Position numbers and translations under genes: made by a program
Shown: piece after piece, positions 1 through 64,000 of the stretch
How the letters are laid out: the number at the start of each line of letters is the position of its first letter
Numbering within the stretch: position 1 is the first letter of the stretch
IMG/VR virus record: IMGVR_UViG_3300017991_000009
Span: 31,167 to 95,166 of that record
Source: a virus
Strand: one strand, 5' to 3'
Length of the DNA: 64,000 bases
Notes under the pieces: model-generated
What the model was told of the DNA's origin: nothing
Seen by the model: only the letters and a program-made list of their open reading frames with translations
Databases searched by the model: none

Positions 1-1
1 A

Positions 2-610
2 GTCAAGCTGAAAGGTGCAGAGCAAAAGCCCGGGGCGGAGTTAGAGGACCAGCTACGCGCATCGCTCGGGCAGCCCACACTCCCTGGCGGGTTCGAGGTG
101 ACGTACAAAGGCCCAGGCCGATCCTTTGGTGCAGAGGGCAAGACCTTTCAGCGGGGCGTCACGGTGCAGATTGGTGACGTCAACCTTGCTGCACGCCTAA
201 CTAAGACGAAGGGGTTCCAGGTCATCATGTCGGGCAGGAAAGCGGAGGTGAAGGCTGGCCGCATCCTGACGATCTATGCGCGGCAGGAACACGCCCTGAT
301 GTTCCACGAGAACATGTTCGATGGCGGTATATCGTCAACGGAGGTGGATACCAAGGAGTTCATCGACAGCTACTTGATCTGCACTGTTGATGGGTTGGTG
401 GCCGAGGCTGCTGAGGTCCGCCCACCAACGAAGGAGGAGGCGAAGGAGCTAGAAGCTGAGGAACTCAACCAGGTGATGTCTGGCAAGGTCCCATACCGCA
501 AGAAGTTGGTCCCCAAGGGTAAGGGGAGGTGGGGCGTGCCCGAGCCCGAGAAAGAGTACGTGGTACCTGTTGAGATGCGGAACATGGGCCACAAGAAGGG
601 AGGATGGTGA
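2..610 (+). CDS. Unrecognised protein, 5' end outside the window
   Basis: The reading frame is open from the left edge (codon starting at base 2) to the TGA at 608-610, so at least 202 residues are present and the true start probably lies upstream. A GTG at 98 is the first internal alternative start. The visible part has no motif I recognise; it ends in a basic Lys/Gly-rich tail after a Glu-rich segment (EEAKELEAEELN). It is followed immediately by the next gene with a TGATG overlap, so it is the upstream member of the recombination operon. Function unknown. Confidence 0.7.
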   Translation, partial: VKLKGAEQKPGAELEDQLRASLGQPTLPGGFEVTYKGPGRSFGAEGKTFQRGVTVQIGDVNLAARLTKTKGFQVIMSGRKAEVKAGRILTIYARQEHALMFHENMFDGGISSTEVDTKEFIDSYLICTVDGLVAEAAEVRPPTKEEAKELEAEELNQVMSGKVPYRKKLVPKGKGRWGVPEPEKEYVVPVEMRNMGHKKGGW

Positions 611-885
611 TGCCGGATCGACCTGGCCCAGGTTTCGAGGAGGTGATCATATCCTCTGTCCGTATGACAGAAAACATCGTGACCTCGTACTGGCGCAGGT
701 TCTACGCTGGTGCAGCCTGCACACTTTGCGGTAACTCCGGTGTGATCGATAGTCGAGGGCGCGCGATGACCGCGGTTGGGGTGGCTGTCGGCAGGCTCAA
801 CTACTGCATTTGCCCTAATGGTATGGTGCTGCGCCGGAATAGGGCCAACCCGGAAGATCACTTGGACGAGCGGAGAAGAAGATGA
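610..885 (+). CDS. Small cysteine-containing protein
   Basis: A protein of about 91 residues. I place the start at ATG 610 because GGGAGG at 598-603 sits six bases upstream; ATG 604 is in frame but too close to that site. A CTLCGNSG knuckle in the middle and a later CIC could form a small zinc site. The C-terminus is basic (DERRRR). It overlaps the preceding stop (TGATG) and the following ATG at 882. No known family recognised. Confidence 0.65.
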   Translation: MPDRPGPGFEEVIISSVRMTENIVTSYWRRFYAGAACTLCGNSGVIDSRGRAMTAVGVAVGRLNYCICPNGMVLRRNRANPEDHLDERRRR

Positions 886-1088
886 GCAGTAGAGACCCTG
901 TGTACCTGGATGAGTGTGAGTGCCTCAAAGAAACCGACAAGGCTCTCCTGGTGGAGATACCCGACCTGGGTGATGAGATCTGGATCCCCAAGTCCTGCGT
1001 GCATGATGACAGCGAGGTATACCGAGAAGACGACCGTGGCACGCTTGCCGTCGTACAGTGGTGGGCAGACCAAGAGGGGCTGGGATGA
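882..1088 (+). CDS. Small acidic phage protein
   Basis: 68 residues, acidic, with the segment CLKETDKALLVEI followed by EIWIPKSCV. This resembles short phage proteins of unknown function that form a small beta-rich unit ending in a WIPKS-type sequence. That resemblance is from memory and not verified. The start overlaps the preceding gene by four bases (ATGA), and its own stop overlaps the next start, implying translational coupling. Confidence 0.7.
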   Translation: MSSRDPVYLDECECLKETDKALLVEIPDLGDEIWIPKSCVHDDSEVYREDDRGTLAVVQWWADQEGLG

Positions 1089-1270
1089 GAGCCCGTTGGA
1101 TACGAGTGCAGGTATGGGCCTGCTCAAACTGCAAGGGCTTGATCCACCTCCCTGAAGGCGAGGACCCCATGACGGTGTGCCCCACGTGCCGGCGCTGCGG
1201 TACAGTGATGAGGGAGACCTCCCAGCTATACAGCGATAGCAGCACCAAGAAGAAGTGGGGGCACTCATGA
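1085..1270 (+). CDS. Small zinc-ribbon protein
   Basis: 61 residues from ATG 1085, which overlaps the preceding TGA (ATGA). It has two cysteine knuckles, CSNC near residues 13-16 and CPTCRRC in the middle, spaced as in a zinc ribbon. The tail is basic (STKKKWGHS). It lies directly upstream of and overlaps the SbcD-like nuclease, so it may be a nucleic-acid-binding accessory. The function is inferred only from the cysteine pattern. Confidence 0.7.
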   Translation: MRARWIRVQVWACSNCKGLIHLPEGEDPMTVCPTCRRCGTVMRETSQLYSDSSTKKKWGHS

Positions 1271-2418
1271 GGATCGCGGCGATCGGAGACCTCCACCTCG
1301 GTCGTGCTCTGTACGGGTACGACCTGACCCCTCATGTCAGGGACAAGATGTATCGGTTCTTTGACCTGTGCGTCAACAAGGATGTGAGGACCGCTGTCGT
1401 GCTGGGTGACGTATTCGATCGCCCGACGCCTCCCGAGCACCTCCGCAAGATGGTGGTGCAGTGGTTCAACGAGTTCGAGAGGGCCCGTATCAACCTGTTC
1501 GTGCTGGTTGGGAACCACGATGTGATGAGCAACCCAGAGTCACCGTCTGCCCTCGAGTCGTTGCGGGTGGTGGACTGGGACTATGTGCAGGTGGTGGATC
1601 GCCCCATCCAGTTCCTGCGCCGGCTGTTCTTCGTACCGTTCCCTTCTCCTGGCCTGTACGAGACGATAGACGAGTGGTTTGGGGAAGTAGCAGATGTGCA
1701 GGAGGTCCTCAAGCCCGGCGCTGTAGCTTTCACTCACCTGGGCGTGGAGGGCGCGAAGGTGGGAGAGCAGGAGTTCCCATACCGAGGCAGCGACTACAAC
1801 ATCCCAGAGGTGATGTTGACCGACGACCATATCGAGAAGATCGTGTGCGGGCACGTGCACAAGCCCCAGGATGTGGGCAAGGTGGTCATCTCTGGTGCGG
1901 CCGAGCGGTTGCGGTTCGATGAGCGAGGAGATCGCCGTGCGTTCATCCTGATCAACTTGCAGCGCCGGCTCACTGTGGCCAGGGTGCCATACGGCTCGAA
2001 GGCCCTCACGCTGCGCCAGATAGAGCTTGACGCATCAGGCTGGGCTCATGGCGGCACACCGCCGACCACCCAGGAGATGATCACCACGATAGGCCCCACC
2101 GATGTTCGGCAGGCGATCGTGAAGGTGCGGCCCTTCGTTGATGAGTACAGCACTGTGGACTGGTCTGTTATCGAGGCTGAGTTCTATCGGAAGCAGGCCC
2201 TCATGGTGTTCGTCGCTCCACCCATTAGGACAAAGCGGGAGCGAAAGCAGAAGCACGAGACCAAGGCTACCTCGTCGAAGGTAACCGCTCAGCGGTTCAT
2301 CAGGGCGCGGATAGCCGACAAGAACGAGCGTGTGCGTGTCACGCGGTTGTTCGAGAACTTGCGGAAGCGGATAGAGGATGATGGCAAAAGTGAAAGTAGT
2401 ATTCCAGGTGTGGGATGA
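1267..2418 (+). CDS. sbcD: SbcD/Mre11-like metallophosphoesterase nuclease
   Basis: Exonuclease subunit expected to pair with the SbcC/Rad50-like ATPase encoded 700 bases downstream, as T4 gp47 pairs with gp46, to process DNA ends in recombination-dependent replication. The calcineurin-like metal motifs are all visible: GDLHLG (residues 7-12), GDVFD, GNHD, a THLG histidine and GHVHKP. The start is ATG 1267, overlapping the previous stop (ATGA); a GTG at 1255 is in frame but less likely. At 383 residues it has a normal Mre11 core plus a Lys/Arg-rich C-terminal region (KRERKQKHE) where Mre11 proteins carry DNA- or Rad50-contacting segments. Family call is firm; partnership is inferred from order. 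Confidence 0.92.
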   Translation: MRIAAIGDLHLGRALYGYDLTPHVRDKMYRFFDLCVNKDVRTAVVLGDVFDRPTPPEHLRKMVVQWFNEFERARINLFVLVGNHDVMSNPESPSALESLRVVDWDYVQVVDRPIQFLRRLFFVPFPSPGLYETIDEWFGEVADVQEVLKPGAVAFTHLGVEGAKVGEQEFPYRGSDYNIPEVMLTDDHIEKIVCGHVHKPQDVGKVVISGAAERLRFDERGDRRAFILINLQRRLTVARVPYGSKALTLRQIELDASGWAHGGTPPTTQEMITTIGPTDVRQAIVKVRPFVDEYSTVDWSVIEAEFYRKQALMVFVAPPIRTKRERKQKHETKATSSKVTAQRFIRARIADKNERVRVTRLFENLRKRIEDDGKSESSIPGVG

Positions 2419-2626
2419 TCGAACCAAGCTCATCGACGTGAGCGAGGAGATCGAGGTATCCCCAATTAGGCTGGCCGGTCAGGTTACCCGGTGGCAAGCA
2501 ATCGCTACTATCGATAAGGAGGCGGGTGACGATCATCTTGTCGGTGTTGGTTACCGGCCTGTTAAAGCAATCACTAGTTGGTTGGACGAAAAAGTTACGG
2601 CGAAGGTGCGATCATGCCTGCAGTGA
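2378..2626 (+). CDS. Small unknown protein between sbcD and sbcC
   Basis: 82 residues (start ATG 2378 or 2381), overlapping the end of the SbcD-like gene by 41 bases and the next gene by 13. The predicted chain alternates beta-prone stretches (KVKVVFQVW, SEEIEVSPI). No recognisable domain. Its conserved-looking position inside the nuclease operon is the only hint of function. Confidence 0.6.
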   Translation: MMAKVKVVFQVWDDRTKLIDVSEEIEVSPIRLAGQVTRWQAIATIDKEAGDDHLVGVGYRPVKAITSWLDEKVTAKVRSCLQ

Positions 2627-3093
2627 GAATCAAGCATAGGGATGTCACCGCGGCCCGTGACCAACTCTACGACGAGATCTTGGATGAGGGGTGCTACTGC
2701 CCCTGCTGTGATCGGTACGCACGGGCCTACGCCAGGGCAATCAACCACACGATGGCGCGGGCTCTAATCTGGTTGTGCAGGGAGTACCGGCGCACGGGTG
2801 AATGGGTCGACGTGCCGAAGACCGCGCCGCGGTGGCTAGTTAGGTCCAACCAGCTTCCTACCTTGAAGTATTGGGGCTTGGTGCAGCGGAAGCCCAACAA
2901 CGACCCTGCCAAGAAGTGTAGTGGGCTATGGCGCCCTACTCCGCGTGGCCGCAGGTTCGCTGGGAGCAGGATCAGGCTGAGGAAGAAAGCATTGGTCTAC
3001 AACGATCGCGTGCTTGAGTACCAGGGAGAGTTTATCTCGGTTGTCGATGCACTTGCACACCACTTCGACTACCGCGAGTTGTGGGAGGGGTAG
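2614..3093 (+). CDS. Zinc-binding, possibly winged-helix protein
   Basis: 159 residues from ATG 2614 (the upstream ATG at 2578 is in frame but lies deep in the preceding gene). It has a CYCPCCDRYA knuckle near the N-terminus, then a helix-rich region and a segment LPTLKYWGLVQRK followed by GLWRPTPRGRRFA that reads like the recognition helix and wing of a winged-helix domain. This would suit a small DNA-binding protein, but the assignment is only by pattern. It abuts the SbcC-like gene with no gap. Confidence 0.65.
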   Translation: MPAVRIKHRDVTAARDQLYDEILDEGCYCPCCDRYARAYARAINHTMARALIWLCREYRRTGEWVDVPKTAPRWLVRSNQLPTLKYWGLVQRKPNNDPAKKCSGLWRPTPRGRRFAGSRIRLRKKALVYNDRVLEYQGEFISVVDALAHHFDYRELWEG

Positions 3094-4875
3094 ATGATCG
3101 TCGAGTCACTGGCACTGAAGAACTTCCTCGGGTACCGGCGTCAACTTTCCCTGCAGCTAGGCGACAAGTCAGCAATTGGGATTGTTGGTGGCAACGAATC
3201 CGGAAAATCGAGCATCTTGCAGGCGGTGTCCTACGGTATCTACGGCCGCACTCGTGCGGAGCGTGAGCTACAACTGATCAACGACAACGCCCGCAGCGAT
3301 CTTCTGGTGGAGATATGCTTGCGCTTTGCTGACGCCACTACCCTCGATATCACCAGGGGCCGCAGCAAGAAGAACGAGCGTATACTCAGGGTGGGGCAGT
3401 TGAAGGGTGACGAGGCGCAAGAGGCCATCGCTGAGAAGGTAGGCGTGTGCTACGACGACTTCATCGCCCTTTCGTATTTCATGCAAGGGGACATCCACCA
3501 ATTCATGACGGGGAACAAGCGGGCCTACTTTCAACGGTGGACCTCAAGCTTGCGGTATTGGGATGCTCTAGCAGAAGAGGCGAAGGCCTGGGCCGGGGAC
3601 GTGGAGGCAAAGCGCCACCTGCTGCAGGTGAAGATCGATAACGCCCGAGATACGATAAACTCAGCGAAGGACCTGCGGCGGAAGGTTGAACTGGCGGCCG
3701 ACGCGGTGGCCAAGTATGAGGAGCAGGTGCGTATCAGGACGGAGCAGGTAGCCACGCTCCAGGTGCAGATGAAGGAGGAGAAGGGCACCTCGGACCTGGA
3801 CGAAGAGTTGGCCCGACTGCAGAGTGACCTAGGTGACTACCACGACCAGGAGCGTGACCTCTCTCACCGTATCACTAGGAGGAGACAGGAAGCAAAGGAG
3901 ATCAGTACCGGTAAGTGCCCCCTGCTCGGCTGTTACTGTAAGCCGCTTGAGGCGAAAGGTGTGAAGGCTAGGGAAGAGACCGACAAGGAGGTCAAGCAAT
4001 TGGTTCGCCGGCGGCGATCTATGAAGGAGAAGGTCGCGGCTATACGAGAACGTGTGGACGCACTCGAGGAGAGGGTGGAGCGGCAAGGGCGACCTCTCCG
4101 CGGCATACAGACCGCCTTAGCAGAAGCCCGCAGCCAACTTAGGACAGTGCAGGAAGCGCTCAACCGCGCCCTGCAGTATCAGGCGACGGCCAAGGTTAGA
4201 TACGAAGAGGTAGGCAAGGCTAAGGCCCTGTTGAACCGGGCGAAGAAGGAAGACGCGGCGTGGGCTATAAAACTCCGCCGGTTGAACTTTCTCCGATTCA
4301 TGTGCGGTAAGTCTGGTGTACCTGCCCAACTTATCGAGGAGGAACTAGAGAGAGTTGAGGACAAGTGTAACTGGGTTCTAGACCGGCTTGACTACCCAAA
4401 GCAGATCAAGTTCAGCGCCTTTAAGGAGCTTGCAAAGTATGAGGCGGTGTGCCCGTCTTGTGGTGGGGAGGTCTGGCGTGGCGGGTTATGCAAGGGATGC
4501 GGTAACGCCCGGCCCCGCGCTCGAAGGGAGGAGCCCACCGTCACCGTCATCGATGGAGGCGTGACGCGCCCTTTTGCCCTTGAAAGTGGGGGCGCCCAGG
4601 TATTACAGTCGTTCGCTGTTCGTCTTGCGGGTAGCCTCTTCGTAGCATCCATGATGGGAGTGAAGGTCAGCTTGGTGATGCTCGACGAGGTGTTTGCAAT
4701 GCTGGACGCGAGCAACAGGCAGAAGCTAATGAGTCTGGTGATAGATAAGTTGAAGTCTGAGTTTGGGTTGAAGCAACAGTTAATTGTGAGCCACCAGGAA
4801 GATGTCATCAGCACAGTGGAGCACCTCCTGGTGGTGCGCAGGGAGCGAGGTGGCTCCGTAGCAACGTGGGCATGA
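3094..4875 (+). CDS. sbcC: SbcC/Rad50-like ATPase of the recombination nuclease
   Basis: SMC-family ATPase, 593 residues, close in size to T4 gp46 rather than to cellular SbcC. Visible in order: N-terminal beta start MIVESLALKNFLGY, Walker A GGNESGKSS (residues 32-40), Q-loop region, a long coiled coil with a central CPLLGCYC cysteine hook, a second coiled coil, a CPSCGG...CKGCG zinc ribbon near residue 455, the ABC signature region LESGGAQVLQSF, and Walker B/D-loop VMLDEVFAMLDAS. It should form a complex with the SbcD-like subunit and act at DNA ends. The extra zinc ribbon in the C-terminal lobe is unusual. Starts at ATG 3094 directly after the previous stop. Confidence 0.92.
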   Translation: MIVESLALKNFLGYRRQLSLQLGDKSAIGIVGGNESGKSSILQAVSYGIYGRTRAERELQLINDNARSDLLVEICLRFADATTLDITRGRSKKNERILRVGQLKGDEAQEAIAEKVGVCYDDFIALSYFMQGDIHQFMTGNKRAYFQRWTSSLRYWDALAEEAKAWAGDVEAKRHLLQVKIDNARDTINSAKDLRRKVELAADAVAKYEEQVRIRTEQVATLQVQMKEEKGTSDLDEELARLQSDLGDYHDQERDLSHRITRRRQEAKEISTGKCPLLGCYCKPLEAKGVKAREETDKEVKQLVRRRRSMKEKVAAIRERVDALEERVERQGRPLRGIQTALAEARSQLRTVQEALNRALQYQATAKVRYEEVGKAKALLNRAKKEDAAWAIKLRRLNFLRFMCGKSGVPAQLIEEELERVEDKCNWVLDRLDYPKQIKFSAFKELAKYEAVCPSCGGEVWRGGLCKGCGNARPRARREEPTVTVIDGGVTRPFALESGGAQVLQSFAVRLAGSLFVASMMGVKVSLVMLDEVFAMLDASNRQKLMSLVIDKLKSEFGLKQQLIVSHQEDVISTVEHLLVVRRERGGSVATWA

Positions 4876-4894
4876 AAGCCCAAGGAGGAATCCA

Positions 4895-6262
4895 ATGGAA
4901 GCGAACGTGAAGGTAGTACTGCTCGATCCCAAGTCGATCAAGGTAGGCTGGCGGGTCAGGAAAGACTACGGCGATCTGAAGGAGCTTGCCGACTCTATCA
5001 GCGAAATAGGCCAGCTACAGCCCGCGGTGGTCAGGCAGAACGCAAAAGGTGAGTATGTGATTATCGCCGGCCTGCGGCGGGTCAGGGCTTGCCGGATGTT
5101 GGGCATCAAGGTCCGCGTGACGGTGATGGCTCCCGAGAGCGAGGAGCACAACCTGGTCATGCAGTTGGCCGAGAACGTCAAGCGGAAGGGCTTCGATAAG
5201 CTCGAGGTGGCCGAGGGTCTCAAGAGGTACCAGCGGGTGTACGCGAAGATGCACCCAGAGACGGCGTCTGGGGCCACCGGCCGCGGCCGGGCGAAGTCCA
5301 AGGATGCGGCGCCGCGCTTCACCCTGGTGGCGGCGAGGCAACTCGGCGTGTCCGAAACGGTGGTGATGGACCTCATGGGGATCGCCAATCTGCCAGCGGA
5401 CGAGAAGAAGGAGGTAGAGAAGGCCAGCACTACCAGGGAGCGCAACGTCGCCGCTACCAAGGCCCTCAGCAAGGTCAGGTACACCCGCAAGGTGCAAAAG
5501 CTGGAGGATGAGGGTGAGAAGAAGGCCAAGGCGCGAGCAAAGAAGGCCAAGGCGAAGGGTAAGCCCGCGCCGAAGGCCCCTCCCGTGTCCTTCTTCCTGG
5601 GTGCGTGGGAGGGCAAGATCAAAGACCTCGAACCGGAGTCGGTTGACCTTGTGCTCACTGATCCTCAGTACAACCTCGAACGGAGTTTGATTGCTCACGC
5701 GGAGCGGTCAAGCATCAACGAGGATGTAGACTGGGACAAGTTGGACGTTGGGTGGGTGTCGGCCATTGCCGATTCTGGCGTGCTTGCAAAGAACTCGACT
5801 ATCGTTGCTCACTGTCCCCTGGAGGCAATCGGAGACTACAAGTGGGTGATGGGGAAGGCGGGGCTGAAGTATCGCGGTGCACTCATCTGGCACAAGACAA
5901 ACCCCGGCACCGCGCACCGTAACACCTACTTGTCCTCTTGCGAGGCTATCGTGTGGGCCACCAAGGGCAAGGGAGGTACCTTTGTTCCCTTCAGCAACGC
6001 GGGAGTGAAGGACGCCCACAACTTCATCGAGGGGCCGATCTGCGGCGGTAACGAGAGGCTGAAACACCCTGCCCAGAAGCCGCTGTGGTTGATTCGCAAG
6101 CTCCTCAAGCGCCACTCTCAGAAGGGCGATGTGGTGCTTGATCTCTTTGCTGGCACGGGGACGACCTTGGTTGCTTGCAGGGAGATGAAGTTGCAGTGCA
6201 TCGGGATCGAGAAGTCCCGCAAGTACGCCCGGCTCCTGCGGGCGCGACTCGAGGTGATGTAG
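4895..6262 (+). CDS. ParB-domain / DNA adenine- or cytosine-N4-methyltransferase fusion
   Basis: 455 residues in two parts. Residues 1-80 form a ParB/sulfiredoxin-type domain with the AGLRRVRACRMLGI box, followed by a helical HTH-like region. A Lys/Ala-rich linker (KAKARAKKAKAKGK) joins it to a class-beta methyltransferase in which motif IV (LTDPQYNL, usually DPPY) precedes the SAM-binding motif I (DLFAGTGTT). ParB-methyltransferase fusions are known in phages and mobile elements; the ParB part probably directs DNA binding. DPQY in place of DPPY may reduce or alter activity. The product may protect phage DNA from restriction or mark it. It has its own GGAGG site at 4885. Confidence 0.88.
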   Translation: MEANVKVVLLDPKSIKVGWRVRKDYGDLKELADSISEIGQLQPAVVRQNAKGEYVIIAGLRRVRACRMLGIKVRVTVMAPESEEHNLVMQLAENVKRKGFDKLEVAEGLKRYQRVYAKMHPETASGATGRGRAKSKDAAPRFTLVAARQLGVSETVVMDLMGIANLPADEKKEVEKASTTRERNVAATKALSKVRYTRKVQKLEDEGEKKAKARAKKAKAKGKPAPKAPPVSFFLGAWEGKIKDLEPESVDLVLTDPQYNLERSLIAHAERSSINEDVDWDKLDVGWVSAIADSGVLAKNSTIVAHCPLEAIGDYKWVMGKAGLKYRGALIWHKTNPGTAHRNTYLSSCEAIVWATKGKGGTFVPFSNAGVKDAHNFIEGPICGGNERLKHPAQKPLWLIRKLLKRHSQKGDVVLDLFAGTGTTLVACREMKLQCIGIEKSRKYARLLRARLEVM

Positions 6263-6263
6263 G

Positions 6264-6488
6264 GTGGATAGTATCGACGAGATCTTGGCCCAAATGAGGG
6301 CTGGGATCATCACGGTAGACGATATGCCTGCAGGTGTCTTGATCATTGAGAATTACTTGATGATCAATGTCGGTGGGCCTTCACCTGATTGGGTGAACGA
6401 GCTTGCCGCGTCACCTGTAGGCGAACGTCTCCTCCGCCGGATACTCGCCGGCATCGTGAGAAGGAGCAAGGTGACAGGTGCATACTAG
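6264..6488 (+). CDS. Small unknown protein
   Basis: 74 residues from GTG 6264, one base after the methyltransferase stop. Predicted helical N-terminus (IDEILAQMRAGII) and C-terminus (ERLLRRILAGIVRRS). No known motif. It overlaps the RuvC-like gene by 11 bases, so it is probably translated with it. Confidence 0.6.
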   Translation: MDSIDEILAQMRAGIITVDDMPAGVLIIENYLMINVGGPSPDWVNELAASPVGERLLRRILAGIVRRSKVTGAY

Positions 6489-7260
6489 GATTATACGCAA
6501 CGTCGTTACACTAAGGAGACCAACAGCGATAGTTGGGATTGACCCGTCTCTCCGCGGCCACGCCATGGCGCTTGTCCTCAACGACCGAGTGAAGGCGGTT
6601 ATGGGGTGGACTGACAAGAAGACGTTACAGAGGAGGAACCCCGACACGCTCTGTTGGTTCAAGATGAGGGTGAACACGGACAGGGATCAGCAACACAGGT
6701 GCGCCCTCCTGTCCCGTTGGACGATCGCTAACATCGCCGAGCTAGTCGGCGACTGTGTGGTGCACGTTGCGATGGAGGGTTACGCCTTCTCTAAGAACGA
6801 CCGAGGGAACACCGGCATCCACGAGTTGTGTGGTGCGATCAAGCTGGGGCTATGGCACATGGGCATCCCTCTCCGAATCTACGACCCCTTGTCGGTCAAG
6901 TTGGCCTGGACCAACAACGGCCACGCAGACAAGGAAGAGATGAAGGAGGCATGCCTCAAGCTGTTCGGTTGGGACTTCGAGCGGCAGGGCTCCGCCGGCG
7001 CGGACCTGGCCGACGCGGTGTTGATAGCCAACTTACTGCACGTGGAGCTAGAAGTGAGGGCAGGGAGGATTCAACTAGAAGAACTGCGGCCGAGCCTCAG
7101 ACGGGTGCTACTCCGGGTTACCAAGAGTGAGCCCGAGGCGTTGATCACGCGGCCGTTTATCCATCCTGATGAAGTGGAACCCCCCGCGCCGATCTTGGGC
7201 GGGCCGGCCGAAAGTCGACTGCTAGGGCCAAGCTTTGGTACGATACCTGGCAGGAGGTAA
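6478..7260 (+). CDS. ruvC: RuvC-like Holliday junction resolvase
   Basis: 260 residues from GTG 6478. The RNase H-fold catalytic acids are visible: GIDPSLRG (Asp22), AMEGYAF with its Glu, and GADLADAVLIA with paired Asp. HADKEEM precedes the last motif as in RuvC proteins. It should cut four-way junctions and resolve recombination or packaging intermediates. About 60 residues extend beyond the core at the C-terminus, rich in Pro and charged residues. It sits with the SbcCD pair in the recombination operon and its stop is followed at once by AGGAGG for the KH gene. Confidence 0.88.
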   Translation: MHTRIIRNVVTLRRPTAIVGIDPSLRGHAMALVLNDRVKAVMGWTDKKTLQRRNPDTLCWFKMRVNTDRDQQHRCALLSRWTIANIAELVGDCVVHVAMEGYAFSKNDRGNTGIHELCGAIKLGLWHMGIPLRIYDPLSVKLAWTNNGHADKEEMKEACLKLFGWDFERQGSAGADLADAVLIANLLHVELEVRAGRIQLEELRPSLRRVLLRVTKSEPEALITRPFIHPDEVEPPAPILGGPAESRLLGPSFGTIPGRR

Positions 7261-7267
7261 CAAGGCC

Positions 7268-7669
7268 ATGCAAGTGATAGCAGGTGACCGTACAAACATG
7301 CACCAAGAGATGGTGCGGAGCGGAGTACACGAGATGACTCAGGCAGAAGGAGCGTCGAGACTGAGGGGCTTACTCCTTGATGTAGTGAAGGAGTTGGTAG
7401 ACAGGCCCGACAAAGTGGAGGTCACGCAGACCGTGTCCGACGGTGGCAACACAGTAGTGCTCACCGTTCGCACGGCCGATGGCGAGGTCGGGAAGGTGAT
7501 CGGCCGCGGCGGTCGCAACGCGCAGGCTCTCCGTATCCTGTTCGAGGCGATTGCCGCCAAGTACAAGCAACGTGTGGTGCTCGAGATCGCTGACTCAGAC
7601 AATCCCCGCAGAAGGAGAAACAATGGATCGAAAGGCTCTAGAGGGCGCAATTCAGTGCGCGGTTCGTAG
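7268..7669 (+). CDS. KhpA-like KH-domain RNA-binding protein
   Basis: 133 residues from ATG 7268, preceded by AGGAGG at 7252-7257. Residues 30-110 closely follow the bacterial KhpA pattern: LVDRPDKVEV, a strand, then the nucleic-acid-binding loop GKVIGRGGRNAQALR (GxxG type) and KQRVVLEI. Host KhpA binds RNA, often with KhpB, and influences translation and cell elongation. This copy has an extra N-terminus and a basic Arg/Ser-rich tail (RRRRNNGSKGSRGR) that overlaps the start of the endolysin gene by 47 bases. A role in phage RNA metabolism or takeover is inference. Confidence 0.82.
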   Translation: MQVIAGDRTNMHQEMVRSGVHEMTQAEGASRLRGLLLDVVKELVDRPDKVEVTQTVSDGGNTVVLTVRTADGEVGKVIGRGGRNAQALRILFEAIAAKYKQRVVLEIADSDNPRRRRNNGSKGSRGRNSVRGS

Positions 7670-8417
7670 CGGTATCTTCGTCGACAAGCGAGACGAGATG
7701 CCTAGGGGTAAGGGCGCATGGCCCGAGCGGGAGTGCGAGGATATTCTCGGCCAGTGTGCGCACCAAAACGGGTCGGCTAACTTCAACCGCCCCAAAGACA
7801 CCGCTGGATACCATACCGGTGAGGACAACCACATTACCCCTGGCACGGGGTTGCCCACGACCGTCTATCACATGATGTTTCCTGACCTGCCAGGTCCAGG
7901 GTGGTTGGTCACTGACCTGCTTGCCCGTACCTATGGCCAGGGAGCCAGTGACAGAGGTGGCTACCCCGGAGATGAGAACACCCACTTGATCGCAATGCTG
8001 ATCATGGGTGGGTACAAAGGCCCTGGGTACAAGGGCTACAAAGACAGGCCATCACCACACCAGATGTCAAACTTTTGGAAAGCCACTGCGTGGCTGCAAC
8101 ACGTATTCGGTTACGGTGATGAAGGTCTGTTCGGGCACTACCACTTCGGCAAGTCGGCATGCCCTGGTTATTACGTGATGGACAAGATTGAGGGCAAGCG
8201 AGCCGAAGCACCTGACCTCAAGACGGATAAGGACTGGCAGGAGTCCCTGTTGCGGTGGGATGCTGATTGCCTGCCGCAGTTTGGTGCGGACGGCTGGTGG
8301 GGCAATGAAAGCAAGGCTGCCCTGCGACGATTCCAGTGCGCGATGAAGTTGCGGCAAACCGCATTGCAGGACCCCTTTTCAGAACTCGTGCTGTTAAAGA
8401 ACTACCCACCTAATTAG
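7623..8417 (+). CDS. Endolysin: N-acetylmuramoyl-L-alanine amidase with peptidoglycan-binding domain
   Basis: 264 residues from ATG 7623 (AGAAGGAG site just upstream). The N-terminal two thirds fit an Amidase_2/PGRP fold: TGEDNHITPGTG and FGHYHFGKSACPG contain the zinc histidine and cysteine positions of this family. The C-terminal segment FGADGWWGNESKAALRRFQ matches a PG_binding_1 repeat. No signal peptide is visible, so a holin or other export route would be needed; none was recognised with confidence nearby. It should cut the amide bond between muramic acid and the stem peptide at lysis. Confidence 0.82.
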   Translation: MDRKALEGAIQCAVRSGIFVDKRDEMPRGKGAWPERECEDILGQCAHQNGSANFNRPKDTAGYHTGEDNHITPGTGLPTTVYHMMFPDLPGPGWLVTDLLARTYGQGASDRGGYPGDENTHLIAMLIMGGYKGPGYKGYKDRPSPHQMSNFWKATAWLQHVFGYGDEGLFGHYHFGKSACPGYYVMDKIEGKRAEAPDLKTDKDWQESLLRWDADCLPQFGADGWWGNESKAALRRFQCAMKLRQTALQDPFSELVLLKNYPPN

Positions 8418-8436
8418 TGGGGTGAGGAGGTGTGTT

Positions 8437-8892
8437 ATGCAGGATACTAATGTTCAGCCACTTAGAGTTTCTCACCACATGGACGGAGTTGTGAGGTCAG
8501 CCGATAGGCTATCAGACCTCGGCTTTTTGGAACGGCTGGTGAGGAAGGCGGCGAAAGCGGCTAACATGCGTGTCCTCAACATGACTACCTCTTGTATTGA
8601 GGAAGACCTCGCTAAGTTACGGATCACGCCCTTCGCGGATGAGGGAGGGTATTCAATCCTTTGTCTCATCTCTACCTCTCACATCGCACTTCACGTTTGG
8701 CCAGCCCGGCGGTGTTTCATGTTTGATGCCGTTAGCTGCCGGCCCTTTGAGCCGAAGGACGTGCATGATTTGATCAAGCGAGAACTGGAAGTGACTGGGA
8801 TAAGTTACTGCGAAACCTACAGAGGGGATTATGAGTATCGTGATCGTTCGCCTGCTGTTGACGTTGGCGCTTGGCGACCCAGCGGGACTTAA
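8437..8892 (+). CDS. speD: S-adenosylmethionine decarboxylase (SpeD-like)
   Basis: 151 residues from ATG 8437, with GAGGAGG at 8424-8430. The core STSHIALHVWPARR matches the SpeD self-processing site: Ser81 would become the pyruvoyl group, His86 is the processing/catalytic histidine, and Cys101 in FDAVSC fits the catalytic cysteine. The residue before Ser81 is Thr rather than the usual Glu or Lys. The enzyme makes decarboxylated SAM, the aminopropyl donor for spermidine. In a phage it could feed polyamines for DNA condensation or provide an aminopropyl donor for another reaction. No spermidine synthase is visible in the window. Confidence 0.85.
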   Translation: MQDTNVQPLRVSHHMDGVVRSADRLSDLGFLERLVRKAAKAANMRVLNMTTSCIEEDLAKLRITPFADEGGYSILCLISTSHIALHVWPARRCFMFDAVSCRPFEPKDVHDLIKRELEVTGISYCETYRGDYEYRDRSPAVDVGAWRPSGT

Positions 8893-9388
8893 CGCCGTCC
8901 ACGTAGATAAAGGTATCGCGTCACTCTACCGGCCGTGGAAGAAGAGTCGGTGGGTGCCATATGCGCGCTACCCAGGTAACTGGGGCGTCAAGCCCACGCC
9001 TCAAGATCTGGTGTGCGCTCACCGAACTCTACCCTTCGGTACGATTCTTAGACTGACGACAAGCAAGGGATCACCACCGGCTGTTTGCGTGGTGCTCGAT
9101 CGCGGGCCTTTCGGCTACTGCTTACGAAAGCAGGGAAGCGGGGTGAAGTACTCGCCGCAGTGCCCGCGAGGATATCAGTATGTCGTGGCCGCTGGCGGTA
9201 AGGCTACGGTGCGAAAGTGGGAGAAGAAGGATGGATTCTATCGAGGAATAATAGATGCTACACCAGCAGTGCATAAGTTAATGAGGTCAAAAGGGTGGAC
9301 AGTCGTTCGAGTAGACAGACTCACCGGATTAGGAAGGTGGATGCACGTGCTAAGGCTGACAGACTTAGAACCAGACTTGTTCCTGTAG
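8831..9388 (+). CDS. RlpA-like double-psi beta-barrel protein with signal peptide
   Basis: 185 residues from ATG 8831, overlapping the end of the SAM decarboxylase gene by 62 bases. It begins with a hydrophobic export signal (VIVRLLLTLALG). The rest follows RlpA/3D-domain proteins: GIASLYRP, then CAHRTLPFGTILRLT, VVLDRGPF, and RGIIDATPAVHKLM. The Asp in DRGPF is the conserved catalytic-site acid of these lytic transglycosylase-type barrels. It is probably exported and acts on peptidoglycan during lysis. Its place beside the endolysin supports that. Whether it cleaves naked glycan strands, as RlpA does, is unknown. Confidence 0.8.
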   Translation: MSIVIVRLLLTLALGDPAGLNAVHVDKGIASLYRPWKKSRWVPYARYPGNWGVKPTPQDLVCAHRTLPFGTILRLTTSKGSPPAVCVVLDRGPFGYCLRKQGSGVKYSPQCPRGYQYVVAAGGKATVRKWEKKDGFYRGIIDATPAVHKLMRSKGWTVVRVDRLTGLGRWMHVLRLTDLEPDLFL

Positions 9389-9978
9389 CAGGGTTGCAGC
9401 CTTGGCCGTGTGAACTCGAGGCAGCCTTTTACTGCCCCGAGAACGCTAGTGCATATCGTTTGCTCTGGTGCCCTAACTATGACGACTGCTTAGATATAGC
9501 CGCGATGGCGGACTGGTGCAGCTTCACCTGCAGGGCGTGCCCGGTGTATATGCTATTCGCCGACGATGCGCCACGGATAATCAGGAGAGTGAAAGATGAG
9601 CAACAGCACGAAGAACCCAAACCCAAAGGACGTACAAAAAGCAGTAGGCGGAAACGGGGCCGGCAACGTGGTCCCTATGCGCGTGCCCCTCGTGGGCGGG
9701 AGAAGGAAGGAGCCGCCCATCCCACCAAAGGTCAAACGCCAGATGTTGGCCGAGTTCAAGAGATGGAAGAAGCACCTTCACGACTTGATCGATCGGGGCT
9801 CTCAGCTTCAGGTCAACGCGCAAACCTTCGAGTACCAGTTTATCCTGCCCACGCAGTTGGTGAAGCTGGTGTGGGGAACCACGATGAAGGAGCGCATCAA
9901 GGCAGAGCAGGCGAACGGGTTGGAGAAGGAAGAGGCAGAGAAGGAGGCGGTGCGAAAGCTAAGGCAGGAGATGGATGA
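9337..9978 (+). CDS. Possible cysteine-rich protein, largely overlapping the next gene
   Basis: The 207 bases between the RlpA-like stop (9388) and the next good start (9596) hold one convincing open frame. It codes for a cysteine-rich stretch (CELEAAFYC, CPNYDDC, CSFTCRACPVY) typical of a small metal-binding protein. No stop occurs until 9978, so the frame would run 380 bases through the 9596 gene in another frame. GTG 9337 is one candidate start; GTG 9295 is another. Either the protein has a long dual-coding tail, or a sequence change has removed its stop. Low confidence in the exact limits. Confidence 0.3.
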   Translation: MDARAKADRLRTRLVPVAGLQPWPCELEAAFYCPENASAYRLLWCPNYDDCLDIAAMADWCSFTCRACPVYMLFADDAPRIIRRVKDEQQHEEPKPKGRTKSSRRKRGRQRGPYARAPRGREKEGAAHPTKGQTPDVGRVQEMEEAPSRLDRSGLSASGQRANLRVPVYPAHAVGEAGVGNHDEGAHQGRAGERVGEGRGREGGGAKAKAGDG

Positions 9979-10141
9979 GGGCCAGCAACTGATGATGGAG
10001 AAGGGCGCAGTAGAGCAGAGTGCGAGAGCGGAAGTTGATGAGGAAGAAGAAGCAAAACGAAACGAAGAAGCGGAAGCCCAGGCTAAAGCCAACCTCGAAA
10101 AATTCAGGGCGGACCTCATCTCAGGGAAAGCGTTCAAGTAG
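9596..10141 (+). CDS. Unknown helical, charged protein
   Basis: 181 residues from ATG 9596 with GGAGAG upstream. The N-terminus is Asn/Gly/Pro-rich, the middle has FKRWKKHLHDLIDR, and the C-terminal half is a long charged helix (EEAEKEAVRKLRQEMDEG...DEEEEAKRNEEAEAQ) likely to be a coiled coil. No known family recognised. It lies between cell-wall genes and the metalloprotease. Confidence 0.7.
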   Translation: MSNSTKNPNPKDVQKAVGGNGAGNVVPMRVPLVGGRRKEPPIPPKVKRQMLAEFKRWKKHLHDLIDRGSQLQVNAQTFEYQFILPTQLVKLVWGTTMKERIKAEQANGLEKEEAEKEAVRKLRQEMDEGQQLMMEKGAVEQSARAEVDEEEEAKRNEEAEAQAKANLEKFRADLISGKAFK

Positions 10142-10388
10142 TAAGGGTTACTACTGGCGCAACGTAGTATGTGAAGGATGCCCGAGGAGATGCCGATACG
10201 CTGACTTCCGGTTGTTCGATGGCAACGCCTACCAGGAGATGCTTGCTTCTCTTTGGGACGAAAGCCCGGACCCCGCTGACTGGAAGTACAAGACACGCGG
10301 TGTGATCTTGGGTAAGCTTCACGAGTACAAACGCAAAGCCTGGGAGGAACATATCAACAAGTGCCCTGAGTGGAGGAACAGCGAGTGA
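10038..10388 (+). CDS. Small basic protein with CxxC knuckle
   Basis: 116 residues if ATG 10038 is used; no start codon occurs after it in this frame before the distinctive part. The first third is a Lys/Arg/Ser-rich tail that overlaps the previous gene in another frame. The C-terminal part (CEGCPRRCRYADF, then WEEHINKCPEW) looks like a small zinc or metal module. The stop overlaps the next gene's GTG start (GTGA). Function unknown. Confidence 0.55.
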   Translation: MRKKKQNETKKRKPRLKPTSKNSGRTSSQGKRSSSKGYYWRNVVCEGCPRRCRYADFRLFDGNAYQEMLASLWDESPDPADWKYKTRGVILGKLHEYKRKAWEEHINKCPEWRNSE

Positions 10389-11020
10389 TTGATATCATCA
10401 AGTCACACCCGTGGACGTTTGCAGTCAGCATGCTCATCTCCCTAGTGGCCATCGCCGGCGTGATCTACGGAGTGATCACCAAGGGCCGGTGGAAGGACTA
10501 CGGGCTCATGGTGCGCAATGGTTACAAGCTCCACATCAACCCGGCCGAGCTACCCATCCTGGTGTTCATGCACTCCAACGTCCCCAACTGGATCGCCGTC
10601 CTCTTCAACCAGGTGAGGGAAGAACTCAACAACAAGGTCGGCTTTGTCATGATGGGCAAGGCTGACGTGATACTGGTCCAGGGCTTGGACCTGGACAAGC
10701 TCCCCAAGGGCCACCTGGGCGTAGTCATGGGAGAAGACGAGAAGCACGGCCAGACCTACCACCGCTACGACAAGCGGACAGGAGAGATACTCTCCACCAA
10801 GATCACCCTGCCGCCCCTTGAACCCCTGGGCAATCGTGATCTCCTGATGAAGGTAATCATGCACGAGGTTGGCCATGTATTCGGCCTGGCCCACGATGAG
10901 CGCAGGGACAGTATCATGCATCCCAGCATCCAACACAGGGCGCAGGCGTTCACCGAAGGCGACATCAACCTGTTGAGGGAAACCTACAACAAGAGAGGAG
11001 AGCAATCATGGAAGGCATGA
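10385..11020 (+). CDS. Membrane-anchored zinc metalloprotease (matrixin-like)
   Basis: 211 residues from GTG 10385, preceded by GGAGG at 10372-10376; an in-frame GTG at 10370 is less likely. One hydrophobic segment (VSMLISLVAIAGVIYGVI) near the N-terminus should anchor it in the membrane. The catalytic motif HEVGHVFGLAHD is the extended HExxHxxGxxH zinc site of metzincins such as matrixins, followed by a SIMHPS Met-turn-like segment. The protease domain is therefore probably outside the membrane. Substrate unknown; cell-envelope processing at lysis or superinfection control are possibilities. Confidence 0.82.
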   Translation: MIDIIKSHPWTFAVSMLISLVAIAGVIYGVITKGRWKDYGLMVRNGYKLHINPAELPILVFMHSNVPNWIAVLFNQVREELNNKVGFVMMGKADVILVQGLDLDKLPKGHLGVVMGEDEKHGQTYHRYDKRTGEILSTKITLPPLEPLGNRDLLMKVIMHEVGHVFGLAHDERRDSIMHPSIQHRAQAFTEGDINLLRETYNKRGEQSWKA

Positions 11021-11193
11021 GCCACGGCGTGGAAGTACCCATCGGTTTCATCAAACGTAAAGACACCAAGGGAGCCGAGGTACTCACCCCCAGGAACATC
11101 ATACCCCTGACTGTTGACACCGTGTCTTTACAGGAGGACAATGAATGTAAAGACAAAGAAGGAGTAGACAGGCGGTACGTGAGCGAAAGATGA
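11008..11193 (+). CDS. Small unknown protein
   Basis: 61 residues from ATG 11008 (GAGAGGAGAG upstream), overlapping the protease gene by 13 bases and the next gene by four (ATGA). Charged, no hydrophobic segment. Three copies of the GTAAAGAC element (11057, 11123 on the reverse strand, 11147) lie inside the gene. No family recognised. Confidence 0.5.
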   Translation: MEGMSHGVEVPIGFIKRKDTKGAEVLTPRNIIPLTVDTVSLQEDNECKDKEGVDRRYVSER

Positions 11194-11426
11194 ACATCCC
11201 CTCCCTCGTAGAAGCAAAGTGCAGTCACTGTGACAGCGGGAAGGTAGATGTCGGCTCAATCCTCGGCCCCCAGGCGTGCTCTAGCTGCCTGGGTAGTGGA
11301 TTTACCCTGGTCCAGCTTCCGACGCCTCCTGCAGCGGCTCAGAAGGCCAGGCGATGTCCCAAGTGTGGTGCATACACACGCAACTCTCTCCTCGCCCGCC
11401 TGTACCACGTATTTACCTGCAGATAG
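11190..11426 (+). CDS. Small double zinc-ribbon protein
   Basis: 78 residues from ATG 11190. The cysteine pattern is CSHCDSGK...CSSCLGSGF, which resembles a DnaJ-type zinc repeat (CxxCxGxG), followed by CPKCGAY and a C-terminal cysteine. It should bind one or two zinc ions and may contact nucleic acid or protein. A copy of the iterated octamer (GTATTTAC, 11409-11416) lies at its 3' end. Confidence 0.65.
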   Translation: MNIPSLVEAKCSHCDSGKVDVGSILGPQACSSCLGSGFTLVQLPTPPAAAQKARRCPKCGAYTRNSLLARLYHVFTCR

Positions 11427-11435
11427 GACAAGAAG

Positions 11436-12404
11436 ATGCCCAACAAACGCCTCCCCGCGGAGAAGCGGAAGCCAACCAAGTACAGTAAGCGTACCCTGAT
11501 CAAAGCCCGCCGGCAGATCATCCTAAAGTTACACACCGAAGGCAAAACCAACATACAGATAGCGGAAGCGGTAGCCATTAACCCAGCTTTGGTACAAAGG
11601 GAGATAGACCTGGCTACCGAGGAGTTTCTCCGCTCTTGGGCAGAGCAAGGACCAGAGCACACGTTCGTCCGGTACGCTTCCTTCCAACTGAACATCGTGC
11701 GTAAGCTCCAAGCCGCCCACGACCGCTTCCTGAAGGACAAGCACAACAAGCAGTACAACGCGGCTATCTCTGCCCTCCGTGCCCAATCTGATATCTACGA
11801 CAAGGTATTAGACAAGGGTATTACCTTTGGTGTCATCGAACAAACGAAAGCAAAGGACCACATCCGCCAATCTTCAGGAGAGATACGTATCAGACTACAG
11901 AAAGAAGTACGTGTCCTCTCCCGCCTCCTAGAAGAGGTAGACAACCCACCTGGCCCGCCCCCTAAACAGCTTACCCTCCCCCCATCCACTGGTACTGATG
12001 ATCTACAATCCGCTAGCACCCTTTACCCGATAATCGTCAACCCCCTCATGGGTCCCCTAGGTGTAATCCGCGACATCCCAGATTGGAGATTGCGCAAACT
12101 TTCCCCCTCGCGTAAAGACAAATCCCCACCCCCTGTACCTACCTCAGAAGAGGAGAAGTTAGCTGCCCAGGCAACGTATTTACAGGCAGAGCTTGACCGT
12201 ATCTCTTACCTGCAGGAAGAAGCTACCTCCCACCGTAAAGACACCAACATCATTGATATCGATCCCCAGGATGTAAATACAATAACCAATTCCCCGCCCC
12301 CAGGTAATAACAAACCTAACCCCGCTTCTAAGGATAAGAGCAAGCAACCCAATCACCAGCAAGATACACAGGCAGGATGGTTGGTAAAGCCTATGAGAGG
12401 GTAG
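11436..12404 (+). CDS. HTH-containing protein with a long disordered tail
   Basis: 322 residues from ATG 11436. The N-terminal 40% is helical and starts with a basic segment and an HTH-like unit (LHTEGKTNIQIAEAVAINPALVQREI), which recalls small terminase or other site-specific DNA-binding proteins. From about residue 165 it becomes Pro/Ser/Lys/Asp-rich and probably unstructured. The coding strand here is C-rich, unlike most of the window, and four copies of the iterated octamer lie in the part coding for the tail. Given the dense repeats here, it may be a DNA-binding initiator or partition protein, but this is inference. Confidence 0.7.
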   Translation: MPNKRLPAEKRKPTKYSKRTLIKARRQIILKLHTEGKTNIQIAEAVAINPALVQREIDLATEEFLRSWAEQGPEHTFVRYASFQLNIVRKLQAAHDRFLKDKHNKQYNAAISALRAQSDIYDKVLDKGITFGVIEQTKAKDHIRQSSGEIRIRLQKEVRVLSRLLEEVDNPPGPPPKQLTLPPSTGTDDLQSASTLYPIIVNPLMGPLGVIRDIPDWRLRKLSPSRKDKSPPPVPTSEEEKLAAQATYLQAELDRISYLQEEATSHRKDTNIIDIDPQDVNTITNSPPPGNNKPNPASKDKSKQPNHQQDTQAGWLVKPMRG

Positions 12405-12882
12405 TATATACACACTACCTTCCCCAGGAAGTAAATCCTACCAGTATCTGTTGAATAACCCCCCTTGTATGTCACAAGCACGCCCGTAGCTAGCCCAGTC
12501 CCCAGGAATCCCCACAACCACCAGGAGTGTACATACACCACCATTACCAGTAACAGCCTCCCTCCTAACATACCGGGGGGAGGTTAGATTACTGCTATGT
12601 GGGTAGAGGTGGGCCGGGGTTCCTACAATACACAAATGCCGCCAACTTCTGAGTAATCCATGTATATACACCACATACATACAAACAGGTAACAGGGGGA
12701 GCCCCGCATCTCACTGCTCTTGCCTCCATGGTGTATATACAGTCCATATCTCCCACCCCTATCTCCTAGTTACACGCTCCCTCCTGTATATACAAGCCAG
12801 GGGAATCTCAGATGTATTTACGTGTTGACATCCATCCCTTCCTGATGTAAATACAGACGTAGGATATCAGGGAGGTAAATAC
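12405..12882 (+). other. Gene-free stretch within the repeat cluster; candidate origin or regulatory region
   Basis: 478 bases without a convincing gene on either strand; the minus-strand frames here lack good start signals and family features. It contains seven octamer copies starting between 12662 and 12875, plus the one ending at 12411, and a near match GTGTACATACAC at 12527-12538. The + strand is C-rich (line 12481-12540: 25 C, 11 G) and becomes strongly G-rich just after it (12961-13020: 31 G, 9 C). This combination is typical of replication origins or partition sites, but no DnaA box or initiator gene was recognised. Confidence 0.5.
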
Positions 12883-13089
12883 ATGAGCGACGTAAAGACA
12901 AGGGAGGAAAACAGGAAGGCAGTTAATTTCAGGCTGCCACTCATCACCATCAGGAATCTGGGGAGGGAGGCACGACTGGGGAAGACAACGAGGACCAACG
13001 TGGTGGTGGAGGCGTTGGGGATGTACTTCAAGTGGAAGCAAAAGCGGAGGGACAAGGTAAGTACGGCAAGGAGGGAAAGAGGGAGGTAA
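12883..13089 (+). CDS. Ribbon-helix-helix DNA-binding protein
   Basis: 68 residues from ATG 12883. The segment KAVNFRLPLITIRNLGREA followed by TTRTNVVVEALGMYFK matches an Arc/CopG-type ribbon-helix-helix: one beta strand then two helices. A basic tail follows (KWKQKRRDK, RRERGR). The start lies directly after an octamer copy (12875-12883) that bridges the GGAGG site and the ATG, and another copy begins at codon 4. This suggests that the protein binds the iterated octamer and controls its own synthesis. That link is inference; the fold call is fairly firm. Confidence 0.75.
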   Translation: MSDVKTREENRKAVNFRLPLITIRNLGREARLGKTTRTNVVVEALGMYFKWKQKRRDKVSTARRERGR

Positions 13090-13096
13090 ATACAAG

Positions 13097-13411
13097 ATGA
13101 AGAAGAGCACGGGCGACAACTACCTATCCAGTTACTGCAACCAGTACCACGAGAAGGCCACAGGGAAACCGATTGACCACGAGTGCAGGGTGATCCCACC
13201 GGCGGCGTTAGAGGCAGAGCGAGTCGGAGATACCGACTTGGCAATCCGGATACTGGAGCGGTGTGGGAAGTGCAGCAACTGCAAGAAGCTGGCGAGGGTA
13301 CAACGAGCAGTGCTGAGGTGCTGCAACTCCCCCTTTAGTCACGCGGACCAGGACGTGATTGATTTATGGAACGCTGAGTTGGAGAGGTTGCCCTGTACTG
13401 GTAGGAGGTGA
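13097..13411 (+). CDS. Small cysteine-rich protein
   Basis: 104 residues from ATG 13097. An octamer copy (13086-13094) lies between GGGAGG and the start codon. Cysteines occur as CGKCSNCKK and later CC, suggesting metal binding; the part RVGDTDLAIRILERC is helical. No known family recognised. It may share regulation with the preceding ribbon-helix-helix gene. Confidence 0.6.
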   Translation: MKKSTGDNYLSSYCNQYHEKATGKPIDHECRVIPPAALEAERVGDTDLAIRILERCGKCSNCKKLARVQRAVLRCCNSPFSHADQDVIDLWNAELERLPCTGRR

Positions 13412-13414
13412 ACA

Positions 13415-13675
13415 GTGAAAGAGAAAGCGGAGCAGGAAGCAATAGAGCAGATGAGGCAGTCGCCTTACAACTTTGATGATACGAGGTGGGCCGCGTATCA
13501 GAACCGGGCGCTGGATAGCGCGGGGCTGGGGCACCTACAGTTCCTAGCGGTGGGCCCCAGGAACACGTACAAGGAGAAGCCGCCGCAGTTCCCGGACACG
13601 GCGCAAGGCGTGGGCTGGAAGTACAGGTTCGTTGGTTGGGTGGATCTGGGGACGGGGGAGATTCATGCTGACTGA
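13415..13675 (+). CDS. Small unknown protein
   Basis: 86 residues from GTG 13415 (GTAGGAGG upstream). Contains an aromatic-rich C-terminal half (WKYRFVGWVDLGTGEIHAD) that reads as a short beta sheet. It overlaps the start of the methylase-like gene by 11 bases. Function unknown. Confidence 0.6.
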   Translation: MKEKAEQEAIEQMRQSPYNFDDTRWAAYQNRALDSAGLGHLQFLAVGPRNTYKEKPPQFPDTAQGVGWKYRFVGWVDLGTGEIHAD

Positions 13676-14333
13676 CACGGGCTCCCAGTTTCTGAGGTGG
13701 ATAGACACCGCCCACTCCCTCTCTCACTTACCGTGGTACTCGAGGTTCAGGGTGGTCATCGACCTGTTCTACTTCGCAGTGCTCAGGGAGGAGCAGCAGT
13801 ACATGCAGGCGGTGGAGGAGGCGGGGAAGCAGGCTACCAGGGACGCGCCGGAGTGGATGGCAAAGCTCATGATGGAGATGCACGCCAACCCCAGCGACCA
13901 CCTGGGGAGCATCTACCAGGAAGCGTCGGTCAACGACAAGAAGCGGCTGGCCCAGTACTTCACCCCGGATGGGGTAGCGGCAGCGATGGCCGCGATGACT
14001 CTCGCCGACATCCACGAGGAGCAGTTCACCAAGGCTGGTGGGTTGAAGATTCACGAGCCCTCCTGTGGGACGGGAGTTATGTGCATTCACGCTGCAAGGC
14101 TGATCAACGAGGAGTTCGGTCAGTGGGGGCTGAACAGGACCAGCTTCACCCTGGTGGACAAGGACATCCTCTGTTGCAAGATAGCCCTCCTGCAGATGTT
14201 GTGGTTGCCGTACCCGGTGGCGGAGGTGGTGGTGATGCACGGCGATAGCCTGCGCCGGGAGGTATGGATGGAGGCCAGGTTCGGAAGAGGGACGCCACCC
14301 TCCCACACCAGGATTGTGAGGAAGACCCAATGA
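13665..14333 (+). CDS. N6-adenine methylase-like protein lacking the catalytic motif
   Basis: 222 residues from ATG 13665 (GGGGGAG just upstream). It resembles the helical start and SAM-binding half of type I restriction M subunits: HLGSIYQEAS, then KRLAQYFTPDGVAAAMA, and motif I HEPSCGTGVMCIHAA. A second SAM-contact strand (FTLVDKDILCC) follows. It then stops shortly after VVMHGDSLRRE without the NPPY/NPPF motif IV that carries out methylation. It is therefore a truncated methylase, a SAM-binding regulator or a decoy. The small following gene does not supply the missing motif. Confidence 0.72.
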   Translation: MLTDTGSQFLRWIDTAHSLSHLPWYSRFRVVIDLFYFAVLREEQQYMQAVEEAGKQATRDAPEWMAKLMMEMHANPSDHLGSIYQEASVNDKKRLAQYFTPDGVAAAMAAMTLADIHEEQFTKAGGLKIHEPSCGTGVMCIHAARLINEEFGQWGLNRTSFTLVDKDILCCKIALLQMLWLPYPVAEVVVMHGDSLRREVWMEARFGRGTPPSHTRIVRKTQ

Positions 14334-14773
14334 AGAAGAAAGAAGCCCAGCCGATGGCCGCGGTTGATGACAGCCACCACCTGCTCCGCACCATGATGGA
14401 CCTGGCAGTCAGCCTCCGCCTGCTGGAGATGGAGAACAGGGACCCACCGGACATGTACGAGGAGATCACCTGCTTGGAGTGCCGAGGTTTGTGCAACGGC
14501 TGCGCCACCTGTGGAGACCACGGGAAGATGCCCAGGCACCTGGCGTATGCTCACTACCTGGGGGCCCACGGTGATGACCTGCTGTACCGATCAAAGAAGA
14601 AGGGAGAGACGGCGAAGGTGTTCAACCTGGTGGCGGAGATGCTGGCCGGGCTGGCCTTCCAACCAGGCGGGGTGACCTTCGCCGGCACCCACTACGAGGT
14701 GAAGCCCAAAGAGAAGCTATACCCAATCATTAGAAACGTGGAAGGGGGCGGGTATGAAAATGGTAATGCTTAG
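14330..14773 (+). CDS. Zinc-knuckle protein following the methylase-like gene
   Basis: 147 residues from ATG 14330, overlapping the previous stop (ATGA). A compact cysteine cluster CLECRGLCNGCATCGDHG in the middle suggests a zinc-binding module. The C-terminal half is alpha/beta-like with no recognised motif. Co-translation with the methylase-like protein suggests they work together, but nothing else supports a role. Confidence 0.65.
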   Translation: MKKKEAQPMAAVDDSHHLLRTMMDLAVSLRLLEMENRDPPDMYEEITCLECRGLCNGCATCGDHGKMPRHLAYAHYLGAHGDDLLYRSKKKGETAKVFNLVAEMLAGLAFQPGGVTFAGTHYEVKPKEKLYPIIRNVEGGGYENGNA

Positions 14774-14963
14774 GTTGATTTTATTGGTGGCCCTATTGGT
14801 GAACTGCTGTGCTCATGGTGAGTTTAGGGAGGTTGTATCAAATACTAAGTGTGTCGAGAATGTGATCTTTGTCTTTGATGGTAAAGAGTGGTCTTGGTAT
14901 ACGGATTGTTCGTTGGTAGGTAGGGCGTGTTATGAAACGCATGATGGCGCACGGTGTTTATAA
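14754..14963 (+). CDS. Small secreted or lipoprotein-like protein
   Basis: 69 residues from ATG 14754. The N-terminus is a clear export signal (MLRLILLVALLVNCCAHG) with a lipobox-like LVNC. The mature part has four further cysteines and aromatic residues. Base composition is more AT-rich than its neighbours. It could be an outer spanin, an immunity-type lipoprotein or another envelope protein; no inner-membrane spanin partner was found beside it. Function not assigned. Confidence 0.6.
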   Translation: MKMVMLRLILLVALLVNCCAHGEFREVVSNTKCVENVIFVFDGKEWSWYTDCSLVGRACYETHDGARCL

Positions 14964-14973
14964 GGAGGTAGAG

Positions 14974-15204
14974 ATGGATAACCCAACCAAGCAGTGGGTA
15001 GACAGGCTGGCAAAGAAGCTGGGCTACGAGGTGGTCTGGTCGCCGGTGAATCAGGCCTTCTTCATCACTGAGAAGCCAATCCGACTTCCACATGCCGCGT
15101 GGTCTGGTCCTATCCGGTCTGAGCCCAAGGTGATGGCAGTGAAGCACGACCTGGTGGACGTTGCGAACTGGTTGGAGGATAAGCGGAGTGAGGCGGTCGG
15201 CTGA
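14974..15204 (+). CDS. Small unknown protein
   Basis: 76 residues from ATG 14974, with AAGGAGG at 14962-14968. Helical start (TKQWVDRLAKKLGYEVVW) followed by a strand and a C-terminal helix (VDVANWLEDKRS). No motif recognised. Confidence 0.6.
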   Translation: MDNPTKQWVDRLAKKLGYEVVWSPVNQAFFITEKPIRLPHAAWSGPIRSEPKVMAVKHDLVDVANWLEDKRSEAVG

Positions 15205-15207
15205 CCT

Positions 15208-15276
15208 GTGGAGATCACCCCGCTGTGTATGGCCTGTGTGACGAAGCGGATAACCATAAAGAGAGGTAACGAGTGA
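15208..15276 (+). CDS. Possible 22-residue peptide
   Basis: A GTG-started frame of 22 codons with a CMAC pair and a basic tail, ending exactly where the next small gene starts (TGATG). Its only support is the perfect stop/start coupling and the lack of any other use for this gap. The ribosome binding site is weak. Treat as tentative. Confidence 0.25.
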   Translation: MEITPLCMACVTKRITIKRGNE

Positions 15277-15377
15277 TGACGAGACAAGAGATCGACGCTT
15301 GGTGGGGCTTGCTCTTGAGCATTAGTGGTTTTGTGATCGGGTGGGTGCTGCGAGGCCTTTGGATCGGAGGGGTGTGA
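15276..15377 (+). CDS. 33-residue membrane protein
   Basis: ATG 15276 to TGA 15377, preceded by GAGAGGTAACG. The sequence has a short polar start (MTRQEIDAWW) and one transmembrane segment (LLLSISGFVIGWVL), ending RGLWIGGV. Start and stop both overlap neighbours by TGATG, which supports translation. It could be a small holin-like or antiholin-like peptide, but a single short segment does not allow assignment. Confidence 0.5.
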   Translation: MTRQEIDAWWGLLLSISGFVIGWVLRGLWIGGV

Positions 15378-15586
15378 TGGTGAAGCCTGGGTTTTGGCAG
15401 ATACAGGCGAGGGTGTCTTACCGCAAGCCTAACGGGTGGACCGAGGAAGCCCAGCTTCCGACCTTCTATCTTGATCCTGACGTGCAAGCTATTCGTTCTG
15501 CAGAGCATGCCGAAAGCATAGCGGAGAAGATCATCGACCCGTTCGGGCTGTACCAGGTGTGCCCGTTGGCCGCCCATGTTGAGTGA
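15377..15586 (+). CDS. Small unknown protein
   Basis: 69 residues from ATG 15377, coupled to the preceding membrane peptide (TGATG). It starts with an aromatic beta-like segment (GFWQIQARVSYRK) and ends with a helix (AEHAESIAEKIID). It overlaps the GIY-YIG gene by 11 bases. No family recognised. Confidence 0.6.
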   Translation: MVKPGFWQIQARVSYRKPNGWTEEAQLPTFYLDPDVQAIRSAEHAESIAEKIIDPFGLYQVCPLAAHVE

Positions 15587-15875
15587 GCACCGATTCTCGG
15601 TCTACGTCGTGCGGGATAGGAAGGACCGCCTGTACACGGGGATCTCCACCCACCCGAAGGCGCGTGTGCATGCACACAACAACTACAAGAACGGAGCGAA
15701 GTGCTTGAGGGGCACTCGGCCAGTGACGCTGGTCTGGGTGTCTACCATCAAGTTCACCAGAAGCGAGGCGCTCCGCATCGAGGCAGCGATCAAGCGGATG
15801 AACAAACAAGAGAAGGAGGACTTCATCGTATCCACCACGTGCGGTGGTGAGATGGGGCTCCTTGGCGGGGAGTGA
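15576..15875 (+). CDS. GIY-YIG nuclease family protein
   Basis: 99 residues, the size of the YhbQ/UPF0213 single-domain group. The motif pair appears as VYVVRDRKDRLYTGIST (GIY becoming VYV, YIG becoming YTG). It is followed by the Arg in ARVHAHN, GAKCLRGTRPVTLVW, and the Glu-containing helix SEALRIEAAIKRMNK. All catalytic positions appear to be present. Such proteins can nick or cleave DNA; a role in host DNA breakdown or homing-like activity is possible. Starts at ATG 15576. Confidence 0.82.
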   Translation: MLSEHRFSVYVVRDRKDRLYTGISTHPKARVHAHNNYKNGAKCLRGTRPVTLVWVSTIKFTRSEALRIEAAIKRMNKQEKEDFIVSTTCGGEMGLLGGE

Positions 15876-16312
15876 AAGTGAACCGGCGTAGTCCTAATAT
15901 CTCCAAGTGGATCAACGGGAAGGTAGCGTACATCCCGAGAGTGCTTGAAGGTTGTATAGAAGAGGAGCTTGATGCCCGCGCACCCCAGTGGCGCCAAGTG
16001 TTACAGGCTGACGTGGAGTTGGAGTTCCACGGGTACTTGCAAGATCCTGTCACGGATAGGCTGGCTGACTACGAGAAACTAAAGCACGTAGTGCGGGAGG
16101 CCCTCAGCACGTTGAATCCTCGTGAGCAGTGGATCCTTGAGTGTAGATTTGGCCTGGGTGTTGAGTCGGGTATGGCGTGGACGCTAGAGGAGATCGCGGC
16201 GTACCTTGGTAGATCAGTAGAGCGTATTAGGCAGGTGCAGAACAGAGGGTTGCGGAAGCTACGACATCCGAGCCGTACAAAAGGCACTAAGGCATTTTAT
16301 TTGTACTATTGA
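15872..16312 (+). CDS. Sigma-70 region 4-like protein
   Basis: 146 residues from GTG 15872 (overlapping the previous stop) or GTG 15878. The C-terminal 75 residues match sigma-70 region 4: LNPREQWILECRFGLG, then WTLEEIAAYLGRSVERIRQV with the -35-binding HTH, and RGLRKLRHPSRTK. The first half has no recognisable region 2, so it is not a complete sigma factor. It may act as an RNA polymerase-binding activator, a co-sigma or an appropriation factor that directs the host polymerase to phage promoters. Strong family call; role inferred. Confidence 0.82.
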   Translation: MKVNRRSPNISKWINGKVAYIPRVLEGCIEEELDARAPQWRQVLQADVELEFHGYLQDPVTDRLADYEKLKHVVREALSTLNPREQWILECRFGLGVESGMAWTLEEIAAYLGRSVERIRQVQNRGLRKLRHPSRTKGTKAFYLYY

Positions 16313-16336
16313 CCCGAGCAGAAGAGGAGCGAGTGA

Positions 16337-16996
16337 ATGAACGAGCTACAGTTACAGCAGGCCCTGAACGACTACAACAAGGCGCGGATAGAGAAGATCC
16401 AGCAGTGGTCCGAGTCGCATGACGCTATCACCGTGGGGTGTAGCCAGTGCAGTATCACCCCCTACTGCTGCTACCAGATGGTGATGACACCGATCATGGA
16501 GGGGGTAGTGATCGCCCAGTACGCTAAGGAGGAGTGCCCCGATAGGATGGCGAAGGTGATCGCCCAGGGGAAGACCCAGGCGTACCTTCTTGCCCAGAGA
16601 TTGGGCAAGACCCCGGCCGAGCTAGTAGTGGGCACCTCCCAGGAAGAGTTAGAGCAATACCAGGACCTCTTCGATGACGCGGCTCACGCTTGGTACAACA
16701 TGAGCGAGCCCTGCGGCTTCCTGGATGGGCACAACCAGTGCTCGATCTACTCCCGCCGGCCGACGATGTGCGCGGCGTACTACGCTTGCGATACCTGCAC
16801 GCGAAAGATCGGCACGCACGAGGAGGTAGCGGTGTGGGACCACCGGGAGATCGTCGGGCTGACGCTCCAGGTGTCGATGTTAGCGGTTATGGATCTGTTT
16901 GGTATTGATGGGGAGGACACTCGGTACTTTCTCCCTATGCCGCTGGGTGCGGCTGTAGCGTTGGCGGATGAGGTGTTGTTGCCGCACGTGCGATAG
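16337..16996 (+). CDS. YkgJ-type cysteine-cluster protein
   Basis: 219 residues from ATG 16337. The cysteine pattern CSQCS...CCYQMVM, then CGFLDGHNQCSIYSRRPTMC, is that of the YkgJ/UPF0153 family, predicted to bind iron or zinc. An extra CDTCTRK follows. Members are common in phages, but their reaction is unknown. It is followed by a perfect hairpin (16993-17019) that begins within its stop codon region, suggesting that transcription ends here or the RNA end is protected. Confidence 0.75.
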   Translation: MNELQLQQALNDYNKARIEKIQQWSESHDAITVGCSQCSITPYCCYQMVMTPIMEGVVIAQYAKEECPDRMAKVIAQGKTQAYLLAQRLGKTPAELVVGTSQEELEQYQDLFDDAAHAWYNMSEPCGFLDGHNQCSIYSRRPTMCAAYYACDTCTRKIGTHEEVAVWDHREIVGLTLQVSMLAVMDLFGIDGEDTRYFLPMPLGAAVALADEVLLPHVR

Positions 16997-17019
16997 GTTA
17001 TCGGATTCTGATAACCTAT
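16993..17019 (+). terminator. Hairpin after the cysteine-cluster gene
   Basis: Perfect 10-bp inverted repeat ATAGGTTATC / GATAACCTAT with a seven-base loop. It starts at the stop codon of the preceding gene. No T-run follows, so it may be a weak terminator, an RNA-stabilising end or a protein site. It resembles the stems at 26325 and 51380. Confidence 0.55.
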
Positions 17020-17033
17020 AACCTAATGGAGGA

Positions 17034-17231
17034 GTGGCTGTGCACAGTACTAACAGGGCAGACTTAGAGATGCGCGACACTTGCAGGAACTACGGAGAGG
17101 TGGAACTCATGATAGGCAACCGGCCCCGCCGCGTGTCGCTTTGTTACTTGACTGACGAGTCGCACCCGCGGTGCACTCGGTGTACCCACTGGACACCCAG
17201 GGATCACGCGATCCAGGTCAGCACAGGATAG
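17034..17231 (+). CDS. Small cysteine-containing protein
   Basis: 65 residues from GTG 17034 or GTG 17040, with GGAGGAG upstream. CRNYGEVEL, CYLTDE and CTRCTHW suggest a zinc-stabilised small fold. First gene after the hairpin. No family recognised. Confidence 0.55.
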   Translation: MAVHSTNRADLEMRDTCRNYGEVELMIGNRPRRVSLCYLTDESHPRCTRCTHWTPRDHAIQVSTG

Positions 17232-17240
17232 GAGCAGGTG

Positions 17241-17792
17241 ATGAAGAAAACGGAGAACAAGTTCAGCGTGTCGATCAACACTGGTGCTGTCGACCGCATC
17301 GTAGAAGAGATGCGGGTTGATATGCTGAAGGCGGGATTGACCAAGGAGCAAACCGACGGCATATTCCAGCAGGCCCACGACCAATACCGCACCTGCCGCG
17401 ACGCGGGGAACTACTGGGATCATGTTAAGCGGTGTGCGGAGCAGGCGCTTGCTGCCTTGCCTCGCTGCGAGGAGTGCAAACGGGTGGTGCAGTATGAGGA
17501 TGCGCCCGTGTGCCCCGAGTGTAGGAAGGGAGAGGTCAAGGTAGAAGTGGAGGGAGTAGTCAACGAAGGTGTCAACCCCGTGCACCCGACCAAGCCCTGG
17601 CGCAAGGAGGTGGGGCAGTTCTCCTTCCAGTTCGACCATGCGGATGGGGGAGTCAGTACCTATTGTGCCCCCGTCTTCATCGAAGCGGAGGCGATGTACG
17701 AGCAAGCCCACAAGATCCTCACCAGAGTGGTGGAGGCTGGGGATAACCTGAAGCTAGCCGAGCTAGTGATGAAGTTCTTCGGTCAAGAGTAG
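17241..17792 (+). CDS. Unknown protein with central zinc ribbon
   Basis: 183 residues from ATG 17241. The N-terminal half is helical; CEECKR...CPECRK in the middle is a zinc ribbon. The C-terminal half has a beta stretch (VGQFSFQFDHADGG) and a helix. Gene order and ribosome binding sites support expression, but no known family is recognised. Confidence 0.65.
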   Translation: MKKTENKFSVSINTGAVDRIVEEMRVDMLKAGLTKEQTDGIFQQAHDQYRTCRDAGNYWDHVKRCAEQALAALPRCEECKRVVQYEDAPVCPECRKGEVKVEVEGVVNEGVNPVHPTKPWRKEVGQFSFQFDHADGGVSTYCAPVFIEAEAMYEQAHKILTRVVEAGDNLKLAELVMKFFGQE

Positions 17793-17801
17793 GAGGCAGC
17801 C

Positions 17802-18380
17802 ATGAAAGAGAGCAAGAGGACGGCCACCAACCAGCGCCCGCTCCTGAAGCGGCAGGAGGAGATCACCTCCTGGCTTGTGGGTAGGCTAGAGGCGATCAGG
17901 CAGGCGCGCAAGACGCGCTCTGTTGACCTGGGGATTGCCCAGGCTCGGGTGGCCGCGCACGCGGCGCAGGCTGACGGGTTGGCGGAGAAGAAGGGGCAGT
18001 GTCAGGACAAGATCGCTTCCCTGGTGGAACAGATCACCACCTGCAATCTTCAGATCGCCGCCCTCAAGAAGGAGATCGCCAGCGTGGAGGAGCAGCAGGA
18101 TCGGGTGAGTGGTCATATGGCGAAGGCAGAGCAGAACGTCAGGCGTGTGCGACTGCATCACGTCGGCGTTATGCGGAAGCTGCAGGATGGGAAAGTTCGC
18201 CGTAAGCGTCGCGAACTCGCGAAGGTGGTCCGCCGGTTGGAGGCGAAGGAGCGCCGCCGGCGGGAGTCGGAGGAGTTGCCGAGGTTGGCGCCCCATGAGT
18301 TTCCTTTCATGACGCCGAAGATGAAGGCCGAGCAGATGAAGAAAGCCGAAGAGGAGAAGAAGGAGGCTACCAATGGCTGA
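17802..18380 (+). CDS. Coiled-coil protein
   Basis: 192 residues from ATG 17802. Residues 40-160 are dominated by heptad-like charged and hydrophobic residues (CNLQIAALKKEIASVEEQ) followed by a highly basic stretch (RRKRRELAKVVRRLEAKERRRRE). It is likely to be an extended coiled coil able to bind nucleic acid. It overlaps the next start by eight bases. No family recognised. Confidence 0.65.
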   Translation: MKESKRTATNQRPLLKRQEEITSWLVGRLEAIRQARKTRSVDLGIAQARVAAHAAQADGLAEKKGQCQDKIASLVEQITTCNLQIAALKKEIASVEEQQDRVSGHMAKAEQNVRRVRLHHVGVMRKLQDGKVRRKRRELAKVVRRLEAKERRRRESEELPRLAPHEFPFMTPKMKAEQMKKAEEEKKEATNG

Positions 18381-18630
18381 CGAAGTGAACGAGGTGAAGA
18401 ACCTATCCGGTCTCAAGATCTTCGAGCTAGAGGAGATCAGAATCAATGAGTACCACCCGCAGGACGATGGCAAAGGGCTGCCTACTGAAGTGCACATGGC
18501 CCTGCGGTTGATGGGTGCCCCTCCCAACATGTTGATGGTGATGCGGCTGAAGTCGCGCCGCGCGGTGGATGACCTGGTGACGGCTTTGTGTCGGCATCGG
18601 GACAACGTGTGGCCGGAGAGGGGATCCTGA
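18373..18630 (+). CDS. Small unknown protein
   Basis: 85 residues from ATG 18373. Beta-like start (LKIFELEEIRINEYHP) and a C-terminal helix (SRRAVDDLVTALCRHRDNV) typical of small phage proteins that act on a partner. Coupled to the next gene by a TGATG overlap. Confidence 0.6.
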   Translation: MADEVNEVKNLSGLKIFELEEIRINEYHPQDDGKGLPTEVHMALRLMGAPPNMLMVMRLKSRRAVDDLVTALCRHRDNVWPERGS

Positions 18631-19070
18631 TGTCGTATGTGAAGACCTTCACGCCTCGGCTTGCCTCCGTGCTGGGGCACATCTCGGAGGGGTGGATGAG
18701 TATCTACGACCTGTCGGAGAAGACAGGAGCCCATCCCTCCTACATCAAGCGGTGCCTTCCCCTCCTGGATGAACTCGGCCTTGTGACCCGCGACACCGCG
18801 GCTGTCGCCGACACTGTGTCGGTGCGGTTAACTGCGAATGGTGAGCGGGCTATCAGATCCTTGTGGGGGGCTTTGCGATACCCGGCTGACGGTTCGCCTC
18901 CTCGCAACCCACGCAAGAAGAAGCAACTCAAGAACGCAGTCAAACGCCCCTGCGGAAGATGCGGCGGCCAACCCGCCAAGGTGGACGGTGGTTGGTGCAA
19001 GGCATGTGCTGGCCAGGGCTACATCGTAGTGAACGAAGGAAAGGTGAAAGATGGAACTCGCAGAGGCTAG
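18630..19070 (+). CDS. Winged-helix protein with C-terminal zinc ribbon
   Basis: 146 residues from ATG 18630. The first 75 residues read as a MarR/ArsR-like winged helix: LGHISEGWMSIYDLSEKTG, then PSYIKRCLPLLDELGLVTRD, and a wing (VSVRLTANGERA). The C-terminus has CGRCGGQ...CKACAGQG, a DnaJ-like zinc repeat. It is probably a DNA-binding regulator of nearby genes. Confidence 0.68.
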   Translation: MSYVKTFTPRLASVLGHISEGWMSIYDLSEKTGAHPSYIKRCLPLLDELGLVTRDTAAVADTVSVRLTANGERAIRSLWGALRYPADGSPPRNPRKKKQLKNAVKRPCGRCGGQPAKVDGGWCKACAGQGYIVVNEGKVKDGTRRG

Positions 19071-19512
19071 AGCGGTATTTAAGGAGAAGTTGGCTGGGGA
19101 TGAGGGTACGTACCTCGCCTACCTTAGCCAGGTCGCTTGTGTCTTGATGGATGAACTCGACGTCACCAACAAGGCGGAGCGCAACGGGGTGGCGGAGCAG
19201 GTCCTCAAGGCGTTGTTCTGGGAGCCCGGTGAACAGTCGCCCGGTGTACCGGAGGTCATGCTCGACAAGCCTACCAAGGAGCCTGACATGGTGAATCACC
19301 CGCCCCACTACCAGTCGGGGTCGATGGAGGTGATCGAAGTCATCGAGGCGTTCAACCTCAACTTCCACCTGGGCAACGTGGTGAAGTACACCTTGCGCGC
19401 GGGGAAGAAGGCCGATCCCCAGGTCGATCTGGAGAAGGCGAAGTGGTACCTGGATCGGATGCTCAAGAGGATGGGTGGAGTAGCGGAGGAGGTAGTTGAT
19501 GGATCCGAGTAG
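19051..19512 (+). CDS. DUF3310 (SaV-like) protein
   Basis: 153 residues from ATG 19051. The second half matches the DUF3310 pattern: HPPHYQSGSMEVIEVIEAF, then LGNVVKYTLRAGKK and DLEKAKWYLDRML. The domain is common in phages and is found in T7-type nucleotide kinase gene 1.7, but lacks an assigned reaction on its own. The first 75 residues are a separate helical part. Likely involved in nucleotide metabolism; inference from family only. Confidence 0.8.
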   Translation: MELAEARAVFKEKLAGDEGTYLAYLSQVACVLMDELDVTNKAERNGVAEQVLKALFWEPGEQSPGVPEVMLDKPTKEPDMVNHPPHYQSGSMEVIEVIEAFNLNFHLGNVVKYTLRAGKKADPQVDLEKAKWYLDRMLKRMGGVAEEVVDGSE

Positions 19513-19783
19513 CGGTAAGTTCTACCGAGAACTGAACGATGACGAGGCGGCCGAGTCACGAGGGCAGTTGGATGCCCTGCGCCATAGGTTCATCGAGAAG
19601 GGTGGCGAGGTCATCCCCGTACCCGATGACTTCATCCCCTTTGAGACAGGCGAGCGTATCCCCATCAAGGGTTACTTCTTCAAGCTCGTCGAGATCGATA
19701 CCATCAACCACACCATTAAGCTCAAGTTTGAGGGCCCCACCAAATCGACCCAGCGCAAGGCGAAGAAGAAAGGGAGGAAGTGA
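19499..19783 (+). CDS. Small unknown protein
   Basis: 94 residues from ATG 19499. Middle section VIPVPDDFIPFETGERIPIK followed by a beta strand; basic tail (RKAKKKGRK). It is the last + strand gene before the minus-strand regulator. No family recognised. Confidence 0.6.
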   Translation: MDPSSGKFYRELNDDEAAESRGQLDALRHRFIEKGGEVIPVPDDFIPFETGERIPIKGYFFKLVEIDTINHTIKLKFEGPTKSTQRKAKKKGRK

Positions 19784-19842
19784 TGAAGGTAGGCTATATA
19801 GCCGGTTCACTCACAGGAAACTGGATCTCCTGAACATCAAAC

Positions 19843-19860
19843 CAAAATGGAGTCATTTTG
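19843..19860. terminator. Short inverted repeat between convergent genes
   Basis: CAAAATG / CATTTTG with a four-base loop, giving A-rich and T-rich flanks on either strand. It lies between the end of a + strand gene (19783) and the end of the minus-strand gene (19875). It is a plausible weak bidirectional terminator. Confidence 0.45.
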
Positions 19861-19874
19861 TAGAGCAGCCCCAG

Positions 19875-20225
19875 TTACCGGGACCTTTTGTGGAGGGCGG
19901 CCCTCTTCCGGGCAAGCATGTTGAGGCACGCATCTAACAACCAGATGGTGCGGGGGATGTCCTTCTCGTCACACCGTGTGTTGATCTCGTCTATGAGGTC
20001 GCCTTCTACCCGCGCCATTAAGGTGACTTTATGGGCTAGCATCTTCTCCGCGGACACCAATACCTCCCGCGGCCTCCTCATCCTCAAGTAGATCCGAAAG
20101 GCGCGGGTCATCCACTGGTTCCTGCTTATCCCGCTTCGTTCTACTGCGCGATCTACTTGAGCTAGGAGGTCAGTGCCTAGCCGAAATTGTATCGGGTACT
20201 TGTCAGGGGCTCGCTCTTGTGCCAT
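19875..20225 (-). CDS. Double ribbon-helix-helix repressor-like protein
   Basis: The only convincing minus-strand gene. 116 residues from the ATG at 20225 (GGAGAG upstream). Two ribbon-helix-helix units are visible: YPIQFRLGTDLLAQVDRAV with SRNQWMTRAFRIYLR, and KVTLMARVEGDLIDEIN with PRTIWLLDACLNMLA. One chain could therefore bind DNA as an internal pseudo-dimer. A long inverted repeat lies 35 bases upstream (20260-20306), making autoregulation and control of the divergent + strand genes likely. Opposite orientation to all others suggests an early or lysogeny-type regulator, but no integrase is visible. Confidence 0.78.
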   Translation of the reverse strand: MAQERAPDKYPIQFRLGTDLLAQVDRAVERSGISRNQWMTRAFRIYLRMRRPREVLVSAEKMLAHKVTLMARVEGDLIDEINTRCDEKDIPRTIWLLDACLNMLARKRAALHKRSR

Positions 20226-20259
20226 GACTACTCTCCTTGGGACCCTTGGGATGTACCAT

Positions 20260-20306
20260 ACAAAACGACTGCACTTCAAGCCTTTTGCAATATGCAGTCG
20301 TTTTGT
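20260..20306. promoter_or_regulatory. 14-bp inverted repeat operator between divergent genes
   Basis: Perfect arms ACAAAACGACTGCA (20260-20273) and TGCAGTCGTTTTGT (20293-20306) flank a 19-base spacer. On the + strand TTGCAA (20285) and TGTAAA (20309) are 18 bases apart and could be a promoter overlapped by the right arm. The arms are long enough for two ribbon-helix-helix dimers. It could also form an RNA hairpin, but placement between divergent genes favours an operator. Confidence 0.6.
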
Positions 20307-20342
20307 GTTGTAAATCGAATCTGAAAGTGGTAGGAGATTGGT

Positions 20343-20549
20343 ATGAGAGTAACCCAGGTACACGAGCTAAAGACGGCGAGGGATGTCCTGCGGTTTTGCA
20401 GGACGTTGGTCCGTCTGAAAAACGAGTCGCCGCGGTCTTTGACTTTCACGGTCGCGGTAACAGCGGAGCAGCAGGTGAAGGTGGTCCGGCCGACGGGTCG
20501 GAAGGTGAATGGGAACTACTTGGAGGATACCCTTGAGCGCCTTGGTTGA
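20343..20549 (+). CDS. Small unknown protein
   Basis: 68 residues from ATG 20343, with GTAGGAG upstream. First gene transcribed away from the divergent regulator. Sequence is a simple alpha/beta pattern (KTARDVLRFCRTLVRLK, then SLTFTVAVTAEQQVKVV). No family recognised. Confidence 0.6.
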   Translation: MRVTQVHELKTARDVLRFCRTLVRLKNESPRSLTFTVAVTAEQQVKVVRPTGRKVNGNYLEDTLERLG

Positions 20550-21147
20550 TCACAAGTTTGGGTACACCACCATGCGCTGTATGGCAGGTGGGCGGTTAGA
20601 CCAGCTATGCGCGGAACTGAAGCAGGAGTTCCCCAAGCTGCGGATGCAGGAGAAACGAAGGCACTGGTACTGGAGGGTATTGCGTTACCTGATTCTCGTG
20701 CTTACCTTCGGTGGGAACCGCAGGTTTCTGGGCGGGTTCACAACAACGATCAGGCAGACGATCGCTTGGAGTGATGAGAAGTGGGAGAAGATAGATAGGA
20801 GGCTTGACAGTAACTGGGAGGACCGAGTGTGGTCTACCCTCATGCACGAAAGGGAACACCTCCGGCAGTTCAAGAGGTACACCACGATCGGGATGTCGTT
20901 GCTGTACTTGCTGGTCTTCTTCCCAGTGGGGCTATCATGGTTTAGGGCACGCTTCGAAAGAGAAGGCTATCTCCAGACACTGAGGTGTTGGTACGCCCTA
21001 GATCCGAGTTGGGCTCGGCACCCCAAAGCAAAGAGATGGTGGGTCGACCAGTTCACTGGTCCGAACTACGCCTGGTGCTGGATCTTCAGAGGTCAAGTGG
21101 AGGGGTGGTACGATCGCGAATTGTTTATGCTAGAGGCAGCAGCTTGA
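20533..21147 (+). CDS. Putative membrane-associated HExxH protein
   Basis: About 204 residues. The best start is TTG 20533, six bases after GGAGG (20522-20526); ATG 20509 and ATG 20572 are in-frame alternatives. There is a hydrophobic stretch (RYLILVLTFGG), a zinc-protease-type motif LMHEREHLRQFKRY, a transmembrane segment (GMSLLYLLVFFPVGLSW), then FEREGYLQTLR, whose Glu could be the third ligand as in gluzincins. It may be a membrane peptidase acting at the envelope. The zinc motif is clear, but family membership is not certain. Confidence 0.6.
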   Translation: MSALVDHKFGYTTMRCMAGGRLDQLCAELKQEFPKLRMQEKRRHWYWRVLRYLILVLTFGGNRRFLGGFTTTIRQTIAWSDEKWEKIDRRLDSNWEDRVWSTLMHEREHLRQFKRYTTIGMSLLYLLVFFPVGLSWFRARFEREGYLQTLRCWYALDPSWARHPKAKRWWVDQFTGPNYAWCWIFRGQVEGWYDRELFMLEAAA

Positions 21148-21575
21148 CCGATGAAGAGGACCTGTCGATTGAGCAAGTTGATCAAATCCTCCTCTCGTGG
21201 GGGATTGATCCTGTCGGCTTCAGGGAGTTCGCGAGAGAAGTGGTGGGACAAGAAGTGGCGCAACCTCTGCACGACAAGCCCTACACCCAACGAATCATCG
21301 CCCTGCGTGAGCGGGTTGACGTCCTCATCGGATGGCTCAAGAAGGCCGGGGCCAAACCGGAGGACCTCGCCTCTGTTTTGGAGGGAGTGATTAGTGGCCT
21401 CTACCAAGAAACCCACCAGTTTAGGGAAGGGCATAGCGCGAAAAGGAACCAGCAGGAAGGCGCCAAAGAGGTGCGTGAAGCAAAGCCCCGGCGCTTCTAC
21501 AGAGTTTGCCGAGCCGACCTCCAAGTCAAAGAAGCCCAAACGGCTCCTCCGTCCAAAAGGTTCAAGGGGCGGTAA
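21144..21575 (+). CDS. Protein preceding the terminase; possible small terminase subunit
   Basis: 143 residues from TTG 21144 (TTGA overlap with the previous stop). The helical N-terminal two thirds (SIEQVDQILLSWGIDPVGF, then ERVDVLIGWLKKAGAKPEDL) sit where small terminase genes are usually found. The last 60 codons overlap the start of the large terminase in another frame and are basic and low in complexity. The small-terminase role is inferred from position only; the HTH-containing 11436-12404 protein is a rival candidate. Confidence 0.5.
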   Translation: MTDEEDLSIEQVDQILLSWGIDPVGFREFAREVVGQEVAQPLHDKPYTQRIIALRERVDVLIGWLKKAGAKPEDLASVLEGVISGLYQETHQFREGHSAKRNQQEGAKEVREAKPRRFYRVCRADLQVKEAQTAPPSKRFKGR

Positions 21576-22995
21576 GTACGGCACGGGGACTCACCCCAAG
21601 GGCGTAAGCCGCCACACCCAGATCGCCAGGTACGAAGCTAGCCGCGAAGCCACCAACGATATGCTTCGTAAGTTGGTGATCGAACACGATCGGATGGATA
21701 TCTTCTGCGAGTTTATTATGGGTGGGGATCCGCCCATGTGGTTCCACACTGAGATGATGGAGTTCCAGGACGAGCACGACGAGGCTCTCATCTTAGCCTT
21801 CGCCGGCGCACGGAAGACCCAACACTGTACTGTGGCGCGGGCTATCAAGGAGATCATCAAGAACCCAGATGTCCGCATCCTCCTCGTAGCGGACGCCGCT
21901 GATCAGGCGAAGACCTTCCTGCGTGGTGTAAAGTCCCACTTCGAGAACAACGAGAAGTTGAAGGAGGTGTTCGGCGACTTCTATACCGGTGCCGATAAGT
22001 GGACCGACTCCGAGATCATCGTGAACAAGCGCACTGCGGTTGGGCTCAGGGAACCTACCATTATGTGTGCCGGCGTGGATACCTCCTTGATCGGGCGCCA
22101 CTTCGAGATCATCGTATCGGACGACCTGGTGACGGAGGAGAACTCTGCTACCGACAACCAGCGGCAGAAGATCAAGAACTACTTCTATAAGACCCTCCTC
22201 CCGCGCCTCACACCTGATGGCCGGCTCTGGATCATTGGCACCAGGTGGCACGACGAGGACCTCTACGGCTGGTTGGCCAAGAACGACTACAAGGACTCCA
22301 CCTACGTCCTGGGTATCATCGATGAGGCGACCGATGAGTCGATCTGGGAGGATGTGTTCTCTACTGAGAGGATGCACCGCCTGCGGAAGGGTAACCTCGC
22401 AGCCTTCGAGTTACAGTGGCTATGCCGCAGTGGTGTCGCTTTGGGCGGCATCTTCAATGAGGACCACTTCCGGACATACGAAGACCTGCCCCCCAACATC
22501 TTCAAGTGGCAGGGCGTTGACCTCGCGGCCGGCCAGAAGGCCCGCAACGACTTCTTTGCTCACGTGACGATCGGAGTGGAGAAGACCCACCGAGATATCT
22601 ATCTCGTGCACTTCAGGGAGGCGAAGCTCACCTTCCCCAAGCAACTCGAGCTAGTGAATCAGCGGTTTAGGGATCACCCTGACACCGTGCGGGTGGGCAT
22701 CGAGGCGAACGCCTACCAGATCGTCATGACTCAGCAGGTGAGGGATCAGTACCCCGACATCCCGGTGGTGCCGCGGTATACCCTGAAGGATAAGGTTGCA
22801 CGTGCACAGCAAATGGCGACCCTTGCGACGGACAAGCCGATCTACGTTCGGCCGCAGCACCACAAGTTCGTTAGGCGCTTGTGTGCTTTCCCTAATGGCC
22901 CCAAGGACGTGTTTGATGCCTTCGATATCGCCGTGGGGATGGGGCTCAAAGGAGTGAAGAAACGGGGTAGGAAGCAGTCGATTGGTTTGATTTGA
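21394..22995 (+). CDS. terL: Terminase large subunit
   Basis: 533 residues from GTG 21394 (GGAGGG at 21378-21383); a later in-frame ATG at 21661 is possible because the first 60 residues are Lys/Ser-rich. ATPase motifs: a deviant Walker A LAFAGARKTQHC (Lys-Thr retained, preceding Gly replaced), Walker B FEIIVSDDLVTEE, and the coupling motif IGTRWHDED. The C-terminal nuclease starts at KWQGVDLAAGQK (first metal Asp) and continues with GIEANAYQ and a late FDAFDIAVGMG. It should cut and pump DNA into proheads through the portal encoded just downstream. Confidence 0.9.
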   Translation: MASTKKPTSLGKGIARKGTSRKAPKRCVKQSPGASTEFAEPTSKSKKPKRLLRPKGSRGGKYGTGTHPKGVSRHTQIARYEASREATNDMLRKLVIEHDRMDIFCEFIMGGDPPMWFHTEMMEFQDEHDEALILAFAGARKTQHCTVARAIKEIIKNPDVRILLVADAADQAKTFLRGVKSHFENNEKLKEVFGDFYTGADKWTDSEIIVNKRTAVGLREPTIMCAGVDTSLIGRHFEIIVSDDLVTEENSATDNQRQKIKNYFYKTLLPRLTPDGRLWIIGTRWHDEDLYGWLAKNDYKDSTYVLGIIDEATDESIWEDVFSTERMHRLRKGNLAAFELQWLCRSGVALGGIFNEDHFRTYEDLPPNIFKWQGVDLAAGQKARNDFFAHVTIGVEKTHRDIYLVHFREAKLTFPKQLELVNQRFRDHPDTVRVGIEANAYQIVMTQQVRDQYPDIPVVPRYTLKDKVARAQQMATLATDKPIYVRPQHHKFVRRLCAFPNGPKDVFDAFDIAVGMGLKGVKKRGRKQSIGLI

Positions 22996-23021
22996 CTTCA
23001 GACTGCGTGTTATCCTACAGT
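22992..23021 (+). promoter_or_regulatory. Sigma-70-like promoter before the head genes
   Basis: TTGACT and TACAGT separated by 18 bases, starting just before the end of the terminase gene and 39 bases before the next start. Two short inverted repeats follow (TTCAA/TTGAA at 23021-23033 and AAATG/CATTT at 23032-23044), which could regulate it or form a leader hairpin. Assigned by eye. Confidence 0.5.
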
Positions 23022-23059
23022 TCAATCGTTGAAATGACCCATTTTAAGGAGGAAACACA

Positions 23060-23386
23060 ATGTCAAGTTCCACAGGTGCTCGTTACAAGGCGGGCAGCAT
23101 CGTCGCCACGAACGCGGAACTCCTGGTCCAGACCGTGGGATTCGTCCCGCAGAAGATCAGAGTCCACAACGAGGACAACAACGTGATGGTCGAGTGGTTC
23201 GAGAGCCTGGCCGCCGGCAAGAACGTCAAGCACGCGGCTGACGGGACCCGTTCCGTCCTCGCCTCGGGCGGCGTCGAGCCCTACAGCTTCGACGACGGCG
23301 ACGGGAACCCCGGCATCAAGATCCCGCAGTTGGCCGACGTCAACGACACCACCACCGAGACCCTGCACTGGGAAGCCTGGGGCTAA
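23060..23386 (+). CDS. Small structural-type protein
   Basis: 108 residues from ATG 23060 (AAGGAGG upstream). Beta-rich, ending in a Thr/Trp-rich segment. High GC and biased codons like the other abundant virion genes suggest high expression. Position between terminase and portal, directly after a promoter, fits a head decoration protein, but there is no motif to prove it. Confidence 0.6.
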   Translation: MSSSTGARYKAGSIVATNAELLVQTVGFVPQKIRVHNEDNNVMVEWFESLAAGKNVKHAADGTRSVLASGGVEPYSFDDGDGNPGIKIPQLADVNDTTTETLHWEAWG

Positions 23387-23434
23387 TCGCCGCTTAGCGG
23401 GTGACGATCAAGCAACCCTGGCAAAGGAGGAACA

Positions 23435-23947
23435 ATGCAAGTCGGAAACATCCCCGAAAGGCACTTTGACGGGCAATCGAACGTCACCCGTGCCTCTAAG
23501 AAGGAGGCCGCAGATCTGCACCTGGCGGAACTGCTGGATCTCATGCAACTCCACCGCGTCCCTTCCAATGTCGAGGCGGCAGCTTTCACGGCCGCGGCTA
23601 ACGACACCTGGGAGGACGTTGACGTTGTGACACTCCTCAACGCGGCCCTCTCGTCCGACAGTATCCGGACAGGTGAGGCGGTTATGCTTCTCTGCACCCT
23701 GGAGGTGATCAACGGGGAAGCGGCCGTCAACAACATCAAGTATGGGCACGGCGAGATGCCGGACAACGACGATACCGTGAGGACATTCGCTATGGCGGGC
23801 GCGGTTGGTTCGGAGTTCATCCAGGGCGTCTGGCTGATGACCGACGACGACGGCCAGATCAAGTTCGAGACGGACGATACCACCAACGTGACGGTCAAGA
23901 TCCATCTCGAGGGCTTCCAGTACATCAGGAAGTCAGCCACTTCCTAG
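23435..23947 (+). CDS. Probable structural protein
   Basis: 170 residues from ATG 23435 (AAAGGAGG upstream). An Ala-rich helical N-terminal half (ADLHLAELLDLMQLH) is followed by a beta-rich second half (VTVKIHLEGFQYIRK). Codon use matches the capsid and sheath genes. It may be a head-associated protein; no family recognised. Confidence 0.6.
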   Translation: MQVGNIPERHFDGQSNVTRASKKEAADLHLAELLDLMQLHRVPSNVEAAAFTAAANDTWEDVDVVTLLNAALSSDSIRTGEAVMLLCTLEVINGEAAVNNIKYGHGEMPDNDDTVRTFAMAGAVGSEFIQGVWLMTDDDGQIKFETDDTTNVTVKIHLEGFQYIRKSATS

Positions 23948-24000
23948 TCGTGGGCTACATCTAGGGCGCGGTCACCCACCTCGCCCTTGAGGAGGGTGGC

Positions 24001-25671
24001 ATGACCACAAAACGCAAACGTGCTGCCCGCACGGCTAAAACCCCGGCGGACGCCGATCGTATCCAACTAGAGGCGATCGACAAGAAGGGGCAGCGGCGGT
24101 CGGTTACTCTGAAGGCCACGATAATTGACGGGCCCGAGGATGAGCCTCCGCGCCTGGACGAGGGGCCCACTAGCGCCGCTGACGAGCGAGACCCCTTCAA
24201 GAGCCAGTCGTTGGGTAAGCACCGCATCATTGATCCACCCTACAACCAGCGGAACCTCCTCACCCTGAAGGAGAAGTCCAACGTGTTAACGTCGTGCGTG
24301 AACAGCATGGTGACTAACACAGTGGGCTTTGGCTGGCGACTCAGGGAACGCATCATGCCCGATGATCTCCGGCGGAAGTTCGAGTCCGAGATCATACGGG
24401 AGAAAATGTCCCTCCTCACGTGGCTTGAATCGGTGCATCCTACCGAGTCGTTTACCGCGTTGCGTGAGCAGGCGAAGGATGACCAGCACTCCTGCGGCAA
24501 CGGTTACCTCGAGTTGATCGAGAATAAGGCAGGACGCCTGGTCGGACTGAACCACGTACACGGCCACTGCATCAGGTTGTGTGAACGGCAGAAACGCGCC
24601 GTGAAGGTAGACGTACCGCGCATCCGGCCGGATAAGAACTTCATGATCGAGGACGTCGCTATGTGGCACCGCTTCAGGAAGTTCGTCATGATGGTCGGCA
24701 CCAAGCCTCTCTTCTTTAAAGAGGCAGGCGATCCAAGGATGTTGGATCGCTACACCGGGGAGTACGGCAAGGACATCCCGTTCAACTGCCGCGCTACCTC
24801 ACTCCTCCACTTTAAGAACTACTTCGCGGCATATGCCTACGGCCTCCCTGTCTGGATCGGAGACACCCTCTCCGTAGTGGGGAGCCGCGAGGCGGAGGAA
24901 GTAAACTACGCCACTCTCCGCAACAACTCGATCCCATCGATGTTTGTCATAGTGGAGAACGGGTCACTTACCCAGGAATCGGTTGACCGCCTGCGGGAGT
25001 GGACGGAGCAGCAAATCCAGCGGTCGGCGAACCGATCGAAGTTCATCATCCTGGAGGGTGAGACTTCTGACGAGGGGATCATTAATCCCACCGACTTCAA
25101 GATCAAAGTCGAGCCCTTGAAGCAACTCCAGCAAGAGGACCAACTCTACCAGGAACTCGACAAGAACAACCGAGACAAGGTGCGGCAGGCTTTCCGTCTG
25201 CCGCCCATCTTTGTTGGTCGGGCCGACGACTACACTAGGGCCACGGCCGACACCAGCCGCGATATCGCAGACGAGCAGGTGTTTGCCCCGGAGCGGAACG
25301 GTGATGACTTCAAGACCAACCGCTTCATCCTCTTGCCCCTGGGTTCTCGGTTCCACGTGTTCCGATCGAACCATCCGAACATCACTGACGACATCGAGTT
25401 GATCCGCCTGATGGGCATCGCCGAGAAGTCTGGCGGTATGACCCCGCGGCGTGCCGACCGAATCATCCGTGATGTGTTCGGTGATGATATAGGGCCGATG
25501 CCCACCGGCATTGACCTGGACAAGCCCTTTACTATCACGTTCGCCGAGGCTCAGCAGGGCGGTACACTTGCGCAAGGCAACGCGAACGCAGACCGAGTTA
25601 TTGACGGCCTGCTCAACTTGCGTGAGAAGATAGAGGAGGAGCTTGAAGAAAGGTTGTACCACGAGGAGTAA
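24001..25671 (+). CDS. Portal protein (PBSX-type)
   Basis: 556 residues from ATG 24001 (GGAGGG upstream). Placed by family features of phage_portal/PBSX portals: ITDDIELI and VGRADDYTRATADTSRDIA near the C-terminal third, SCGNGYLELIEN in the wing domain, and LLHFKNYFAAYAYGLPVWIGD. The portal forms a twelve-subunit ring at one capsid vertex that acts as the DNA channel and packaging motor dock. It directly precedes head morphogenesis genes, as in PBSX-like phages. Confidence 0.88.
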   Translation: MTTKRKRAARTAKTPADADRIQLEAIDKKGQRRSVTLKATIIDGPEDEPPRLDEGPTSAADERDPFKSQSLGKHRIIDPPYNQRNLLTLKEKSNVLTSCVNSMVTNTVGFGWRLRERIMPDDLRRKFESEIIREKMSLLTWLESVHPTESFTALREQAKDDQHSCGNGYLELIENKAGRLVGLNHVHGHCIRLCERQKRAVKVDVPRIRPDKNFMIEDVAMWHRFRKFVMMVGTKPLFFKEAGDPRMLDRYTGEYGKDIPFNCRATSLLHFKNYFAAYAYGLPVWIGDTLSVVGSREAEEVNYATLRNNSIPSMFVIVENGSLTQESVDRLREWTEQQIQRSANRSKFIILEGETSDEGIINPTDFKIKVEPLKQLQQEDQLYQELDKNNRDKVRQAFRLPPIFVGRADDYTRATADTSRDIADEQVFAPERNGDDFKTNRFILLPLGSRFHVFRSNHPNITDDIELIRLMGIAEKSGGMTPRRADRIIRDVFGDDIGPMPTGIDLDKPFTITFAEAQQGGTLAQGNANADRVIDGLLNLREKIEEELEERLYHEE

Positions 25672-25707
25672 TCCCAGTATCTCTGCCGAAGGGCAAGGAG
25701 GTTTCTA

Positions 25708-26328
25708 ATGAGTAGCAAGATCGAAGTACACAAGGTGGAACTCGTCGATGGCGAGGAACTCATGCAGATGGTGGACAAGGTGATTGCCGCGGTCACCCAG
25801 TCCAAAGGCAAACTGAAGAAGTCGCTATCCCTGCGCGGCATCTTCAAGGACCACGTCGTGGTGCGGGACGCGGAGTCCGGCAAGATGTTCCGGATGAAGA
25901 TGACCCGCGACGACAAGGGCCAGGTCGCCCTGGAGGGGATGGAGGAAGTCAAGCAGGTATTTGTCCCGGTTAAGCAAAAGGCTGATGGCGCCGGTGATCA
26001 TACTTGTGTTTGTGCAAGTTGTGGTTATACGGAGCAGGCGAAAATAGGTGAGGAGTGTCGGGCAAAAACGTGCCCGAAGTGCGGCGCTAAGATGACAAAG
26101 GCGCCAGCTAAGAGTGGGGATAAAGATGAGGACAAAGACAAGAAGGGTAAAACGGAAAAGTCCGATACCCCTGCTGTCACACTTGTTGCAGTTGATGGTG
26201 ATGTCGTTGAGACCCCACTTAGCCCGCCTGAGATCCTCACCCTCCTGAAGTCGGCCTCCGACGAGCAGGGCGAGATGGTCGAGGTCAAGGTCGAGAAGTC
26301 CGACAGTATGTGGGCGGGGGTTATTTAG
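25708..26328 (+). CDS. Prohead-associated protein with zinc ribbon and SMWAGVI tail
   Basis: 206 residues from ATG 25708. The first 90 residues are GC-rich and alpha/beta. The middle has a zinc ribbon (CVCASCGYTE...CPKCGAKM) then a Lys/Asp/Ser-rich linker, coded by noticeably more AT-rich DNA (about 25975-26225). The C-terminus ends SDSMWAGVI, nearly identical to the SMWSGII end of the scaffold-like protein at 34873-36102. A shared docking or cleavage signal for prohead assembly is likely. The stop codon lies inside a perfect hairpin (26325-26351). Confidence 0.6.
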   Translation: MSSKIEVHKVELVDGEELMQMVDKVIAAVTQSKGKLKKSLSLRGIFKDHVVVRDAESGKMFRMKMTRDDKGQVALEGMEEVKQVFVPVKQKADGAGDHTCVCASCGYTEQAKIGEECRAKTCPKCGAKMTKAPAKSGDKDEDKDKKGKTEKSDTPAVTLVAVDGDVVETPLSPPEILTLLKSASDEQGEMVEVKVEKSDSMWAGVI

Positions 26329-26351
26329 CTTATCGGATTTCGATAAGCTAA
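26325..26351 (+). terminator. Perfect 11-bp hairpin at the end of the SMWAGVI gene
   Basis: TTAGCTTATCG / CGATAAGCTAA with a five-base loop (GATTT). It includes the stop codon of the preceding gene. The inner 10-bp stem is identical to the hairpin at 51380-51404. No T-run follows, so it may act as an RNA end-stabiliser or protein site rather than a classical terminator. Confidence 0.6.
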
Positions 26352-26370
26352 CTGCCATCAATGGAAGCCC

Positions 26371-27378
26371 GTGGTAGGTCTGAATCCCACAAACCTCACC
26401 ACCGAGGAGTTGTGTGACCTGGGGAGTGCAATTGACTCCACGTTGTGTGTCGTGCTCAAGGTCGCGCCTCGGAGGGAGTCTGAGATCATCGAAGGTCGAA
26501 TTGCCTCGACCATCGGTAGAGCTTGGAAGTCCACGGCGAATGCCGCGACCAACTCCGGCATAGCCAAACTCCTCAAGGGCCCTTTCACTGACCGGCGGAT
26601 CACCTCCTTCCTGAAGTCCTTGGGTGTGAAGCTGAAGACCCCCCTCACCAAGACCCAGATCAAGGTGATAGAGAAACGGCTCCAGTCTATCTGGAGGATC
26701 GCTAAGAAGTGGGCGGCGAAGGAGGCCAAGATCTCCTTCTCCTTCTCTCACGTTGATCAGCGAGCAGTCGCCGCGATCAACAGGCACCAGGTGTTCTGGG
26801 TAGGTGACTTCTACAACGACAAGTTGTCCCGCAGGATACGGGCCGTGTCTGAGGATGTCCTCCTTCGGCGCGGCCTCTCGCATAAAGAGGCGGGGGCGGT
26901 GCTAAGGAGAACTCTTCGCAGGGAGTTCGGTATCCTCCCTGGCGGTAAGACTAGGTTCGCGCCCACCGTCCCCGCTCGCTATGCGGGAAACCCCGATCTC
27001 TACTTCCGACAGGTAGCGTCAACCGCGGCGCACCAGTCGAGGACCTTCGGCACGTTGACCGCGTTCAGCGAGGCGGGGGTAACCAGCTACCAGCTTATCA
27101 ACCCGGATGACGAGCGTACCGGGCAGATCTGTCAACAGATGAGCGGGCAGGTTTTCTCCGTACAGACGGGGGTGCGGCAGATGAATCGCATCCTTGGAGC
27201 GAAGGACCCGAAGGACGTGAAGAAGATCGCCCCGTGGTTGTCAGGTGACGACATCGAGGCGGCCCTCGCGGGTGCACGCACAGGCAGCCAGCAGGCTACG
27301 GATAGGCTTGCCGCTGCAGGTGCGATCCTTCCGCCGTTCCACGCTTTGTGCAGGACAGATATTGTGATTCCGAGCTAG
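26371..27378 (+). CDS. Head morphogenesis protein (SPP1 gp7 / Mu gpF-like)
   Basis: 335 residues from GTG 26371. The C-terminal domain matches the Mu F family: TAAHQSRTFGTLTAFSEAG, INPDDERTGQICQQMSG and a final LPPFHALCRTDIV with the conserved His and Cys. The N-terminal 150 residues are helical. Such proteins bind the portal and are present in small numbers in the head, some being ejected with DNA. Directly downstream of the portal, as expected. Confidence 0.85.
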   Translation: MVGLNPTNLTTEELCDLGSAIDSTLCVVLKVAPRRESEIIEGRIASTIGRAWKSTANAATNSGIAKLLKGPFTDRRITSFLKSLGVKLKTPLTKTQIKVIEKRLQSIWRIAKKWAAKEAKISFSFSHVDQRAVAAINRHQVFWVGDFYNDKLSRRIRAVSEDVLLRRGLSHKEAGAVLRRTLRREFGILPGGKTRFAPTVPARYAGNPDLYFRQVASTAAHQSRTFGTLTAFSEAGVTSYQLINPDDERTGQICQQMSGQVFSVQTGVRQMNRILGAKDPKDVKKIAPWLSGDDIEAALAGARTGSQQATDRLAAAGAILPPFHALCRTDIVIPS

Positions 27379-27380
27379 TC

Positions 27381-27722
27381 ATGAAGAAGCGGACTACGAT
27401 ACAAACTCTCATCTTTGACAAGGCAAAGTTTCCTACGAGGGACTCGGTACGTAAGTGGATCAAGGCTCATGGATTTCACATCATGCGCCAAAAGGAGAAA
27501 GTGACGAAGCCGGGTATTGACGAAACCGCTGGTAGCTTTAGAGTGCGCCAGAGGGCGCCTAGTGATTTCGTGCGAGGGTCGTTCAGAACGATTAATATTA
27601 CTGATGGAGTGAAAGCTGTTATCGGAAGGCTGAAGTCTAGCGTGAAGAAAACGGGCGTAGTACTTGAAGTAAAAGGCCCCTATGACTTGCTGGATATATT
27701 GGAGGAGTTATGTGGCGATTAG
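27381..27722 (+). CDS. Small protein resembling prohead-protease leader modules
   Basis: 113 residues from ATG 27381. The stretch LIFDKAKFPTRDSVRKWIKAHGF resembles a short module (fT..eAr.Wl..HGf) often found near XkdF-type proteases in phages. More AT-rich than the genes before it. It ends 13 bases inside the QueD gene, so the modification island is fused to the head operon at this point. Function unknown. Confidence 0.55.
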   Translation: MKKRTTIQTLIFDKAKFPTRDSVRKWIKAHGFHIMRQKEKVTKPGIDETAGSFRVRQRAPSDFVRGSFRTINITDGVKAVIGRLKSSVKKTGVVLEVKGPYDLLDILEELCGD

Positions 27723-28075
27723 AGAAAGCGTTCAAATTTGAGGCAGCACATTCCCTGCCTTATCACCGTGGTAAGTGTAAGCGGGTACACGGCCACTCTT
27801 GGCATGGGAAGGTAGTCCTTGAGCGTAACGATCTTACCGAGGATGGCCCCGAGGCGGGAATGGTCACTGACTTTGGGAAGGTAAAGGAGGTGATTGACCA
27901 GGTGTTAGACCAGTACCTCGATCACCTGTTCCTCAACGAATCTACTGGGATGCGCAACCCCACCTCGGAGCTACTTGCGAAGTGGCTCTACGATCACTTG
28001 AAGGTTCGCCTGCCGTACCTCGCGGCGATCGTCATCCAGGAGACGGACTCGAGCACCTGCGAGTACCGACCGTAG
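27710..28075 (+). CDS. queD: 6-carboxytetrahydropterin synthase
   Basis: Second step of 7-deazaguanine synthesis: converts dihydroneopterin triphosphate to 6-carboxy-tetrahydropterin. 121 residues from ATG 27710, the usual QueD length. Zinc ligands His14 (FEAAHSL), His27 and His29 (HGHSWHG) and the catalytic Cys23 are present, as are a central DFGKVKEVID segment, the LDHLFLN histidine and the C-terminal ETDSSTCEY glutamate. It opens the modification island and is followed three bases later by QueE. The enzyme looks complete and active. Confidence 0.93.
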   Translation: MWRLEKAFKFEAAHSLPYHRGKCKRVHGHSWHGKVVLERNDLTEDGPEAGMVTDFGKVKEVIDQVLDQYLDHLFLNESTGMRNPTSELLAKWLYDHLKVRLPYLAAIVIQETDSSTCEYRP

Positions 28076-28078
28076 GCG

Positions 28079-28681
28079 ATGCTGGGGAAGAGGTACATAG
28101 TCAAGGAGATCTTCTACTCCCTACAGGGAGAGGGGATGCGTGCAGGCGAGGCTAGTGTTTTTGTCCGCTTCGCTGGTTGTAACCTTAACTGTAGGAAGGA
28201 GACGCATGGTTTCGACTGTGACACCGACTTCAAGGGCGGTGTGAAACTGACCGCGGAAGGGGTACTCGAGGCAATCAAGAACGTCAACGAGCACTGTCGC
28301 TGGATCGTGCTGACCGGCGGGGAGCCCGCCGTGCAGTTGGATTCGGCACTCGTTTCTGTTCTGAAGGCCGCTGGCTATAGCCTGGCGATCGAAACCAATG
28401 GTACAAAGGCCTTGCCCGAGGGGCTTGACTGGATATCAGTTTCGCCGAAGCCCGGTACCTGCCTGGAGCAAACGAGAGCGATGGAGGTGAAATATGTCCT
28501 ACGTGCTGGTGACCTTTTGCCTACGCGGTCAGAGATTAAGGCCGCTTACTATCTATTGAGCCCCGCCTTTGAGGGAAACACTCTGCCCCAGGATAACCTG
28601 CGGCACTGCATCAACCTCTGCCTGGGTAACCCCAAGTGGATCCTTTCTGTCCAACTACACAAGCTAATAGGTGTGAGATGA
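28079..28681 (+). CDS. queE: 7-carboxy-7-deazaguanine synthase
   Basis: Radical SAM enzyme that makes 7-carboxy-7-deazaguanine (CDG) from the QueD product. 200 residues. The N-terminal FYSLQGEGMRAG and FVRFAGCNLNC are diagnostic. The iron-sulfur cysteines are Cys34, Cys38 and Cys47 (CX3CX8C), ending in GFDCDTDF. SAM-binding LTGGEPAVQ and the ETNGT strand follow, and the C-terminus SVQLHKLIGVR is typical. Overlaps the FolE start by four bases (ATGA). Complete. Confidence 0.94.
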   Translation: MLGKRYIVKEIFYSLQGEGMRAGEASVFVRFAGCNLNCRKETHGFDCDTDFKGGVKLTAEGVLEAIKNVNEHCRWIVLTGGEPAVQLDSALVSVLKAAGYSLAIETNGTKALPEGLDWISVSPKPGTCLEQTRAMEVKYVLRAGDLLPTRSEIKAAYYLLSPAFEGNTLPQDNLRHCINLCLGNPKWILSVQLHKLIGVR

Positions 28682-29235
28682 GTGAAGATCTAGTACGAGA
28701 GATGATTCTAGCGATTGGTGACGACCCCGACCGAGAAGGTCTGAAGGAAACACCCAAGCGGGTGGTGAAGTCGTGGGCTGAGTTGTACTCAGGCTACAAC
28801 GCGGATGCGGCTGAGTACTGCAAGGTGTTCTCCGCGACCTATGATCAAGTAGTGGTGTTCAAGGACATCGACTACTTTTCAATGTGCGAACACCACATGC
28901 TGCCTTTCTTCGGGAAGGTGTATATCGCCTACTTGCCTGCAACCAACGGCAAGCAGGGGGCCAAGGTGATCGGGGCGTCTAAGATGGCCCGAATCGTGAA
29001 CGTGTTTGCACGCAGGTTGCAGATACAGGAGCAGATGACTCAACAGGTCGCGGAAGCGATCCAGGAGATGATTCACCCGAGGGGGTTGGCAGTCATCGTG
29101 GATGGGATGCACCTTTGCATGATGGCAAGAGGCGTGAGTCAGCAACACGCCACGATGCGAACCAGTGCCATGTGGGGCCTCTATCGAGAGGACCACAGGG
29201 CGCAGGCTGAAGCCCTTCGGTTGATGGGGTTTTAG
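28678..29235 (+). CDS. folE: GTP cyclohydrolase I
   Basis: First step of the pathway: GTP to dihydroneopterin triphosphate. 185 residues from ATG 28678. Zinc and active-site residues occur in YFSMCEHHMLPFFG (Cys and two His) and HLCMMARGVSQQ. IGASKMARIVNVFARRLQIQE is the conserved substrate-binding region. A phage copy lifts supply of the limiting first step. Gene order QueD-QueE-FolE is compact, with overlaps that imply one transcript. Confidence 0.94.
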   Translation: MSEDLVREMILAIGDDPDREGLKETPKRVVKSWAELYSGYNADAAEYCKVFSATYDQVVVFKDIDYFSMCEHHMLPFFGKVYIAYLPATNGKQGAKVIGASKMARIVNVFARRLQIQEQMTQQVAEAIQEMIHPRGLAVIVDGMHLCMMARGVSQQHATMRTSAMWGLYREDHRAQAEALRLMGF

Positions 29236-29236
29236 G

Positions 29237-29980
29237 ATGCCAAAGATCATCCTTGCCCCGCACCTAGATGACGAGGTGATCGGCTGCTACTCCATCCTCG
29301 GAGAAGTGGACCGAATCGTGTACTTCACAAGCGACTATCGTGAAGAGAACCTGCCCGATGATCGCTACGAGAAGTTCAAGGGCACACTGCCCCACGGCAT
29401 TGCTGAGGCCGACACGGTATTCCTCCCAAGCAGGTTCGACCACCATCCCTTTCACCGATATGTCCGCAACGTCGGGCTCGGGCTTCCTGGGATCAAGTGG
29501 TTCTATAGCGTTGAAATGAACGTACCGTGGTTAGAAGAGGAAGCGGACCCTGACGGGAAGTGGGCCATGATGGAACGGCTTTACCCGCAGGAGGTACCAC
29601 GGCTCGTTGATCATAAGTATCGGCTGTTCAAGAGTATCAAGCCGTTCGACGAAGTGATCCGGGCTAGCGTGAAGATCGTCATTGAAAGGTGGCACCGCTG
29701 GCCCGCTGCACCGGAGAAGGTCGCGTTCTTGCGCAACCTCCACCGCCACTTGTTCCACGTCAACGTGCGCGTTCAGCAGTTCCAAGACGACCGCGACCTT
29801 GAATACTTCCTGTTGAGGGAAGAGGTGGGAGAGATTGTCAACGGGTTCAAGTGGGAAGAACGCACCAGTTGTGAAATGCTAGCCCTTAGCGTAAAGCGAA
29901 CATTGGAAATGAGGTACCTCGACCGAATGGTTCAGGTATCAGTCTATGAGGACAACGAAAACGGATGCGAGGTGGAGTGA
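29237..29980 (+). CDS. PIG-L/LmbE-type deacetylase
   Basis: 247 residues from ATG 29237. The N-terminal motif LAPHLDDEVIGC (His9, Asp11, Asp12) is the metal site of PIG-L deacetylases (usually PHPDDE), and SRFDHHPFHRYVRNV matches the second histidine motif (HxDH-type). Family members remove the acetyl group from N-acetylglucosamine-bearing substrates in GPI, mycothiol and bacillithiol synthesis. Here it lies in the base-modification island with a glycosyltransferase, so removal of an acetyl group from a sugar on a modified base or nucleotide is a reasonable inference. Substrate unproven. Confidence 0.8.
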   Translation: MPKIILAPHLDDEVIGCYSILGEVDRIVYFTSDYREENLPDDRYEKFKGTLPHGIAEADTVFLPSRFDHHPFHRYVRNVGLGLPGIKWFYSVEMNVPWLEEEADPDGKWAMMERLYPQEVPRLVDHKYRLFKSIKPFDEVIRASVKIVIERWHRWPAAPEKVAFLRNLHRHLFHVNVRVQQFQDDRDLEYFLLREEVGEIVNGFKWEERTSCEMLALSVKRTLEMRYLDRMVQVSVYEDNENGCEVE

Positions 29981-30714
29981 TGAAACACGTAGGCGAAAAC
30001 AAACACGTAGGCGAAAACATCGTCGATATAGCCAATGAGGGCCGCAAGCTCAACCTGTTTCAGGTTGAGGTAACCAACATATGCAACGGCAAGTGTGAAT
30101 ACTGCCCACAGTCGACAATGAAACGAAAGGCGGGGTATATCTCGCCTATGGTGTACCGCTCGGCGCTTCACGCAATGGAGAACGACGCCTTCCACCTGCA
30201 TGGGCACGGGGAAACCTTGATGCACAAGCAGGTGGTTGAGATGGTGGACCTTGCCACCAGCTTGGGTAAGGAGGTCGGGTTTTCAACCAACGGCTCCCTT
30301 CTCACGCAGGAGAAACTCGATGCGTTGGCCCAGGCCGGGTTGAAGTGGCTCCGTCTGCACGTCGGCCCGTTCGGTGTGCGGCTCAACCAGTTCAAGGTAC
30401 CCGAAGGCTTGATCGCCACCGAGCACCGGGTGGGCGATAACGGTCCCGAGGAGGTTGAGGACAAAGGGATGACTTCGTGGGGTGGTTGGGTGGATGGTGT
30501 CGAGGAAACAGGAGGGGCTGACCGCTGCTCCTTTTTAGGGTACCCCAACGGCAAGGAGTGGCGGTGCTTGCTCTACGACGGAACGGTAACTTTGTGTTGC
30601 GTTGACTACGAAGGTGGTGCTACACAAAGTGACATCTGTAGCAAGTGCCGTGGGTTTGTTTTCAGGAGCCCTCGCGATTGGGGAAACTATGACGGCGAAG
30701 GCTGGGAATTCTAG
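29980..30714 (+). CDS. Radical SAM protein with SPASM-like C-terminus
   Basis: 244 residues from ATG 29980 (GAGGTGGAG upstream). Iron-sulfur motif CNGKCEYC (Cys35, Cys39, Cys42). The central domain has FHLHGHGETLMHKQ and EVGFSTNGSLLTQEKL, as in SPASM-type radical SAM enzymes. The C-terminus has WRCLLYDGTVTLCCVDYEGG and CSKCRG, cysteines that could hold an auxiliary cluster. It is shorter than usual for the family. It starts with a tandem seven-codon-scale repeat (KHVGEN twice). Its neighbours suggest that it alters the modified base or a sugar attached to it. Reaction unknown. Confidence 0.8.
   Translation: MKHVGENKHVGENIVDIANEGRKLNLFQVEVTNICNGKCEYCPQSTMKRKAGYISPMVYRSALHAMENDAFHLHGHGETLMHKQVVEMVDLATSLGKEVGFSTNGSLLTQEKLDALAQAGLKWLRLHVGPFGVRLNQFKVPEGLIATEHRVGDNGPEEVEDKGMTSWGGWVDGVEETGGADRCSFLGYPNGKEWRCLLYDGTVTLCCVDYEGGATQSDICSKCRGFVFRSPRDWGNYDGEGWEF
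29983..30018 (+). repeat. 18-base tandem duplication inside the radical SAM gene
   Basis: Two perfect consecutive copies of an 18-base unit (first bases AAACACGTAGGCGAAAAC), giving KHVGENKHVGEN at the protein's N-terminus. In-frame and recent in appearance. It may be neutral, since it precedes the catalytic domain. Confidence 0.9.
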
Positions 30715-30723
30715 GAGCGAATC

Positions 30724-31164
30724 ATGAATACGAAAGTGCAAGCGGCAAAGCATGTGATTGCGGACGCGATAGCGAAACACGATCACCGAATCTACGTGGC
30801 GTACTCAGGCGGCAAGGACAGCCAGGCTCTCCTGCGGTTGGTGCGCTCGGTCAACCCCCACGCCCTGGTCGTGCACAATGGCTACGAGGGTGAATCGGTC
30901 GAAGACGAGTTCGGCATCTTGAAGGTCAAGCCCCCCAAGGCAGAGACCGTGCCGAAGTTCATGGAGGCGGTTGACCTTGGTGCGCAGTTCGATGCAACGC
31001 GCCGCGCCGAGAACAAGCTGGTGTGTATCGACGGCAAGGAGATCCACCGCAGCAACATGACCGGCCCCTACACCGCAAAAGGTTACTTCGGGCTGGAAGT
31101 CTACTTCCCTCTCTGGGACTGGTCAGACGAGGAAGTGCTGACCTTCTTGGAGGTGAGCGAATGA
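30724..31164 (+). CDS. PP-loop ATPase of the PAPS reductase-like family
   Basis: 146 residues from ATG 30724. The P-loop YVAYSGGKDSQALLRLV (Ser28-Ser33) is the adenylating motif of the adenine nucleotide alpha-hydrolase superfamily. The C-terminal PLWDWSDEEVLTFLE is typical of PAPS reductase-like members. It lacks the C-terminal zinc cysteines of QueC, which uses the related motif SGGxDS to turn CDG into preQ0. It may adenylate a carboxyl group of CDG or another substrate and so stand in for QueC or add a different group. Shorter than typical family members (about 200-250). Confidence 0.72.
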   Translation: MNTKVQAAKHVIADAIAKHDHRIYVAYSGGKDSQALLRLVRSVNPHALVVHNGYEGESVEDEFGILKVKPPKAETVPKFMEAVDLGAQFDATRRAENKLVCIDGKEIHRSNMTGPYTAKGYFGLEVYFPLWDWSDEEVLTFLEVSE

Positions 31165-31691
31165 AGGTTGACCGCTGCCACTACAGTTATGACGGCGAGG
31201 GAGATCTAATCGGTACCAAGACCTTCTTTTGTCACTACCCAGGTGAGACCTCAATCGAGCAGTTTGACTTGAGCAAGGTAGGGGCGGTCTTTGTCAATAC
31301 GGACACCCTTGACGAGACCCTTGGAGGGTGGATCGACCGTTGCGGTAAGATAGTGACGGTTGAGGTAGACGGGGAGGTGTTGAACACGACGCCCGCCGTA
31401 ACCATCGACCTTGATGGTGCGAGGCTGTTCGTTGTCGTGGATCGCTTTTTCCCGCACCTCGTCAACTTCACTGGGTTCGTAAAGGTTAGAGTAATGGCCG
31501 AAGCTAACCTCCCTGAGTGCTTGAGGCTGGCAAATACCTACGCGATGCAAGGGCGGCAAGTCCTCCTGATGCCCGAGTTTACTGACATCGGGCACAAGGA
31601 GGTAGGTGAGGTCATGATGGGGATCTACGATGAGGTCCACCCGCTGGTGCGGGTCATGCCTCCAGTTCAGTTCCTCTTGGGGGTGAAGTGA
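31161..31691 (+). CDS. Putative cysteine-less QueE-like protein
   Basis: 176 residues from ATG 31161, overlapping the previous stop. It aligns by eye with the phage QueE at both ends: YSYDGEGDLIGTKTFFCHYPG against YSLQGEGMRAGEASVFVRFAG, and VRVMPPVQFLLGVK against WILSVQLHKLIGVR. The GEG motif remains but the CX3CX8C cluster cysteines are gone, so it could not be a radical SAM enzyme. It might bind CDG-like ligands as a pseudoenzyme, carrier or subunit. Homology is a proposal that needs a profile or structure search. Confidence 0.5.
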   Translation: MKVDRCHYSYDGEGDLIGTKTFFCHYPGETSIEQFDLSKVGAVFVNTDTLDETLGGWIDRCGKIVTVEVDGEVLNTTPAVTIDLDGARLFVVVDRFFPHLVNFTGFVKVRVMAEANLPECLRLANTYAMQGRQVLLMPEFTDIGHKEVGEVMMGIYDEVHPLVRVMPPVQFLLGVK

Positions 31692-32758
31692 TGCTCTACT
31701 ATCTGCCTATCGAACCGCTTGAGGAGAGGTACACCGAGCAGTGGTATCGGTGGTTCCCGGAAGAGTTCAAGCGGCAAGGGATTCGCTACCAGACTATCGA
31801 CGGGGAGACCCTCGTTGATGAGGTTCAGGTAGGGACGTTTCTGGACGTGAACTCAACGCTCTATTACAAGGCAGAGCAACTCAGGCGTGTCGCCAAACTC
31901 TTTCACCATGGGTTGATCGAGAGTGGTGACAAGTTCTTTGTGGCGGATGTCGAGTTTTGGGGTATCGAAAGTATCAGGTACCTCGCCACCCTCAACAAGG
32001 TGGACGTGGGGATCCTCGGGTTCTGTCACGCAGGGAGTTACACGGTTGAGGATTTCATGGAACCGTGCGCACCCTTCGCTCACCACTACGAGACCGCTTG
32101 GGGATCGGTCTTTGATATGATCTTCGTTGGGAGCGAGTACCATAAGCGTATGCTGGTGGAAAAGCGGAAGCTGCCCGCTGACAAGCTCATGGTTACCGGC
32201 AACCCCTACGATGCGTCAGAAGTGCCTAAGCTGAACCTCCCTGTGAACCACACACGGGTCATCCTCACCAATCGCCCTGACCCTGAGAAACGTCCCGAGG
32301 TCACACTGAAGGTTTTCGCTCAACTTAAGAAACAACACCCCTCTTGGGACTTTCTGGTGACCACTGGCCGCAAACAGTGGGGCTCGGGTGCCGTTAGAAA
32401 CACCGCCCTTGCCCTGCGGGACCAGGGTGTGATCACCATTCACGAAGGTATCTCAAAAGGCGAGTACCTCGAACTGCTAGCAAGTAGCCGCGTCATGACA
32501 GGGAACACCATTGAGGAGAACTTCGGGTATTGCGTCCTGGAGGCCCTTTTGGTTGACACCATCCCTGTTGTGCCGAACGACTTTAGCCACCCTGAACTAC
32601 TCCAGAATGACGAAAGGTGCCTCTTTGACACTACAGGTCGTCAGATGACCTTGATCGAACGTGCAATAGAGGATCCTTTTTCCGTTCTAGGGTATAGTAA
32701 GCGGTACGAGGATTCGCTTGCGGCGATAGTGCTAAGTATCAAGGAGGGCCGACCATGA
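31688..32758 (+). CDS. GT-B family glycosyltransferase (GT4-like)
   Basis: 356 residues from ATG 31688 (overlaps the previous stop). Typical GT4 signs: VFVGSEYHKRMLVE and LMVTGNPYDASEV at the end of the N-terminal lobe, RVILTNRPDPEKRPEV at the hinge with Arg and Lys for the sugar-nucleotide phosphates, and TIEENFGYCVLEALLVDTIPVV, where the E-x-FG motif binds the donor. In this island it probably transfers a sugar to a modified base, in free or DNA form. Donor and acceptor are unknown. Its pairing with a PIG-L deacetylase suggests an N-acetyl-hexosamine donor. Confidence 0.82.
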   Translation: MMLYYLPIEPLEERYTEQWYRWFPEEFKRQGIRYQTIDGETLVDEVQVGTFLDVNSTLYYKAEQLRRVAKLFHHGLIESGDKFFVADVEFWGIESIRYLATLNKVDVGILGFCHAGSYTVEDFMEPCAPFAHHYETAWGSVFDMIFVGSEYHKRMLVEKRKLPADKLMVTGNPYDASEVPKLNLPVNHTRVILTNRPDPEKRPEVTLKVFAQLKKQHPSWDFLVTTGRKQWGSGAVRNTALALRDQGVITIHEGISKGEYLELLASSRVMTGNTIEENFGYCVLEALLVDTIPVVPNDFSHPELLQNDERCLFDTTGRQMTLIERAIEDPFSVLGYSKRYEDSLAAIVLSIKEGRP

Positions 32759-33861
32759 AGTTTTATTTCGTAGCAGGAGCTAACGACTCCGTGAACGTAC
32801 TGTTGGACGAAAAGGTCCGGTCTATCCTCGTGTCCTTCGCCCACTTCAAGAAAAAGTTGCCCGACAGATTGGTTGCAGCGGCCAAGAAAGGCACGATCCA
32901 CCTGATGTTGGATTCAGGTGCATTCACCAACGCAACCAAGCCTGGGCACGTCACCCTTCCTGAGTACATTGACTTCGTGAAATCTCACAAGTCGTTGCTC
33001 ACGGAGTACGTGACCCTTGACGACTTGAAAGCCCGCAGCACCACGGTCAAGAACCTTGCAAAGATACGCGAGGCGGGTCTTGACCCTATGCTGGTTGACC
33101 ATATGTGGTTCCCTTGGTTCGAGAAGTTCCTCGGCCCTGAGTACAAGAAGGGAAAGAAGGTATGCTGGGGAGGCTTGGTATCGCTTGCCCAGAAGCCCTC
33201 GACCACTGACGCCGCAGCCGCGAACATGAACCTCAACGTCCTCGGCAAGAGGATGAAGGAGCGTGGAAGCAGAGCAAGGGCGAAGCCTGTTTCCTCTGTC
33301 CACCTTCTTGGTGTTGGTCAACGCATCAAAGCGTTTCTCGGGTTCTTTGATGTTGTGGACTCAGTTGACTCCACGACTTGGAGGATCGCTGCCCAGAAGT
33401 TCGGTCGGGTCGCGTGGGTAAGCCGCGACGACCAGGGGTGGCCGAAACTTCACACGCCTCACCACACCGAGATACCCGACAAACTGAAAGCCAAACTCAA
33501 GCAACAGGGCTTTGACATATCGAGCCCGAAAGACCGTGACCGCATTGCTATCCGTGCCTTCAAACTCTTTTTCAAGATGGTGGAGGAGCGGTATCAGAAG
33601 GCGAAGCAAGCCGGTGAGGAGATCGCCCAGGTCGCCAAGTCTGAACTCCTGATCAAGGATTCGGAGGCGGTGCCTTCTGGGGACATCATTGAGGTGCTCA
33701 CCTCTGAGTTACCAGAGGATGAAATGATTGCCCTGGTTGGGGACCTTTCGCAGGACCTCAACCCAGAGGACATCAACCCGCCTCTACTGAAAGAAGTCTC
33801 CGACGCCGAGCTACTCCACCTTCACAGGCAACTGCACGGGCTAGGAGGTTCCCATGCCTAG
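32755..33861 (+). CDS. dpdA: DpdA-like DNA 7-deazaguanine transglycosylase
   Basis: 368 residues from ATG 32755. It resembles tRNA-guanine transglycosylase relatives that exchange guanine in DNA. HLMLDSGAFTNAT carries the substrate-binding Asp53; CWGGLVSL and SSVHLLGVGQR form the middle barrel strands; FDVVDSVDSTTWR carries Asp202/Asp205, one of which should be the nucleophile. The C-terminal 110 residues form a helical extension. DpdA proteins of phages insert preQ0, CDG or their derivatives in place of guanine. It closes the island and overlaps the protease gene by eight bases. Family call fairly firm; inserted base unknown. Confidence 0.82.
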   Translation: MKFYFVAGANDSVNVLLDEKVRSILVSFAHFKKKLPDRLVAAAKKGTIHLMLDSGAFTNATKPGHVTLPEYIDFVKSHKSLLTEYVTLDDLKARSTTVKNLAKIREAGLDPMLVDHMWFPWFEKFLGPEYKKGKKVCWGGLVSLAQKPSTTDAAAANMNLNVLGKRMKERGSRARAKPVSSVHLLGVGQRIKAFLGFFDVVDSVDSTTWRIAAQKFGRVAWVSRDDQGWPKLHTPHHTEIPDKLKAKLKQQGFDISSPKDRDRIAIRAFKLFFKMVEERYQKAKQAGEEIAQVAKSELLIKDSEAVPSGDIIEVLTSELPEDEMIALVGDLSQDLNPEDINPPLLKEVSDAELLHLHRQLHGLGGSHA

Positions 33862-34843
33862 TGAAGTGATGAGCACTCAGGAGGAGTCGCGAATCAGTGC
33901 CCACCTCCTTGTCGTTCAGGAGATGGTGAGGCGCGGCTTTAGTCACGACACGGTTGACGGGGTAGACGAAGCTACTCAGGCCATGGGTTGCGCTATTGGC
34001 CTGAAAGGTGACGAGCTTGAGTTGCTGGGGCTCACCAAAGCTGCCTTGAGCAAGCAGGTACCGCAGAAAGACGCACCGATGGAGGACAAGCGGAAGGCCC
34101 AGAAGGCAAGGGCTGCCCGGTTCGGCATCGAGGCGCTGGAAGGGAGAGGCGAAAGGCTGTCGTTCCCTGCGGGGTACCCCACAGACTTGAACCTCTACGG
34201 CGACCCGGTGAACCTGATGTTCCCGCTAGACCCAGCGGGGAGGGCTCGCAACGCCCGAGCCAGGTTCAAGCAGTTCGCTGACGACATCTACGAGCAGGAC
34301 AAGTCAAAGCGAATCGTGCACACGCGAATCGTGAAACGCCTCCTGTCTCTAGGGTCTGTACCTTCCTTTGATGAGGACGACCCGCTCGACAAACTGCTAC
34401 CACCTGACGTTCGTAGGCGGTTGCAGAAGTCAGTCATCGAGGTTGACCTTGACGATGACGACACCGAGGTCAACGAGGTCACCCTCATTGCAAAGGCCAC
34501 CGACGACGAACGGCACATTGTACTCGGCGTGGTGCTCGAACCTGACTCAGTTGATACACAGGGAGACACCATCAAGGCCGACGAAATCGAGCGTGCCGCC
34601 CACTTGTGGCTTGCAAGGTTTCAGGATCGCGGACTTATGCACCGCAGGATCGTGAACTCCAAGATCGAGATCTACGAGTCCTACCTTGCACCTGTGAACT
34701 TGACCTTGGGAGGGCAAAAGGTTAAAAAGGGCACTTGGTTACTCATGTACCATGTCCTTGACGACGCCCTCTGGAAGGACATCAAGAGTGGGAAGATCGC
34801 CGGGTTCAGCATGGGCGGATTTGCTAGAAGGGTCAAACTTTGA
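33854..34843 (+). CDS. Prohead protease (XkdF-type)
   Basis: 329 residues from ATG 33854. The last 110 residues match the XkdF serine protease domain: RHIVLGVVLEPDSVDTQGDTI, then HRRIVNSKIEIYESYLAPVN, and SGKIAGFSMGGFARR. The first 200 residues are a helical, charged region. The enzyme should cleave scaffold and capsid precursors at prohead maturation. The gene's end carries the next promoter. Confidence 0.82.
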   Translation: MPSEVMSTQEESRISAHLLVVQEMVRRGFSHDTVDGVDEATQAMGCAIGLKGDELELLGLTKAALSKQVPQKDAPMEDKRKAQKARAARFGIEALEGRGERLSFPAGYPTDLNLYGDPVNLMFPLDPAGRARNARARFKQFADDIYEQDKSKRIVHTRIVKRLLSLGSVPSFDEDDPLDKLLPPDVRRRLQKSVIEVDLDDDDTEVNEVTLIAKATDDERHIVLGVVLEPDSVDTQGDTIKADEIERAAHLWLARFQDRGLMHRRIVNSKIEIYESYLAPVNLTLGGQKVKKGTWLLMYHVLDDALWKDIKSGKIAGFSMGGFARRVKL

Positions 34844-34850
34844 GTACAAT
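34821..34850 (+). promoter_or_regulatory. Sigma-70-like promoter for scaffold and capsid genes
   Basis: TTGCTA and TACAAT separated by 18 bases, overlapping the last codons of the protease gene and 23 bases before the next start. It would allow separate high-level transcription of scaffold and capsid apart from the modification island. Assigned by eye. Confidence 0.55.
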
Positions 34851-34872
34851 GTAGCCAACGGAAGCAGTCAAA

Positions 34873-36102
34873 ATGCCAAGTACCAAACAACCTAACGCAG
34901 AGGCGAGACTGGAAGACCTGGACGTCAGGGAGGTCTCAGTGGTAGATCGTCCTGCGAACAAGAGAAAGTTCCTGATCGTCAAAAGCGTAGACGGTCTGGA
35001 AGTCATCAGAATGGAGGAAGGTATGCCCAGGAACGCAATCCCAGCAAATCGCGCCGAAGAGATGGGTTTCGTTCCCGTTCCTGTTCAAGACGAGCCGGCT
35101 CCGGTGGCCAAGGAAGAGGACACCGATGACAGCCTTCTCGATCTGTTCGGGTTTGGGGACGACTTGGACCCCGAGAACCCGGACGTAGTGGACGATGGTG
35201 ACGATGACGGTGAGGTCGTGATCGTCACCAAGGGTGTGAAGGCAATGGCTCTCAAGGAGACTAACGCGGCCCTTCAGAATATGATGAAGGTGACCAACAC
35301 CCTGAGGGGCCTCGCGGAGAAGTCGGGCGAGGTATCCAAGGAAGTCGCCGCGCAGTTCGGCCAGATTTCCGAAGCTATCACCGCCACGCTGGCCAAGATG
35401 GGGGAGAAGGGTGGAGACGGAGACGACAAGGACGCCGCGCATAAGGCCGCAGACGCCGCGGCGGTTTTCGCCGCCTGTAAGGCCACGGTCGAACGCCTCA
35501 TGGCCTGCGTGAACAAGATCAAGGCGCTGGACGACAACGCGGAGGAGATTCCCGCGGACGTCAAGGCTGACCTGGCCAAGATCGCGAAGGCTCTGGGCAT
35601 CATGGCCCAAAAGTTTGGCGGAGCAGGCGACACCCAGGACGACAAGGGTGACGACCAGGCCGACAAGGGCAAGGCCCAGAAGCGTGAAGGCCTAGAGATC
35701 TTCCTCAAGCATGGCTCTGACGGCGACGACCCCGAGGTTATCCTCAAGGCGGGGGCGAAGATGCGCCGGGCCCGGCTCAGCAAGCTGAAGGCGGCGATCA
35801 AGGCACTCAACGAGGTTCTGATCGAACTCGACCCGTCCGAGAAGCTGGATGACGATGATGGCAAGGACGACAAGAAGGGCAAGAAGAAGCCTGCCAAGAA
35901 GTCTGAAGGCCCCAGTCTGGGCGAGAAGCTGGTAGGGGCCATCACGACCCTCACCGAGAAGGTAGATGGTCTGGGCACTCAGGTCCAGGACATCACCAAG
36001 CGGGTAGGGGAGATGGAGGACACCCGCCCCGCAGGCGCAACCAACGATGACCCACCTGCCGAGGTTCAGAAGAAACAAAGCATGTGGAGCGGCATAATTT
36101 AA
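34873..36102 (+). CDS. Scaffold-like protein with SMWSGII tail
   Basis: 409 residues from ATG 34873. It starts with EDLDVREVSVVDRPANKRK, a sequence also found at the ends of XkdF-type proteases, so it may be a split-off part. Then follow an acidic stretch (DDGDDDGEV), Ala/Lys-rich helices with coiled-coil character and a Lys/Asp-rich hinge. It ends QSMWSGII. These are features of an internal scaffolding protein that nucleates capsid assembly and is removed by the protease. The tail matches that of the 25708-26328 protein. Confidence 0.7.
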   Translation: MPSTKQPNAEARLEDLDVREVSVVDRPANKRKFLIVKSVDGLEVIRMEEGMPRNAIPANRAEEMGFVPVPVQDEPAPVAKEEDTDDSLLDLFGFGDDLDPENPDVVDDGDDDGEVVIVTKGVKAMALKETNAALQNMMKVTNTLRGLAEKSGEVSKEVAAQFGQISEAITATLAKMGEKGGDGDDKDAAHKAADAAAVFAACKATVERLMACVNKIKALDDNAEEIPADVKADLAKIAKALGIMAQKFGGAGDTQDDKGDDQADKGKAQKREGLEIFLKHGSDGDDPEVILKAGAKMRRARLSKLKAAIKALNEVLIELDPSEKLDDDDGKDDKKGKKKPAKKSEGPSLGEKLVGAITTLTEKVDGLGTQVQDITKRVGEMEDTRPAGATNDDPPAEVQKKQSMWSGII

Positions 36103-36144
36103 GGGCTGGCGTCGGCTCGCCGGACCACTAACAGGAGGAAGGAA

Positions 36145-37341
36145 ATGACAAACCAGGAAGCCATCAACAAGGCGACTATCGTGACCGATGCCATGGCCAA
36201 CGCCGGACTGCTAAACGCCGAGCAGTCCAACAAGCTCATCGACTATGTGGTCGACGAGACGTCCATGAAGGATCGGGTGCGGATAGTCAGGTTCAACGCC
36301 AACCAGCGACTGATCGAGAAGATCAACGTCGCCAACCGAGTCGCGGTCCCGAAGGAAGAGGCTGCCGACCCGCGTGTCCGCAGGGGTGTGAGTACCGACA
36401 AGGTTACCTTGACCCATGCGGAGATCATGGTGCCGTTCGAGATCGGTGACCTCGTAGGAGAAGAGGGTATCGAGGGCGACGATATCTACGACCATGTGGT
36501 CAGGATGATGGGCAAGCGGCTCGCCAACAACGTGGAGGAGGTCTGGTGGGACGGGAACACCGTTGGCCCCGCTCAGACCGAAGAGTTCATGCTGGAGGGC
36601 GGCAACGCCAACCTCTACATGAAGGACTCCTACCTAGCCCTCTTCAACGGCTGGTTGAAGCTAGCCGAGTCGGGCCACATCGTGGACGCCGCCGGCGCAT
36701 CCTTCGGCCCCGCCCTGCTCAGCCGGGCGATCAACGCCATGCCCAGGAAGTTCCGCAAGAACAAGAACCTCCTGAAGTGGCTCATCGCCTCCGACTTCGA
36801 GCAGGTTTACCGCGACCAGATCTCTGGCCGCGGCACCGCAGAGGGTGATAAGGCACTGTTTGCCACCGGGAACCTCCCCGGCTACGGCATTGAACTCGTG
36901 CCGGTTGCCCTGCTGGACGACCAGCCTTTGTACGTCGAGGACAGTGTGGCGAACACGGACGGCACCACCGCGACCCCCGTCAGTTACGGCCCGCTCACCG
37001 AGTTGGTCCTCACCGTCCAGACGTTGGGCTCCGCCCCGATGGCCAAGTACATCCTGGCCACCGACTACACCGTGGACGAGACCAATGGTACCTGGACCCG
37101 CCTCGGTGGCGGCTCTATCGGCTCGGGCGCGACCATCAAGGCGACGTATCGCACAGGCGGCAAGGTGTTACTGACCAACCCGCAGAACCTGATCGCCGCG
37201 ATCGGCCGGGAGATCCGGATCGAGAAGCAGCGGAACATCTTCAAGGGTACCTGGGAGTACGCGATCACCGCTAAGATCGGTTGCCAGATCGAGGAAACCG
37301 ACGCCTGCGTGATGATCACGAACATCGCCCCGCCCGAGTAG
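36145..37341 (+). CDS. Major capsid protein (HK97 fold)
   Basis: 398 residues from ATG 36145 (AGGAGGAAGG upstream). Position after protease and scaffold, biased codon use and sequence features support the call: an N-terminal helical region, VPFEIGDLVGEEGI, LLKWLIASDFEQVYRDQI, an inserted beta domain around TELVLTVQTLGSAPMAKYI...GSIGSGATIKATY, then LTNPQNLIAAIGREIRIEKQRN and a final EWEYAIT-like strand. The insert probably forms a small surface domain. No obvious cleaved propeptide longer than the first helices. Confidence 0.85.
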   Translation: MTNQEAINKATIVTDAMANAGLLNAEQSNKLIDYVVDETSMKDRVRIVRFNANQRLIEKINVANRVAVPKEEAADPRVRRGVSTDKVTLTHAEIMVPFEIGDLVGEEGIEGDDIYDHVVRMMGKRLANNVEEVWWDGNTVGPAQTEEFMLEGGNANLYMKDSYLALFNGWLKLAESGHIVDAAGASFGPALLSRAINAMPRKFRKNKNLLKWLIASDFEQVYRDQISGRGTAEGDKALFATGNLPGYGIELVPVALLDDQPLYVEDSVANTDGTTATPVSYGPLTELVLTVQTLGSAPMAKYILATDYTVDETNGTWTRLGGGSIGSGATIKATYRTGGKVLLTNPQNLIAAIGREIRIEKQRNIFKGTWEYAITAKIGCQIEETDACVMITNIAPPE

Positions 37342-37406
37342 CCAAAGCGAGCGCTAACGAGGACGCAGTGGAGTAGTGCTGCACGACACGAACGAGGAGA
37401 GTGAAC

Positions 37407-37670
37407 ATGGTAGCCGAAATTACTTACAACGCGGGGAAGTCGTATCGCATTAAGGCGACGAAGTTCCTGCAGCACAAGACCGAAGTCGTGACCGACCCGG
37501 ACGTCATCAAGCGGTGCCAGATGACGGCGGGCTTCGCGGTGCGGATCGTCCAGCCGGAGCGGAAGAAGAAGGCCGCCCTGAAGAAGACGGCACCGGCCGC
37601 CAAGAAGACCGTGCGGGAAGTCGTCCCCGAGACCGAGGAGCAGCCGAAGAAACGGGGCGGCTCGAAGTAG
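37407..37670 (+). CDS. Small basic protein after the capsid gene
   Basis: 87 residues from ATG 37407 (GAGGAGAG upstream; GTG 37401 is an alternative). The first half is beta-like (YNAGKSYRIKATKF), the second Lys/Ala/Pro-rich (KKAALKKTAPAAKK). Could bind DNA inside the head or join head subunits. No family recognised. Confidence 0.6.
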   Translation: MVAEITYNAGKSYRIKATKFLQHKTEVVTDPDVIKRCQMTAGFAVRIVQPERKKKAALKKTAPAAKKTVREVVPETEEQPKKRGGSK

Positions 37671-37684
37671 GGTTACGATGACGG

Positions 37685-38038
37685 ATGGTGATCGCCAATA
37701 CGACAGCAGGGTCAACTCACACCTTCGACCTCACCGCTGAGGCGGATCACCAAGCCCTTTTATCTCTTATCACTTCAGGTAAAGTCACAGCCCTTGCACT
37801 CCTGCAAGATGGAGTGCAGCATGCCCTACCTCTCCCCAAGCGGTTCCACAAGCGCCCAACGTTTGGCGCTGAGGTGCTTCGTAACGGCACCGAGAAGCCG
37901 CTTGGGGAGCGGATCTATGTGCAAGTAGAGGATGTGAGAGTCGCCCTCACGAGCACCTTCAGGACCAAGCTAGTGCGGTGTGACCTGGTGAAAATTGGTT
38001 ACATGAGATACGATGCAGGCAGGAGCAGGCAACAATGA
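37685..38038 (+). CDS. Unknown virion-module protein
   Basis: 117 residues from ATG 37685. Beta-strand-rich, with LSLITSGKVTALALLQDGV and a basic C-terminus. Overlaps the next gene by four bases (ATGA). It may belong to the head surface or connector set; nothing diagnostic. Confidence 0.6.
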   Translation: MVIANTTAGSTHTFDLTAEADHQALLSLITSGKVTALALLQDGVQHALPLPKRFHKRPTFGAEVLRNGTEKPLGERIYVQVEDVRVALTSTFRTKLVRCDLVKIGYMRYDAGRSRQQ

Positions 38039-38334
38039 TTCTGCAACCTGTAACCACCGGAGGCGGTAGCCAAAGAGTACGGAGAATACCGGACGGGACC
38101 AAGGACGGGGCGAACAAAGTGTTCACCACACCAGGGGGTGAGAAGTTCTTGATGACTTCTGGATACGAGGTTTGGTTCTTTGTCAACGGGGTGTTGAAGG
38201 AGGCGGGGGGTTCTAGCGACTACGTTGCCAGCGAAAGTGGAGGACCTGGTACAGGTTTTGATACAATAACACTTAACGATATTGCACCAGACTCTTGGGA
38301 CAACCTGACGATGGTGTACTTTATAACTGGCTAA
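38035..38334 (+). CDS. Small structural protein with FVNG module
   Basis: 99 residues from ATG 38035. The C-terminal part (VWFFVNGVLKEAGGSSDYVA, then FDTITLNDIAPDSWDNLTMVYF) is a beta module seen in many phage fibre and head-decorating proteins. A related module ends the following protein (VDVFVNGELQRNG), so the pair share an origin. Likely a virion surface component. Confidence 0.65.
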   Translation: MILQPVTTGGGSQRVRRIPDGTKDGANKVFTTPGGEKFLMTSGYEVWFFVNGVLKEAGGSSDYVASESGGPGTGFDTITLNDIAPDSWDNLTMVYFITG

Positions 38335-38349
38335 CAAAGGAGCTAAAAG

Positions 38350-39888
38350 ATGGGAAGAACCTTCATCAGACAAGACGACCAAATCCGGGAGTCGGTGCTC
38401 TATGACGATACCGTGGCTGCCGGCGCGACAATGGAGAGTTCTCCAGGCGACCTGGAGGATGATCTCAACAGCCTCCGCTCTCAGCAGAAGCGGGCGATTT
38501 GGGCGGATGCCGCAGGTAACTGGTACGATGACATCCCCACCTATAACGCCAAGAAGAGAGGCGTTGCCAAGGTCAACGAGGACCTCGACGACCTCGAGAC
38601 CAAACCCCTCTTGTTTCGGAACCAGAAGTTAGACGACATCTCGGTCCCCGCGACCCAGAACTACGTAGTCCTCAGTGGGACGGAGAAGCCCTCCGAGACG
38701 GCCGCAGTCGACGTGGTAAACACTGAAGGTGCGGTGGTTGCGTACTACTCAGGGTTCCCCGGTCACTCACTCGTGCAGGTAGATGGGGCGAATGATATCA
38801 AGCCGAATAACCTTTGCCTGGTCGTGGCTTCGAGCGATGGCCAGCCTATTCAGTCTGGAGGCCGTGACGTTTGGGCACTCCTGCAGTCTGAGGATAGCGT
38901 TGACGGTCATACCTTCAACGATACCGATCATCGAGTGCAGTTGTCCTTTGTGCGCGTGAACAGCACAGGCGACGACCTGGAAGCCTGCCCGGTGGCGGAC
39001 ATCGAAAGCACCACCATCAACTACAGTTATGTCAGGCAGAGCCACCTCGACAACATCCCGAAGTGGGCCTTCCTGACCGGCGCATTCCTCGACCAGACCG
39101 CGGTGGGGGATGTCACTCTGGACCTGGCGATCGACAACCAGACGGGCATCGCCACCCAGACCGGCAAGGACATCGACTGGGACGTCGCGGACGACTACGA
39201 GATGGCCTTCACCTCGGACAGCGGTGGGACGGATATGTTTAAGCTGTCCCCGGCCGCGGCGGGTGACGTGGCCCAGTTCAACGTGGACGACCTGGACGTC
39301 AACACCACCAACCCGGCCGACTTCAGCGAGGGCGTCAAGCTTGACACCGGAGGGGAAGAGATCGACATCGGTGTCAACGCAGGGTTCATCGAGTCGACCG
39401 GCAGCAACGACCTCACCGTGAAGGGTGCCGCGGAACTCCTCCTGGAAGACGTGAACCGCGCGGGCTCTACCTGGGCGCAGGTAGGCATCAAGCTGTCCGA
39501 GACTACCCAGGAGTGGGATGACTACGAGAGCCAGTTCGGTGGTGAGGTTTCTCTCCTCAAGGGCATCGTGGACGCCGCCAAGGCCTCCGGCCGTTCCAAG
39601 GGTGTCGCGGCGTGTACCGCTGACATCGCGGCCAACACCAACGTGACAGGTGCGGGCGGCTCCCCCAACATCGACGCGCAGCTTCCGGACTACAGCGCGG
39701 TCACCTTTGTGGACGACGTGGATGTGTTCGTCAACGGTGAGCTACAGCGCAACGGTGCGGACGCTTCGGCGAACCACGATGTGTACCCGGGGACGACCCC
39801 GGCCAATGGTGATCTGATGTTCGAGTACAAGCTGCACGGTACGAGCAGCAAGCCTGACCAGATCACCATGATCGTGCACGGTGTATAA
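38350..39888 (+). CDS. Head fibre- or decoration-like protein
   Basis: 512 residues from ATG 38350 (AAAGGAG upstream). Beta-rich and Asp/Thr-rich throughout, with a middle Thr/Asp/Gly region (DLAIDNQTGIATQTGKD) typical of fibre-like or adhesin folds. The C-terminal FVNGELQRNGADAS...GDLMFEYKLHG is the same module as in the previous gene. Abundant-protein codon bias. The location next to the capsid gene favours a capsid-attached fibre. Confidence 0.65.
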   Translation: MGRTFIRQDDQIRESVLYDDTVAAGATMESSPGDLEDDLNSLRSQQKRAIWADAAGNWYDDIPTYNAKKRGVAKVNEDLDDLETKPLLFRNQKLDDISVPATQNYVVLSGTEKPSETAAVDVVNTEGAVVAYYSGFPGHSLVQVDGANDIKPNNLCLVVASSDGQPIQSGGRDVWALLQSEDSVDGHTFNDTDHRVQLSFVRVNSTGDDLEACPVADIESTTINYSYVRQSHLDNIPKWAFLTGAFLDQTAVGDVTLDLAIDNQTGIATQTGKDIDWDVADDYEMAFTSDSGGTDMFKLSPAAAGDVAQFNVDDLDVNTTNPADFSEGVKLDTGGEEIDIGVNAGFIESTGSNDLTVKGAAELLLEDVNRAGSTWAQVGIKLSETTQEWDDYESQFGGEVSLLKGIVDAAKASGRSKGVAACTADIAANTNVTGAGGSPNIDAQLPDYSAVTFVDDVDVFVNGELQRNGADASANHDVYPGTTPANGDLMFEYKLHGTSSKPDQITMIVHGV

Positions 39889-39954
39889 AGTAGTAGCTTC
39901 ACGCTAATACTTGCAGTACAATCCGACAGCAACTGCCGAAGTGAGGGATACGCG

Positions 39955-40533
39955 ATGACTCTAGAGAAAGCCGAACTGAAGATGTCCGTAGCTCACGAGC
40001 TAGGGTGCCAGGTTGACGACCAGCTTGCCGGGGCCGAGAAGGACGGTCTTCGGCATGCCGGTGCCAAGTCAGCTTTGTTTCACGCCGCGAAGGAGATCAA
40101 CCGACAGCTACACGCAGCGGTCAAGCGTGACCTGGAGGAGGGGGCCTTTGAGGGCGAGAAGTTCCCAGAGAGTGAGCTACAGCTTCAGTCCCTTATTAAC
40201 AGGTGGATCTCCCGTGCATCTGGGTTGTGTGAGAACATGGCCCAGATGCACGAGTCCCAAGAGATCGTGAAGGCTGGTGAGACGGCTGGCCTGAAGAAGG
40301 TGATCGACCGCATCAAGAAGTACCACGATGCGGAACGGCAGAAGGCCGCCGCTTTGAAAGATGCCGAAGATGGGAAGGTGGTGCCGATCAGGGGTGGCAC
40401 TCGGGCTTCAGGGCAGCACCCGGGCCCAACGCTCAAGGACCGCCGGTTGGCGGAGGGGCCGAAGACAGCGAAGAAGAAGCCGGTAAAGAGAAAGCCCACA
40501 AAGAAGAAGGCGCCGGCGAAGACCGGCAAGTGA
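39955..40533 (+). CDS. Helical protein with basic histone-like tail
   Basis: 192 residues from ATG 39955. The first 140 residues are helical; the last 50 are Lys/Pro/Arg-rich (KKKPVKRKPTKKKAPAK), like eukaryotic H1-type or HU tails. It may bind DNA in the head or act in late gene control. TACAAT at 39917 resembles a -10 box, but the -35 is poor. Confidence 0.6.
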   Translation: MTLEKAELKMSVAHELGCQVDDQLAGAEKDGLRHAGAKSALFHAAKEINRQLHAAVKRDLEEGAFEGEKFPESELQLQSLINRWISRASGLCENMAQMHESQEIVKAGETAGLKKVIDRIKKYHDAERQKAAALKDAEDGKVVPIRGGTRASGQHPGPTLKDRRLAEGPKTAKKKPVKRKPTKKKAPAKTGK

Positions 40534-40542
40534 TGGTGTGTT

Positions 40543-40812
40543 ATGTCCGGTGAAGTCCCTGCTCTCAGGGTAGTACCCGCCTCTCTCGAGGATGTTATCA
40601 GGAGAGGTAGGCGGTGCCCAATGGATTGTTCGATGGTAAAGACCCTTGACCAGAGGATGGCGGAACGTAGAAGGCAGATCCAGGACATCCTGGAGGGCAA
40701 GGACTTCACAGTGGAAGAGTTGATGGCGGCAGAAGAGGAGGAGCTTGACGAAGAACTCCTCCTCGTGCGGGACATCCTGCGCGACTGGAACTACATTGAT
40801 AACTTGAGGTAG
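40543..40812 (+). CDS. Small helical protein
   Basis: 89 residues from ATG 40543. Mostly helical and acidic (ELMAAEEEELDEELLLVRDIL), with CPMDC near the front. No family recognised; lies before a fibre-type gene. Confidence 0.55.
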   Translation: MSGEVPALRVVPASLEDVIRRGRRCPMDCSMVKTLDQRMAERRRQIQDILEGKDFTVEELMAAEEEELDEELLLVRDILRDWNYIDNLR

Positions 40813-40814
40813 GG

Positions 40815-42026
40815 ATGAAAACCCGGGATGAAAGGGTACAGGACCTATTCTTTGAGGTGCCAGAGGTCGCAGGGCAACCTACGGAAGAGGGTCAAACGCG
40901 GCTTTACAGTGGGGATGTCTTTGGGTTTGTTGATGGGCTTCTCTGTACCCTTACTGGGTGGTTGTTGACTTCGGGGTATTTGCAGCCCAAAGTTGATGGC
41001 AACAGTATCCGCCTCTACGACTCCGCAGGCACAGCGTGGGGTACGATTGACCGATCAATAGGCAACCTGGCAATCAGTGTTGGCGGCACAGGTGCCAACG
41101 CCCTATACAAGAACTGCCAGAAGGAATTAACGCAACTAGGCGGTTCGACCACTTCACAATACGCGCAGGTTCAGAACGGTGGCGATGCCGCGTGTCACAC
41201 CATCTACGGTGATCGCACGACCAAACTCTACGGGCGCCAGCGTCACCAAAACGCCAATGTAACCTCCGAGTACATGGACGTAGGTAGGGACGCGACGAAT
41301 GGCTACATCAGAGTTTATGGCGGGGGTGAGATCCTACAACTCACGCAAAAGGTACTAGAAGCGCGGTTATCTGGAAGTTCATCATCCGAAATGCTCAAAG
41401 TACTGAGTGATCTTGGTGACGCTTTCAAAGTGTTTGCAGATTTAACGGCACGGTTTTACGGAGACGTGACGCATGAGGGTCACGTCTTGCCTGATGTGAA
41501 TGCCTCTAGGAACATAGGGTCTAGTTCCCTTGGGTGGGACAGAGGGTTTTTTGCCGATTACGTGCGAATTAACGGGGGCATCAACTACACGGAATTAACG
41601 GGTGGTCGAATCAATTGCCAAAACACTAATCTCACTCTTAATGGCGGGTTTGGTATGATGTTTCGTATCCTCCAAATATTTGGGGATTCGATTTTCAAGT
41701 TTGTCGGCAACGCCTCGACCCGTAAGGGCAGGGTGCGAGTGTTTTATGGGACTGGTAGTGGGTCAACGTGGATAGACACAACGCACGACGGCACTGATGG
41801 GGCATTAGAGTCAGGTTCAGGAGATCTTCGCCTGAAGGCACCTGCCGGACAGCGGATCGTCGCGGAGAAGCCGTTGCAACTTCCGTCCTATACTGTAGCA
41901 ACAACGCCTTCTGCATCACCTGCTGGGCAAATGATTTACGTCTCGGACGAGACTGGTGGAGCGGTACCAGCGTTTTCTGACGGACGAGACTGGCGTAGGG
42001 TTACTGATCGAGTCATTGTTAGTTGA
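40815..42026 (+). CDS. Fibre-like structural protein
   Basis: 403 residues from ATG 40815. Beta-helix-type sequence with repeated Gly/Asn and NGY/GDV pieces; VLPDVNASRNIGSSSLGWDRGFFADYV is typical of fibre trimerisation regions, and the C-terminus (TVATTPSASPAGQMIYVSDE) of tip modules of phage fibres. The DNA is more AT-rich than the flanking structural genes, as expected for exchangeable receptor-binding parts. Probably a head or tail fibre. Confidence 0.68.
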   Translation: MKTRDERVQDLFFEVPEVAGQPTEEGQTRLYSGDVFGFVDGLLCTLTGWLLTSGYLQPKVDGNSIRLYDSAGTAWGTIDRSIGNLAISVGGTGANALYKNCQKELTQLGGSTTSQYAQVQNGGDAACHTIYGDRTTKLYGRQRHQNANVTSEYMDVGRDATNGYIRVYGGGEILQLTQKVLEARLSGSSSSEMLKVLSDLGDAFKVFADLTARFYGDVTHEGHVLPDVNASRNIGSSSLGWDRGFFADYVRINGGINYTELTGGRINCQNTNLTLNGGFGMMFRILQIFGDSIFKFVGNASTRKGRVRVFYGTGSGSTWIDTTHDGTDGALESGSGDLRLKAPAGQRIVAEKPLQLPSYTVATTPSASPAGQMIYVSDETGGAVPAFSDGRDWRRVTDRVIVS

Positions 42027-42037
42027 TCGGAGATGCC

Positions 42038-42529
42038 ATGGCAAAGGAAATAACTCGGTGTACTTACCTGGTTGAGTGTGGCGGCGACCCGCTCATCCCT
42101 TTGCATCATGGCGTGTCTTACGACGTAACCGATGGGGACAAAGTCTACTCAAAGCTTTTGGAGTTGGATGATTTTGACGGTTCCAAGATGTTGAGTGAGG
42201 CTCTCGATTCTGCTGTCGATGCAGTTGAGGCCGAAGAGGGGATTGATGTTTCACTCGGGGACGTGCGGGAGCGGAACTTCCTCGTCGCTACATATAACCT
42301 CCAAAGGCGTTTGGAGAAGGAAACGTGGTATGAAACTGATTTAGGGGATGGTCAGTATTCTGGGATCGTGGAGCAAACAACTTATACTTATGTGCATGGT
42401 CTTCTTTCTCATAAGACCATCCAGCTATATTGGGCTGATGGTAGTCCTCGTGGCGATCCCATCGTTTGGAAGTATTACCGCAACGTGACAACCAATGAGT
42501 TGGTGATGAAGAAAGAGATGCAGGTATGA
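42038..42529 (+). CDS. Unknown protein of the fibre module
   Basis: 163 residues from ATG 42038 (TCGGAG upstream). Aromatic-rich C-terminal half (YSGIVEQTTYTYVHGLLSHK) suggests a beta structure. Same AT-richer composition as the preceding fibre gene. Overlaps the next start by four bases. Confidence 0.55.
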   Translation: MAKEITRCTYLVECGGDPLIPLHHGVSYDVTDGDKVYSKLLELDDFDGSKMLSEALDSAVDAVEAEEGIDVSLGDVRERNFLVATYNLQRRLEKETWYETDLGDGQYSGIVEQTTYTYVHGLLSHKTIQLYWADGSPRGDPIVWKYYRNVTTNELVMKKEMQV

Positions 42530-43269
42530 ACGAGAAACTTGGGCAGCTTCTTCCGCCATCTGAAGAGGACGGAAAGCCAGTTTACGTAATGTCGCCCTCG
42601 ACGGAGGGTCTCTATACCTGGCTTTCTACTAGAGGTGATGACCTGAATCCTACTCCACCAGCGAGTGGTCGAGGCGATGGCGCGAAGTATTATCTGAGCT
42701 TTGATGAACCTGGTGAGCAGGAGGTCGAGGTGCAGTATGGCGAGCCGATCGAGCTTCATGACGGCCACGTGAATTATGATCCTAGTAACTGGGGGTTCGC
42801 AGACGAGTGGAGCTTTCTGGTCAGGATACCAGCAAACACCCCGGTGGTGAACGGCACCAGTGAGGGTAACTGTAACTTGGTGGAGATCCCCGGCACCGGG
42901 GGAACCATGCACATCATCGTTCCAGCGGATGGGGACGGCACGCACGATATTGATCTGGAGACTGCGATCGTTACGCCTTGTGGTAAAGAGGAGGACGGGT
43001 ACTGGACTCTCGCGGATAGGTGGGAAGAGGAAATCACACCTAATACGGAGCCTGTGAAAGGCTCTTGGAACATGTACGATTTCTCCAATGACATGTTCTT
43101 CATCAAGCGGCTTGACTGTGGCGATCCACGCGGGGTGTGGGACCTGGATGCCTACAAGGCGGAGTGGATCAGCAGTCGCTGGAAGATCGTATTCCGCTGT
43201 ACCAGAGTGTCAGCAGGAGCCGGCGAGATCGGCGGTTACATTATGGTGTTTCGTCCAGGGGCTACGTAA
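42526..43269 (+). CDS. Unknown structural-type protein
   Basis: 247 residues from ATG 42526. Beta-rich, acidic, with many Asp/Gly/Trp residues (WSFLVRIPANTPVVNG, GGYIMVFRPGAT). It may be the receptor-facing part or chaperone of the fibre module. No family recognised. Confidence 0.55.
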   Translation: MNEKLGQLLPPSEEDGKPVYVMSPSTEGLYTWLSTRGDDLNPTPPASGRGDGAKYYLSFDEPGEQEVEVQYGEPIELHDGHVNYDPSNWGFADEWSFLVRIPANTPVVNGTSEGNCNLVEIPGTGGTMHIIVPADGDGTHDIDLETAIVTPCGKEEDGYWTLADRWEEEITPNTEPVKGSWNMYDFSNDMFFIKRLDCGDPRGVWDLDAYKAEWISSRWKIVFRCTRVSAGAGEIGGYIMVFRPGAT

Positions 43270-43283
43270 GAAGGACGGCCGGT

Positions 43284-43865
43284 ATGGACAGGGACTTCAC
43301 GATAGGGTTTTCTACCTCGAACTCGTTTACCAGTCGGATGCTTCGTTGGTTGATGGGCTCGAGGATTAGCCACGTCTACGGCTCTTGGAAGGTGCATAAG
43401 GACATCAGGCTGGTTGTTGGGATGGAGTCCAACGGCCTTGACTGGAGGCCACTCAGGAAGTTCCGCAAGACAAATACCTTGGTGTATGCATACAAACCTG
43501 TGAGGGGGGAACTAGCTAGCTGGGAGATGCTTGAGGAGCATCTCAACTGGTTCGCGAAGGAGTATGCCAACAAGGCTTACGCCTTCAAGGTGCTGGCGGT
43601 GCTCTTCCTGTTCAAGGTCTTGGGGAAGCTAGGCAGCCCGGGGCGATGGGTGAGGGACAAGCTGCACGGCGTCTTGTCGTACCTGTCCCTCAAGCTGTTC
43701 GGTAATGACAAGGAGGTATGTTGCAGTGCCTACCTCGAACTGCTCCAGCATGTAGGGGATCCTTGTGTGGACCACCTGAAGTCCCACGAAAACGACACGC
43801 AGGAGTTGTTGGAGGCGATCTCCTCAAGTAGTGACTGGGAGCTTGTGTACCCGGCAGACAACTAG
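43284..43865 (+). CDS. NlpC/P60-superfamily (YiiX-like) protein
   Basis: 193 residues from ATG 43284. The order His-first, Cys-later is that of permuted papain-like enzymes: FTSRMLRWLMGSRISHVYGSW carries the His and KEVCCSAYLELLQ the putative nucleophile Cys. These enzymes cleave peptidoglycan peptides or lipid/amide bonds. A hydrophobic segment (FKVLAVLFLFKVLG) lies between. It may help DNA entry or assembly. Family call is from motifs only. Confidence 0.6.
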   Translation: MDRDFTIGFSTSNSFTSRMLRWLMGSRISHVYGSWKVHKDIRLVVGMESNGLDWRPLRKFRKTNTLVYAYKPVRGELASWEMLEEHLNWFAKEYANKAYAFKVLAVLFLFKVLGKLGSPGRWVRDKLHGVLSYLSLKLFGNDKEVCCSAYLELLQHVGDPCVDHLKSHENDTQELLEAISSSSDWELVYPADN

Positions 43866-43888
43866 CAAAAGGACAGTGGTGTACGAAA

Positions 43889-44617
43889 GTGACAGTAGTG
43901 AGGATCAAGGCAGGCGATCTAGAGCCCATCGGGGTTCTGGTGGTGGATCGCTCGGTACCGCCTCAGCCTATTGTTGGCCTCGCCAACATCATGGTCCGCA
44001 TCCGCCGGGCGAGCAACGACTTCCTCTTCGACTGGTCCGACAACATCTTTAAGACTGCAGCTAGTGTCGTTCAGCAGTACATCGCTTTGGTGGAGGTAGA
44101 CGCGACCTTCGCGCCGGGGTGGTACAAGCTGCACGATGCCGCTAAGGGGCACGACGGGGGCTTCGATACCTCCTCGATCGTCAACCCAGTAGACGCCGAC
44201 TCCTACTTTTTCACAGCCACGCAGGAGGGGCCCCCCCAGAGTGCTGGCAATATGCCGCAGACGGGGGAGATCAAGGTAGGCGGATGGGTGGACGAAATCG
44301 TGACGGAGAAGGGGCTGACGGTACTACAGAGTTTCAGCTACGAGCCTTCGACACAGGTGCTTACGGGATTGGTGTGGGTGGAGCGGGACGGCCTGGTGCT
44401 GATAACCCCAACGGGGGGTACCATCGACTGGCGACGTAAAGACGGTACGCTCCTGTTCAGTGAGGTGCTCACGGGCCCTGATGCCCATGGGTTCTTCTAC
44501 TTTGAGAAATCTAGCCCGGGCCTTGACTCGAACACGCCGTACTACTCGAAGGCGTTCGTGGCGGTGCCTGGCATCGGTACGGTTGAGGGAGGCAAGGGTG
44601 CCTTCACGGTGGGCTAA
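43889..44617 (+). CDS. Unknown structural-type protein
   Basis: 242 residues from GTG 43889. Beta-rich: VGLANIMVRIRRASNDFLFDW, and a C-terminal part with DGLVLITPTGGTIDWRRKDGT that reads as an Ig-like unit. An isolated match to the iterated octamer lies at 44436. Its stop abuts the next ATG (TAATG). Confidence 0.55.
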   Translation: MTVVRIKAGDLEPIGVLVVDRSVPPQPIVGLANIMVRIRRASNDFLFDWSDNIFKTAASVVQQYIALVEVDATFAPGWYKLHDAAKGHDGGFDTSSIVNPVDADSYFFTATQEGPPQSAGNMPQTGEIKVGGWVDEIVTEKGLTVLQSFSYEPSTQVLTGLVWVERDGLVLITPTGGTIDWRRKDGTLLFSEVLTGPDAHGFFYFEKSSPGLDSNTPYYSKAFVAVPGIGTVEGGKGAFTVG

Positions 44618-45120
44618 TGCGGCTGTTCAGCTACGACGACAGGGAGTCGCAGGCACTCCACCTGTCAACCAGCTTGGGGCATCCGGAGCTATTCACTCCA
44701 GGGGACAGGAAGACTCAGCCCCTCTGGGTGGTGGCGATTTACAGCCCGGATGCTTGCGCTTGTATCTGCGTGCGGCCAGACGGGCAGGTCATGCTCCTGA
44801 TCGCGCAGGACGCCGAGGTGCGCCTCTACGTCCCGCAGGACGCGCAGACTGAACTCGAGGTGAAAGCGGATGCAGCGGCCAGTATTGACGTAGAGGCTGC
44901 GCCTGATGTAGGAATTGAGGTACCGCAAGAGGTAACGAGGACAACGGAGATGTTGGATCCAGCTAGCGTTACCCTCGAACTAGGGGCAGAAGCACAGGTC
45001 GCACTTGGCATTGGTAGTGAAGCTGGTGCTATTATAGGAGTGATGAACGATGCTTCTGTGACGATAGAGGTCAGAGAGGACGCCGGCATAACCATCGAAG
45101 TGGAGGCATGTGAAGAGTGA
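44617..45120 (+). CDS. Decapeptide-repeat protein
   Basis: 167 residues from ATG 44617. From residue 61 to the end the sequence has an exact ten-residue period, eleven units, with the consensus (E/G)V-x-x-(D/E)A-x-V-x-(I/L), for example EVREDAGITI and GVMNDASVTI; one unit is degenerate (EVPQEVTRTT). The alternating pattern suggests a beta-solenoid or stacked hairpin spike. The first 60 residues are a separate domain. No known repeat family recognised. It probably sits in the virion, given its neighbours. Confidence 0.7.
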   Translation: MRLFSYDDRESQALHLSTSLGHPELFTPGDRKTQPLWVVAIYSPDACACICVRPDGQVMLLIAQDAEVRLYVPQDAQTELEVKADAAASIDVEAAPDVGIEVPQEVTRTTEMLDPASVTLELGAEAQVALGIGSEAGAIIGVMNDASVTIEVREDAGITIEVEACEE

Positions 45121-45530
45121 GCCAGCAATACGACATAACAGCGGAGAACCTCCGCTCAAATGACTTCCGACCCCTCCACGCCGGTGACGACTACGACTTC
45201 CAGTGGACGATCACCTGGCCCGGCACGGAGGACCTGACTGGGGCTACCGTGTGGTTCACGGTCAAGAAGTCGGCGGTCGAGAGTGACACGGACGCCAAGC
45301 TCCAACTGAAGTCCGACAACACTGACGAGATCGAGATCACCGACGCCGGTGCCAGCCAGTTGACGGTGAAGTTCCGAGGTGAGGCGGCGACTGAGATCAA
45401 GCGAACGAAAGACCTTGGAGGTGAGTGGAGCTACGACATGCAGGTAGTCCTGGCAAGCGGAAAAACCGTGACCGTCGCCTGGGGCACGATCGAGTTCCTG
45501 CCGAGCCTCACGCGAGCGGTCACGCCATAA
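45117..45530 (+). CDS. Beta-sandwich structural protein
   Basis: 137 residues from GTG 45117 (overlaps the previous stop). The pattern DFQWTITWPGTEDLTGATVWFTVKK ... GEWSYDMQVVLASGKTVTVAWGTIEFLPSLTR is that of small phage Ig-like/BppU-N-type domains that attach to baseplates or fibres. Role in the fibre module inferred. Confidence 0.65.
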   Translation: MSQQYDITAENLRSNDFRPLHAGDDYDFQWTITWPGTEDLTGATVWFTVKKSAVESDTDAKLQLKSDNTDEIEITDAGASQLTVKFRGEAATEIKRTKDLGGEWSYDMQVVLASGKTVTVAWGTIEFLPSLTRAVTP

Positions 45531-45542
45531 AAGGAGAAGGTG

Positions 45543-45989
45543 ATGAACAACGTCCTATACGCAAAGCCCAACTACAACACGCACCGAGAGATCAGGAAGT
45601 ATGACGGGGCGACAGGTGCCCCCCTCGCGGTGGACGACGATAGCGCCGACCTTGCGGTAGTGAAGGCGGCGAACCCTAAAGGCCCATTGGACTGTGGAGG
45701 TTTCGATACCGTGTTCGTGGCGGTTGACATCACAGCCGGCGGTGCGGCCGACGTGACGCTCCAACCATTGGAGGCGGTCACCAAGCCCGACGGCTCTTGG
45801 GAGTTCCGTGTGCTTGCTGCCAACATCGGGCCTATTAATGAGGCTAGTCAGTTGCAAGAGGTGACGGTGAACGGCGGCAACGTGTTCTTCCGACTGCACG
45901 ACACCAATGGCAACCCGACCGTAGTGGAGATTCTGGTCGCCGGCGGTGCTCAGATGTCGCAGGAGCCGGGCTTCAGACGAAAGAGGTAG
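45543..45989 (+). CDS. Unknown structural-type protein
   Basis: 148 residues from ATG 45543 (AAAGGAGAAGG upstream). Beta-rich with FDTVFVAVDITAGGAADVTLQ and a C-terminal strand (VVEILVAGG). Compact spacing with the connector gene that follows. Possibly a head or neck decoration protein. Confidence 0.55.
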   Translation: MNNVLYAKPNYNTHREIRKYDGATGAPLAVDDDSADLAVVKAANPKGPLDCGGFDTVFVAVDITAGGAADVTLQPLEAVTKPDGSWEFRVLAANIGPINEASQLQEVTVNGGNVFFRLHDTNGNPTVVEILVAGGAQMSQEPGFRRKR

Positions 45990-45992
45990 CTG

Positions 45993-46712
45993 ATGGGCAA
46001 CTACGTTGATCGGGCGGACGTGAAGGCAGAGGGTATCCCCAGCGGTACCGACAACAGCCTGATCGACCGCCGCATCACCAAGTGGGAGGCCCTGGTGGAG
46101 CGTATCACCAGGAACATCTTCCGCCAGGTCGATCCCGGTGCTCTCATCTTCGATGGGAACAACAGCCGCATCCTCCACTTCAACCTCCCACTGATCGAGG
46201 TCACGGAGTTGAGGATCAACGGTGATGACGTTGCCCTGGACACGGATGACTACCGCGCCTTTGTCGGCCGCGGGCCCGTGCAGGACGACAGGTGGAACCC
46301 GAAGATCGAACTCACCCCGGTGAGGTCTAGCCTCTGGCGGACCCAGCCAGGGATGTTCGTCAAAGGGCTCGACCAGACCATCACGGCGAAGTGGGGCTTC
46401 CTGGAGGCGGATGACACCTGCCCGCAGCCCGTCAAGGATGCGATCGTCAAGCTCGTGGTCCTGGACATCGAGGGGTACTTTGAGTCGGCATCGGGAGGGG
46501 GTAGGGCGATCACTCCGATGAGGCGTGAGAAGACCGACGGGCACGAAGTTGAGTATATGCAAATGGAAAACATCAAGACGTTGTGGACCTTGCTCCCTAC
46601 TGACATCGCGGACATCCTGTCTATGTACCGAGCCCCGTGGAAGCTGGGCTCGCCTGAGCCCATCCGCTTTATCTCCGACCCAGGTATCGACTCCTGGGTG
46701 ATGGGGTTCTAG
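45993..46712 (+). CDS. Head-tail connector protein
   Basis: 239 residues from ATG 45993. Helical adaptor pattern like HK97 gp6/SPP1 gp15: DRADVKAEGIPSG...DRRITKWEALVERITRNIFR at the start, a beta excursion LIEVTELRINGDDVALDTDDY, and PQPVKDAIVKLVVLDIEGYF. It should form the ring under the portal. It is followed by the expected stopper and tail-completion genes. Confidence 0.75.
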   Translation: MGNYVDRADVKAEGIPSGTDNSLIDRRITKWEALVERITRNIFRQVDPGALIFDGNNSRILHFNLPLIEVTELRINGDDVALDTDDYRAFVGRGPVQDDRWNPKIELTPVRSSLWRTQPGMFVKGLDQTITAKWGFLEADDTCPQPVKDAIVKLVVLDIEGYFESASGGGRAITPMRREKTDGHEVEYMQMENIKTLWTLLPTDIADILSMYRAPWKLGSPEPIRFISDPGIDSWVMGF

Positions 46713-47144
46713 ATGGCTATCCTACCGCGCCTCCTTCATCCTATCCCTGTCTGGTTGCGGAAGGCTGACAGGGAGTTCACGGCCGCGTATGATCACAACC
46801 TGCGGGAGCCAGTGGGCCAGGTGCGGCGAGAGCAGAAGCCCATCAAGCTCGTTGCCCAGATCTCGGTAGGGAACGCCGACGACCCTAAAGCCTCGCAGGG
46901 CGGGGTGGTGGAAGACTCCGACGGCTACCTCCTCTTCCTTACTAGGGACCTCAAGCGGGCGAAAGTGGAGGTGGATCGCGGGGACCGGGTGATCAAGATC
47001 GGAGAGGGGGACAACGAGAGGGAGGTTGATTACTACATCACCAAGCTGAAGTGGATGGGGCACTACCCGCATGCCGGCGGGCCAACCATGGTCCGCGCCT
47101 ACTTCGAGGACCGCCACCCGTCGCACCAGCGGGGTGACCTGTGA
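46713..47144 (+). CDS. Putative head-closure (stopper) protein
   Basis: 143 residues directly after the connector. Beta-rich, with LVAQISVGNADDPKASQGGVVEDSDGYLLF and KLKWMGHYPHAGG, features of the small barrel stoppers that seal the portal channel. Call rests mainly on gene order. Confidence 0.55.
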   Translation: MAILPRLLHPIPVWLRKADREFTAAYDHNLREPVGQVRREQKPIKLVAQISVGNADDPKASQGGVVEDSDGYLLFLTRDLKRAKVEVDRGDRVIKIGEGDNEREVDYYITKLKWMGHYPHAGGPTMVRAYFEDRHPSHQRGDL

Positions 47145-47725
47145 CCGTCAAGGCTTCTCTCACGCTGGAAGGGTTCGACGAACTGAAGGACAAGCTGGAC
47201 CCCAAGAAGTTCCCTCGGCGGATGGAGAAGCACGTTAAGAAGGCCACCCTCAAGAACGCCATGATCGGCGCCGGCCGGGTCAAGTGGGATATACAGCGGG
47301 GGAAGTTTGCTGCAAATGCACCGCTAACCCGCGCCCTCAAAGGTAGCTCAAAGCCCCTGGTTGACACAGAAGAGTTGTTCAAGTCGATCACAGGTGACGC
47401 TGTAGCCTGGAACGTCGCCCTCATCGGCGTGTTGAAGAATAGGCAGGTGAAGAACCCAGAGACAGGGGACGTTGAGGACATCATGATGATCGCCAAGATA
47501 CTGCACGACGGCGCGGTCATCCCAGTTACACCACCGATGCGGCGGCTGTTCTATGCCTTAGCGAAGAAGTACCCTGGGCAGGTCACCCCGCTGTCTATCA
47601 GGACGAAGGTGATCGTGCTGCCGGCGCGACCGTTCCTGAAGGGTGTATTGGACAAAACGGAGATAGCGAAGTACAAAGCTAACTGGATGGCCGCTGTCCG
47701 CAAGGCCCTAGCCGGAGTTGACTGA
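47141..47725 (+). CDS. HK97 gp10 / Mu gpG-like virion morphogenesis protein
   Basis: 194 residues from GTG 47141. Starts with LTLEGFDELKDKLDPKK, typical of gp10-like neck proteins, then KKATLKNAMIGAGRVKWDIQ and VLPARPFLKGVLD (the RPFL motif). It helps to join tail to head or complete the tail end. Start overlaps the previous stop. Confidence 0.75.
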   Translation: MTVKASLTLEGFDELKDKLDPKKFPRRMEKHVKKATLKNAMIGAGRVKWDIQRGKFAANAPLTRALKGSSKPLVDTEELFKSITGDAVAWNVALIGVLKNRQVKNPETGDVEDIMMIAKILHDGAVIPVTPPMRRLFYALAKKYPGQVTPLSIRTKVIVLPARPFLKGVLDKTEIAKYKANWMAAVRKALAGVD

Positions 47726-49023
47726 TGCTGCAAAAGTTGGTCAAGGAATTCTCCTTCGAGGAGCAGAATAGGTCACGCCTCACGTTCAGTGACAGCGGCA
47801 AGATCCGCCTTGACCCAAAGGATGGCAAGCTGAAGTTGAAGGTGCAGAGTTACAACAAGGCGACGGGGGCAGCCGAGTACCCGACTGACGACGACCTCAC
47901 AGTCACCACCTGGTTGACGAACCCTCTCGCCCTCAAGCAGTGGCTAGGCTTTGACGTCGAGCCCCTCCCGGCCGAGCAACCCGCTGGCGCCAGCGTGCGC
48001 TATCGGCTGAACGACGGCACCGATGACCGCTACTGGGACGGGGGTGCCTGGTCGGTAGCTAGTTTGTCCACACACTGGAATACGCAGGCTGAGGTATCGA
48101 CGAATATCTCAACGTTTCCCGTTACTTCTAAGTCACTCGCCCTTGTGATCAACCTGTTGACAACCGACGACTCGGTCACCCCCACCGTCGAGAAGATCAA
48201 CATCCTGATGCAATGCGACCTCGACTACATCAGGTCGCTAGTGTCGGATGCAATCCTCACCTCGTTGCGGGACGGTATCCAACCGTCGCTTGACTTTGCC
48301 CTCCTCTCGGTGGGCGGATCGGTGGTGAGCCTCCTCGATATGCAGACGCGGTATAACATCGCCGCGATCGAGGCGGTCTACAACCACACGCAGGACCCTG
48401 ATCACACCACCGACTTGTTATCGAGCTATGACGCGGATGGGAAGGCGATTAGGCTTACAGCAGAGGTGCCGCGCGGAGAATCAATCTGGGTGGACTTCAA
48501 GGTCGAGCCCGAGGTGCACCTCAACTGGTCGAGCCAGGACTACGTAGAGGTAGAGAGCCTCCCGGCCGTCGTGGTGGACAACTTCGACCTGACGGGGAAC
48601 CAGGTATTCGCTACTCAAATTGTGAGGAATATCGCCACGAATCAGGCTACCGTGCGCAGGTTCCCTTTTAGACTTCGATTAGAGTTTGAGGTATTATTGC
48701 TGGCAGAGAACAACCAGACTTTGTTAGCTATGATGGACAAAGCCCTAGAGCACCAAGCCGCAAACACCAGGTTCCACTGGCCCGCCGTGGACGAATACCT
48801 GTCGTGTAGCTGCCCGTCTCTGGGGCTTTTCCGTCCCAAGCCGAACCTGAGTGATAAGCACGAGGCGAGGTATACTCTCACGCTTCACAATATCTATCTT
48901 TGGTTGTGCCCGGAGGACACCACCTACTTGGTGCAGCGGTTCAACCTCAACCTGTCGAGTCCAGGGCTCCAGGGCGGTCAACTTTGGACTGGCGTTAAAA
49001 CTGGTCAGCCCGACACAAACTAA
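47725..49023 (+). CDS. Putative tail-completion or neck protein
   Basis: 432 residues from ATG 47725, between the gp10-like gene and the sheath. Beta-rich first half; the second half (VRRFPFRLRLEFEVLLLAENNQTLLAMMDKAL) has the pattern of tail terminator proteins. Larger than most. Position supports a role at the head-proximal tail end. Confidence 0.55.
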   Translation: MLQKLVKEFSFEEQNRSRLTFSDSGKIRLDPKDGKLKLKVQSYNKATGAAEYPTDDDLTVTTWLTNPLALKQWLGFDVEPLPAEQPAGASVRYRLNDGTDDRYWDGGAWSVASLSTHWNTQAEVSTNISTFPVTSKSLALVINLLTTDDSVTPTVEKINILMQCDLDYIRSLVSDAILTSLRDGIQPSLDFALLSVGGSVVSLLDMQTRYNIAAIEAVYNHTQDPDHTTDLLSSYDADGKAIRLTAEVPRGESIWVDFKVEPEVHLNWSSQDYVEVESLPAVVVDNFDLTGNQVFATQIVRNIATNQATVRRFPFRLRLEFEVLLLAENNQTLLAMMDKALEHQAANTRFHWPAVDEYLSCSCPSLGLFRPKPNLSDKHEARYTLTLHNIYLWLCPEDTTYLVQRFNLNLSSPGLQGGQLWTGVKTGQPDTN

Positions 49024-49035
49024 GGAGGAACGCAG

Positions 49036-51375
49036 ATGGCACAAAAACGTTACGGGCCGACTCTGGACGCCGGGACGGTCATTATCGAGAGGGACAGCGA
49101 GAAGTCGATCGACCCGTCCCAGCTAGGCTCAACGGCTTACACGGGTATCCTGGAGCGAGGTCCGGTCGGCGAACTCATCACCACAACCGGCAAGAAGGAC
49201 CTGCTCGCCAAGACGGGCGGGCTGATCCCGGATAGCCTCCTCCCCGACTGCTGCCAGGACTTCTGGGACCACTCGGGGGGTGCGGGCGTCCTCTTCCTGT
49301 ACCGCGTGACGGACGGGACGGAGAAGAAGGCTACGCTGACCCTTTGGGACAGGGCCTGGCCGCGCAACCAGGTGATCCGAGTCGACGCGCACAACGGAGG
49401 GTCCTGGGCAGGCAAGCGGGATACCTACGTCTTCGACGTCTCCGGGTCGGGCGACATCAACGAGACCACGCTGGATATGCCGGCGGGGCTCCACCCGATC
49501 CAGAAGGACCAGTTCAAGGGTGGGACGCTACTCTGCACCGAGACCGGGACTTCCTACGAGATCATCGGGAACGACGCCAGTACGGGCGTGGCAGTCACGG
49601 AGTTGCGCATCGCCTTGGATTCCACCCTCGAGACCGACTTCGGCTCGGGGACGGACTTCGAGTTCGCGGTAGAACTCGAGTCGGCGGATGCGTGGGGCCG
49701 GGACCGCATGATGAGCGTGGAGATCACGGATGGGCAGGTGAACCCCTCGACCGAGTGGGGCCTCAACATCTACGTGAACGACGGGCTGGTCAAGACCTAC
49801 CCGGACCTCTCCTCGGACCCGAACGCGGAGAACTACTTCGCCAAGGTCATCAACGAGGACACGTCCAACTGGTACATCACGGTCACCGACCTTTGGACGG
49901 GTGCCGTGACGGCGACCACCAGGCCGGCGAACCACTACGTGGAGGTGGCCGACTCGGAGATCGCGGAGAAGCAACTGGACCTCACCACGGTGGGTGTTCA
50001 GTGGTCGCTAGCCGCGACGGGTGGGGCGAGCACGCTCGGCACCTTCACCTTTGGAGCCAAGGTCATCCCGGACGTGTACGAGATCGAGTACGATGGGATA
50101 TCGGCCTGGACCGTGACGTCGCTGAACCAGCAGGCGCAGCACACCTTCCCGGATGCGACGAGCGGGACGCCCTACGCGGCGGACAACCCCTACTCGTTCG
50201 GCTTCACGCTCACGGAGACCACCCCGGCCGTGGGGGACAAGTTCACCGTGCATGTCTGGCCGTTGGAGGAGGACGAGGCGATTGATGGCCGCATCTTCTT
50301 CCCCGACGAGTCGTTCGCGCCGGGTACAGGTTGGATGATCACCGACAACGACGAGAACGCCGTTGACATCACCAGCGGGGACATGACCGACGGCGGGGCG
50401 ATCAGTGGCACCATCAAGGTCAGGCTGCAGTACAAGCAACAGTTGACCCAGGGGTACGACGGTATCGCCACCATCGACGAGAATGACTTTCTGCCGGCGT
50501 ATGACGTCAACTCCTCGCCGTTCAACGAGACGGAACAGCAGGGGTACGGCCTCATCAAGCACGCGACCCCAGGGATCAACGAACTATCCGGTCCCAACGC
50601 CCTGGTGGTCCAGCAGGCAGGCATCAACTACGCCGAGTCGAAGAACCACCAGTACCGCCCCGAATTCCCCTCCAGCTACACGGACGAGGTGGCGGCGCGT
50701 ACCTGGGTGCAGAACACTCTGGGCAAGAACGACCACGAGAAGATCATCTTCCCGTCATATGCCAGCGTGTCCGACCCGGTGAAGACCAGCCTGCTCAAGA
50801 CTGTCCCCATTACGGGTATGGTCCACGGCAGGGAGGCCAAGACGGCCCGCGACTACAACGGGTACCACAAGGTCGCGGCAGGCGGGGATGTTACGCTGCC
50901 GCGCATCCGCGAGATACCGACTCTGGATCGGCGCCTCAACGGCGAGGTGCTCAACCCGGCCGGTATCCAGCGGGTGGAGAAGCGGAAGGGGCGGTTCATC
51001 GTCTGGGGCGCGAGGGTCCCCTACGTGGACTCCGCGTGGAAGTTCTGCCAACATCGGGAACTCATGTCGTACTACGAGCACGTCCTGAGCGAGAACTTCG
51101 ACTGGGTGATCTTCGCGATCAACGACCCGCTGGAGCAGCCGAAGTTGTTCGCGGCGCTCGAGTCCTTCTTCTACCCGGAGTGGACGAAGCGGGCGATCCG
51201 CGGCGACACCTTCACCGACGCCTGCGAGATTAAGATCGACGAGGAGAACAACACCGACGCCACCCGCGCGGCGGGGGATCTGAACTGCGACATCAGCCTC
51301 CAACTCGCGGACACGGTAGAGCGGTTCATCATCACAATCGGAAAGCAGGGTGTGTTCGACTCCACCGCTGCCTAG
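49036..51375 (+). CDS. Contractile tail sheath protein
   Basis: 779 residues from ATG 49036 (AAGGAGG upstream), longer than common sheaths owing to beta inserts in the middle. The C-terminal 250 residues are diagnostic: PGINELSGPNALVVQQAGINY, EVLNPAGIQRVEKRKGRFIVWGAR, and FDWVIFAINDPLEQPKLFAALES followed by a domain ending in VERFIITIGKQG. It encloses the tube and contracts on infection. Establishes myovirus morphology. Highly biased codons. Confidence 0.92.
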   Translation: MAQKRYGPTLDAGTVIIERDSEKSIDPSQLGSTAYTGILERGPVGELITTTGKKDLLAKTGGLIPDSLLPDCCQDFWDHSGGAGVLFLYRVTDGTEKKATLTLWDRAWPRNQVIRVDAHNGGSWAGKRDTYVFDVSGSGDINETTLDMPAGLHPIQKDQFKGGTLLCTETGTSYEIIGNDASTGVAVTELRIALDSTLETDFGSGTDFEFAVELESADAWGRDRMMSVEITDGQVNPSTEWGLNIYVNDGLVKTYPDLSSDPNAENYFAKVINEDTSNWYITVTDLWTGAVTATTRPANHYVEVADSEIAEKQLDLTTVGVQWSLAATGGASTLGTFTFGAKVIPDVYEIEYDGISAWTVTSLNQQAQHTFPDATSGTPYAADNPYSFGFTLTETTPAVGDKFTVHVWPLEEDEAIDGRIFFPDESFAPGTGWMITDNDENAVDITSGDMTDGGAISGTIKVRLQYKQQLTQGYDGIATIDENDFLPAYDVNSSPFNETEQQGYGLIKHATPGINELSGPNALVVQQAGINYAESKNHQYRPEFPSSYTDEVAARTWVQNTLGKNDHEKIIFPSYASVSDPVKTSLLKTVPITGMVHGREAKTARDYNGYHKVAAGGDVTLPRIREIPTLDRRLNGEVLNPAGIQRVEKRKGRFIVWGARVPYVDSAWKFCQHRELMSYYEHVLSENFDWVIFAINDPLEQPKLFAALESFFYPEWTKRAIRGDTFTDACEIKIDEENNTDATRAAGDLNCDISLQLADTVERFIITIGKQGVFDSTAA

Positions 51376-51379
51376 GCAA

Positions 51380-51404
51380 TAGCTTATCGTAATCCGATAA
51401 GCTA
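51380..51404 (+). terminator. Hairpin after the sheath gene
   Basis: TAGCTTATCG / CGATAAGCTA with a five-base loop (TAATC), five bases after the sheath stop. The stem is identical to that at 26326-26350, although the genes are unrelated. No T-run follows. It may stabilise the sheath mRNA or mark a processing point between sheath and tube messages. Confidence 0.6.
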
Positions 51405-51433
51405 AAGTGACTCGACACCCAAGGAGATGAAAC

Positions 51434-51886
51434 ATGGGAATCAAACAGGTGCTTCAGGAGAACCGCATCCCGGTCAACAGGTACCAGTTGATCATCCAGC
51501 CATTCAACGTGCCCGAAGTTACGTTGGTGTCTATCAGTGGCCTGGAGGAGGAACTGGACGCCCCTGAGCTACCCGATCGCACCGTGAGGAGCGGCGGGAG
51601 AAGCAAGCCGGTAGAGTTCGATATTATGCAGCCCACCCACCACGATCTCGAGGTGGCGGCGATGGAAACCTGGTACACGCAGTGCAAGCTGGCCCTCCCG
51701 GGCTATCTGCGGCTGGGCATGCTCACCCTCTTCGACGAAGCGGGCCTGCTCCCCAGGCGTAGGCGCACGCTGCCGAACATCTGGTTGAAGAAACGGGCGG
51801 AGTCCGACCTAGAGATGGAGAACGAAGGCGAGATGCACGTAATTACCTGGACGTGTCAGACGGACCAGGTAATCGTCACCCCATAG
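51434..51886 (+). CDS. Tail tube protein
   Basis: 150 residues from ATG 51434 (AAGGAG upstream). Size, place directly after the sheath and sequence (MGIKQVLQENRIPVNRYQL, then VEFDIMQPTHHDLEVAAME and WLKKRAESDLEMENEGEMHV) fit T4 gp19-like tubes. It forms the inner rigid tube on the tape measure template. Confidence 0.85.
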   Translation: MGIKQVLQENRIPVNRYQLIIQPFNVPEVTLVSISGLEEELDAPELPDRTVRSGGRSKPVEFDIMQPTHHDLEVAAMETWYTQCKLALPGYLRLGMLTLFDEAGLLPRRRRTLPNIWLKKRAESDLEMENEGEMHVITWTCQTDQVIVTP

Positions 51887-51945
51887 CTAGGACGACCTGT
51901 CCCTAACAAGCATCCATTTATGGATGTAATTGGAGGGATAAACGG

Positions 51946-52800
51946 ATGTACACCACTACCATCAAGGAGCTTGGTCCCAAGCTTCCAATCGGGAGAATCC
52001 AAGGCAACACCCTGCTGAAGGACTTCTCCCTCCGGCCTTACAAGTCCCGCATCGATCGGTTCATGAATATCTGGCGGGAGCAGAACGAGGGCCAGCACCA
52101 GGCACTCCTCTCCGCAAAGTTCCTCAGCCTGGTGGTTGAGAGCTTTGCAGGAGAGGCTCTGCCGCTCATCGCGGAAGGGAAGGAGAAGGGGAACTCCACC
52201 CCAGAGGTCATGCTGAAGGTACTGGACTGGTACTGGGCGGACGCGATGTACGTCTATCTCTATTCCAGGATCACCACGCTGTCCGAGTTCATCGAGGTGC
52301 CGTTCGCCTGCCCGATGAGCAAGTGTGGGTTCAAGGGAATGCTCAAGCCAAACCTCCTCACCACCGAAGTGGTAGTGATGGAGTCACCAGAGGAGCTATT
52401 CCACTGGGTGAAGATGCGGCGAGGCTTCAAGGTCAACCAAAACAAGCACCACGTGCAGGAGTTGAAACTGCAGCCGGTGAAGTTCAAGACCCTCCTCGCC
52501 CCCGGTGCGGTAATGGAGGGCGTGGAGTCGTTGGGGTACAATCAGTTCCGGGACTCGATCGCAGAGTTGAAAGGTGTGGACAGGAACTACGTGATCACCG
52601 ATGAGGAGATCGATGAGATCGAACGGATCGATACCCTGATGGTTGATCGCCAAGCCGGGAAGGTGAGCGCAGGGCCCAAGTTGAGGACTACCCTGGAGTG
52701 CCCCAAGGACAAGTGTGGCGGTAGGATCATCAACGCATTAGATTGGTCGTTCGACTCTTTTTTCGACAGTTCCGTACCTTTGGGAGAGTTGATGACCTGA
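51946..52800 (+). CDS. Tail assembly chaperone, zero-frame product
   Basis: 284 residues from ATG 51946 (GGAGGG upstream, with a CATCCA/TGGATG hairpin at 51911-51926). It has helical content with two cysteine knuckles, CPMSKCGF and CPKDKCGG, which may form one zinc site. Position between tube and tape measure and the -1 extension identify it as the G-type chaperone that coats the tape measure protein during tail assembly. Ends with FDSSVPLGELMT in frame 0. Confidence 0.82.
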   Translation: MYTTTIKELGPKLPIGRIQGNTLLKDFSLRPYKSRIDRFMNIWREQNEGQHQALLSAKFLSLVVESFAGEALPLIAEGKEKGNSTPEVMLKVLDWYWADAMYVYLYSRITTLSEFIEVPFACPMSKCGFKGMLKPNLLTTEVVVMESPEELFHWVKMRRGFKVNQNKHHVQELKLQPVKFKTLLAPGAVMEGVESLGYNQFRDSIAELKGVDRNYVITDEEIDEIERIDTLMVDRQAGKVSAGPKLRTTLECPKDKCGGRIINALDWSFDSFFDSSVPLGELMT

Positions 52801-52949
52801 TCGAGGATGTTCACATCCTCAACTACTATGGGAGATACAGCTTCCTAGACGTGCTGGAGATGACTCCCAGGGAGCGGGACAGGTTGATCAACAGGCTCCT
52901 GAAGCAGTACCGCGAGGAGGCAAAGGTACGGAAGAGGTATACTAAATAG
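51946..52949 (+). CDS. Tail assembly chaperone, -1 frameshift product (GT-type)
   Basis: A programmed -1 slip at T TTT TTC (52758-52764) would fuse the first 273 residues of the chaperone to 61 residues in the -1 frame, giving 334 residues. The extension (RQFRTFGRVDDLIEDVHILN, then FLDVLEMTPRERDRLINRLL) is helical, the usual T domain. Separate translation of the short frame from GTG 52743 is possible but unlikely. In lambda-like and Mu-like tails the G to GT ratio must be exact. Confidence 0.8.
52758..52764 (+). promoter_or_regulatory. Slippery heptamer for -1 frameshifting
   Basis: T TTT TTC in the zero frame (codons TCT TTT TTC, 52756-52764), the X XXY YYZ form, located 36 bases before the zero-frame stop. 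Re-reading as TTT TTT continues in the open -1 frame to 52949. No downstream pseudoknot was worked out. Confidence 0.8.
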
Positions 52950-52958
52950 GGAGGCACA

Positions 52959-55328
52959 ATGGCCACGGAAACACTATCAGCCAAACTCCAGTTCCAAGGC
53001 GACGCCGCAGTAGCGGGTGTCAACAAAGCCTCCCGATCCTTCATGGGGCTCGGTAAGAGCGCCCACACCGCCCAGCAGGGCGTTCAGAACCTACAGAAGG
53101 GATTTGCCGGTATGGGAATCGCGACCGCCGCAGCAGGCGGGATCGCGACCTCTGCCGTTAAGAAGTACGCTGACTTCGAGGGGCAGATGGCCGCGGTCAA
53201 GGCTGTCCTGGGTGAAGAGGCGGCGCCGATGTTCGGCACCCTGGAAAAGCAGGCGATGAAGTTGGGGTCCACCACCTCCTTCACAGGCAAGCAGGCAGCC
53301 GAGGCAATGGAGAACCTCGCCCGCTCTGGTATGTCTGCGGAGGAGATTATGTCTGCGATTGGGCCTACCTTAGCAGCCGCCGCGGCCGATGGGATGGACC
53401 TAGGCACCGCGGCCGATATCGTGGCCAGCAACATGAAGGCGTTTGGGATGCAAGCGAGTGACGCCACGCGCATCGCTGACACCCTGGCGTTCGTGTCCGC
53501 CAAGACGAATACCGACATGGTAGGCCTGCAGGAGGGTCTGAAGTTCGTAGGCCCGGTGGCGAGGTCGATGGGTATCGAACTCGAGGACACGGCCGCAGCA
53601 CTAGGCGTGTTGGCAGATGTTGGCCTGAAGGGTACCCTCGCAGGCACGGGGATGAAGAATGCTCTCCTAAAGATCGCCAAGTCGGCCAAAGGTGGGAAAG
53701 TTGCCGTAGGCCAATTCAGCGCCAAAGTTGAGAATACTGCAGACGGCAGTGTCAACCTAGCTGGCACGATGCTGAATGTGGTGGAGCAACTGCAAAACAT
53801 CAAGGACCCACTCAAGCGAGCTAACGCCTCAATGGAACTCTTGGGGATGCGTGGAATGGGTGCGGCTGGTGCTTTTGAGGCACTGGGTGAGAACGAAGGG
53901 AAGATCAAGCTCCTGTTCGATAATATGGCGGACAAGGCGAGGGGCAAGGCGATCGAAATGCAGAACACCAGGCTAGGTGGGCTGCACGGCACCATGGTGC
54001 GGATGAGTTCTGCGATCGATGGTGCTTTCAACTCGTTGGGAAAGTTTCTTGCTCCGTTAGCCTCGCCAATTATTGAGAAAGCTACCGCCTTCCTGGGTGA
54101 CATGTCCGCCACCTTCGGCTTGATCGGAGAAGGGGCGGATAAGAATAAGGACAAGCTGCAGGGGCTCAACCAGACTGCAGTCGCCTTGGCGTTGGGTATC
54201 AAGGAGGGGATCTCTGGAGCGAAGGCGATCTTCAGTGCCTTTGGTACGGTGCTGAAGGGGGTGCTGTACACCGCGGACATGTTGCTGGGCCCGTTCTCCT
54301 TCTTCGCACCAGGAGGTTCTGGTGTACAGGGGATAGCTGGGTTCGCGATCAAGTTTGCTGCACTTGGCATCGCAATCAAGGGGACCACCAAGCTGATCGG
54401 TAGGATGGCCTCCGTCACCAAGGGCACCTTCCAGATCATGAAGGGGGTGCTAGGGGGCGCAGCCAACATCCTGGGGCGCACCAAGACCTTCGGCAAGTTG
54501 ATGTCAAAATTGCCTGGTGGTCTTGGTAAGGTGGCAAAGGTTGCCGGCGCGGCAGAAAAGATTACTGCTAATCCGGTTAGGGTAGTCAACTTTGATGAGA
54601 TGGGTGGCCTTGGTATGGGCACCAGCACGGCTGCGGCGCCGCTGGGTCAACAGTCAGCGCAAACGGTTGGGGCGTTTGCTAGGATGCGCGGTGCCGTCAA
54701 TGGGTTAGCGGGCCGCATCCCAAAGGTTGGTAATTTACTCACCAGGAACCTGGGGTCTGTGGCAAGGGGTAGTGGTTCCCTCGTAAGTAGGCTAGCAGGC
54801 CCCGCTGGACTTGTCGCAGCCGCGGGTGCCGCAGGGGTCGGGTTAGGTATGTTGATCGATCGTACCTTCAAACTATCCGATCGTATCAGTGACTTCGCTG
54901 TCGGCTTCAATAAGCGGGCCGCAGATCGCAGGGTGGAGGCTCACAGGAAGGAAGTAGGCGTAGCATCCGCGCGGGAGCAGGTTCAGCAACTGGCCAAGTT
55001 CCAGCAACGGGGCGTGACGTTAGGTGGTGTTAAGGAGGGCAAGCGCGTAACAGTTACGAGGGAGCTTGCACTCGAAAGGCTGCAGTCACAGTGGTCCTCG
55101 ATGAAGGTCACCCAAGAGGAGCAGAAGCGGCTACTCAAGGTACTGCAGCCTGAGCTACAGAAGTTGAGCACCGCGGCCGAGTTGCAGGCGCAGGGCAAGC
55201 CGTTGGAGGTGACGCTGAAGGTTGACGGCCAGGTCGTTGGCAAGGCAACAGCCAAGGCAGGCGAGGAGAAGAGCAGTAGGGGTGCCAGGAGCCACTCCTC
55301 AGCACCCCGCACAGGCAATAGGAGGTAG
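52959..55328 (+). CDS. Tail tape measure protein
   Basis: 789 residues from ATG 52959 (GGGAGG upstream). TP901-type core: FEGQMAAVKAVLGEEAAPMF, GKQAAEAMENLARSGMSAEE, and DVGLKGTLAGTGMKNALLKIA, followed by hydrophobic helices and an Ala/Gly-rich stretch (LAGPAGLVAAAGAAGVGLG) that may insert in the membrane. By the usual rule of about 0.15 nm per residue it predicts a tail near 118 nm. The C-terminal part is Lys/Ser/Gly-rich. Confidence 0.92.
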   Translation: MATETLSAKLQFQGDAAVAGVNKASRSFMGLGKSAHTAQQGVQNLQKGFAGMGIATAAAGGIATSAVKKYADFEGQMAAVKAVLGEEAAPMFGTLEKQAMKLGSTTSFTGKQAAEAMENLARSGMSAEEIMSAIGPTLAAAAADGMDLGTAADIVASNMKAFGMQASDATRIADTLAFVSAKTNTDMVGLQEGLKFVGPVARSMGIELEDTAAALGVLADVGLKGTLAGTGMKNALLKIAKSAKGGKVAVGQFSAKVENTADGSVNLAGTMLNVVEQLQNIKDPLKRANASMELLGMRGMGAAGAFEALGENEGKIKLLFDNMADKARGKAIEMQNTRLGGLHGTMVRMSSAIDGAFNSLGKFLAPLASPIIEKATAFLGDMSATFGLIGEGADKNKDKLQGLNQTAVALALGIKEGISGAKAIFSAFGTVLKGVLYTADMLLGPFSFFAPGGSGVQGIAGFAIKFAALGIAIKGTTKLIGRMASVTKGTFQIMKGVLGGAANILGRTKTFGKLMSKLPGGLGKVAKVAGAAEKITANPVRVVNFDEMGGLGMGTSTAAAPLGQQSAQTVGAFARMRGAVNGLAGRIPKVGNLLTRNLGSVARGSGSLVSRLAGPAGLVAAAGAAGVGLGMLIDRTFKLSDRISDFAVGFNKRAADRRVEAHRKEVGVASAREQVQQLAKFQQRGVTLGGVKEGKRVTVTRELALERLQSQWSSMKVTQEEQKRLLKVLQPELQKLSTAAELQAQGKPLEVTLKVDGQVVGKATAKAGEEKSSRGARSHSSAPRTGNRR

Positions 55329-55330
55329 TC

Positions 55331-56101
55331 GTGGCACAGTCGCAGAAGATCCCGGTTGACTGGAAGATCAAGAACCTCGACAGCGGGGCCACTTTCGAGC
55401 CGCCCTATCCTATCACCGACAGCGGCGTAAGGATGAGCGTAGGTGGTGAGGTTGCCCAGCAGGCGAGGTTCGGCTTCCAGGACCCCATCACGCAGTGGGT
55501 TCAAGGCAGGCTGCGTAGCCTCACGTTCGTTTCCGTCTTGTTCGCTGAGGACTCGGATGAGAACATTCTCGGCCAACTGAGCGACGTGGTGAAACTGTCC
55601 ATCAAGGACGAGACATTGGGGCGCCCCCCTATCTGCGTGTTCAGTTGGGGCAAGACGATCTCCGAAGTATGTATGTTCGACTCCGTGGACCCGGAAATCG
55701 AATCGCTGATCACTACGGGAGCGAGTGCTGGGCACCCAAAGCACGTCACGCTGAACTTCACCGTGTCGCGGTACGTGCCCTTTTCACAACAGCAGATCGA
55801 CCCCACCAAGCCAGCGAAGGAGAGCTACTACCTTGTAGTCTCTGCTGCCCTGCAGACCTATGAGGGGATCGCTAAGAGATACTACGGCCGGCCCCTCCTG
55901 GGTGACAGGCTGCGGAAGAGAAACCCCGACATGCCGATGCAACCTGATGTCGGCTCGACGATTAGGATACCGGCCCGCGCCGTTGTGACTAGGGAGACGG
56001 TGGAGCCCGAGTTCCACGCCCTCAGCCTGACCAATGAGGAGGCAGTCGCAAGCTTCGAGGAGATCCTGGCCAACCGTAACGCGAGGAAGGCGGTGTTCTA
56101 G
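55331..56101 (+). CDS. Baseplate protein with LysM domain
   Basis: 256 residues from GTG 55331. The last 80 residues contain a LysM-like unit: YYLVVSAALQTYEGIAKRYYG, then LLGDRLRKRNPDM and GSTIRIPARAVV. Similar to T4 gp53 or PBSX XkdP, which join tube and baseplate hub and touch peptidoglycan. Abuts the hub gene. Confidence 0.8.
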   Translation: MAQSQKIPVDWKIKNLDSGATFEPPYPITDSGVRMSVGGEVAQQARFGFQDPITQWVQGRLRSLTFVSVLFAEDSDENILGQLSDVVKLSIKDETLGRPPICVFSWGKTISEVCMFDSVDPEIESLITTGASAGHPKHVTLNFTVSRYVPFSQQQIDPTKPAKESYYLVVSAALQTYEGIAKRYYGRPLLGDRLRKRNPDMPMQPDVGSTIRIPARAVVTRETVEPEFHALSLTNEEAVASFEEILANRNARKAVF

Positions 56102-57435
56102 TGTCACGCCTCCCGCTCACCAGGTACACCGAAGCCGGTGACGATCTTGTGCCTAATTTCGACCTGACGATCTCGGGCAGGGACGCCGGCAAATCGACCC
56201 AGCTATTCGAGGCAGTCCGCCCCCTCATCGCTAGTGTGACCTATGAAGAGGACGAGGAGATGGCGGGGATGTTTACCCTCCAGGTGATCAACCAACCGGA
56301 AATCACCTACGGCTCGCCTGACAACTGGCGCGCGGTGGTAGACAGCAAGGCCTTCCAGGAAGGCAATGCGATCGATCTCTACATGGGATACGGTGGCGTC
56401 CAGCAGTACATGGGACGCACTGAGATCGTGAAGTGGCTGCCGGTATTCGAGGAGGACGGGCCCACCATCTTCACCATCAAGGCTTATGATGGCCGCCACA
56501 GGATGATGGAGGGCAACCAGCACAAGGTGCGGCAGAGCGGCAAGGATAGGAAGCGGAAGAGCTTCTACAAAAACCTCCCTGATGAACTCATCGTGAAGAA
56601 GATCGCGGAGAAGTACGGCTACGGGGTCGACTACGATGCAACCGAGTCCAAGAAGCACTCGAAGACTGGCGCCGGTGGCAGTAAGAAGGCCGCGTTCCCT
56701 ACCAGGGTGCAAAACTCGGACACTAGCGACTGGGTGTTCCTGCAGCGGCTAGCGGAGATCAACCGCTTCGATCTCTGGGTATCCTGGAGCACAGGCAAGA
56801 ACCAGTGGATCATCAACTTCAAGAAGCGCCAGGACGCGGGTCAGGCTGAGTACCTCTTCACGTATAACGGTAACGATGGCAGCCTAATCTCCGCGCAGCC
56901 TGACTTCTCTATTACTGATCAGCCTACTGACGTGGAGGTGCTCCACTTTGATCGTAGGAAGAGGACGATCGAGCGGTCAATCATTTCTGACATCACGCCG
57001 GCCGAGGATGTGAAGCTGACTAGTGCTAGCCCCGGTAACTTCCAGGCGAAGAAGACGATCGGGCTCGGTGCTCGGGTTAGGTTCAGCGCCTTTGGGCAGG
57101 TGATCGAGGCATTCTCGAACAAGCCGTTCCGCAGCAAGGCAGAGGCCGAGACTTTCGCCCAGCACTTCCTGAAGGAGCGGGAGCGGGACTTCCTGGTGAT
57201 GACCGGCAAGGTGGTGGGAATTGAGACCCTACGGCCACGCCAGGTGCACCAGCTAGCAGGACTGGGGGCTCGGCTTGATGGCTTCTACCGATTCACCAAG
57301 ACCAGGCATGTGATGCAACCAGGGAACCTCTACCAGGTGGAGTTCATGGCGCACAAGATTCTCTCGCAGGAGATCGCGAGACGGAAGGCTACTACTACCG
57401 TTCAGACAACTTCGACACCACAGGCGGCAGGTTGA
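56101..57435 (+). CDS. Baseplate hub protein (gpD/gp27-like)
   Basis: 444 residues from GTG 56101. Pattern of the hub family: FTLQVINQPEITYGSPDNWRA, GYGGVQQYMGRTEIVKW, SDWVFLQRLAEINRFDLWVSW and later VVGIETLRPRQVHQLAGLGARLDGFYR. Forms the trimeric ring that holds the spike and joins the tube. Stop overlaps the next ATG (TGATG). Confidence 0.88.
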   Translation: MSRLPLTRYTEAGDDLVPNFDLTISGRDAGKSTQLFEAVRPLIASVTYEEDEEMAGMFTLQVINQPEITYGSPDNWRAVVDSKAFQEGNAIDLYMGYGGVQQYMGRTEIVKWLPVFEEDGPTIFTIKAYDGRHRMMEGNQHKVRQSGKDRKRKSFYKNLPDELIVKKIAEKYGYGVDYDATESKKHSKTGAGGSKKAAFPTRVQNSDTSDWVFLQRLAEINRFDLWVSWSTGKNQWIINFKKRQDAGQAEYLFTYNGNDGSLISAQPDFSITDQPTDVEVLHFDRRKRTIERSIISDITPAEDVKLTSASPGNFQAKKTIGLGARVRFSAFGQVIEAFSNKPFRSKAEAETFAQHFLKERERDFLVMTGKVVGIETLRPRQVHQLAGLGARLDGFYRFTKTRHVMQPGNLYQVEFMAHKILSQEIARRKATTTVQTTSTPQAAG

Positions 57436-58121
57436 TGAAACAGGAACAGCTAACGGGCATTGTACAGAGCGTGGACGATCCGGCGAGGGCGGGCCGTATC
57501 CGGGTGTCGATCACCGCGATGGATGGGCAGGAGTACCCGGAGTGGATCGAGCCTATCTTCCCACCTGGGTGGGTGACGTGGCCTGAGCCCGGCGATGAGG
57601 TAGAGATAGTTCTCCCAGAGGGGGAGGACCTGATCGAATTCGCTGACGAAGTGAAGTACCGGGGCAAGGTACTCAGTGAGAACCATCCCGTACCTGACGA
57701 GTTCAAGGACAGCTACCCCAAAGCGAGGGGGTACAAGACGAAGTACGGCCACCTGTTGATCTTCGACGACAAGGAGAAGTTCATTACCCTCTATACAAAG
57801 GAGGGGATGAGGCTCACCTTGGACGACAAGAACGGGAAAGCCGCGGTTTACCATAAGGATACGATGGTCGTCAGCTTGACGAACGACGGTATCTACTTCG
57901 GGACAGAGGCTGCGGCCGAGCCGATGGTGCTGGGTGAGTTGTGGAAGACCCTCATGGATACCTTGATGCAAGCCCTCATTGATCACACGCATCCTACTGG
58001 CACAGGCCCCAGTGGTCCGATGAACGTCCCGCAGAGCACCACGATCGGGACTCTACAGTCGGGGGTGAACGCTGGCGACCAACTGAGCAACTTCATCAAG
58101 GGTCAGAAGGTGAGGCCGTAG
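57435..58121 (+). CDS. Baseplate spike protein (gpV/gp5-like OB fold)
   Basis: 228 residues from ATG 57435. OB-fold N-terminus (GIVQSVDDPARAGRIRVSI, then WPEPGDEVEIVLPEG), followed by a repeating beta region (TLYTKEGMRLTLDDKNGKAAV) likely to form a beta-helix spike, then HTHPTGTGPSGP, a motif that can bind metal at spike tips. It has no lysozyme domain, unlike T4 gp5. Punctures the cell envelope. Confidence 0.87.
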   Translation: MKQEQLTGIVQSVDDPARAGRIRVSITAMDGQEYPEWIEPIFPPGWVTWPEPGDEVEIVLPEGEDLIEFADEVKYRGKVLSENHPVPDEFKDSYPKARGYKTKYGHLLIFDDKEKFITLYTKEGMRLTLDDKNGKAAVYHKDTMVVSLTNDGIYFGTEAAAEPMVLGELWKTLMDTLMQALIDHTHPTGTGPSGPMNVPQSTTIGTLQSGVNAGDQLSNFIKGQKVRP

Positions 58122-58616
58122 ATGGCGTTGAACAAGTCGGGGCTGATATCGGACCTCACCAACATCTTTGCTGGGTACCCCGCATCCGCAGTGATCGCTG
58201 CCACGCAGATCGCAAACGCTTATGATAGCTACGCGAGTGCGGCGCAGCACTGTGGGCTGCTCAACCCCACGTTGGTGAACCTCTCCGACTTGCGTGATGG
58301 GCTGCAAGCCTCGATGGAGAATCAGGGAAGCTACGCGACGATCGCGCAGGAGTGGGCCGATGCCTTCGAGGCGTATTGGACCGGCGCGCTATTCGGCGTG
58401 ACGGGGGCGGTCACCACGATTACAGGCAAGGCAGCTTTCCAGGCCGGCCTTGAGTCGATGTGGTCTACGTTGACCGGGAACCCAGCCACCACCTTTGCTA
58501 TTGCAGCCCAGCAACATGGTGACCTGATGGATACCTTCACCAAGACAGTCAACGCTAACGATACGGTCCTCCCCAACCCGCCTGGGACGGGGTGTGGGCC
58601 GGCGCCAATAACGTGA
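58122..58616 (+). CDS. Baseplate-module protein
   Basis: 164 residues from ATG 58122, immediately after the spike stop. Ala/Thr/Gly-rich and helical, with alternating small residues; Pro-rich C-terminus with GTGCGPAP. Similar proteins occur between spike and gp25-like genes in several myoviruses but have no assigned role. It may cap or fold the spike. Confidence 0.6.
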   Translation: MALNKSGLISDLTNIFAGYPASAVIAATQIANAYDSYASAAQHCGLLNPTLVNLSDLRDGLQASMENQGSYATIAQEWADAFEAYWTGALFGVTGAVTTITGKAAFQAGLESMWSTLTGNPATTFAIAAQQHGDLMDTFTKTVNANDTVLPNPPGTGCGPAPIT

Positions 58617-58623
58617 GGTCGAT

Positions 58624-59007
58624 ATGGCAAAAGGGATCGCAGTACCAGCCAAGGCGATAAGAGGGAGACTCAAACTCCTTGGCGGGGATGAGTACGTCAC
58701 CCAACTGGTCATGACGATGTTGGGTGCAAACGATAGCGACAACCCCTTTCAGGACATCGGCCTGGGCGACTGGATGATTTACGAGTTGAACGACCAGATG
58801 ACCGAAGGGGAGATCAGGGAGCAGGTAATCGCAGGCTTTCGGTCGCTAGAAGTTGACCAGCTAGCCAAGTTGGACGATCCTCAGAAGGACCTGGTGTTTA
58901 CCAGAACGGAGGAGAGTGGTGAGCTACAGCTTGACCTCACCTACACCAACATGGAAACCCAGGAGCGGATAGAACTAGAAGTACCGATTCCACCTGCAGG
59001 AGACTAA
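58624..59007 (+). CDS. Baseplate wedge protein (gp25-like)
   Basis: 127 residues from ATG 58624. The size and pattern fit gp25/W-type wedge proteins: an N-terminal region with GGDEYVTQLVMTMLG, then QVIAGFRSLEVDQLAKLDD and a C-terminal strand ERIELEVPIPPAG. It starts sheath polymerisation on the baseplate. Position before the J-like gene is standard. Confidence 0.78.
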   Translation: MAKGIAVPAKAIRGRLKLLGGDEYVTQLVMTMLGANDSDNPFQDIGLGDWMIYELNDQMTEGEIREQVIAGFRSLEVDQLAKLDDPQKDLVFTRTEESGELQLDLTYTNMETQERIELEVPIPPAGD

Positions 59008-59010
59008 ACG

Positions 59011-61464
59011 ATGCCCAGCCTTATCAGCATTCCCGACGTCGAGTTCGCAGGGTTCTACTACCCTGAGATCCTCCGCGAGCTACTGACCTACCTCCGCAGG
59101 TTCAGGGATCGAATTGGCCTCACCGATGAGAACGAGTACGAGGTGCACGTTCAGATGGTGCGGGCCTTTTCGCTCGTGGGCCACCTCAACAACACCAGGC
59201 TAGATACAGTAGCCACGGAGTTGATCTACAGCACTTGCAAGCTCCTGGAGAGTGCGAAGGTGCTCCTGCGGCTGATCGGTGTGGAGCTATCCAGCGCCTC
59301 GCCGGCGGTTGCGGATGTGGTGATCAAGCTGTCGGAGGTGACGAGTTCGGACATCGTGGGGTTCATCCCTGAGCTAGCCGAGTTCGCTACCGACAGCGTC
59401 CCCCCTATCCCCTACGAGGTACTCGAGGATGGTGGTGTCGACCTGGACCGGACGGATCAGGTGAGCTACGTCTACGGGCTCGAGAAGGAGAAAGAGGGCT
59501 CGGCCGGCCAGGTGAGTGCCACGGCGCCCGACGTGTTCACCAGGACATCGGGTGACGTCTTTGCCGCGGGGGACCTGGGCAAGCATATCTTCATCCTCGA
59601 AAGTCTGAATGGGAACCCGCGGGAGCTACGCATTACGGAGTACATCGACGCAGATAACGTGAGGGTCGTCGAAGTGCCAGGCAGCGGCTCGCCGGGGTTC
59701 CAAACTGAGACGGGGCTGGACTGGACGTTGAAGGCGTTCACGACCGACAAGGCGACGGAGGCCAACACAGGTGGCTCTCCCTTCGATCCATGGGTAGATG
59801 CCGAGGATGGTGACTGCCTCTACGTAGGCCACAAGCAGGTCCTACCAGGTCAGATCGACGTGGAGTTAGACACCGCCGCGGCGAACATCGCCGGCGTGTT
59901 CGAGTATTTCGATAACAGCTTGTCCCAGTTCTTCCCATCAGGTGTGACGGACAACGGTGACGGTACGATCACCTTTGACCTTACCTCTCTCTTGGGTGCA
60001 CCCGATCGCCACGGTGCGGAGATAGAGATCGAGTACATCCCAACAGGGACGAAAGAGCGTGTGGCGTCTACGTTCTCCCTGAGCGCGAACAAGGCAACCA
60101 CGCAGTCAACCCTCGGTCAGACTTCGGTGAGCACGGACATAGAGGACTACCTCATCACCGCGGACTGGGTGCCGTTCGAGAATCAGGACGACAAGACCCT
60201 CGACCTCACAGTTGACGAGGCTGTCACCTTCAACTTCCCGCAAGACGAGTACCGCAACTGGAAGGAGACGGAGGTCAACCTGGTGGAGGCGTGGTGGTGG
60301 CGCTACCGCATCGTGGAGGTGTCTACTCCGACCGAGCCGTCCATCGATCGCATCAAGATCGATCAGGGTGATCAGTATATGGTAGTGCAAGCTACTCAGG
60401 GGGAGACCATCGGCCCGCTTGTCCTTGGGAGCAGCGACGGTTCTTCCTTTCAGGAGTTCTCGTTGCCCGAATCGCCCTTCATCGACGACACCGAGATGAT
60501 CGAGGTAGACGAGGGCGGTAGCGGATCCTGGACGGAGTGGTCCAGGGTAGCCAACTTCCTGAATAGCTCCGAGACTAGCCGTCACTACGTGAGGGAAAGT
60601 AGCGCGGAAGACGTGGCCACCATCCGCTTCGGTGACGGGGAGAACGGGAAGATACCCCCAAGTGGGACGGACAACCTCCGCGCTACTTGGCGCATTGGAG
60701 GGGACATCGACGGCAACGTCGGAGTCATGGAGGTCAACACCAATGCGGATGGTGTGAGCGGTATTGCGGAGGTGTGGAACCCGCGGTCGGCCTCGGGTTG
60801 GAGGATGAAGGAGGGTGGGTCGGACGACGACCTGGCGCGTGTCAAGAGAGATGCCCCCGCCGCTCTGCGCACTAGGGAGACTGCGAGCAACGAGGGGGAC
60901 ACGGAGCGCCTGGCCGTCAAGGAATTCACCGACTCTGATGGTGTCAAGCCAGTGGCCCGCGCAGTGGCCCAGGAGGAGGGCTTCGGCCCTAAGACGGTCA
61001 AGCTCTTGGTCGTAGGAGCAGGCGGCACCACGCTGTCTACTTCTCAGCGAGAGGAGCTAGAAGAGTACTTCAACGGCAACCGGGAGTCCCGCCCGCAGGT
61101 CAAGGGGAAGATCACCCTCGGCCACCACCTGACCGTAGTCAACTTCGAGCCCCGCCTAGTGCAGATCCAGGCTACTGTGGTGTGGAAGGGGGGTAACGCG
61201 GAATCGGTGCGAGCGGCACTCCTCGCCCTGATCACACCGCTGGCACTCGAAGAGGATGGTACTACTTACGTGTTCGAATACAACGGGTACGTAAGTCGAT
61301 CGCGTGTGCACGCAGAAATCCACTCGGTAGACCCCGGAGTCGAGGACGTTCCTACCTTGCTGATCAACGGTAGCTCAACCGCGAGCCTTAGCCTGGGGCC
61401 GAACGAGCTACCGTACACAACAGCGAGTAGTATCGTGATCAATATCCAGGAGACCGCCGCGTAA
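59011..61464 (+). CDS. Baseplate wedge protein (J/gp6-like)
   Basis: 817 residues from ATG 59011, longer than P2 J. The C-terminal half matches the J family: VATIRFGDGENGKIPPSGTD, then DDLARVKRDAPAALRTRETA, VAQEEGFGPKTVKLLVVGAGG and LSTSQREELEEYFNG. The N-terminal half carries extra beta domains. Forms the wedge ring that rearranges on host contact. Confidence 0.87.
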   Translation: MPSLISIPDVEFAGFYYPEILRELLTYLRRFRDRIGLTDENEYEVHVQMVRAFSLVGHLNNTRLDTVATELIYSTCKLLESAKVLLRLIGVELSSASPAVADVVIKLSEVTSSDIVGFIPELAEFATDSVPPIPYEVLEDGGVDLDRTDQVSYVYGLEKEKEGSAGQVSATAPDVFTRTSGDVFAAGDLGKHIFILESLNGNPRELRITEYIDADNVRVVEVPGSGSPGFQTETGLDWTLKAFTTDKATEANTGGSPFDPWVDAEDGDCLYVGHKQVLPGQIDVELDTAAANIAGVFEYFDNSLSQFFPSGVTDNGDGTITFDLTSLLGAPDRHGAEIEIEYIPTGTKERVASTFSLSANKATTQSTLGQTSVSTDIEDYLITADWVPFENQDDKTLDLTVDEAVTFNFPQDEYRNWKETEVNLVEAWWWRYRIVEVSTPTEPSIDRIKIDQGDQYMVVQATQGETIGPLVLGSSDGSSFQEFSLPESPFIDDTEMIEVDEGGSGSWTEWSRVANFLNSSETSRHYVRESSAEDVATIRFGDGENGKIPPSGTDNLRATWRIGGDIDGNVGVMEVNTNADGVSGIAEVWNPRSASGWRMKEGGSDDDLARVKRDAPAALRTRETASNEGDTERLAVKEFTDSDGVKPVARAVAQEEGFGPKTVKLLVVGAGGTTLSTSQREELEEYFNGNRESRPQVKGKITLGHHLTVVNFEPRLVQIQATVVWKGGNAESVRAALLALITPLALEEDGTTYVFEYNGYVSRSRVHAEIHSVDPGVEDVPTLLINGSSTASLSLGPNELPYTTASSIVINIQETAA

Positions 61465-61479
61465 CCAGAGAGGGCTTTA

Positions 61480-62721
61480 ATGGCTGATAAGTTTCAGAAC
61501 GGGCTAAAACTCACCACCTTCAGCGGGTCTGGCGGTAGACTGGGCCGCGTCTTTTGTCGTTGGTTATTTGAGTGGGCGACGAAAGTGGTGGGGATGACCG
61601 ATGTCGACAAGAGCGGCTCGAAGTGGACTACCTACGTCGCATCAGGATCAGACGGCCAGTCGGTGGCGAGTTACACCAAGAGGTTCTCGATAGGCGCTGA
61701 CTCTCACGTCTTCACCGTAGACGATATCGGCGCGTACCTGACGATCCCTGGAATTACGCCGGCGGCCTTTGCGGGTATCTATCGAATCGCCAGCATCGTC
61801 TCTGATAAGGTGGTGGAGATCGAGTACCAGTTCAGCATCCACTCGTCGGGTATCCCTTGCAACTTGACGGGGCTGTCCTGGTACCTGTGGAGGGCTGAGG
61901 ATGCCTATGCGCCGGACCCTGCTGACTGGTGCGTGCTTGGCGGGACGGGGACTACGGGAGGAGGCTACACCTACCATCTCAGGATGGAGGTGAACACCGA
62001 GGGCACCACTACTATGGGGATGCCGAAGTTCATCCTGTCCCCCTTCGGAAGCTGGAACGCCGGCTCCCACACCTGGGACGATAGCCGCTATATCTCGGAG
62101 GTTGTGTGGGAGGATTGGAACTACTCCGTGTATGACCAGCCAAGTATGCGAGTATTCGCGGCGGGTGACACCGATCGCCTGATCCTAATGCTGAGGTTTG
62201 AGCGGCACTCCGAGGAGTACACCGAGGGGTGTTACTGTTGGCACTTCGTCTACCTCGGAGAGATCGACACTTTCCACGCCTCGCAGGACGCCCGCCCCTG
62301 CATTGTATGGGAAGGGAGCAACCGCGGCTCGTACAATGTGGGAGAAGATGGGGAGGACCTGATCGGGTACTCGCCTGACAGTAACATCAACGGCCGGGGG
62401 AAGTGGCTCACCTACGATGATCTTACTACCGTGAGTGGCTATATCATGTTCCCTCACGTGCCTACCAACGAGAACCAGAACTGGATGAGCGGCATTCACA
62501 GGAGGTACAGCGCGGTCTCAGGAGAGTGGTTGCTAGCGGACCTCCTCTGTGAGTGTCGGGACGCCGGGTACAATGAAGTTAGAGGATCACTCAGGCGGGT
62601 GTGGTCGACAGGTAGGAACAACCCCAGAGCAGAGCCCTTTGGGGTGGACAACGAGTACCTGCATATAATCGGAGGCATCGTGATCCCCTGGAGCGGGAGC
62701 CGTTGCTACTACGTGAGGTGA
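61480..62721 (+). CDS. Baseplate- or fibre-associated protein, paralogue A
   Basis: 413 residues starting at about 61480. It starts FQNGLKLTTFSGSGGRLGRV followed by CRWLFEWATKVVG, shared with the gene at 62989. Beta-rich with aromatic residues; HFVYLGEID in the middle also recurs there. It might be a peripheral baseplate or receptor-contact protein. No known family recognised. Confidence 0.65.
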   Translation: MADKFQNGLKLTTFSGSGGRLGRVFCRWLFEWATKVVGMTDVDKSGSKWTTYVASGSDGQSVASYTKRFSIGADSHVFTVDDIGAYLTIPGITPAAFAGIYRIASIVSDKVVEIEYQFSIHSSGIPCNLTGLSWYLWRAEDAYAPDPADWCVLGGTGTTGGGYTYHLRMEVNTEGTTTMGMPKFILSPFGSWNAGSHTWDDSRYISEVVWEDWNYSVYDQPSMRVFAAGDTDRLILMLRFERHSEEYTEGCYCWHFVYLGEIDTFHASQDARPCIVWEGSNRGSYNVGEDGEDLIGYSPDSNINGRGKWLTYDDLTTVSGYIMFPHVPTNENQNWMSGIHRRYSAVSGEWLLADLLCECRDAGYNEVRGSLRRVWSTGRNNPRAEPFGVDNEYLHIIGGIVIPWSGSRCYYVR

Positions 62722-62725
62722 TCCA

Positions 62726-62980
62726 ATGACTGAAGTAGATCGGAAGAACAAGCTGGTCAAAAAACTGTGGTACTGGTTTCCCCTCCGGTGGACCTACGGA
62801 GGTACCACCTGGCGGATTCACCAATATAAGGTGACCGGCGACGAGGAGGAGGGCGGTATCGATGTTACTGTGGTGCAGGGTACCGAGGCCCCGCAGGTGA
62901 TCCACTTCACGAACGACGAATGTTACGGAGCCTCTGCGCTGTCGGTGTCTAGCGCACGGGGTAGAGTTACTAGTCTATAG
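62726..62980 (+). CDS. Small unknown protein between the paralogues
   Basis: 84 residues from ATG 62726. Basic, aromatic N-terminus (KKLWYWFPLRWTYGGTTW) and acidic middle. Located between two paralogous proteins; may be their assembly partner. No family recognised. Confidence 0.55.
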   Translation: MTEVDRKNKLVKKLWYWFPLRWTYGGTTWRIHQYKVTGDEEEGGIDVTVVQGTEAPQVIHFTNDECYGASALSVSSARGRVTSL

Positions 62981-62988
62981 GAGCGATC

Positions 62989-64000
62989 ATGGCCAGGTAC
63001 CAGAACGGTCTATTCCTCGAGAAGTCAGAGAGCAACGTAGGCGCAGCCTTTGCTCGTTGGCTGTTCGAGTTTCTGACGCAGGTTGTTGGGTGGGCGGTGC
63101 ACGACAAGGCGGTAGGGACGAAGTGGGACAACTACATCGCCTCGGGCTCGAGCACTGCAACGACCTCGGACACCGAGACGATCGACATCACCTCACCAGG
63201 CTATGCCTTCGCCCTCTCGGATGTCGGACGCTACCTCACCTTGGTGGGCTTCTCCACACCCGAGGAAGATGGTATCTACCGCATCCTAGAGTACGTATCG
63301 GTTCTGGGGGACGTATATACGATCAAGGTGGATAAACGGATGGGGCCCCACTCCGATGGCTTCACCGCGGCCGAGACCGTGGACTGGGCACTCTGGAGTT
63401 CTGACGACGCTTACACACCAGACCAGGGAGACATAGCGGTGGTGATCGGCAAGGGGAAGACTGGCGCCGGCACCACGACGGGCGACGGTACTGGTGACGA
63501 CATCTCAATGGTAGGCTCGGTAGCGACCCTCACCGACGCGGGTGCCAACTTCCAGACCTCTGACGTGGGCAAGGACATCACGATCAGCAACGCCTCCAAC
63601 CCGGGGAACAACGGCACCTTTGCCATCGCCTCTCGGATCAGTGCTACTCAGATCACCTACAACAACGCCTCTGGCGTGAACGAGACCTCTGCCTTTGACT
63701 GGCAGATTACCTACGATTATCACCTCAAAATAGAGGTGGACAGTACCACTAACAGCCGGTACCCCAAGTTGGAGGTTTCTCCATTCGCTAGCTGGGACAA
63801 CGTTGGCCACGCCTGGACCGACAGCCGCTATACCTCGGAGATCACCTATGGTGATGGCGGGGACAACTCGGGTAGGCAGTCGCGAGTGGTTTGCTGGGCC
63901 GAGGCTGATGAGTACAATCTGCGGGTGGTGCACCGAGGCTGGACGATGCCCGGATACGGATACCTGCACTGGTACTATACCCTCGCCGGCGAGATCGATA
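62989..64000 (+). CDS. Baseplate- or fibre-associated protein, paralogue B, 3' end outside the window
   Basis: Open frame from ATG 62989 (TAGGAG upstream) to the right edge, 337 complete codons. The start YQNGLFLEKSESNVGAAFAR and WLFEFLTQVVG match paralogue A, as do the YIASGS segment and the WYYTLAGEID near the edge. It has an extra inserted domain (roughly residues 165-240, with NASNPGNNGTFAIASRISAT) absent from A; such NG/GTFxI modules recur in phage tail-tip proteins. Duplication followed by domain insertion suggests an exchangeable host-contact component. Confidence 0.7.
   Translation, partial: MARYQNGLFLEKSESNVGAAFARWLFEFLTQVVGWAVHDKAVGTKWDNYIASGSSTATTSDTETIDITSPGYAFALSDVGRYLTLVGFSTPEEDGIYRILEYVSVLGDVYTIKVDKRMGPHSDGFTAAETVDWALWSSDDAYTPDQGDIAVVIGKGKTGAGTTTGDGTGDDISMVGSVATLTDAGANFQTSDVGKDITISNASNPGNNGTFAIASRISATQITYNNASGVNETSAFDWQITYDYHLKIEVDSTTNSRYPKLEVSPFASWDNVGHAWTDSRYTSEITYGDGGDNSGRQSRVVCWAEADEYNLRVVHRGWTMPGYGYLHWYYTLAGEID

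Follow-up and report, generated by a model that had tools for sequence, protein, structure and literature searches.

A viral gene cassette that may make a glycosylated 7-deazaguanine for DNA

The phage pathways to dPreQ0, dG+ and dPreQ1 run from FolE, QueD, QueE and QueC to the transglycosylase DpdA (Hutinet et al. 2019, PMC6884629). The viral cassette analyzed here has FolE, QueD, QueE and a DpdA-type transglycosylase in common with these pathways, but it lacks QueC, Gat-QueC and QueF and carries five genes more. Phages are also said to carry dCDG, dDG, mdPreQ1 and fdPreQ1, and a predicted CDG decarboxylase has reportedly been named DpdL, both in the work of Cui et al. 2023. Chemistry at the level of 7-carboxy-7-deazaguanine (CDG) without QueC is conceivable both in those phages and in the cassette. 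We know of no glycosyltransferase/PIG-L pathway among them. Pairs of a GT4 glycosyltransferase and a PIG-L deacetylase are common to mycothiol and bacillithiol (MshA/MshB, BshA/BshB) and to aminoglycosides, whereas here the pair is coupled to 7-deazaguanine genes. A sugar on a 7-deazaguanine base in nucleic acid is found in mannosyl- and galactosyl-queuosine of animal tRNA, a system which, unlike the cassette, acts on tRNA and has neither PIG-L nor PP-loop protein.

We analyzed a 64,000-nt stretch, hereafter the window, of the viral record IMGVR_UViG_3300017991_000009, a metagenomic contig from a phage that is represented by environmental sequence alone. A sequence-only reading had described nine overlapping plus-strand genes at 27710-33861, and all nine ORFs were found there, intact and overlapping or nearly abutting. 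The set of gene labels stood, with three (PIG-L, the second QueE-like protein and PP-loop) needing refinement. A DNA similarity search with a 24.9-kb stretch found no match in phage records. The genes, with the one that follows them, are:

27710-28075, + strand: QueD, 6-carboxytetrahydropterin synthase (Pfam PTPS, 1.5e-32; TIGR03367 above cutoff)
28079-28681, + strand: QueE, CDG synthase (phrog_2076, 2.5e-31; TIGR04508, 2.5e-51, below cutoff)
28678-29235, + strand: FolE, GTP cyclohydrolase I (GTP_cyclohydroI, PF01227, 1.1e-64; TIGR00063 above cutoff)
29237-29980, + strand: PIG-L-type deacetylase domain plus QueD-like T-fold module (alignments A5 and A9; AlphaFold; Foldseek)
29980 (or 29965)-30714, + strand: radical SAM protein with SPASM-like C-terminal cysteines (Radical_SAM, PF04055, 1.1e-12)
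30724-31164, + strand: small PP-loop ATPase, CysD/CysH-like (PAPS_reduct, PF01507, 1.8e-5, above cutoff)
31161-31691, + strand: QueE-fold paralogue without radical-SAM cysteines (hhalign, AlphaFold, Foldseek)
31688-32758, + strand: GT-B glycosyltransferase, GT4-like (Glycos_transf_1, PF00534, 2e-9, above cutoff)
32755-33861, + strand: DpdA-like DNA guanine transglycosylase (phrog_887, 1.4e-19)
33854-34843, + strand: XkdF-type head-maturation protease (PF14550, 3.7e-26; 8-nt overlap with dpdA)

By family searches, the set for CDG synthesis (FolE, QueD and QueE) is complete in the cassette. The Zn-binding and catalytic residues of QueD (H14, C23, H27, H29, D71, H72 and E111) are conserved (alignment A10), the cluster cysteines of QueE are spaced Cx3Cx8C (alignment A3), and FolE has the CEHH and second Cys motifs. 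The listed GTG start of FolE at 28636 is probably too early, and we prefer ATG 28678, which overlaps the QueE stop. In DpdA, D53 (LDSGAF) and D205 (VDSVDS) are invariant (alignment A11) and, judged by motif rather than structure, would be the TGT catalytic pair. DpdA had no tblastn match in phages, its profile search against the PDB was uninformative, and the near-identical record L001 holds only part of it. QueC (PF06508) had no match above cutoff in G000 or in any of 32 records, which may be incomplete, and QueF (PF14489) had none in 18 records, a weak match in the window being FolE itself. Thus, in the searched records the phage does not itself encode a preQ0 or preQ1 route. G000 likewise gave no match to the formyltransferase domain PF00551, the fold that we assume for DpdN of the fdPreQ1 pathway.

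The gene labelled a PIG-L deacetylase encodes a PIG-L domain fused to a C-terminal QueD-like T-fold half. The label is borne out by intact metal-binding motifs, PHxDDE (here PHLDDE) and HPxH, invariant across six aligned sequences; the Pfam match (E 0.012) is below cutoff. The QueD-like module keeps the Zn histidines and has lost the Cys and Asp-His dyad of QueD (alignment A9). The AlphaFold model of the protein (pLDDT 78.8) gave E. coli QueD (4ntk) as the top Foldseek match. This placed the QueD-like half and left the less well modelled PIG-L half unplaced; a profile search of the gene against the PDB returned noise only. This fusion is present in the window and in 21 further listed loci. Cellulophaga phiST and similar phages carry the QueD-like module too, with no glycosyltransferase found nearby. 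The module is a candidate counterpart of DpdL.

The PP-loop protein has an SGGKDS motif, and its best solved relative is CysD (1zun, 2.8e-12). PF01507 confirms the fold originally proposed, now refined to a CysD/CysH-like protein; family searches ruled out QueC, and a match to BrxP reflects generic PP-loop similarity. Its neighbor, the QueE-like protein (31161-31691), had no family match, nor any by tblastn in phages. It keeps SYDGEG..G.KT.F, and the cluster cysteines are absent from it and its homologues. Profile comparison with QueE (hhalign, 88.8% over 47 columns) and fold comparison (AlphaFold pLDDT 86.4; Foldseek top match B. subtilis QueE 5th5, TM 0.63 by query length, E 0.016) together indicate QueE ancestry. 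Thus, "QueE-like" is right as to fold, but the protein is a paralogue without the CxxxCxxC-type cluster, and an active second QueE is ruled out by the missing cysteines. With the cluster gone, it may be a deazaguanine-binding partner and not an enzyme. In three loci (L029, L030 and L034), the PP-loop protein is fused to this paralogue.

The glycosyltransferase has an E-x7-E motif with E277 and E285 invariant (alignment A2), and it matches MshA and BshA models weakly, below cutoff. Its family occurs in 32 viral loci and in none of genome_contigs, so that here it is confined to viruses. The radical SAM protein, with a CNGKCEYC motif, has a 58% identical homologue in L013 and weaker ones in L020/L050 and L046; the gene is present in four of the 26 non-redundant loci described below. 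A viperin (pVip) match of this protein reflects generic radical-SAM similarity.

We compared the cassette with other viral loci. In one viral contig, L013, all nine genes recur in unchanged order, with 43-64% protein identity, and in each of them third codon positions are the most diverged between L013 and the window. Thus, the nine genes are under selection as a unit, and the repeated order shows that the cassette is not a chance assembly. Among 26 non-redundant loci, nearly all found via the glycosyltransferase, PIG-L is nearby in 25, the QueD-like module in 23, the QueE-like paralogue in 22 and the PP-loop gene in 20; 7-deazaguanine genes lie within 10 kb in 22. A DpdA-like gene, of one of several types that differ among loci, is present in 20 of the 26, usually in the same gene run, and a dpdA-type gene went undetected in the fetched flanks of six. 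In L013, the L014 group and L026, DpdA is fused in frame to the head-maturation protease, which is probably context outside the pathway. FolE is found in 27 of 30 glycosyltransferase-bearing records, as against 393 of 50,697 phage records overall. The set varies: PP-loop and QueE-like genes are both missing from several loci (L023, L026 and L037). ACP17, BUCT-ZZ01 and the PA5oct group combine a distant glycosyltransferase with the QueD-like module, and no PIG-L was found close to them.

Synteny, co-occurrence and the two fusions give good support to the conclusion that the five extra genes form one pathway with FolE, QueD, QueE and DpdA, going beyond the simple known 7-deazaguanines. The earlier proposal that all five act on the base holds to this extent and was overstated for the QueE-like protein. 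Its claim that no described phage pathway has the full set agrees with our literature search for glycosylated 7-deazaguanine in phages, which found no description, most subscription papers including Cui et al. 2023 lying outside its coverage. The set itself, by contrast, is not unique: a near-complete form is found in the cultured Xanthomonas phage X1 (OQ427096), and forms akin to it in roughly two dozen other viral contigs. X1 has FolE, PP-loop, PIG-L, short QueE-like, glycosyltransferase (41% identical), DpdA, QueD-like module and QueE genes; it differs from the window in its DpdA type, in that no radical SAM homologue was found at the locus, in a QueD candidate placed elsewhere in the genome, and in PIG-L and the QueD-like module being separate genes.

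On balance, we favor the view that the cassette directs DNA hypermodification, in which CDG is made, glycosylated, deacetylated, optionally tailored and inserted by DpdA. By homology, FolE, QueD and QueE would convert GTP to CDG. The 7-deazaguanine unit would next receive an N-acetylated hexosamine from the dedicated GT4-type enzyme. The acetyl group would be stripped by the PIG-L domain, for which the attached QueD-like module would serve to bind the base. This putative pair is most simply read as adding a hexosamine-type group, GT4 and PIG-L being an established pair for GlcNAc transfer and deacetylation (MshA/MshB, BshA/BshB, PIG-A/PIG-L). The PP-loop protein, acting beside the cluster-less QueE paralogue or as one polypeptide with it, might adenylate a carboxylate for amide formation; this carboxylate could be the one on CDG, which would make up for the missing QueC. 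The radical SAM/SPASM protein could be an optional tailoring enzyme, perhaps for the sugar. DpdA, as its family suggests, would put the base, complete or almost so, into DNA in exchange for guanine. The likely purpose of the modification is to shield DNA against host restriction. Points that tell against this reading are the uneven gene content of the loci, the low count of radical SAM genes among them and the below-cutoff Pfam match of the PIG-L domain.

A simpler outcome, which we consider unlikely, is that the DNA contains only dCDG, dADG, dPreQ0 or dDG and that the sugar genes serve elsewhere, for example on host surface polysaccharide. FolE, QueD, QueE and DpdA would be enough for this; the absence of QueC makes the PP-loop protein, with the QueE-like one, a plausible stand-in, and the host could also supply QueC. 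Phage glycosyltransferase genes are, moreover, often read as surface-modifying, as in DLP3, a phage with PIG-L and glycosyltransferase genes whose paper is silent on queuosine or deazaguanine (PMC7326821); several X1 genes are likewise treated as exopolysaccharide or cell-wall genes (PMC13384950). Against this, the glycosyltransferase family accompanies 7-deazaguanine genes far above background, and PIG-L and PP-loop proteins form single polypeptides with QueD-like and QueE-like folds, respectively.

Quite improbable, in our estimate, is a product in which CDG is joined to an amino-sugar through an amide, on the plan of mycothiol. GT4 would make GlcNAc-X, PIG-L would convert it to GlcN-X, the PP-loop/QueE-like pair would couple the amine with CDG, and DpdA would insert the result. 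The enzyme logic is that of MshA, MshB and their ligase. The fusion of the PP-loop protein to a QueE-fold protein, the lack of QueC and the adenylyl transfer of the PP-loop relatives CysD and FAD synthase fit this order of steps. However, some loci keep the glycosyltransferase and PIG-L without PP-loop or QueE-like genes, which rules out amide formation as the shared core. Least credible is that the product is a metabolite, namely a small molecule, cofactor or signal in the form of a glycosylated deazaguanine: deazaguanine small molecules exist and some loci showed no dpdA-type gene, but most have one, mostly in the same gene run.

Returning to hypermodification of DNA, we tentatively extend it to a widespread, modular viral pathway to an amino-sugar 7-deazaguanine, in which catalytically altered QueD and QueE paralogues may hold the base for enzymes that attach the sugar or form the amide, and some phages tether DpdA to the head-maturation protease. 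The prediction is testable in the cultured phages X1 and ACP17, and it accounts for a gene set now mostly annotated as hypothetical. If true, the known DNA bases would come to include glycosylated or amino-sugar 7-deazaguanines, enzymes of the pathway might be useful for labelling DNA at guanine, and phages would be seen to have turned the folds of QueD and QueE into carriers for the hypermodification of bases.

The virus is a tailed phage, as terminase, portal, head protease and tail sheath genes in its record indicate, and its tail is probably contractile; the window covers bases 31167-95166 of this 95,166-base record. All nine ORFs proposed by the sequence-only reading were found on the + strand (window 27710-33861), overlapping or a few bases apart. 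Family searches backed the labels QueD, QueE, FolE, radical SAM, PP-loop, GT4-like glycosyltransferase (GT) and DpdA-like transglycosylase. The cluster cysteines of this QueE (window 28079-28681) are spaced Cx3Cx8C, as against Cx3Cx2C, and longer insertions seem to occur at the same site in QueE of Xanthomonas phage X1 and of BUCT-ZZ01. Elsewhere in the window, an ORF at 4895-6262 matches ParB-like and DNA methyltransferase families (phrog_67, phrog_4715) and is possibly a second DNA modification enzyme.

All nine genes recur in the same order in L013, a 10-kb viral contig whose proteins are 43-64% identical to those of the window. Conservation is lowest at third codon positions in each of the nine genes (identity 0.37-0.47 vs 0.66-0.79 at second positions), and at least half of the identical residues are encoded by a different codon, a pattern that reflects selection on the proteins. 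Scanning with the GT alignment matched 32 viral loci, and the same scan of bacterial and archaeal genome contigs gave no match. Once near-duplicates were dropped and the window and phage X1 included, the set came to 26 loci, which also supplied part of the seeds for the family models used in the counting: PIG-L was present in 25, the QueD-like module in 23, the QueE-like paralogue in 22 (long or short form, the latter assigned chiefly by position and weak similarity), any 7-deazaguanine gene in 22 (within the fetched flanks), the PP-loop gene in 20, a DpdA-like gene in 20 and the radical SAM gene in 4. FolE occurred in 27/30 GT-bearing records vs 393/50,697 phage records overall. The linkage evidence least dependent on position is gene fusion. 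One fusion, of PIG-L with the QueD-like module, occurs in the window and in 21 more of the listed loci; the other, which unites the PP-loop protein and the QueE-like paralogue, occurs in L029, L030 and L034, which come from three metagenomes. These fusions link predicted sugar- and adenylate-type enzymes with 7-deazaguanine-type folds.

The PIG-L label, given to a whole gene, holds for its N-terminal half, in which the metal motifs PHxDDE and HPxH are kept in 6/6 aligned sequences; this half scored under the cutoff against Pfam PIG-L. The C-terminal half is a predicted QueD-like T-fold; small, free-standing members of its family lie near folE/queD/queE in other phages. E. coli QueD was the best Foldseek match (E 5.7e-4) of the AlphaFold model of the protein (pLDDT 78.8), and a profile of the QueD-like half weakly matched a PTPS homologue in the PDB (E 0.028). 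Its histidines and glutamates are retained, and alignments show it without QueD's catalytic Cys and Asp-His pair. Small QueD-like T-fold proteins, annotated as hypothetical, lie in many 7-deazaguanine clusters, including those of L005, L010 and other phages, and may act generally as partners of DpdA or correspond to DpdL, the predicted decarboxylase.

The second QueE label stood as to fold only: the protein is a paralogue lacking the cluster cysteines, which rules out QueE's radical chemistry, and that role was rejected. Its N-terminal motif, S-x-x-GEG-x4-G, aligns to QueE (hhalign 88.8%, 47 columns), and its model (pLDDT 86.4) best matches B. subtilis QueE (TM 0.63 by query length, E only 0.016). 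CysD is the best solved relative of the PP-loop protein (2.8e-12), and a family search found no QueC over the cutoff in the record.

In its outline the island belongs to a known kind of DNA modification, the dpd type. Routes to dPreQ0, dG+ and dPreQ1 have been described (PMC6884629), but they need genes missing from this phage's island or record (QueC and QueF, none over the cutoff). Sequence homology supports the synthesis of 7-carboxy-7-deazaguanine (CDG) by island genes, and a transglycosylase role for DpdA, which has two conserved aspartates. On the model of MshA/MshB and BshA/BshB, the GT4 enzyme would add an N-acetyl-hexosamine and PIG-L would unmask the amine; the T-fold fused to PIG-L suggests that its substrate bears the deazaguanine base. 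More tentatively, the PP-loop/QueE-like pair might form an amide by activating a carboxylate, perhaps that of CDG, while a change to the sugar or linkage might fall to the radical SAM/SPASM protein. Known queuine-inserting enzymes tolerate a bulky 7-substituent, so the modified base could possibly be assembled before its insertion into DNA. Our literature search, mostly of papers outside subscription, found no description of glycosylated 7-deazaguanine in phage DNA, and the main text of the phage X1 paper contains none of 'queu', 'deazaguanine', 'glycosyl' and 'restriction'.

Several relatives, namely L013, the L014/L023-25 group of loci, L051 and L026, encode DpdA and an XkdF-type head-maturation protease as one in-frame fusion.

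Arrangement of DpdA and the protease
window 32755-34843, separate genes with an 8-base overlap
L013 8004-9620, in-frame fusion
L014 8515-10548, in-frame fusion

In L026 a single 1735-aa ORF (11079-16286) carries DpdA and the head protease with an ATP-dependent DNA ligase domain between them, itself split by a LAGLIDADG intein. DNA modification may be tied to head assembly or packaging. By eye, the gene preceding the island (window 27348-27722) resembles part of the L014 fusion (TKPGxDET...RVRQR), a likeness suggesting that the island lies inside a head-protease cassette, into which it seems to have been inserted.

The loci share a core of GT, PIG-L, QueD-like module, CDG genes and DpdA, and differ in their extras.

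Extras beyond the common core
window and L013, radical SAM, PP-loop and QueE-like proteins
X1, L027, L031, L041 and others, PP-loop and QueE-like proteins
L014/L023 group, a radical SAM protein of another kind plus a methyltransferase
L018/L028, an AAA-type protein and a QueE-like protein

The two extras of the L014/L023 group (at 4239-5609 and 6911-7450 in L014) replace the radical SAM, PP-loop and QueE-like genes. More distant GTs accompany the QueD-like module in Acidovorax phage ACP17, BUCT-ZZ01, Phosso and the PA5oct group, with no PIG-L found near them. The DpdA-like genes across loci are of several types, which indicates that the sugar module has changed hands between systems.
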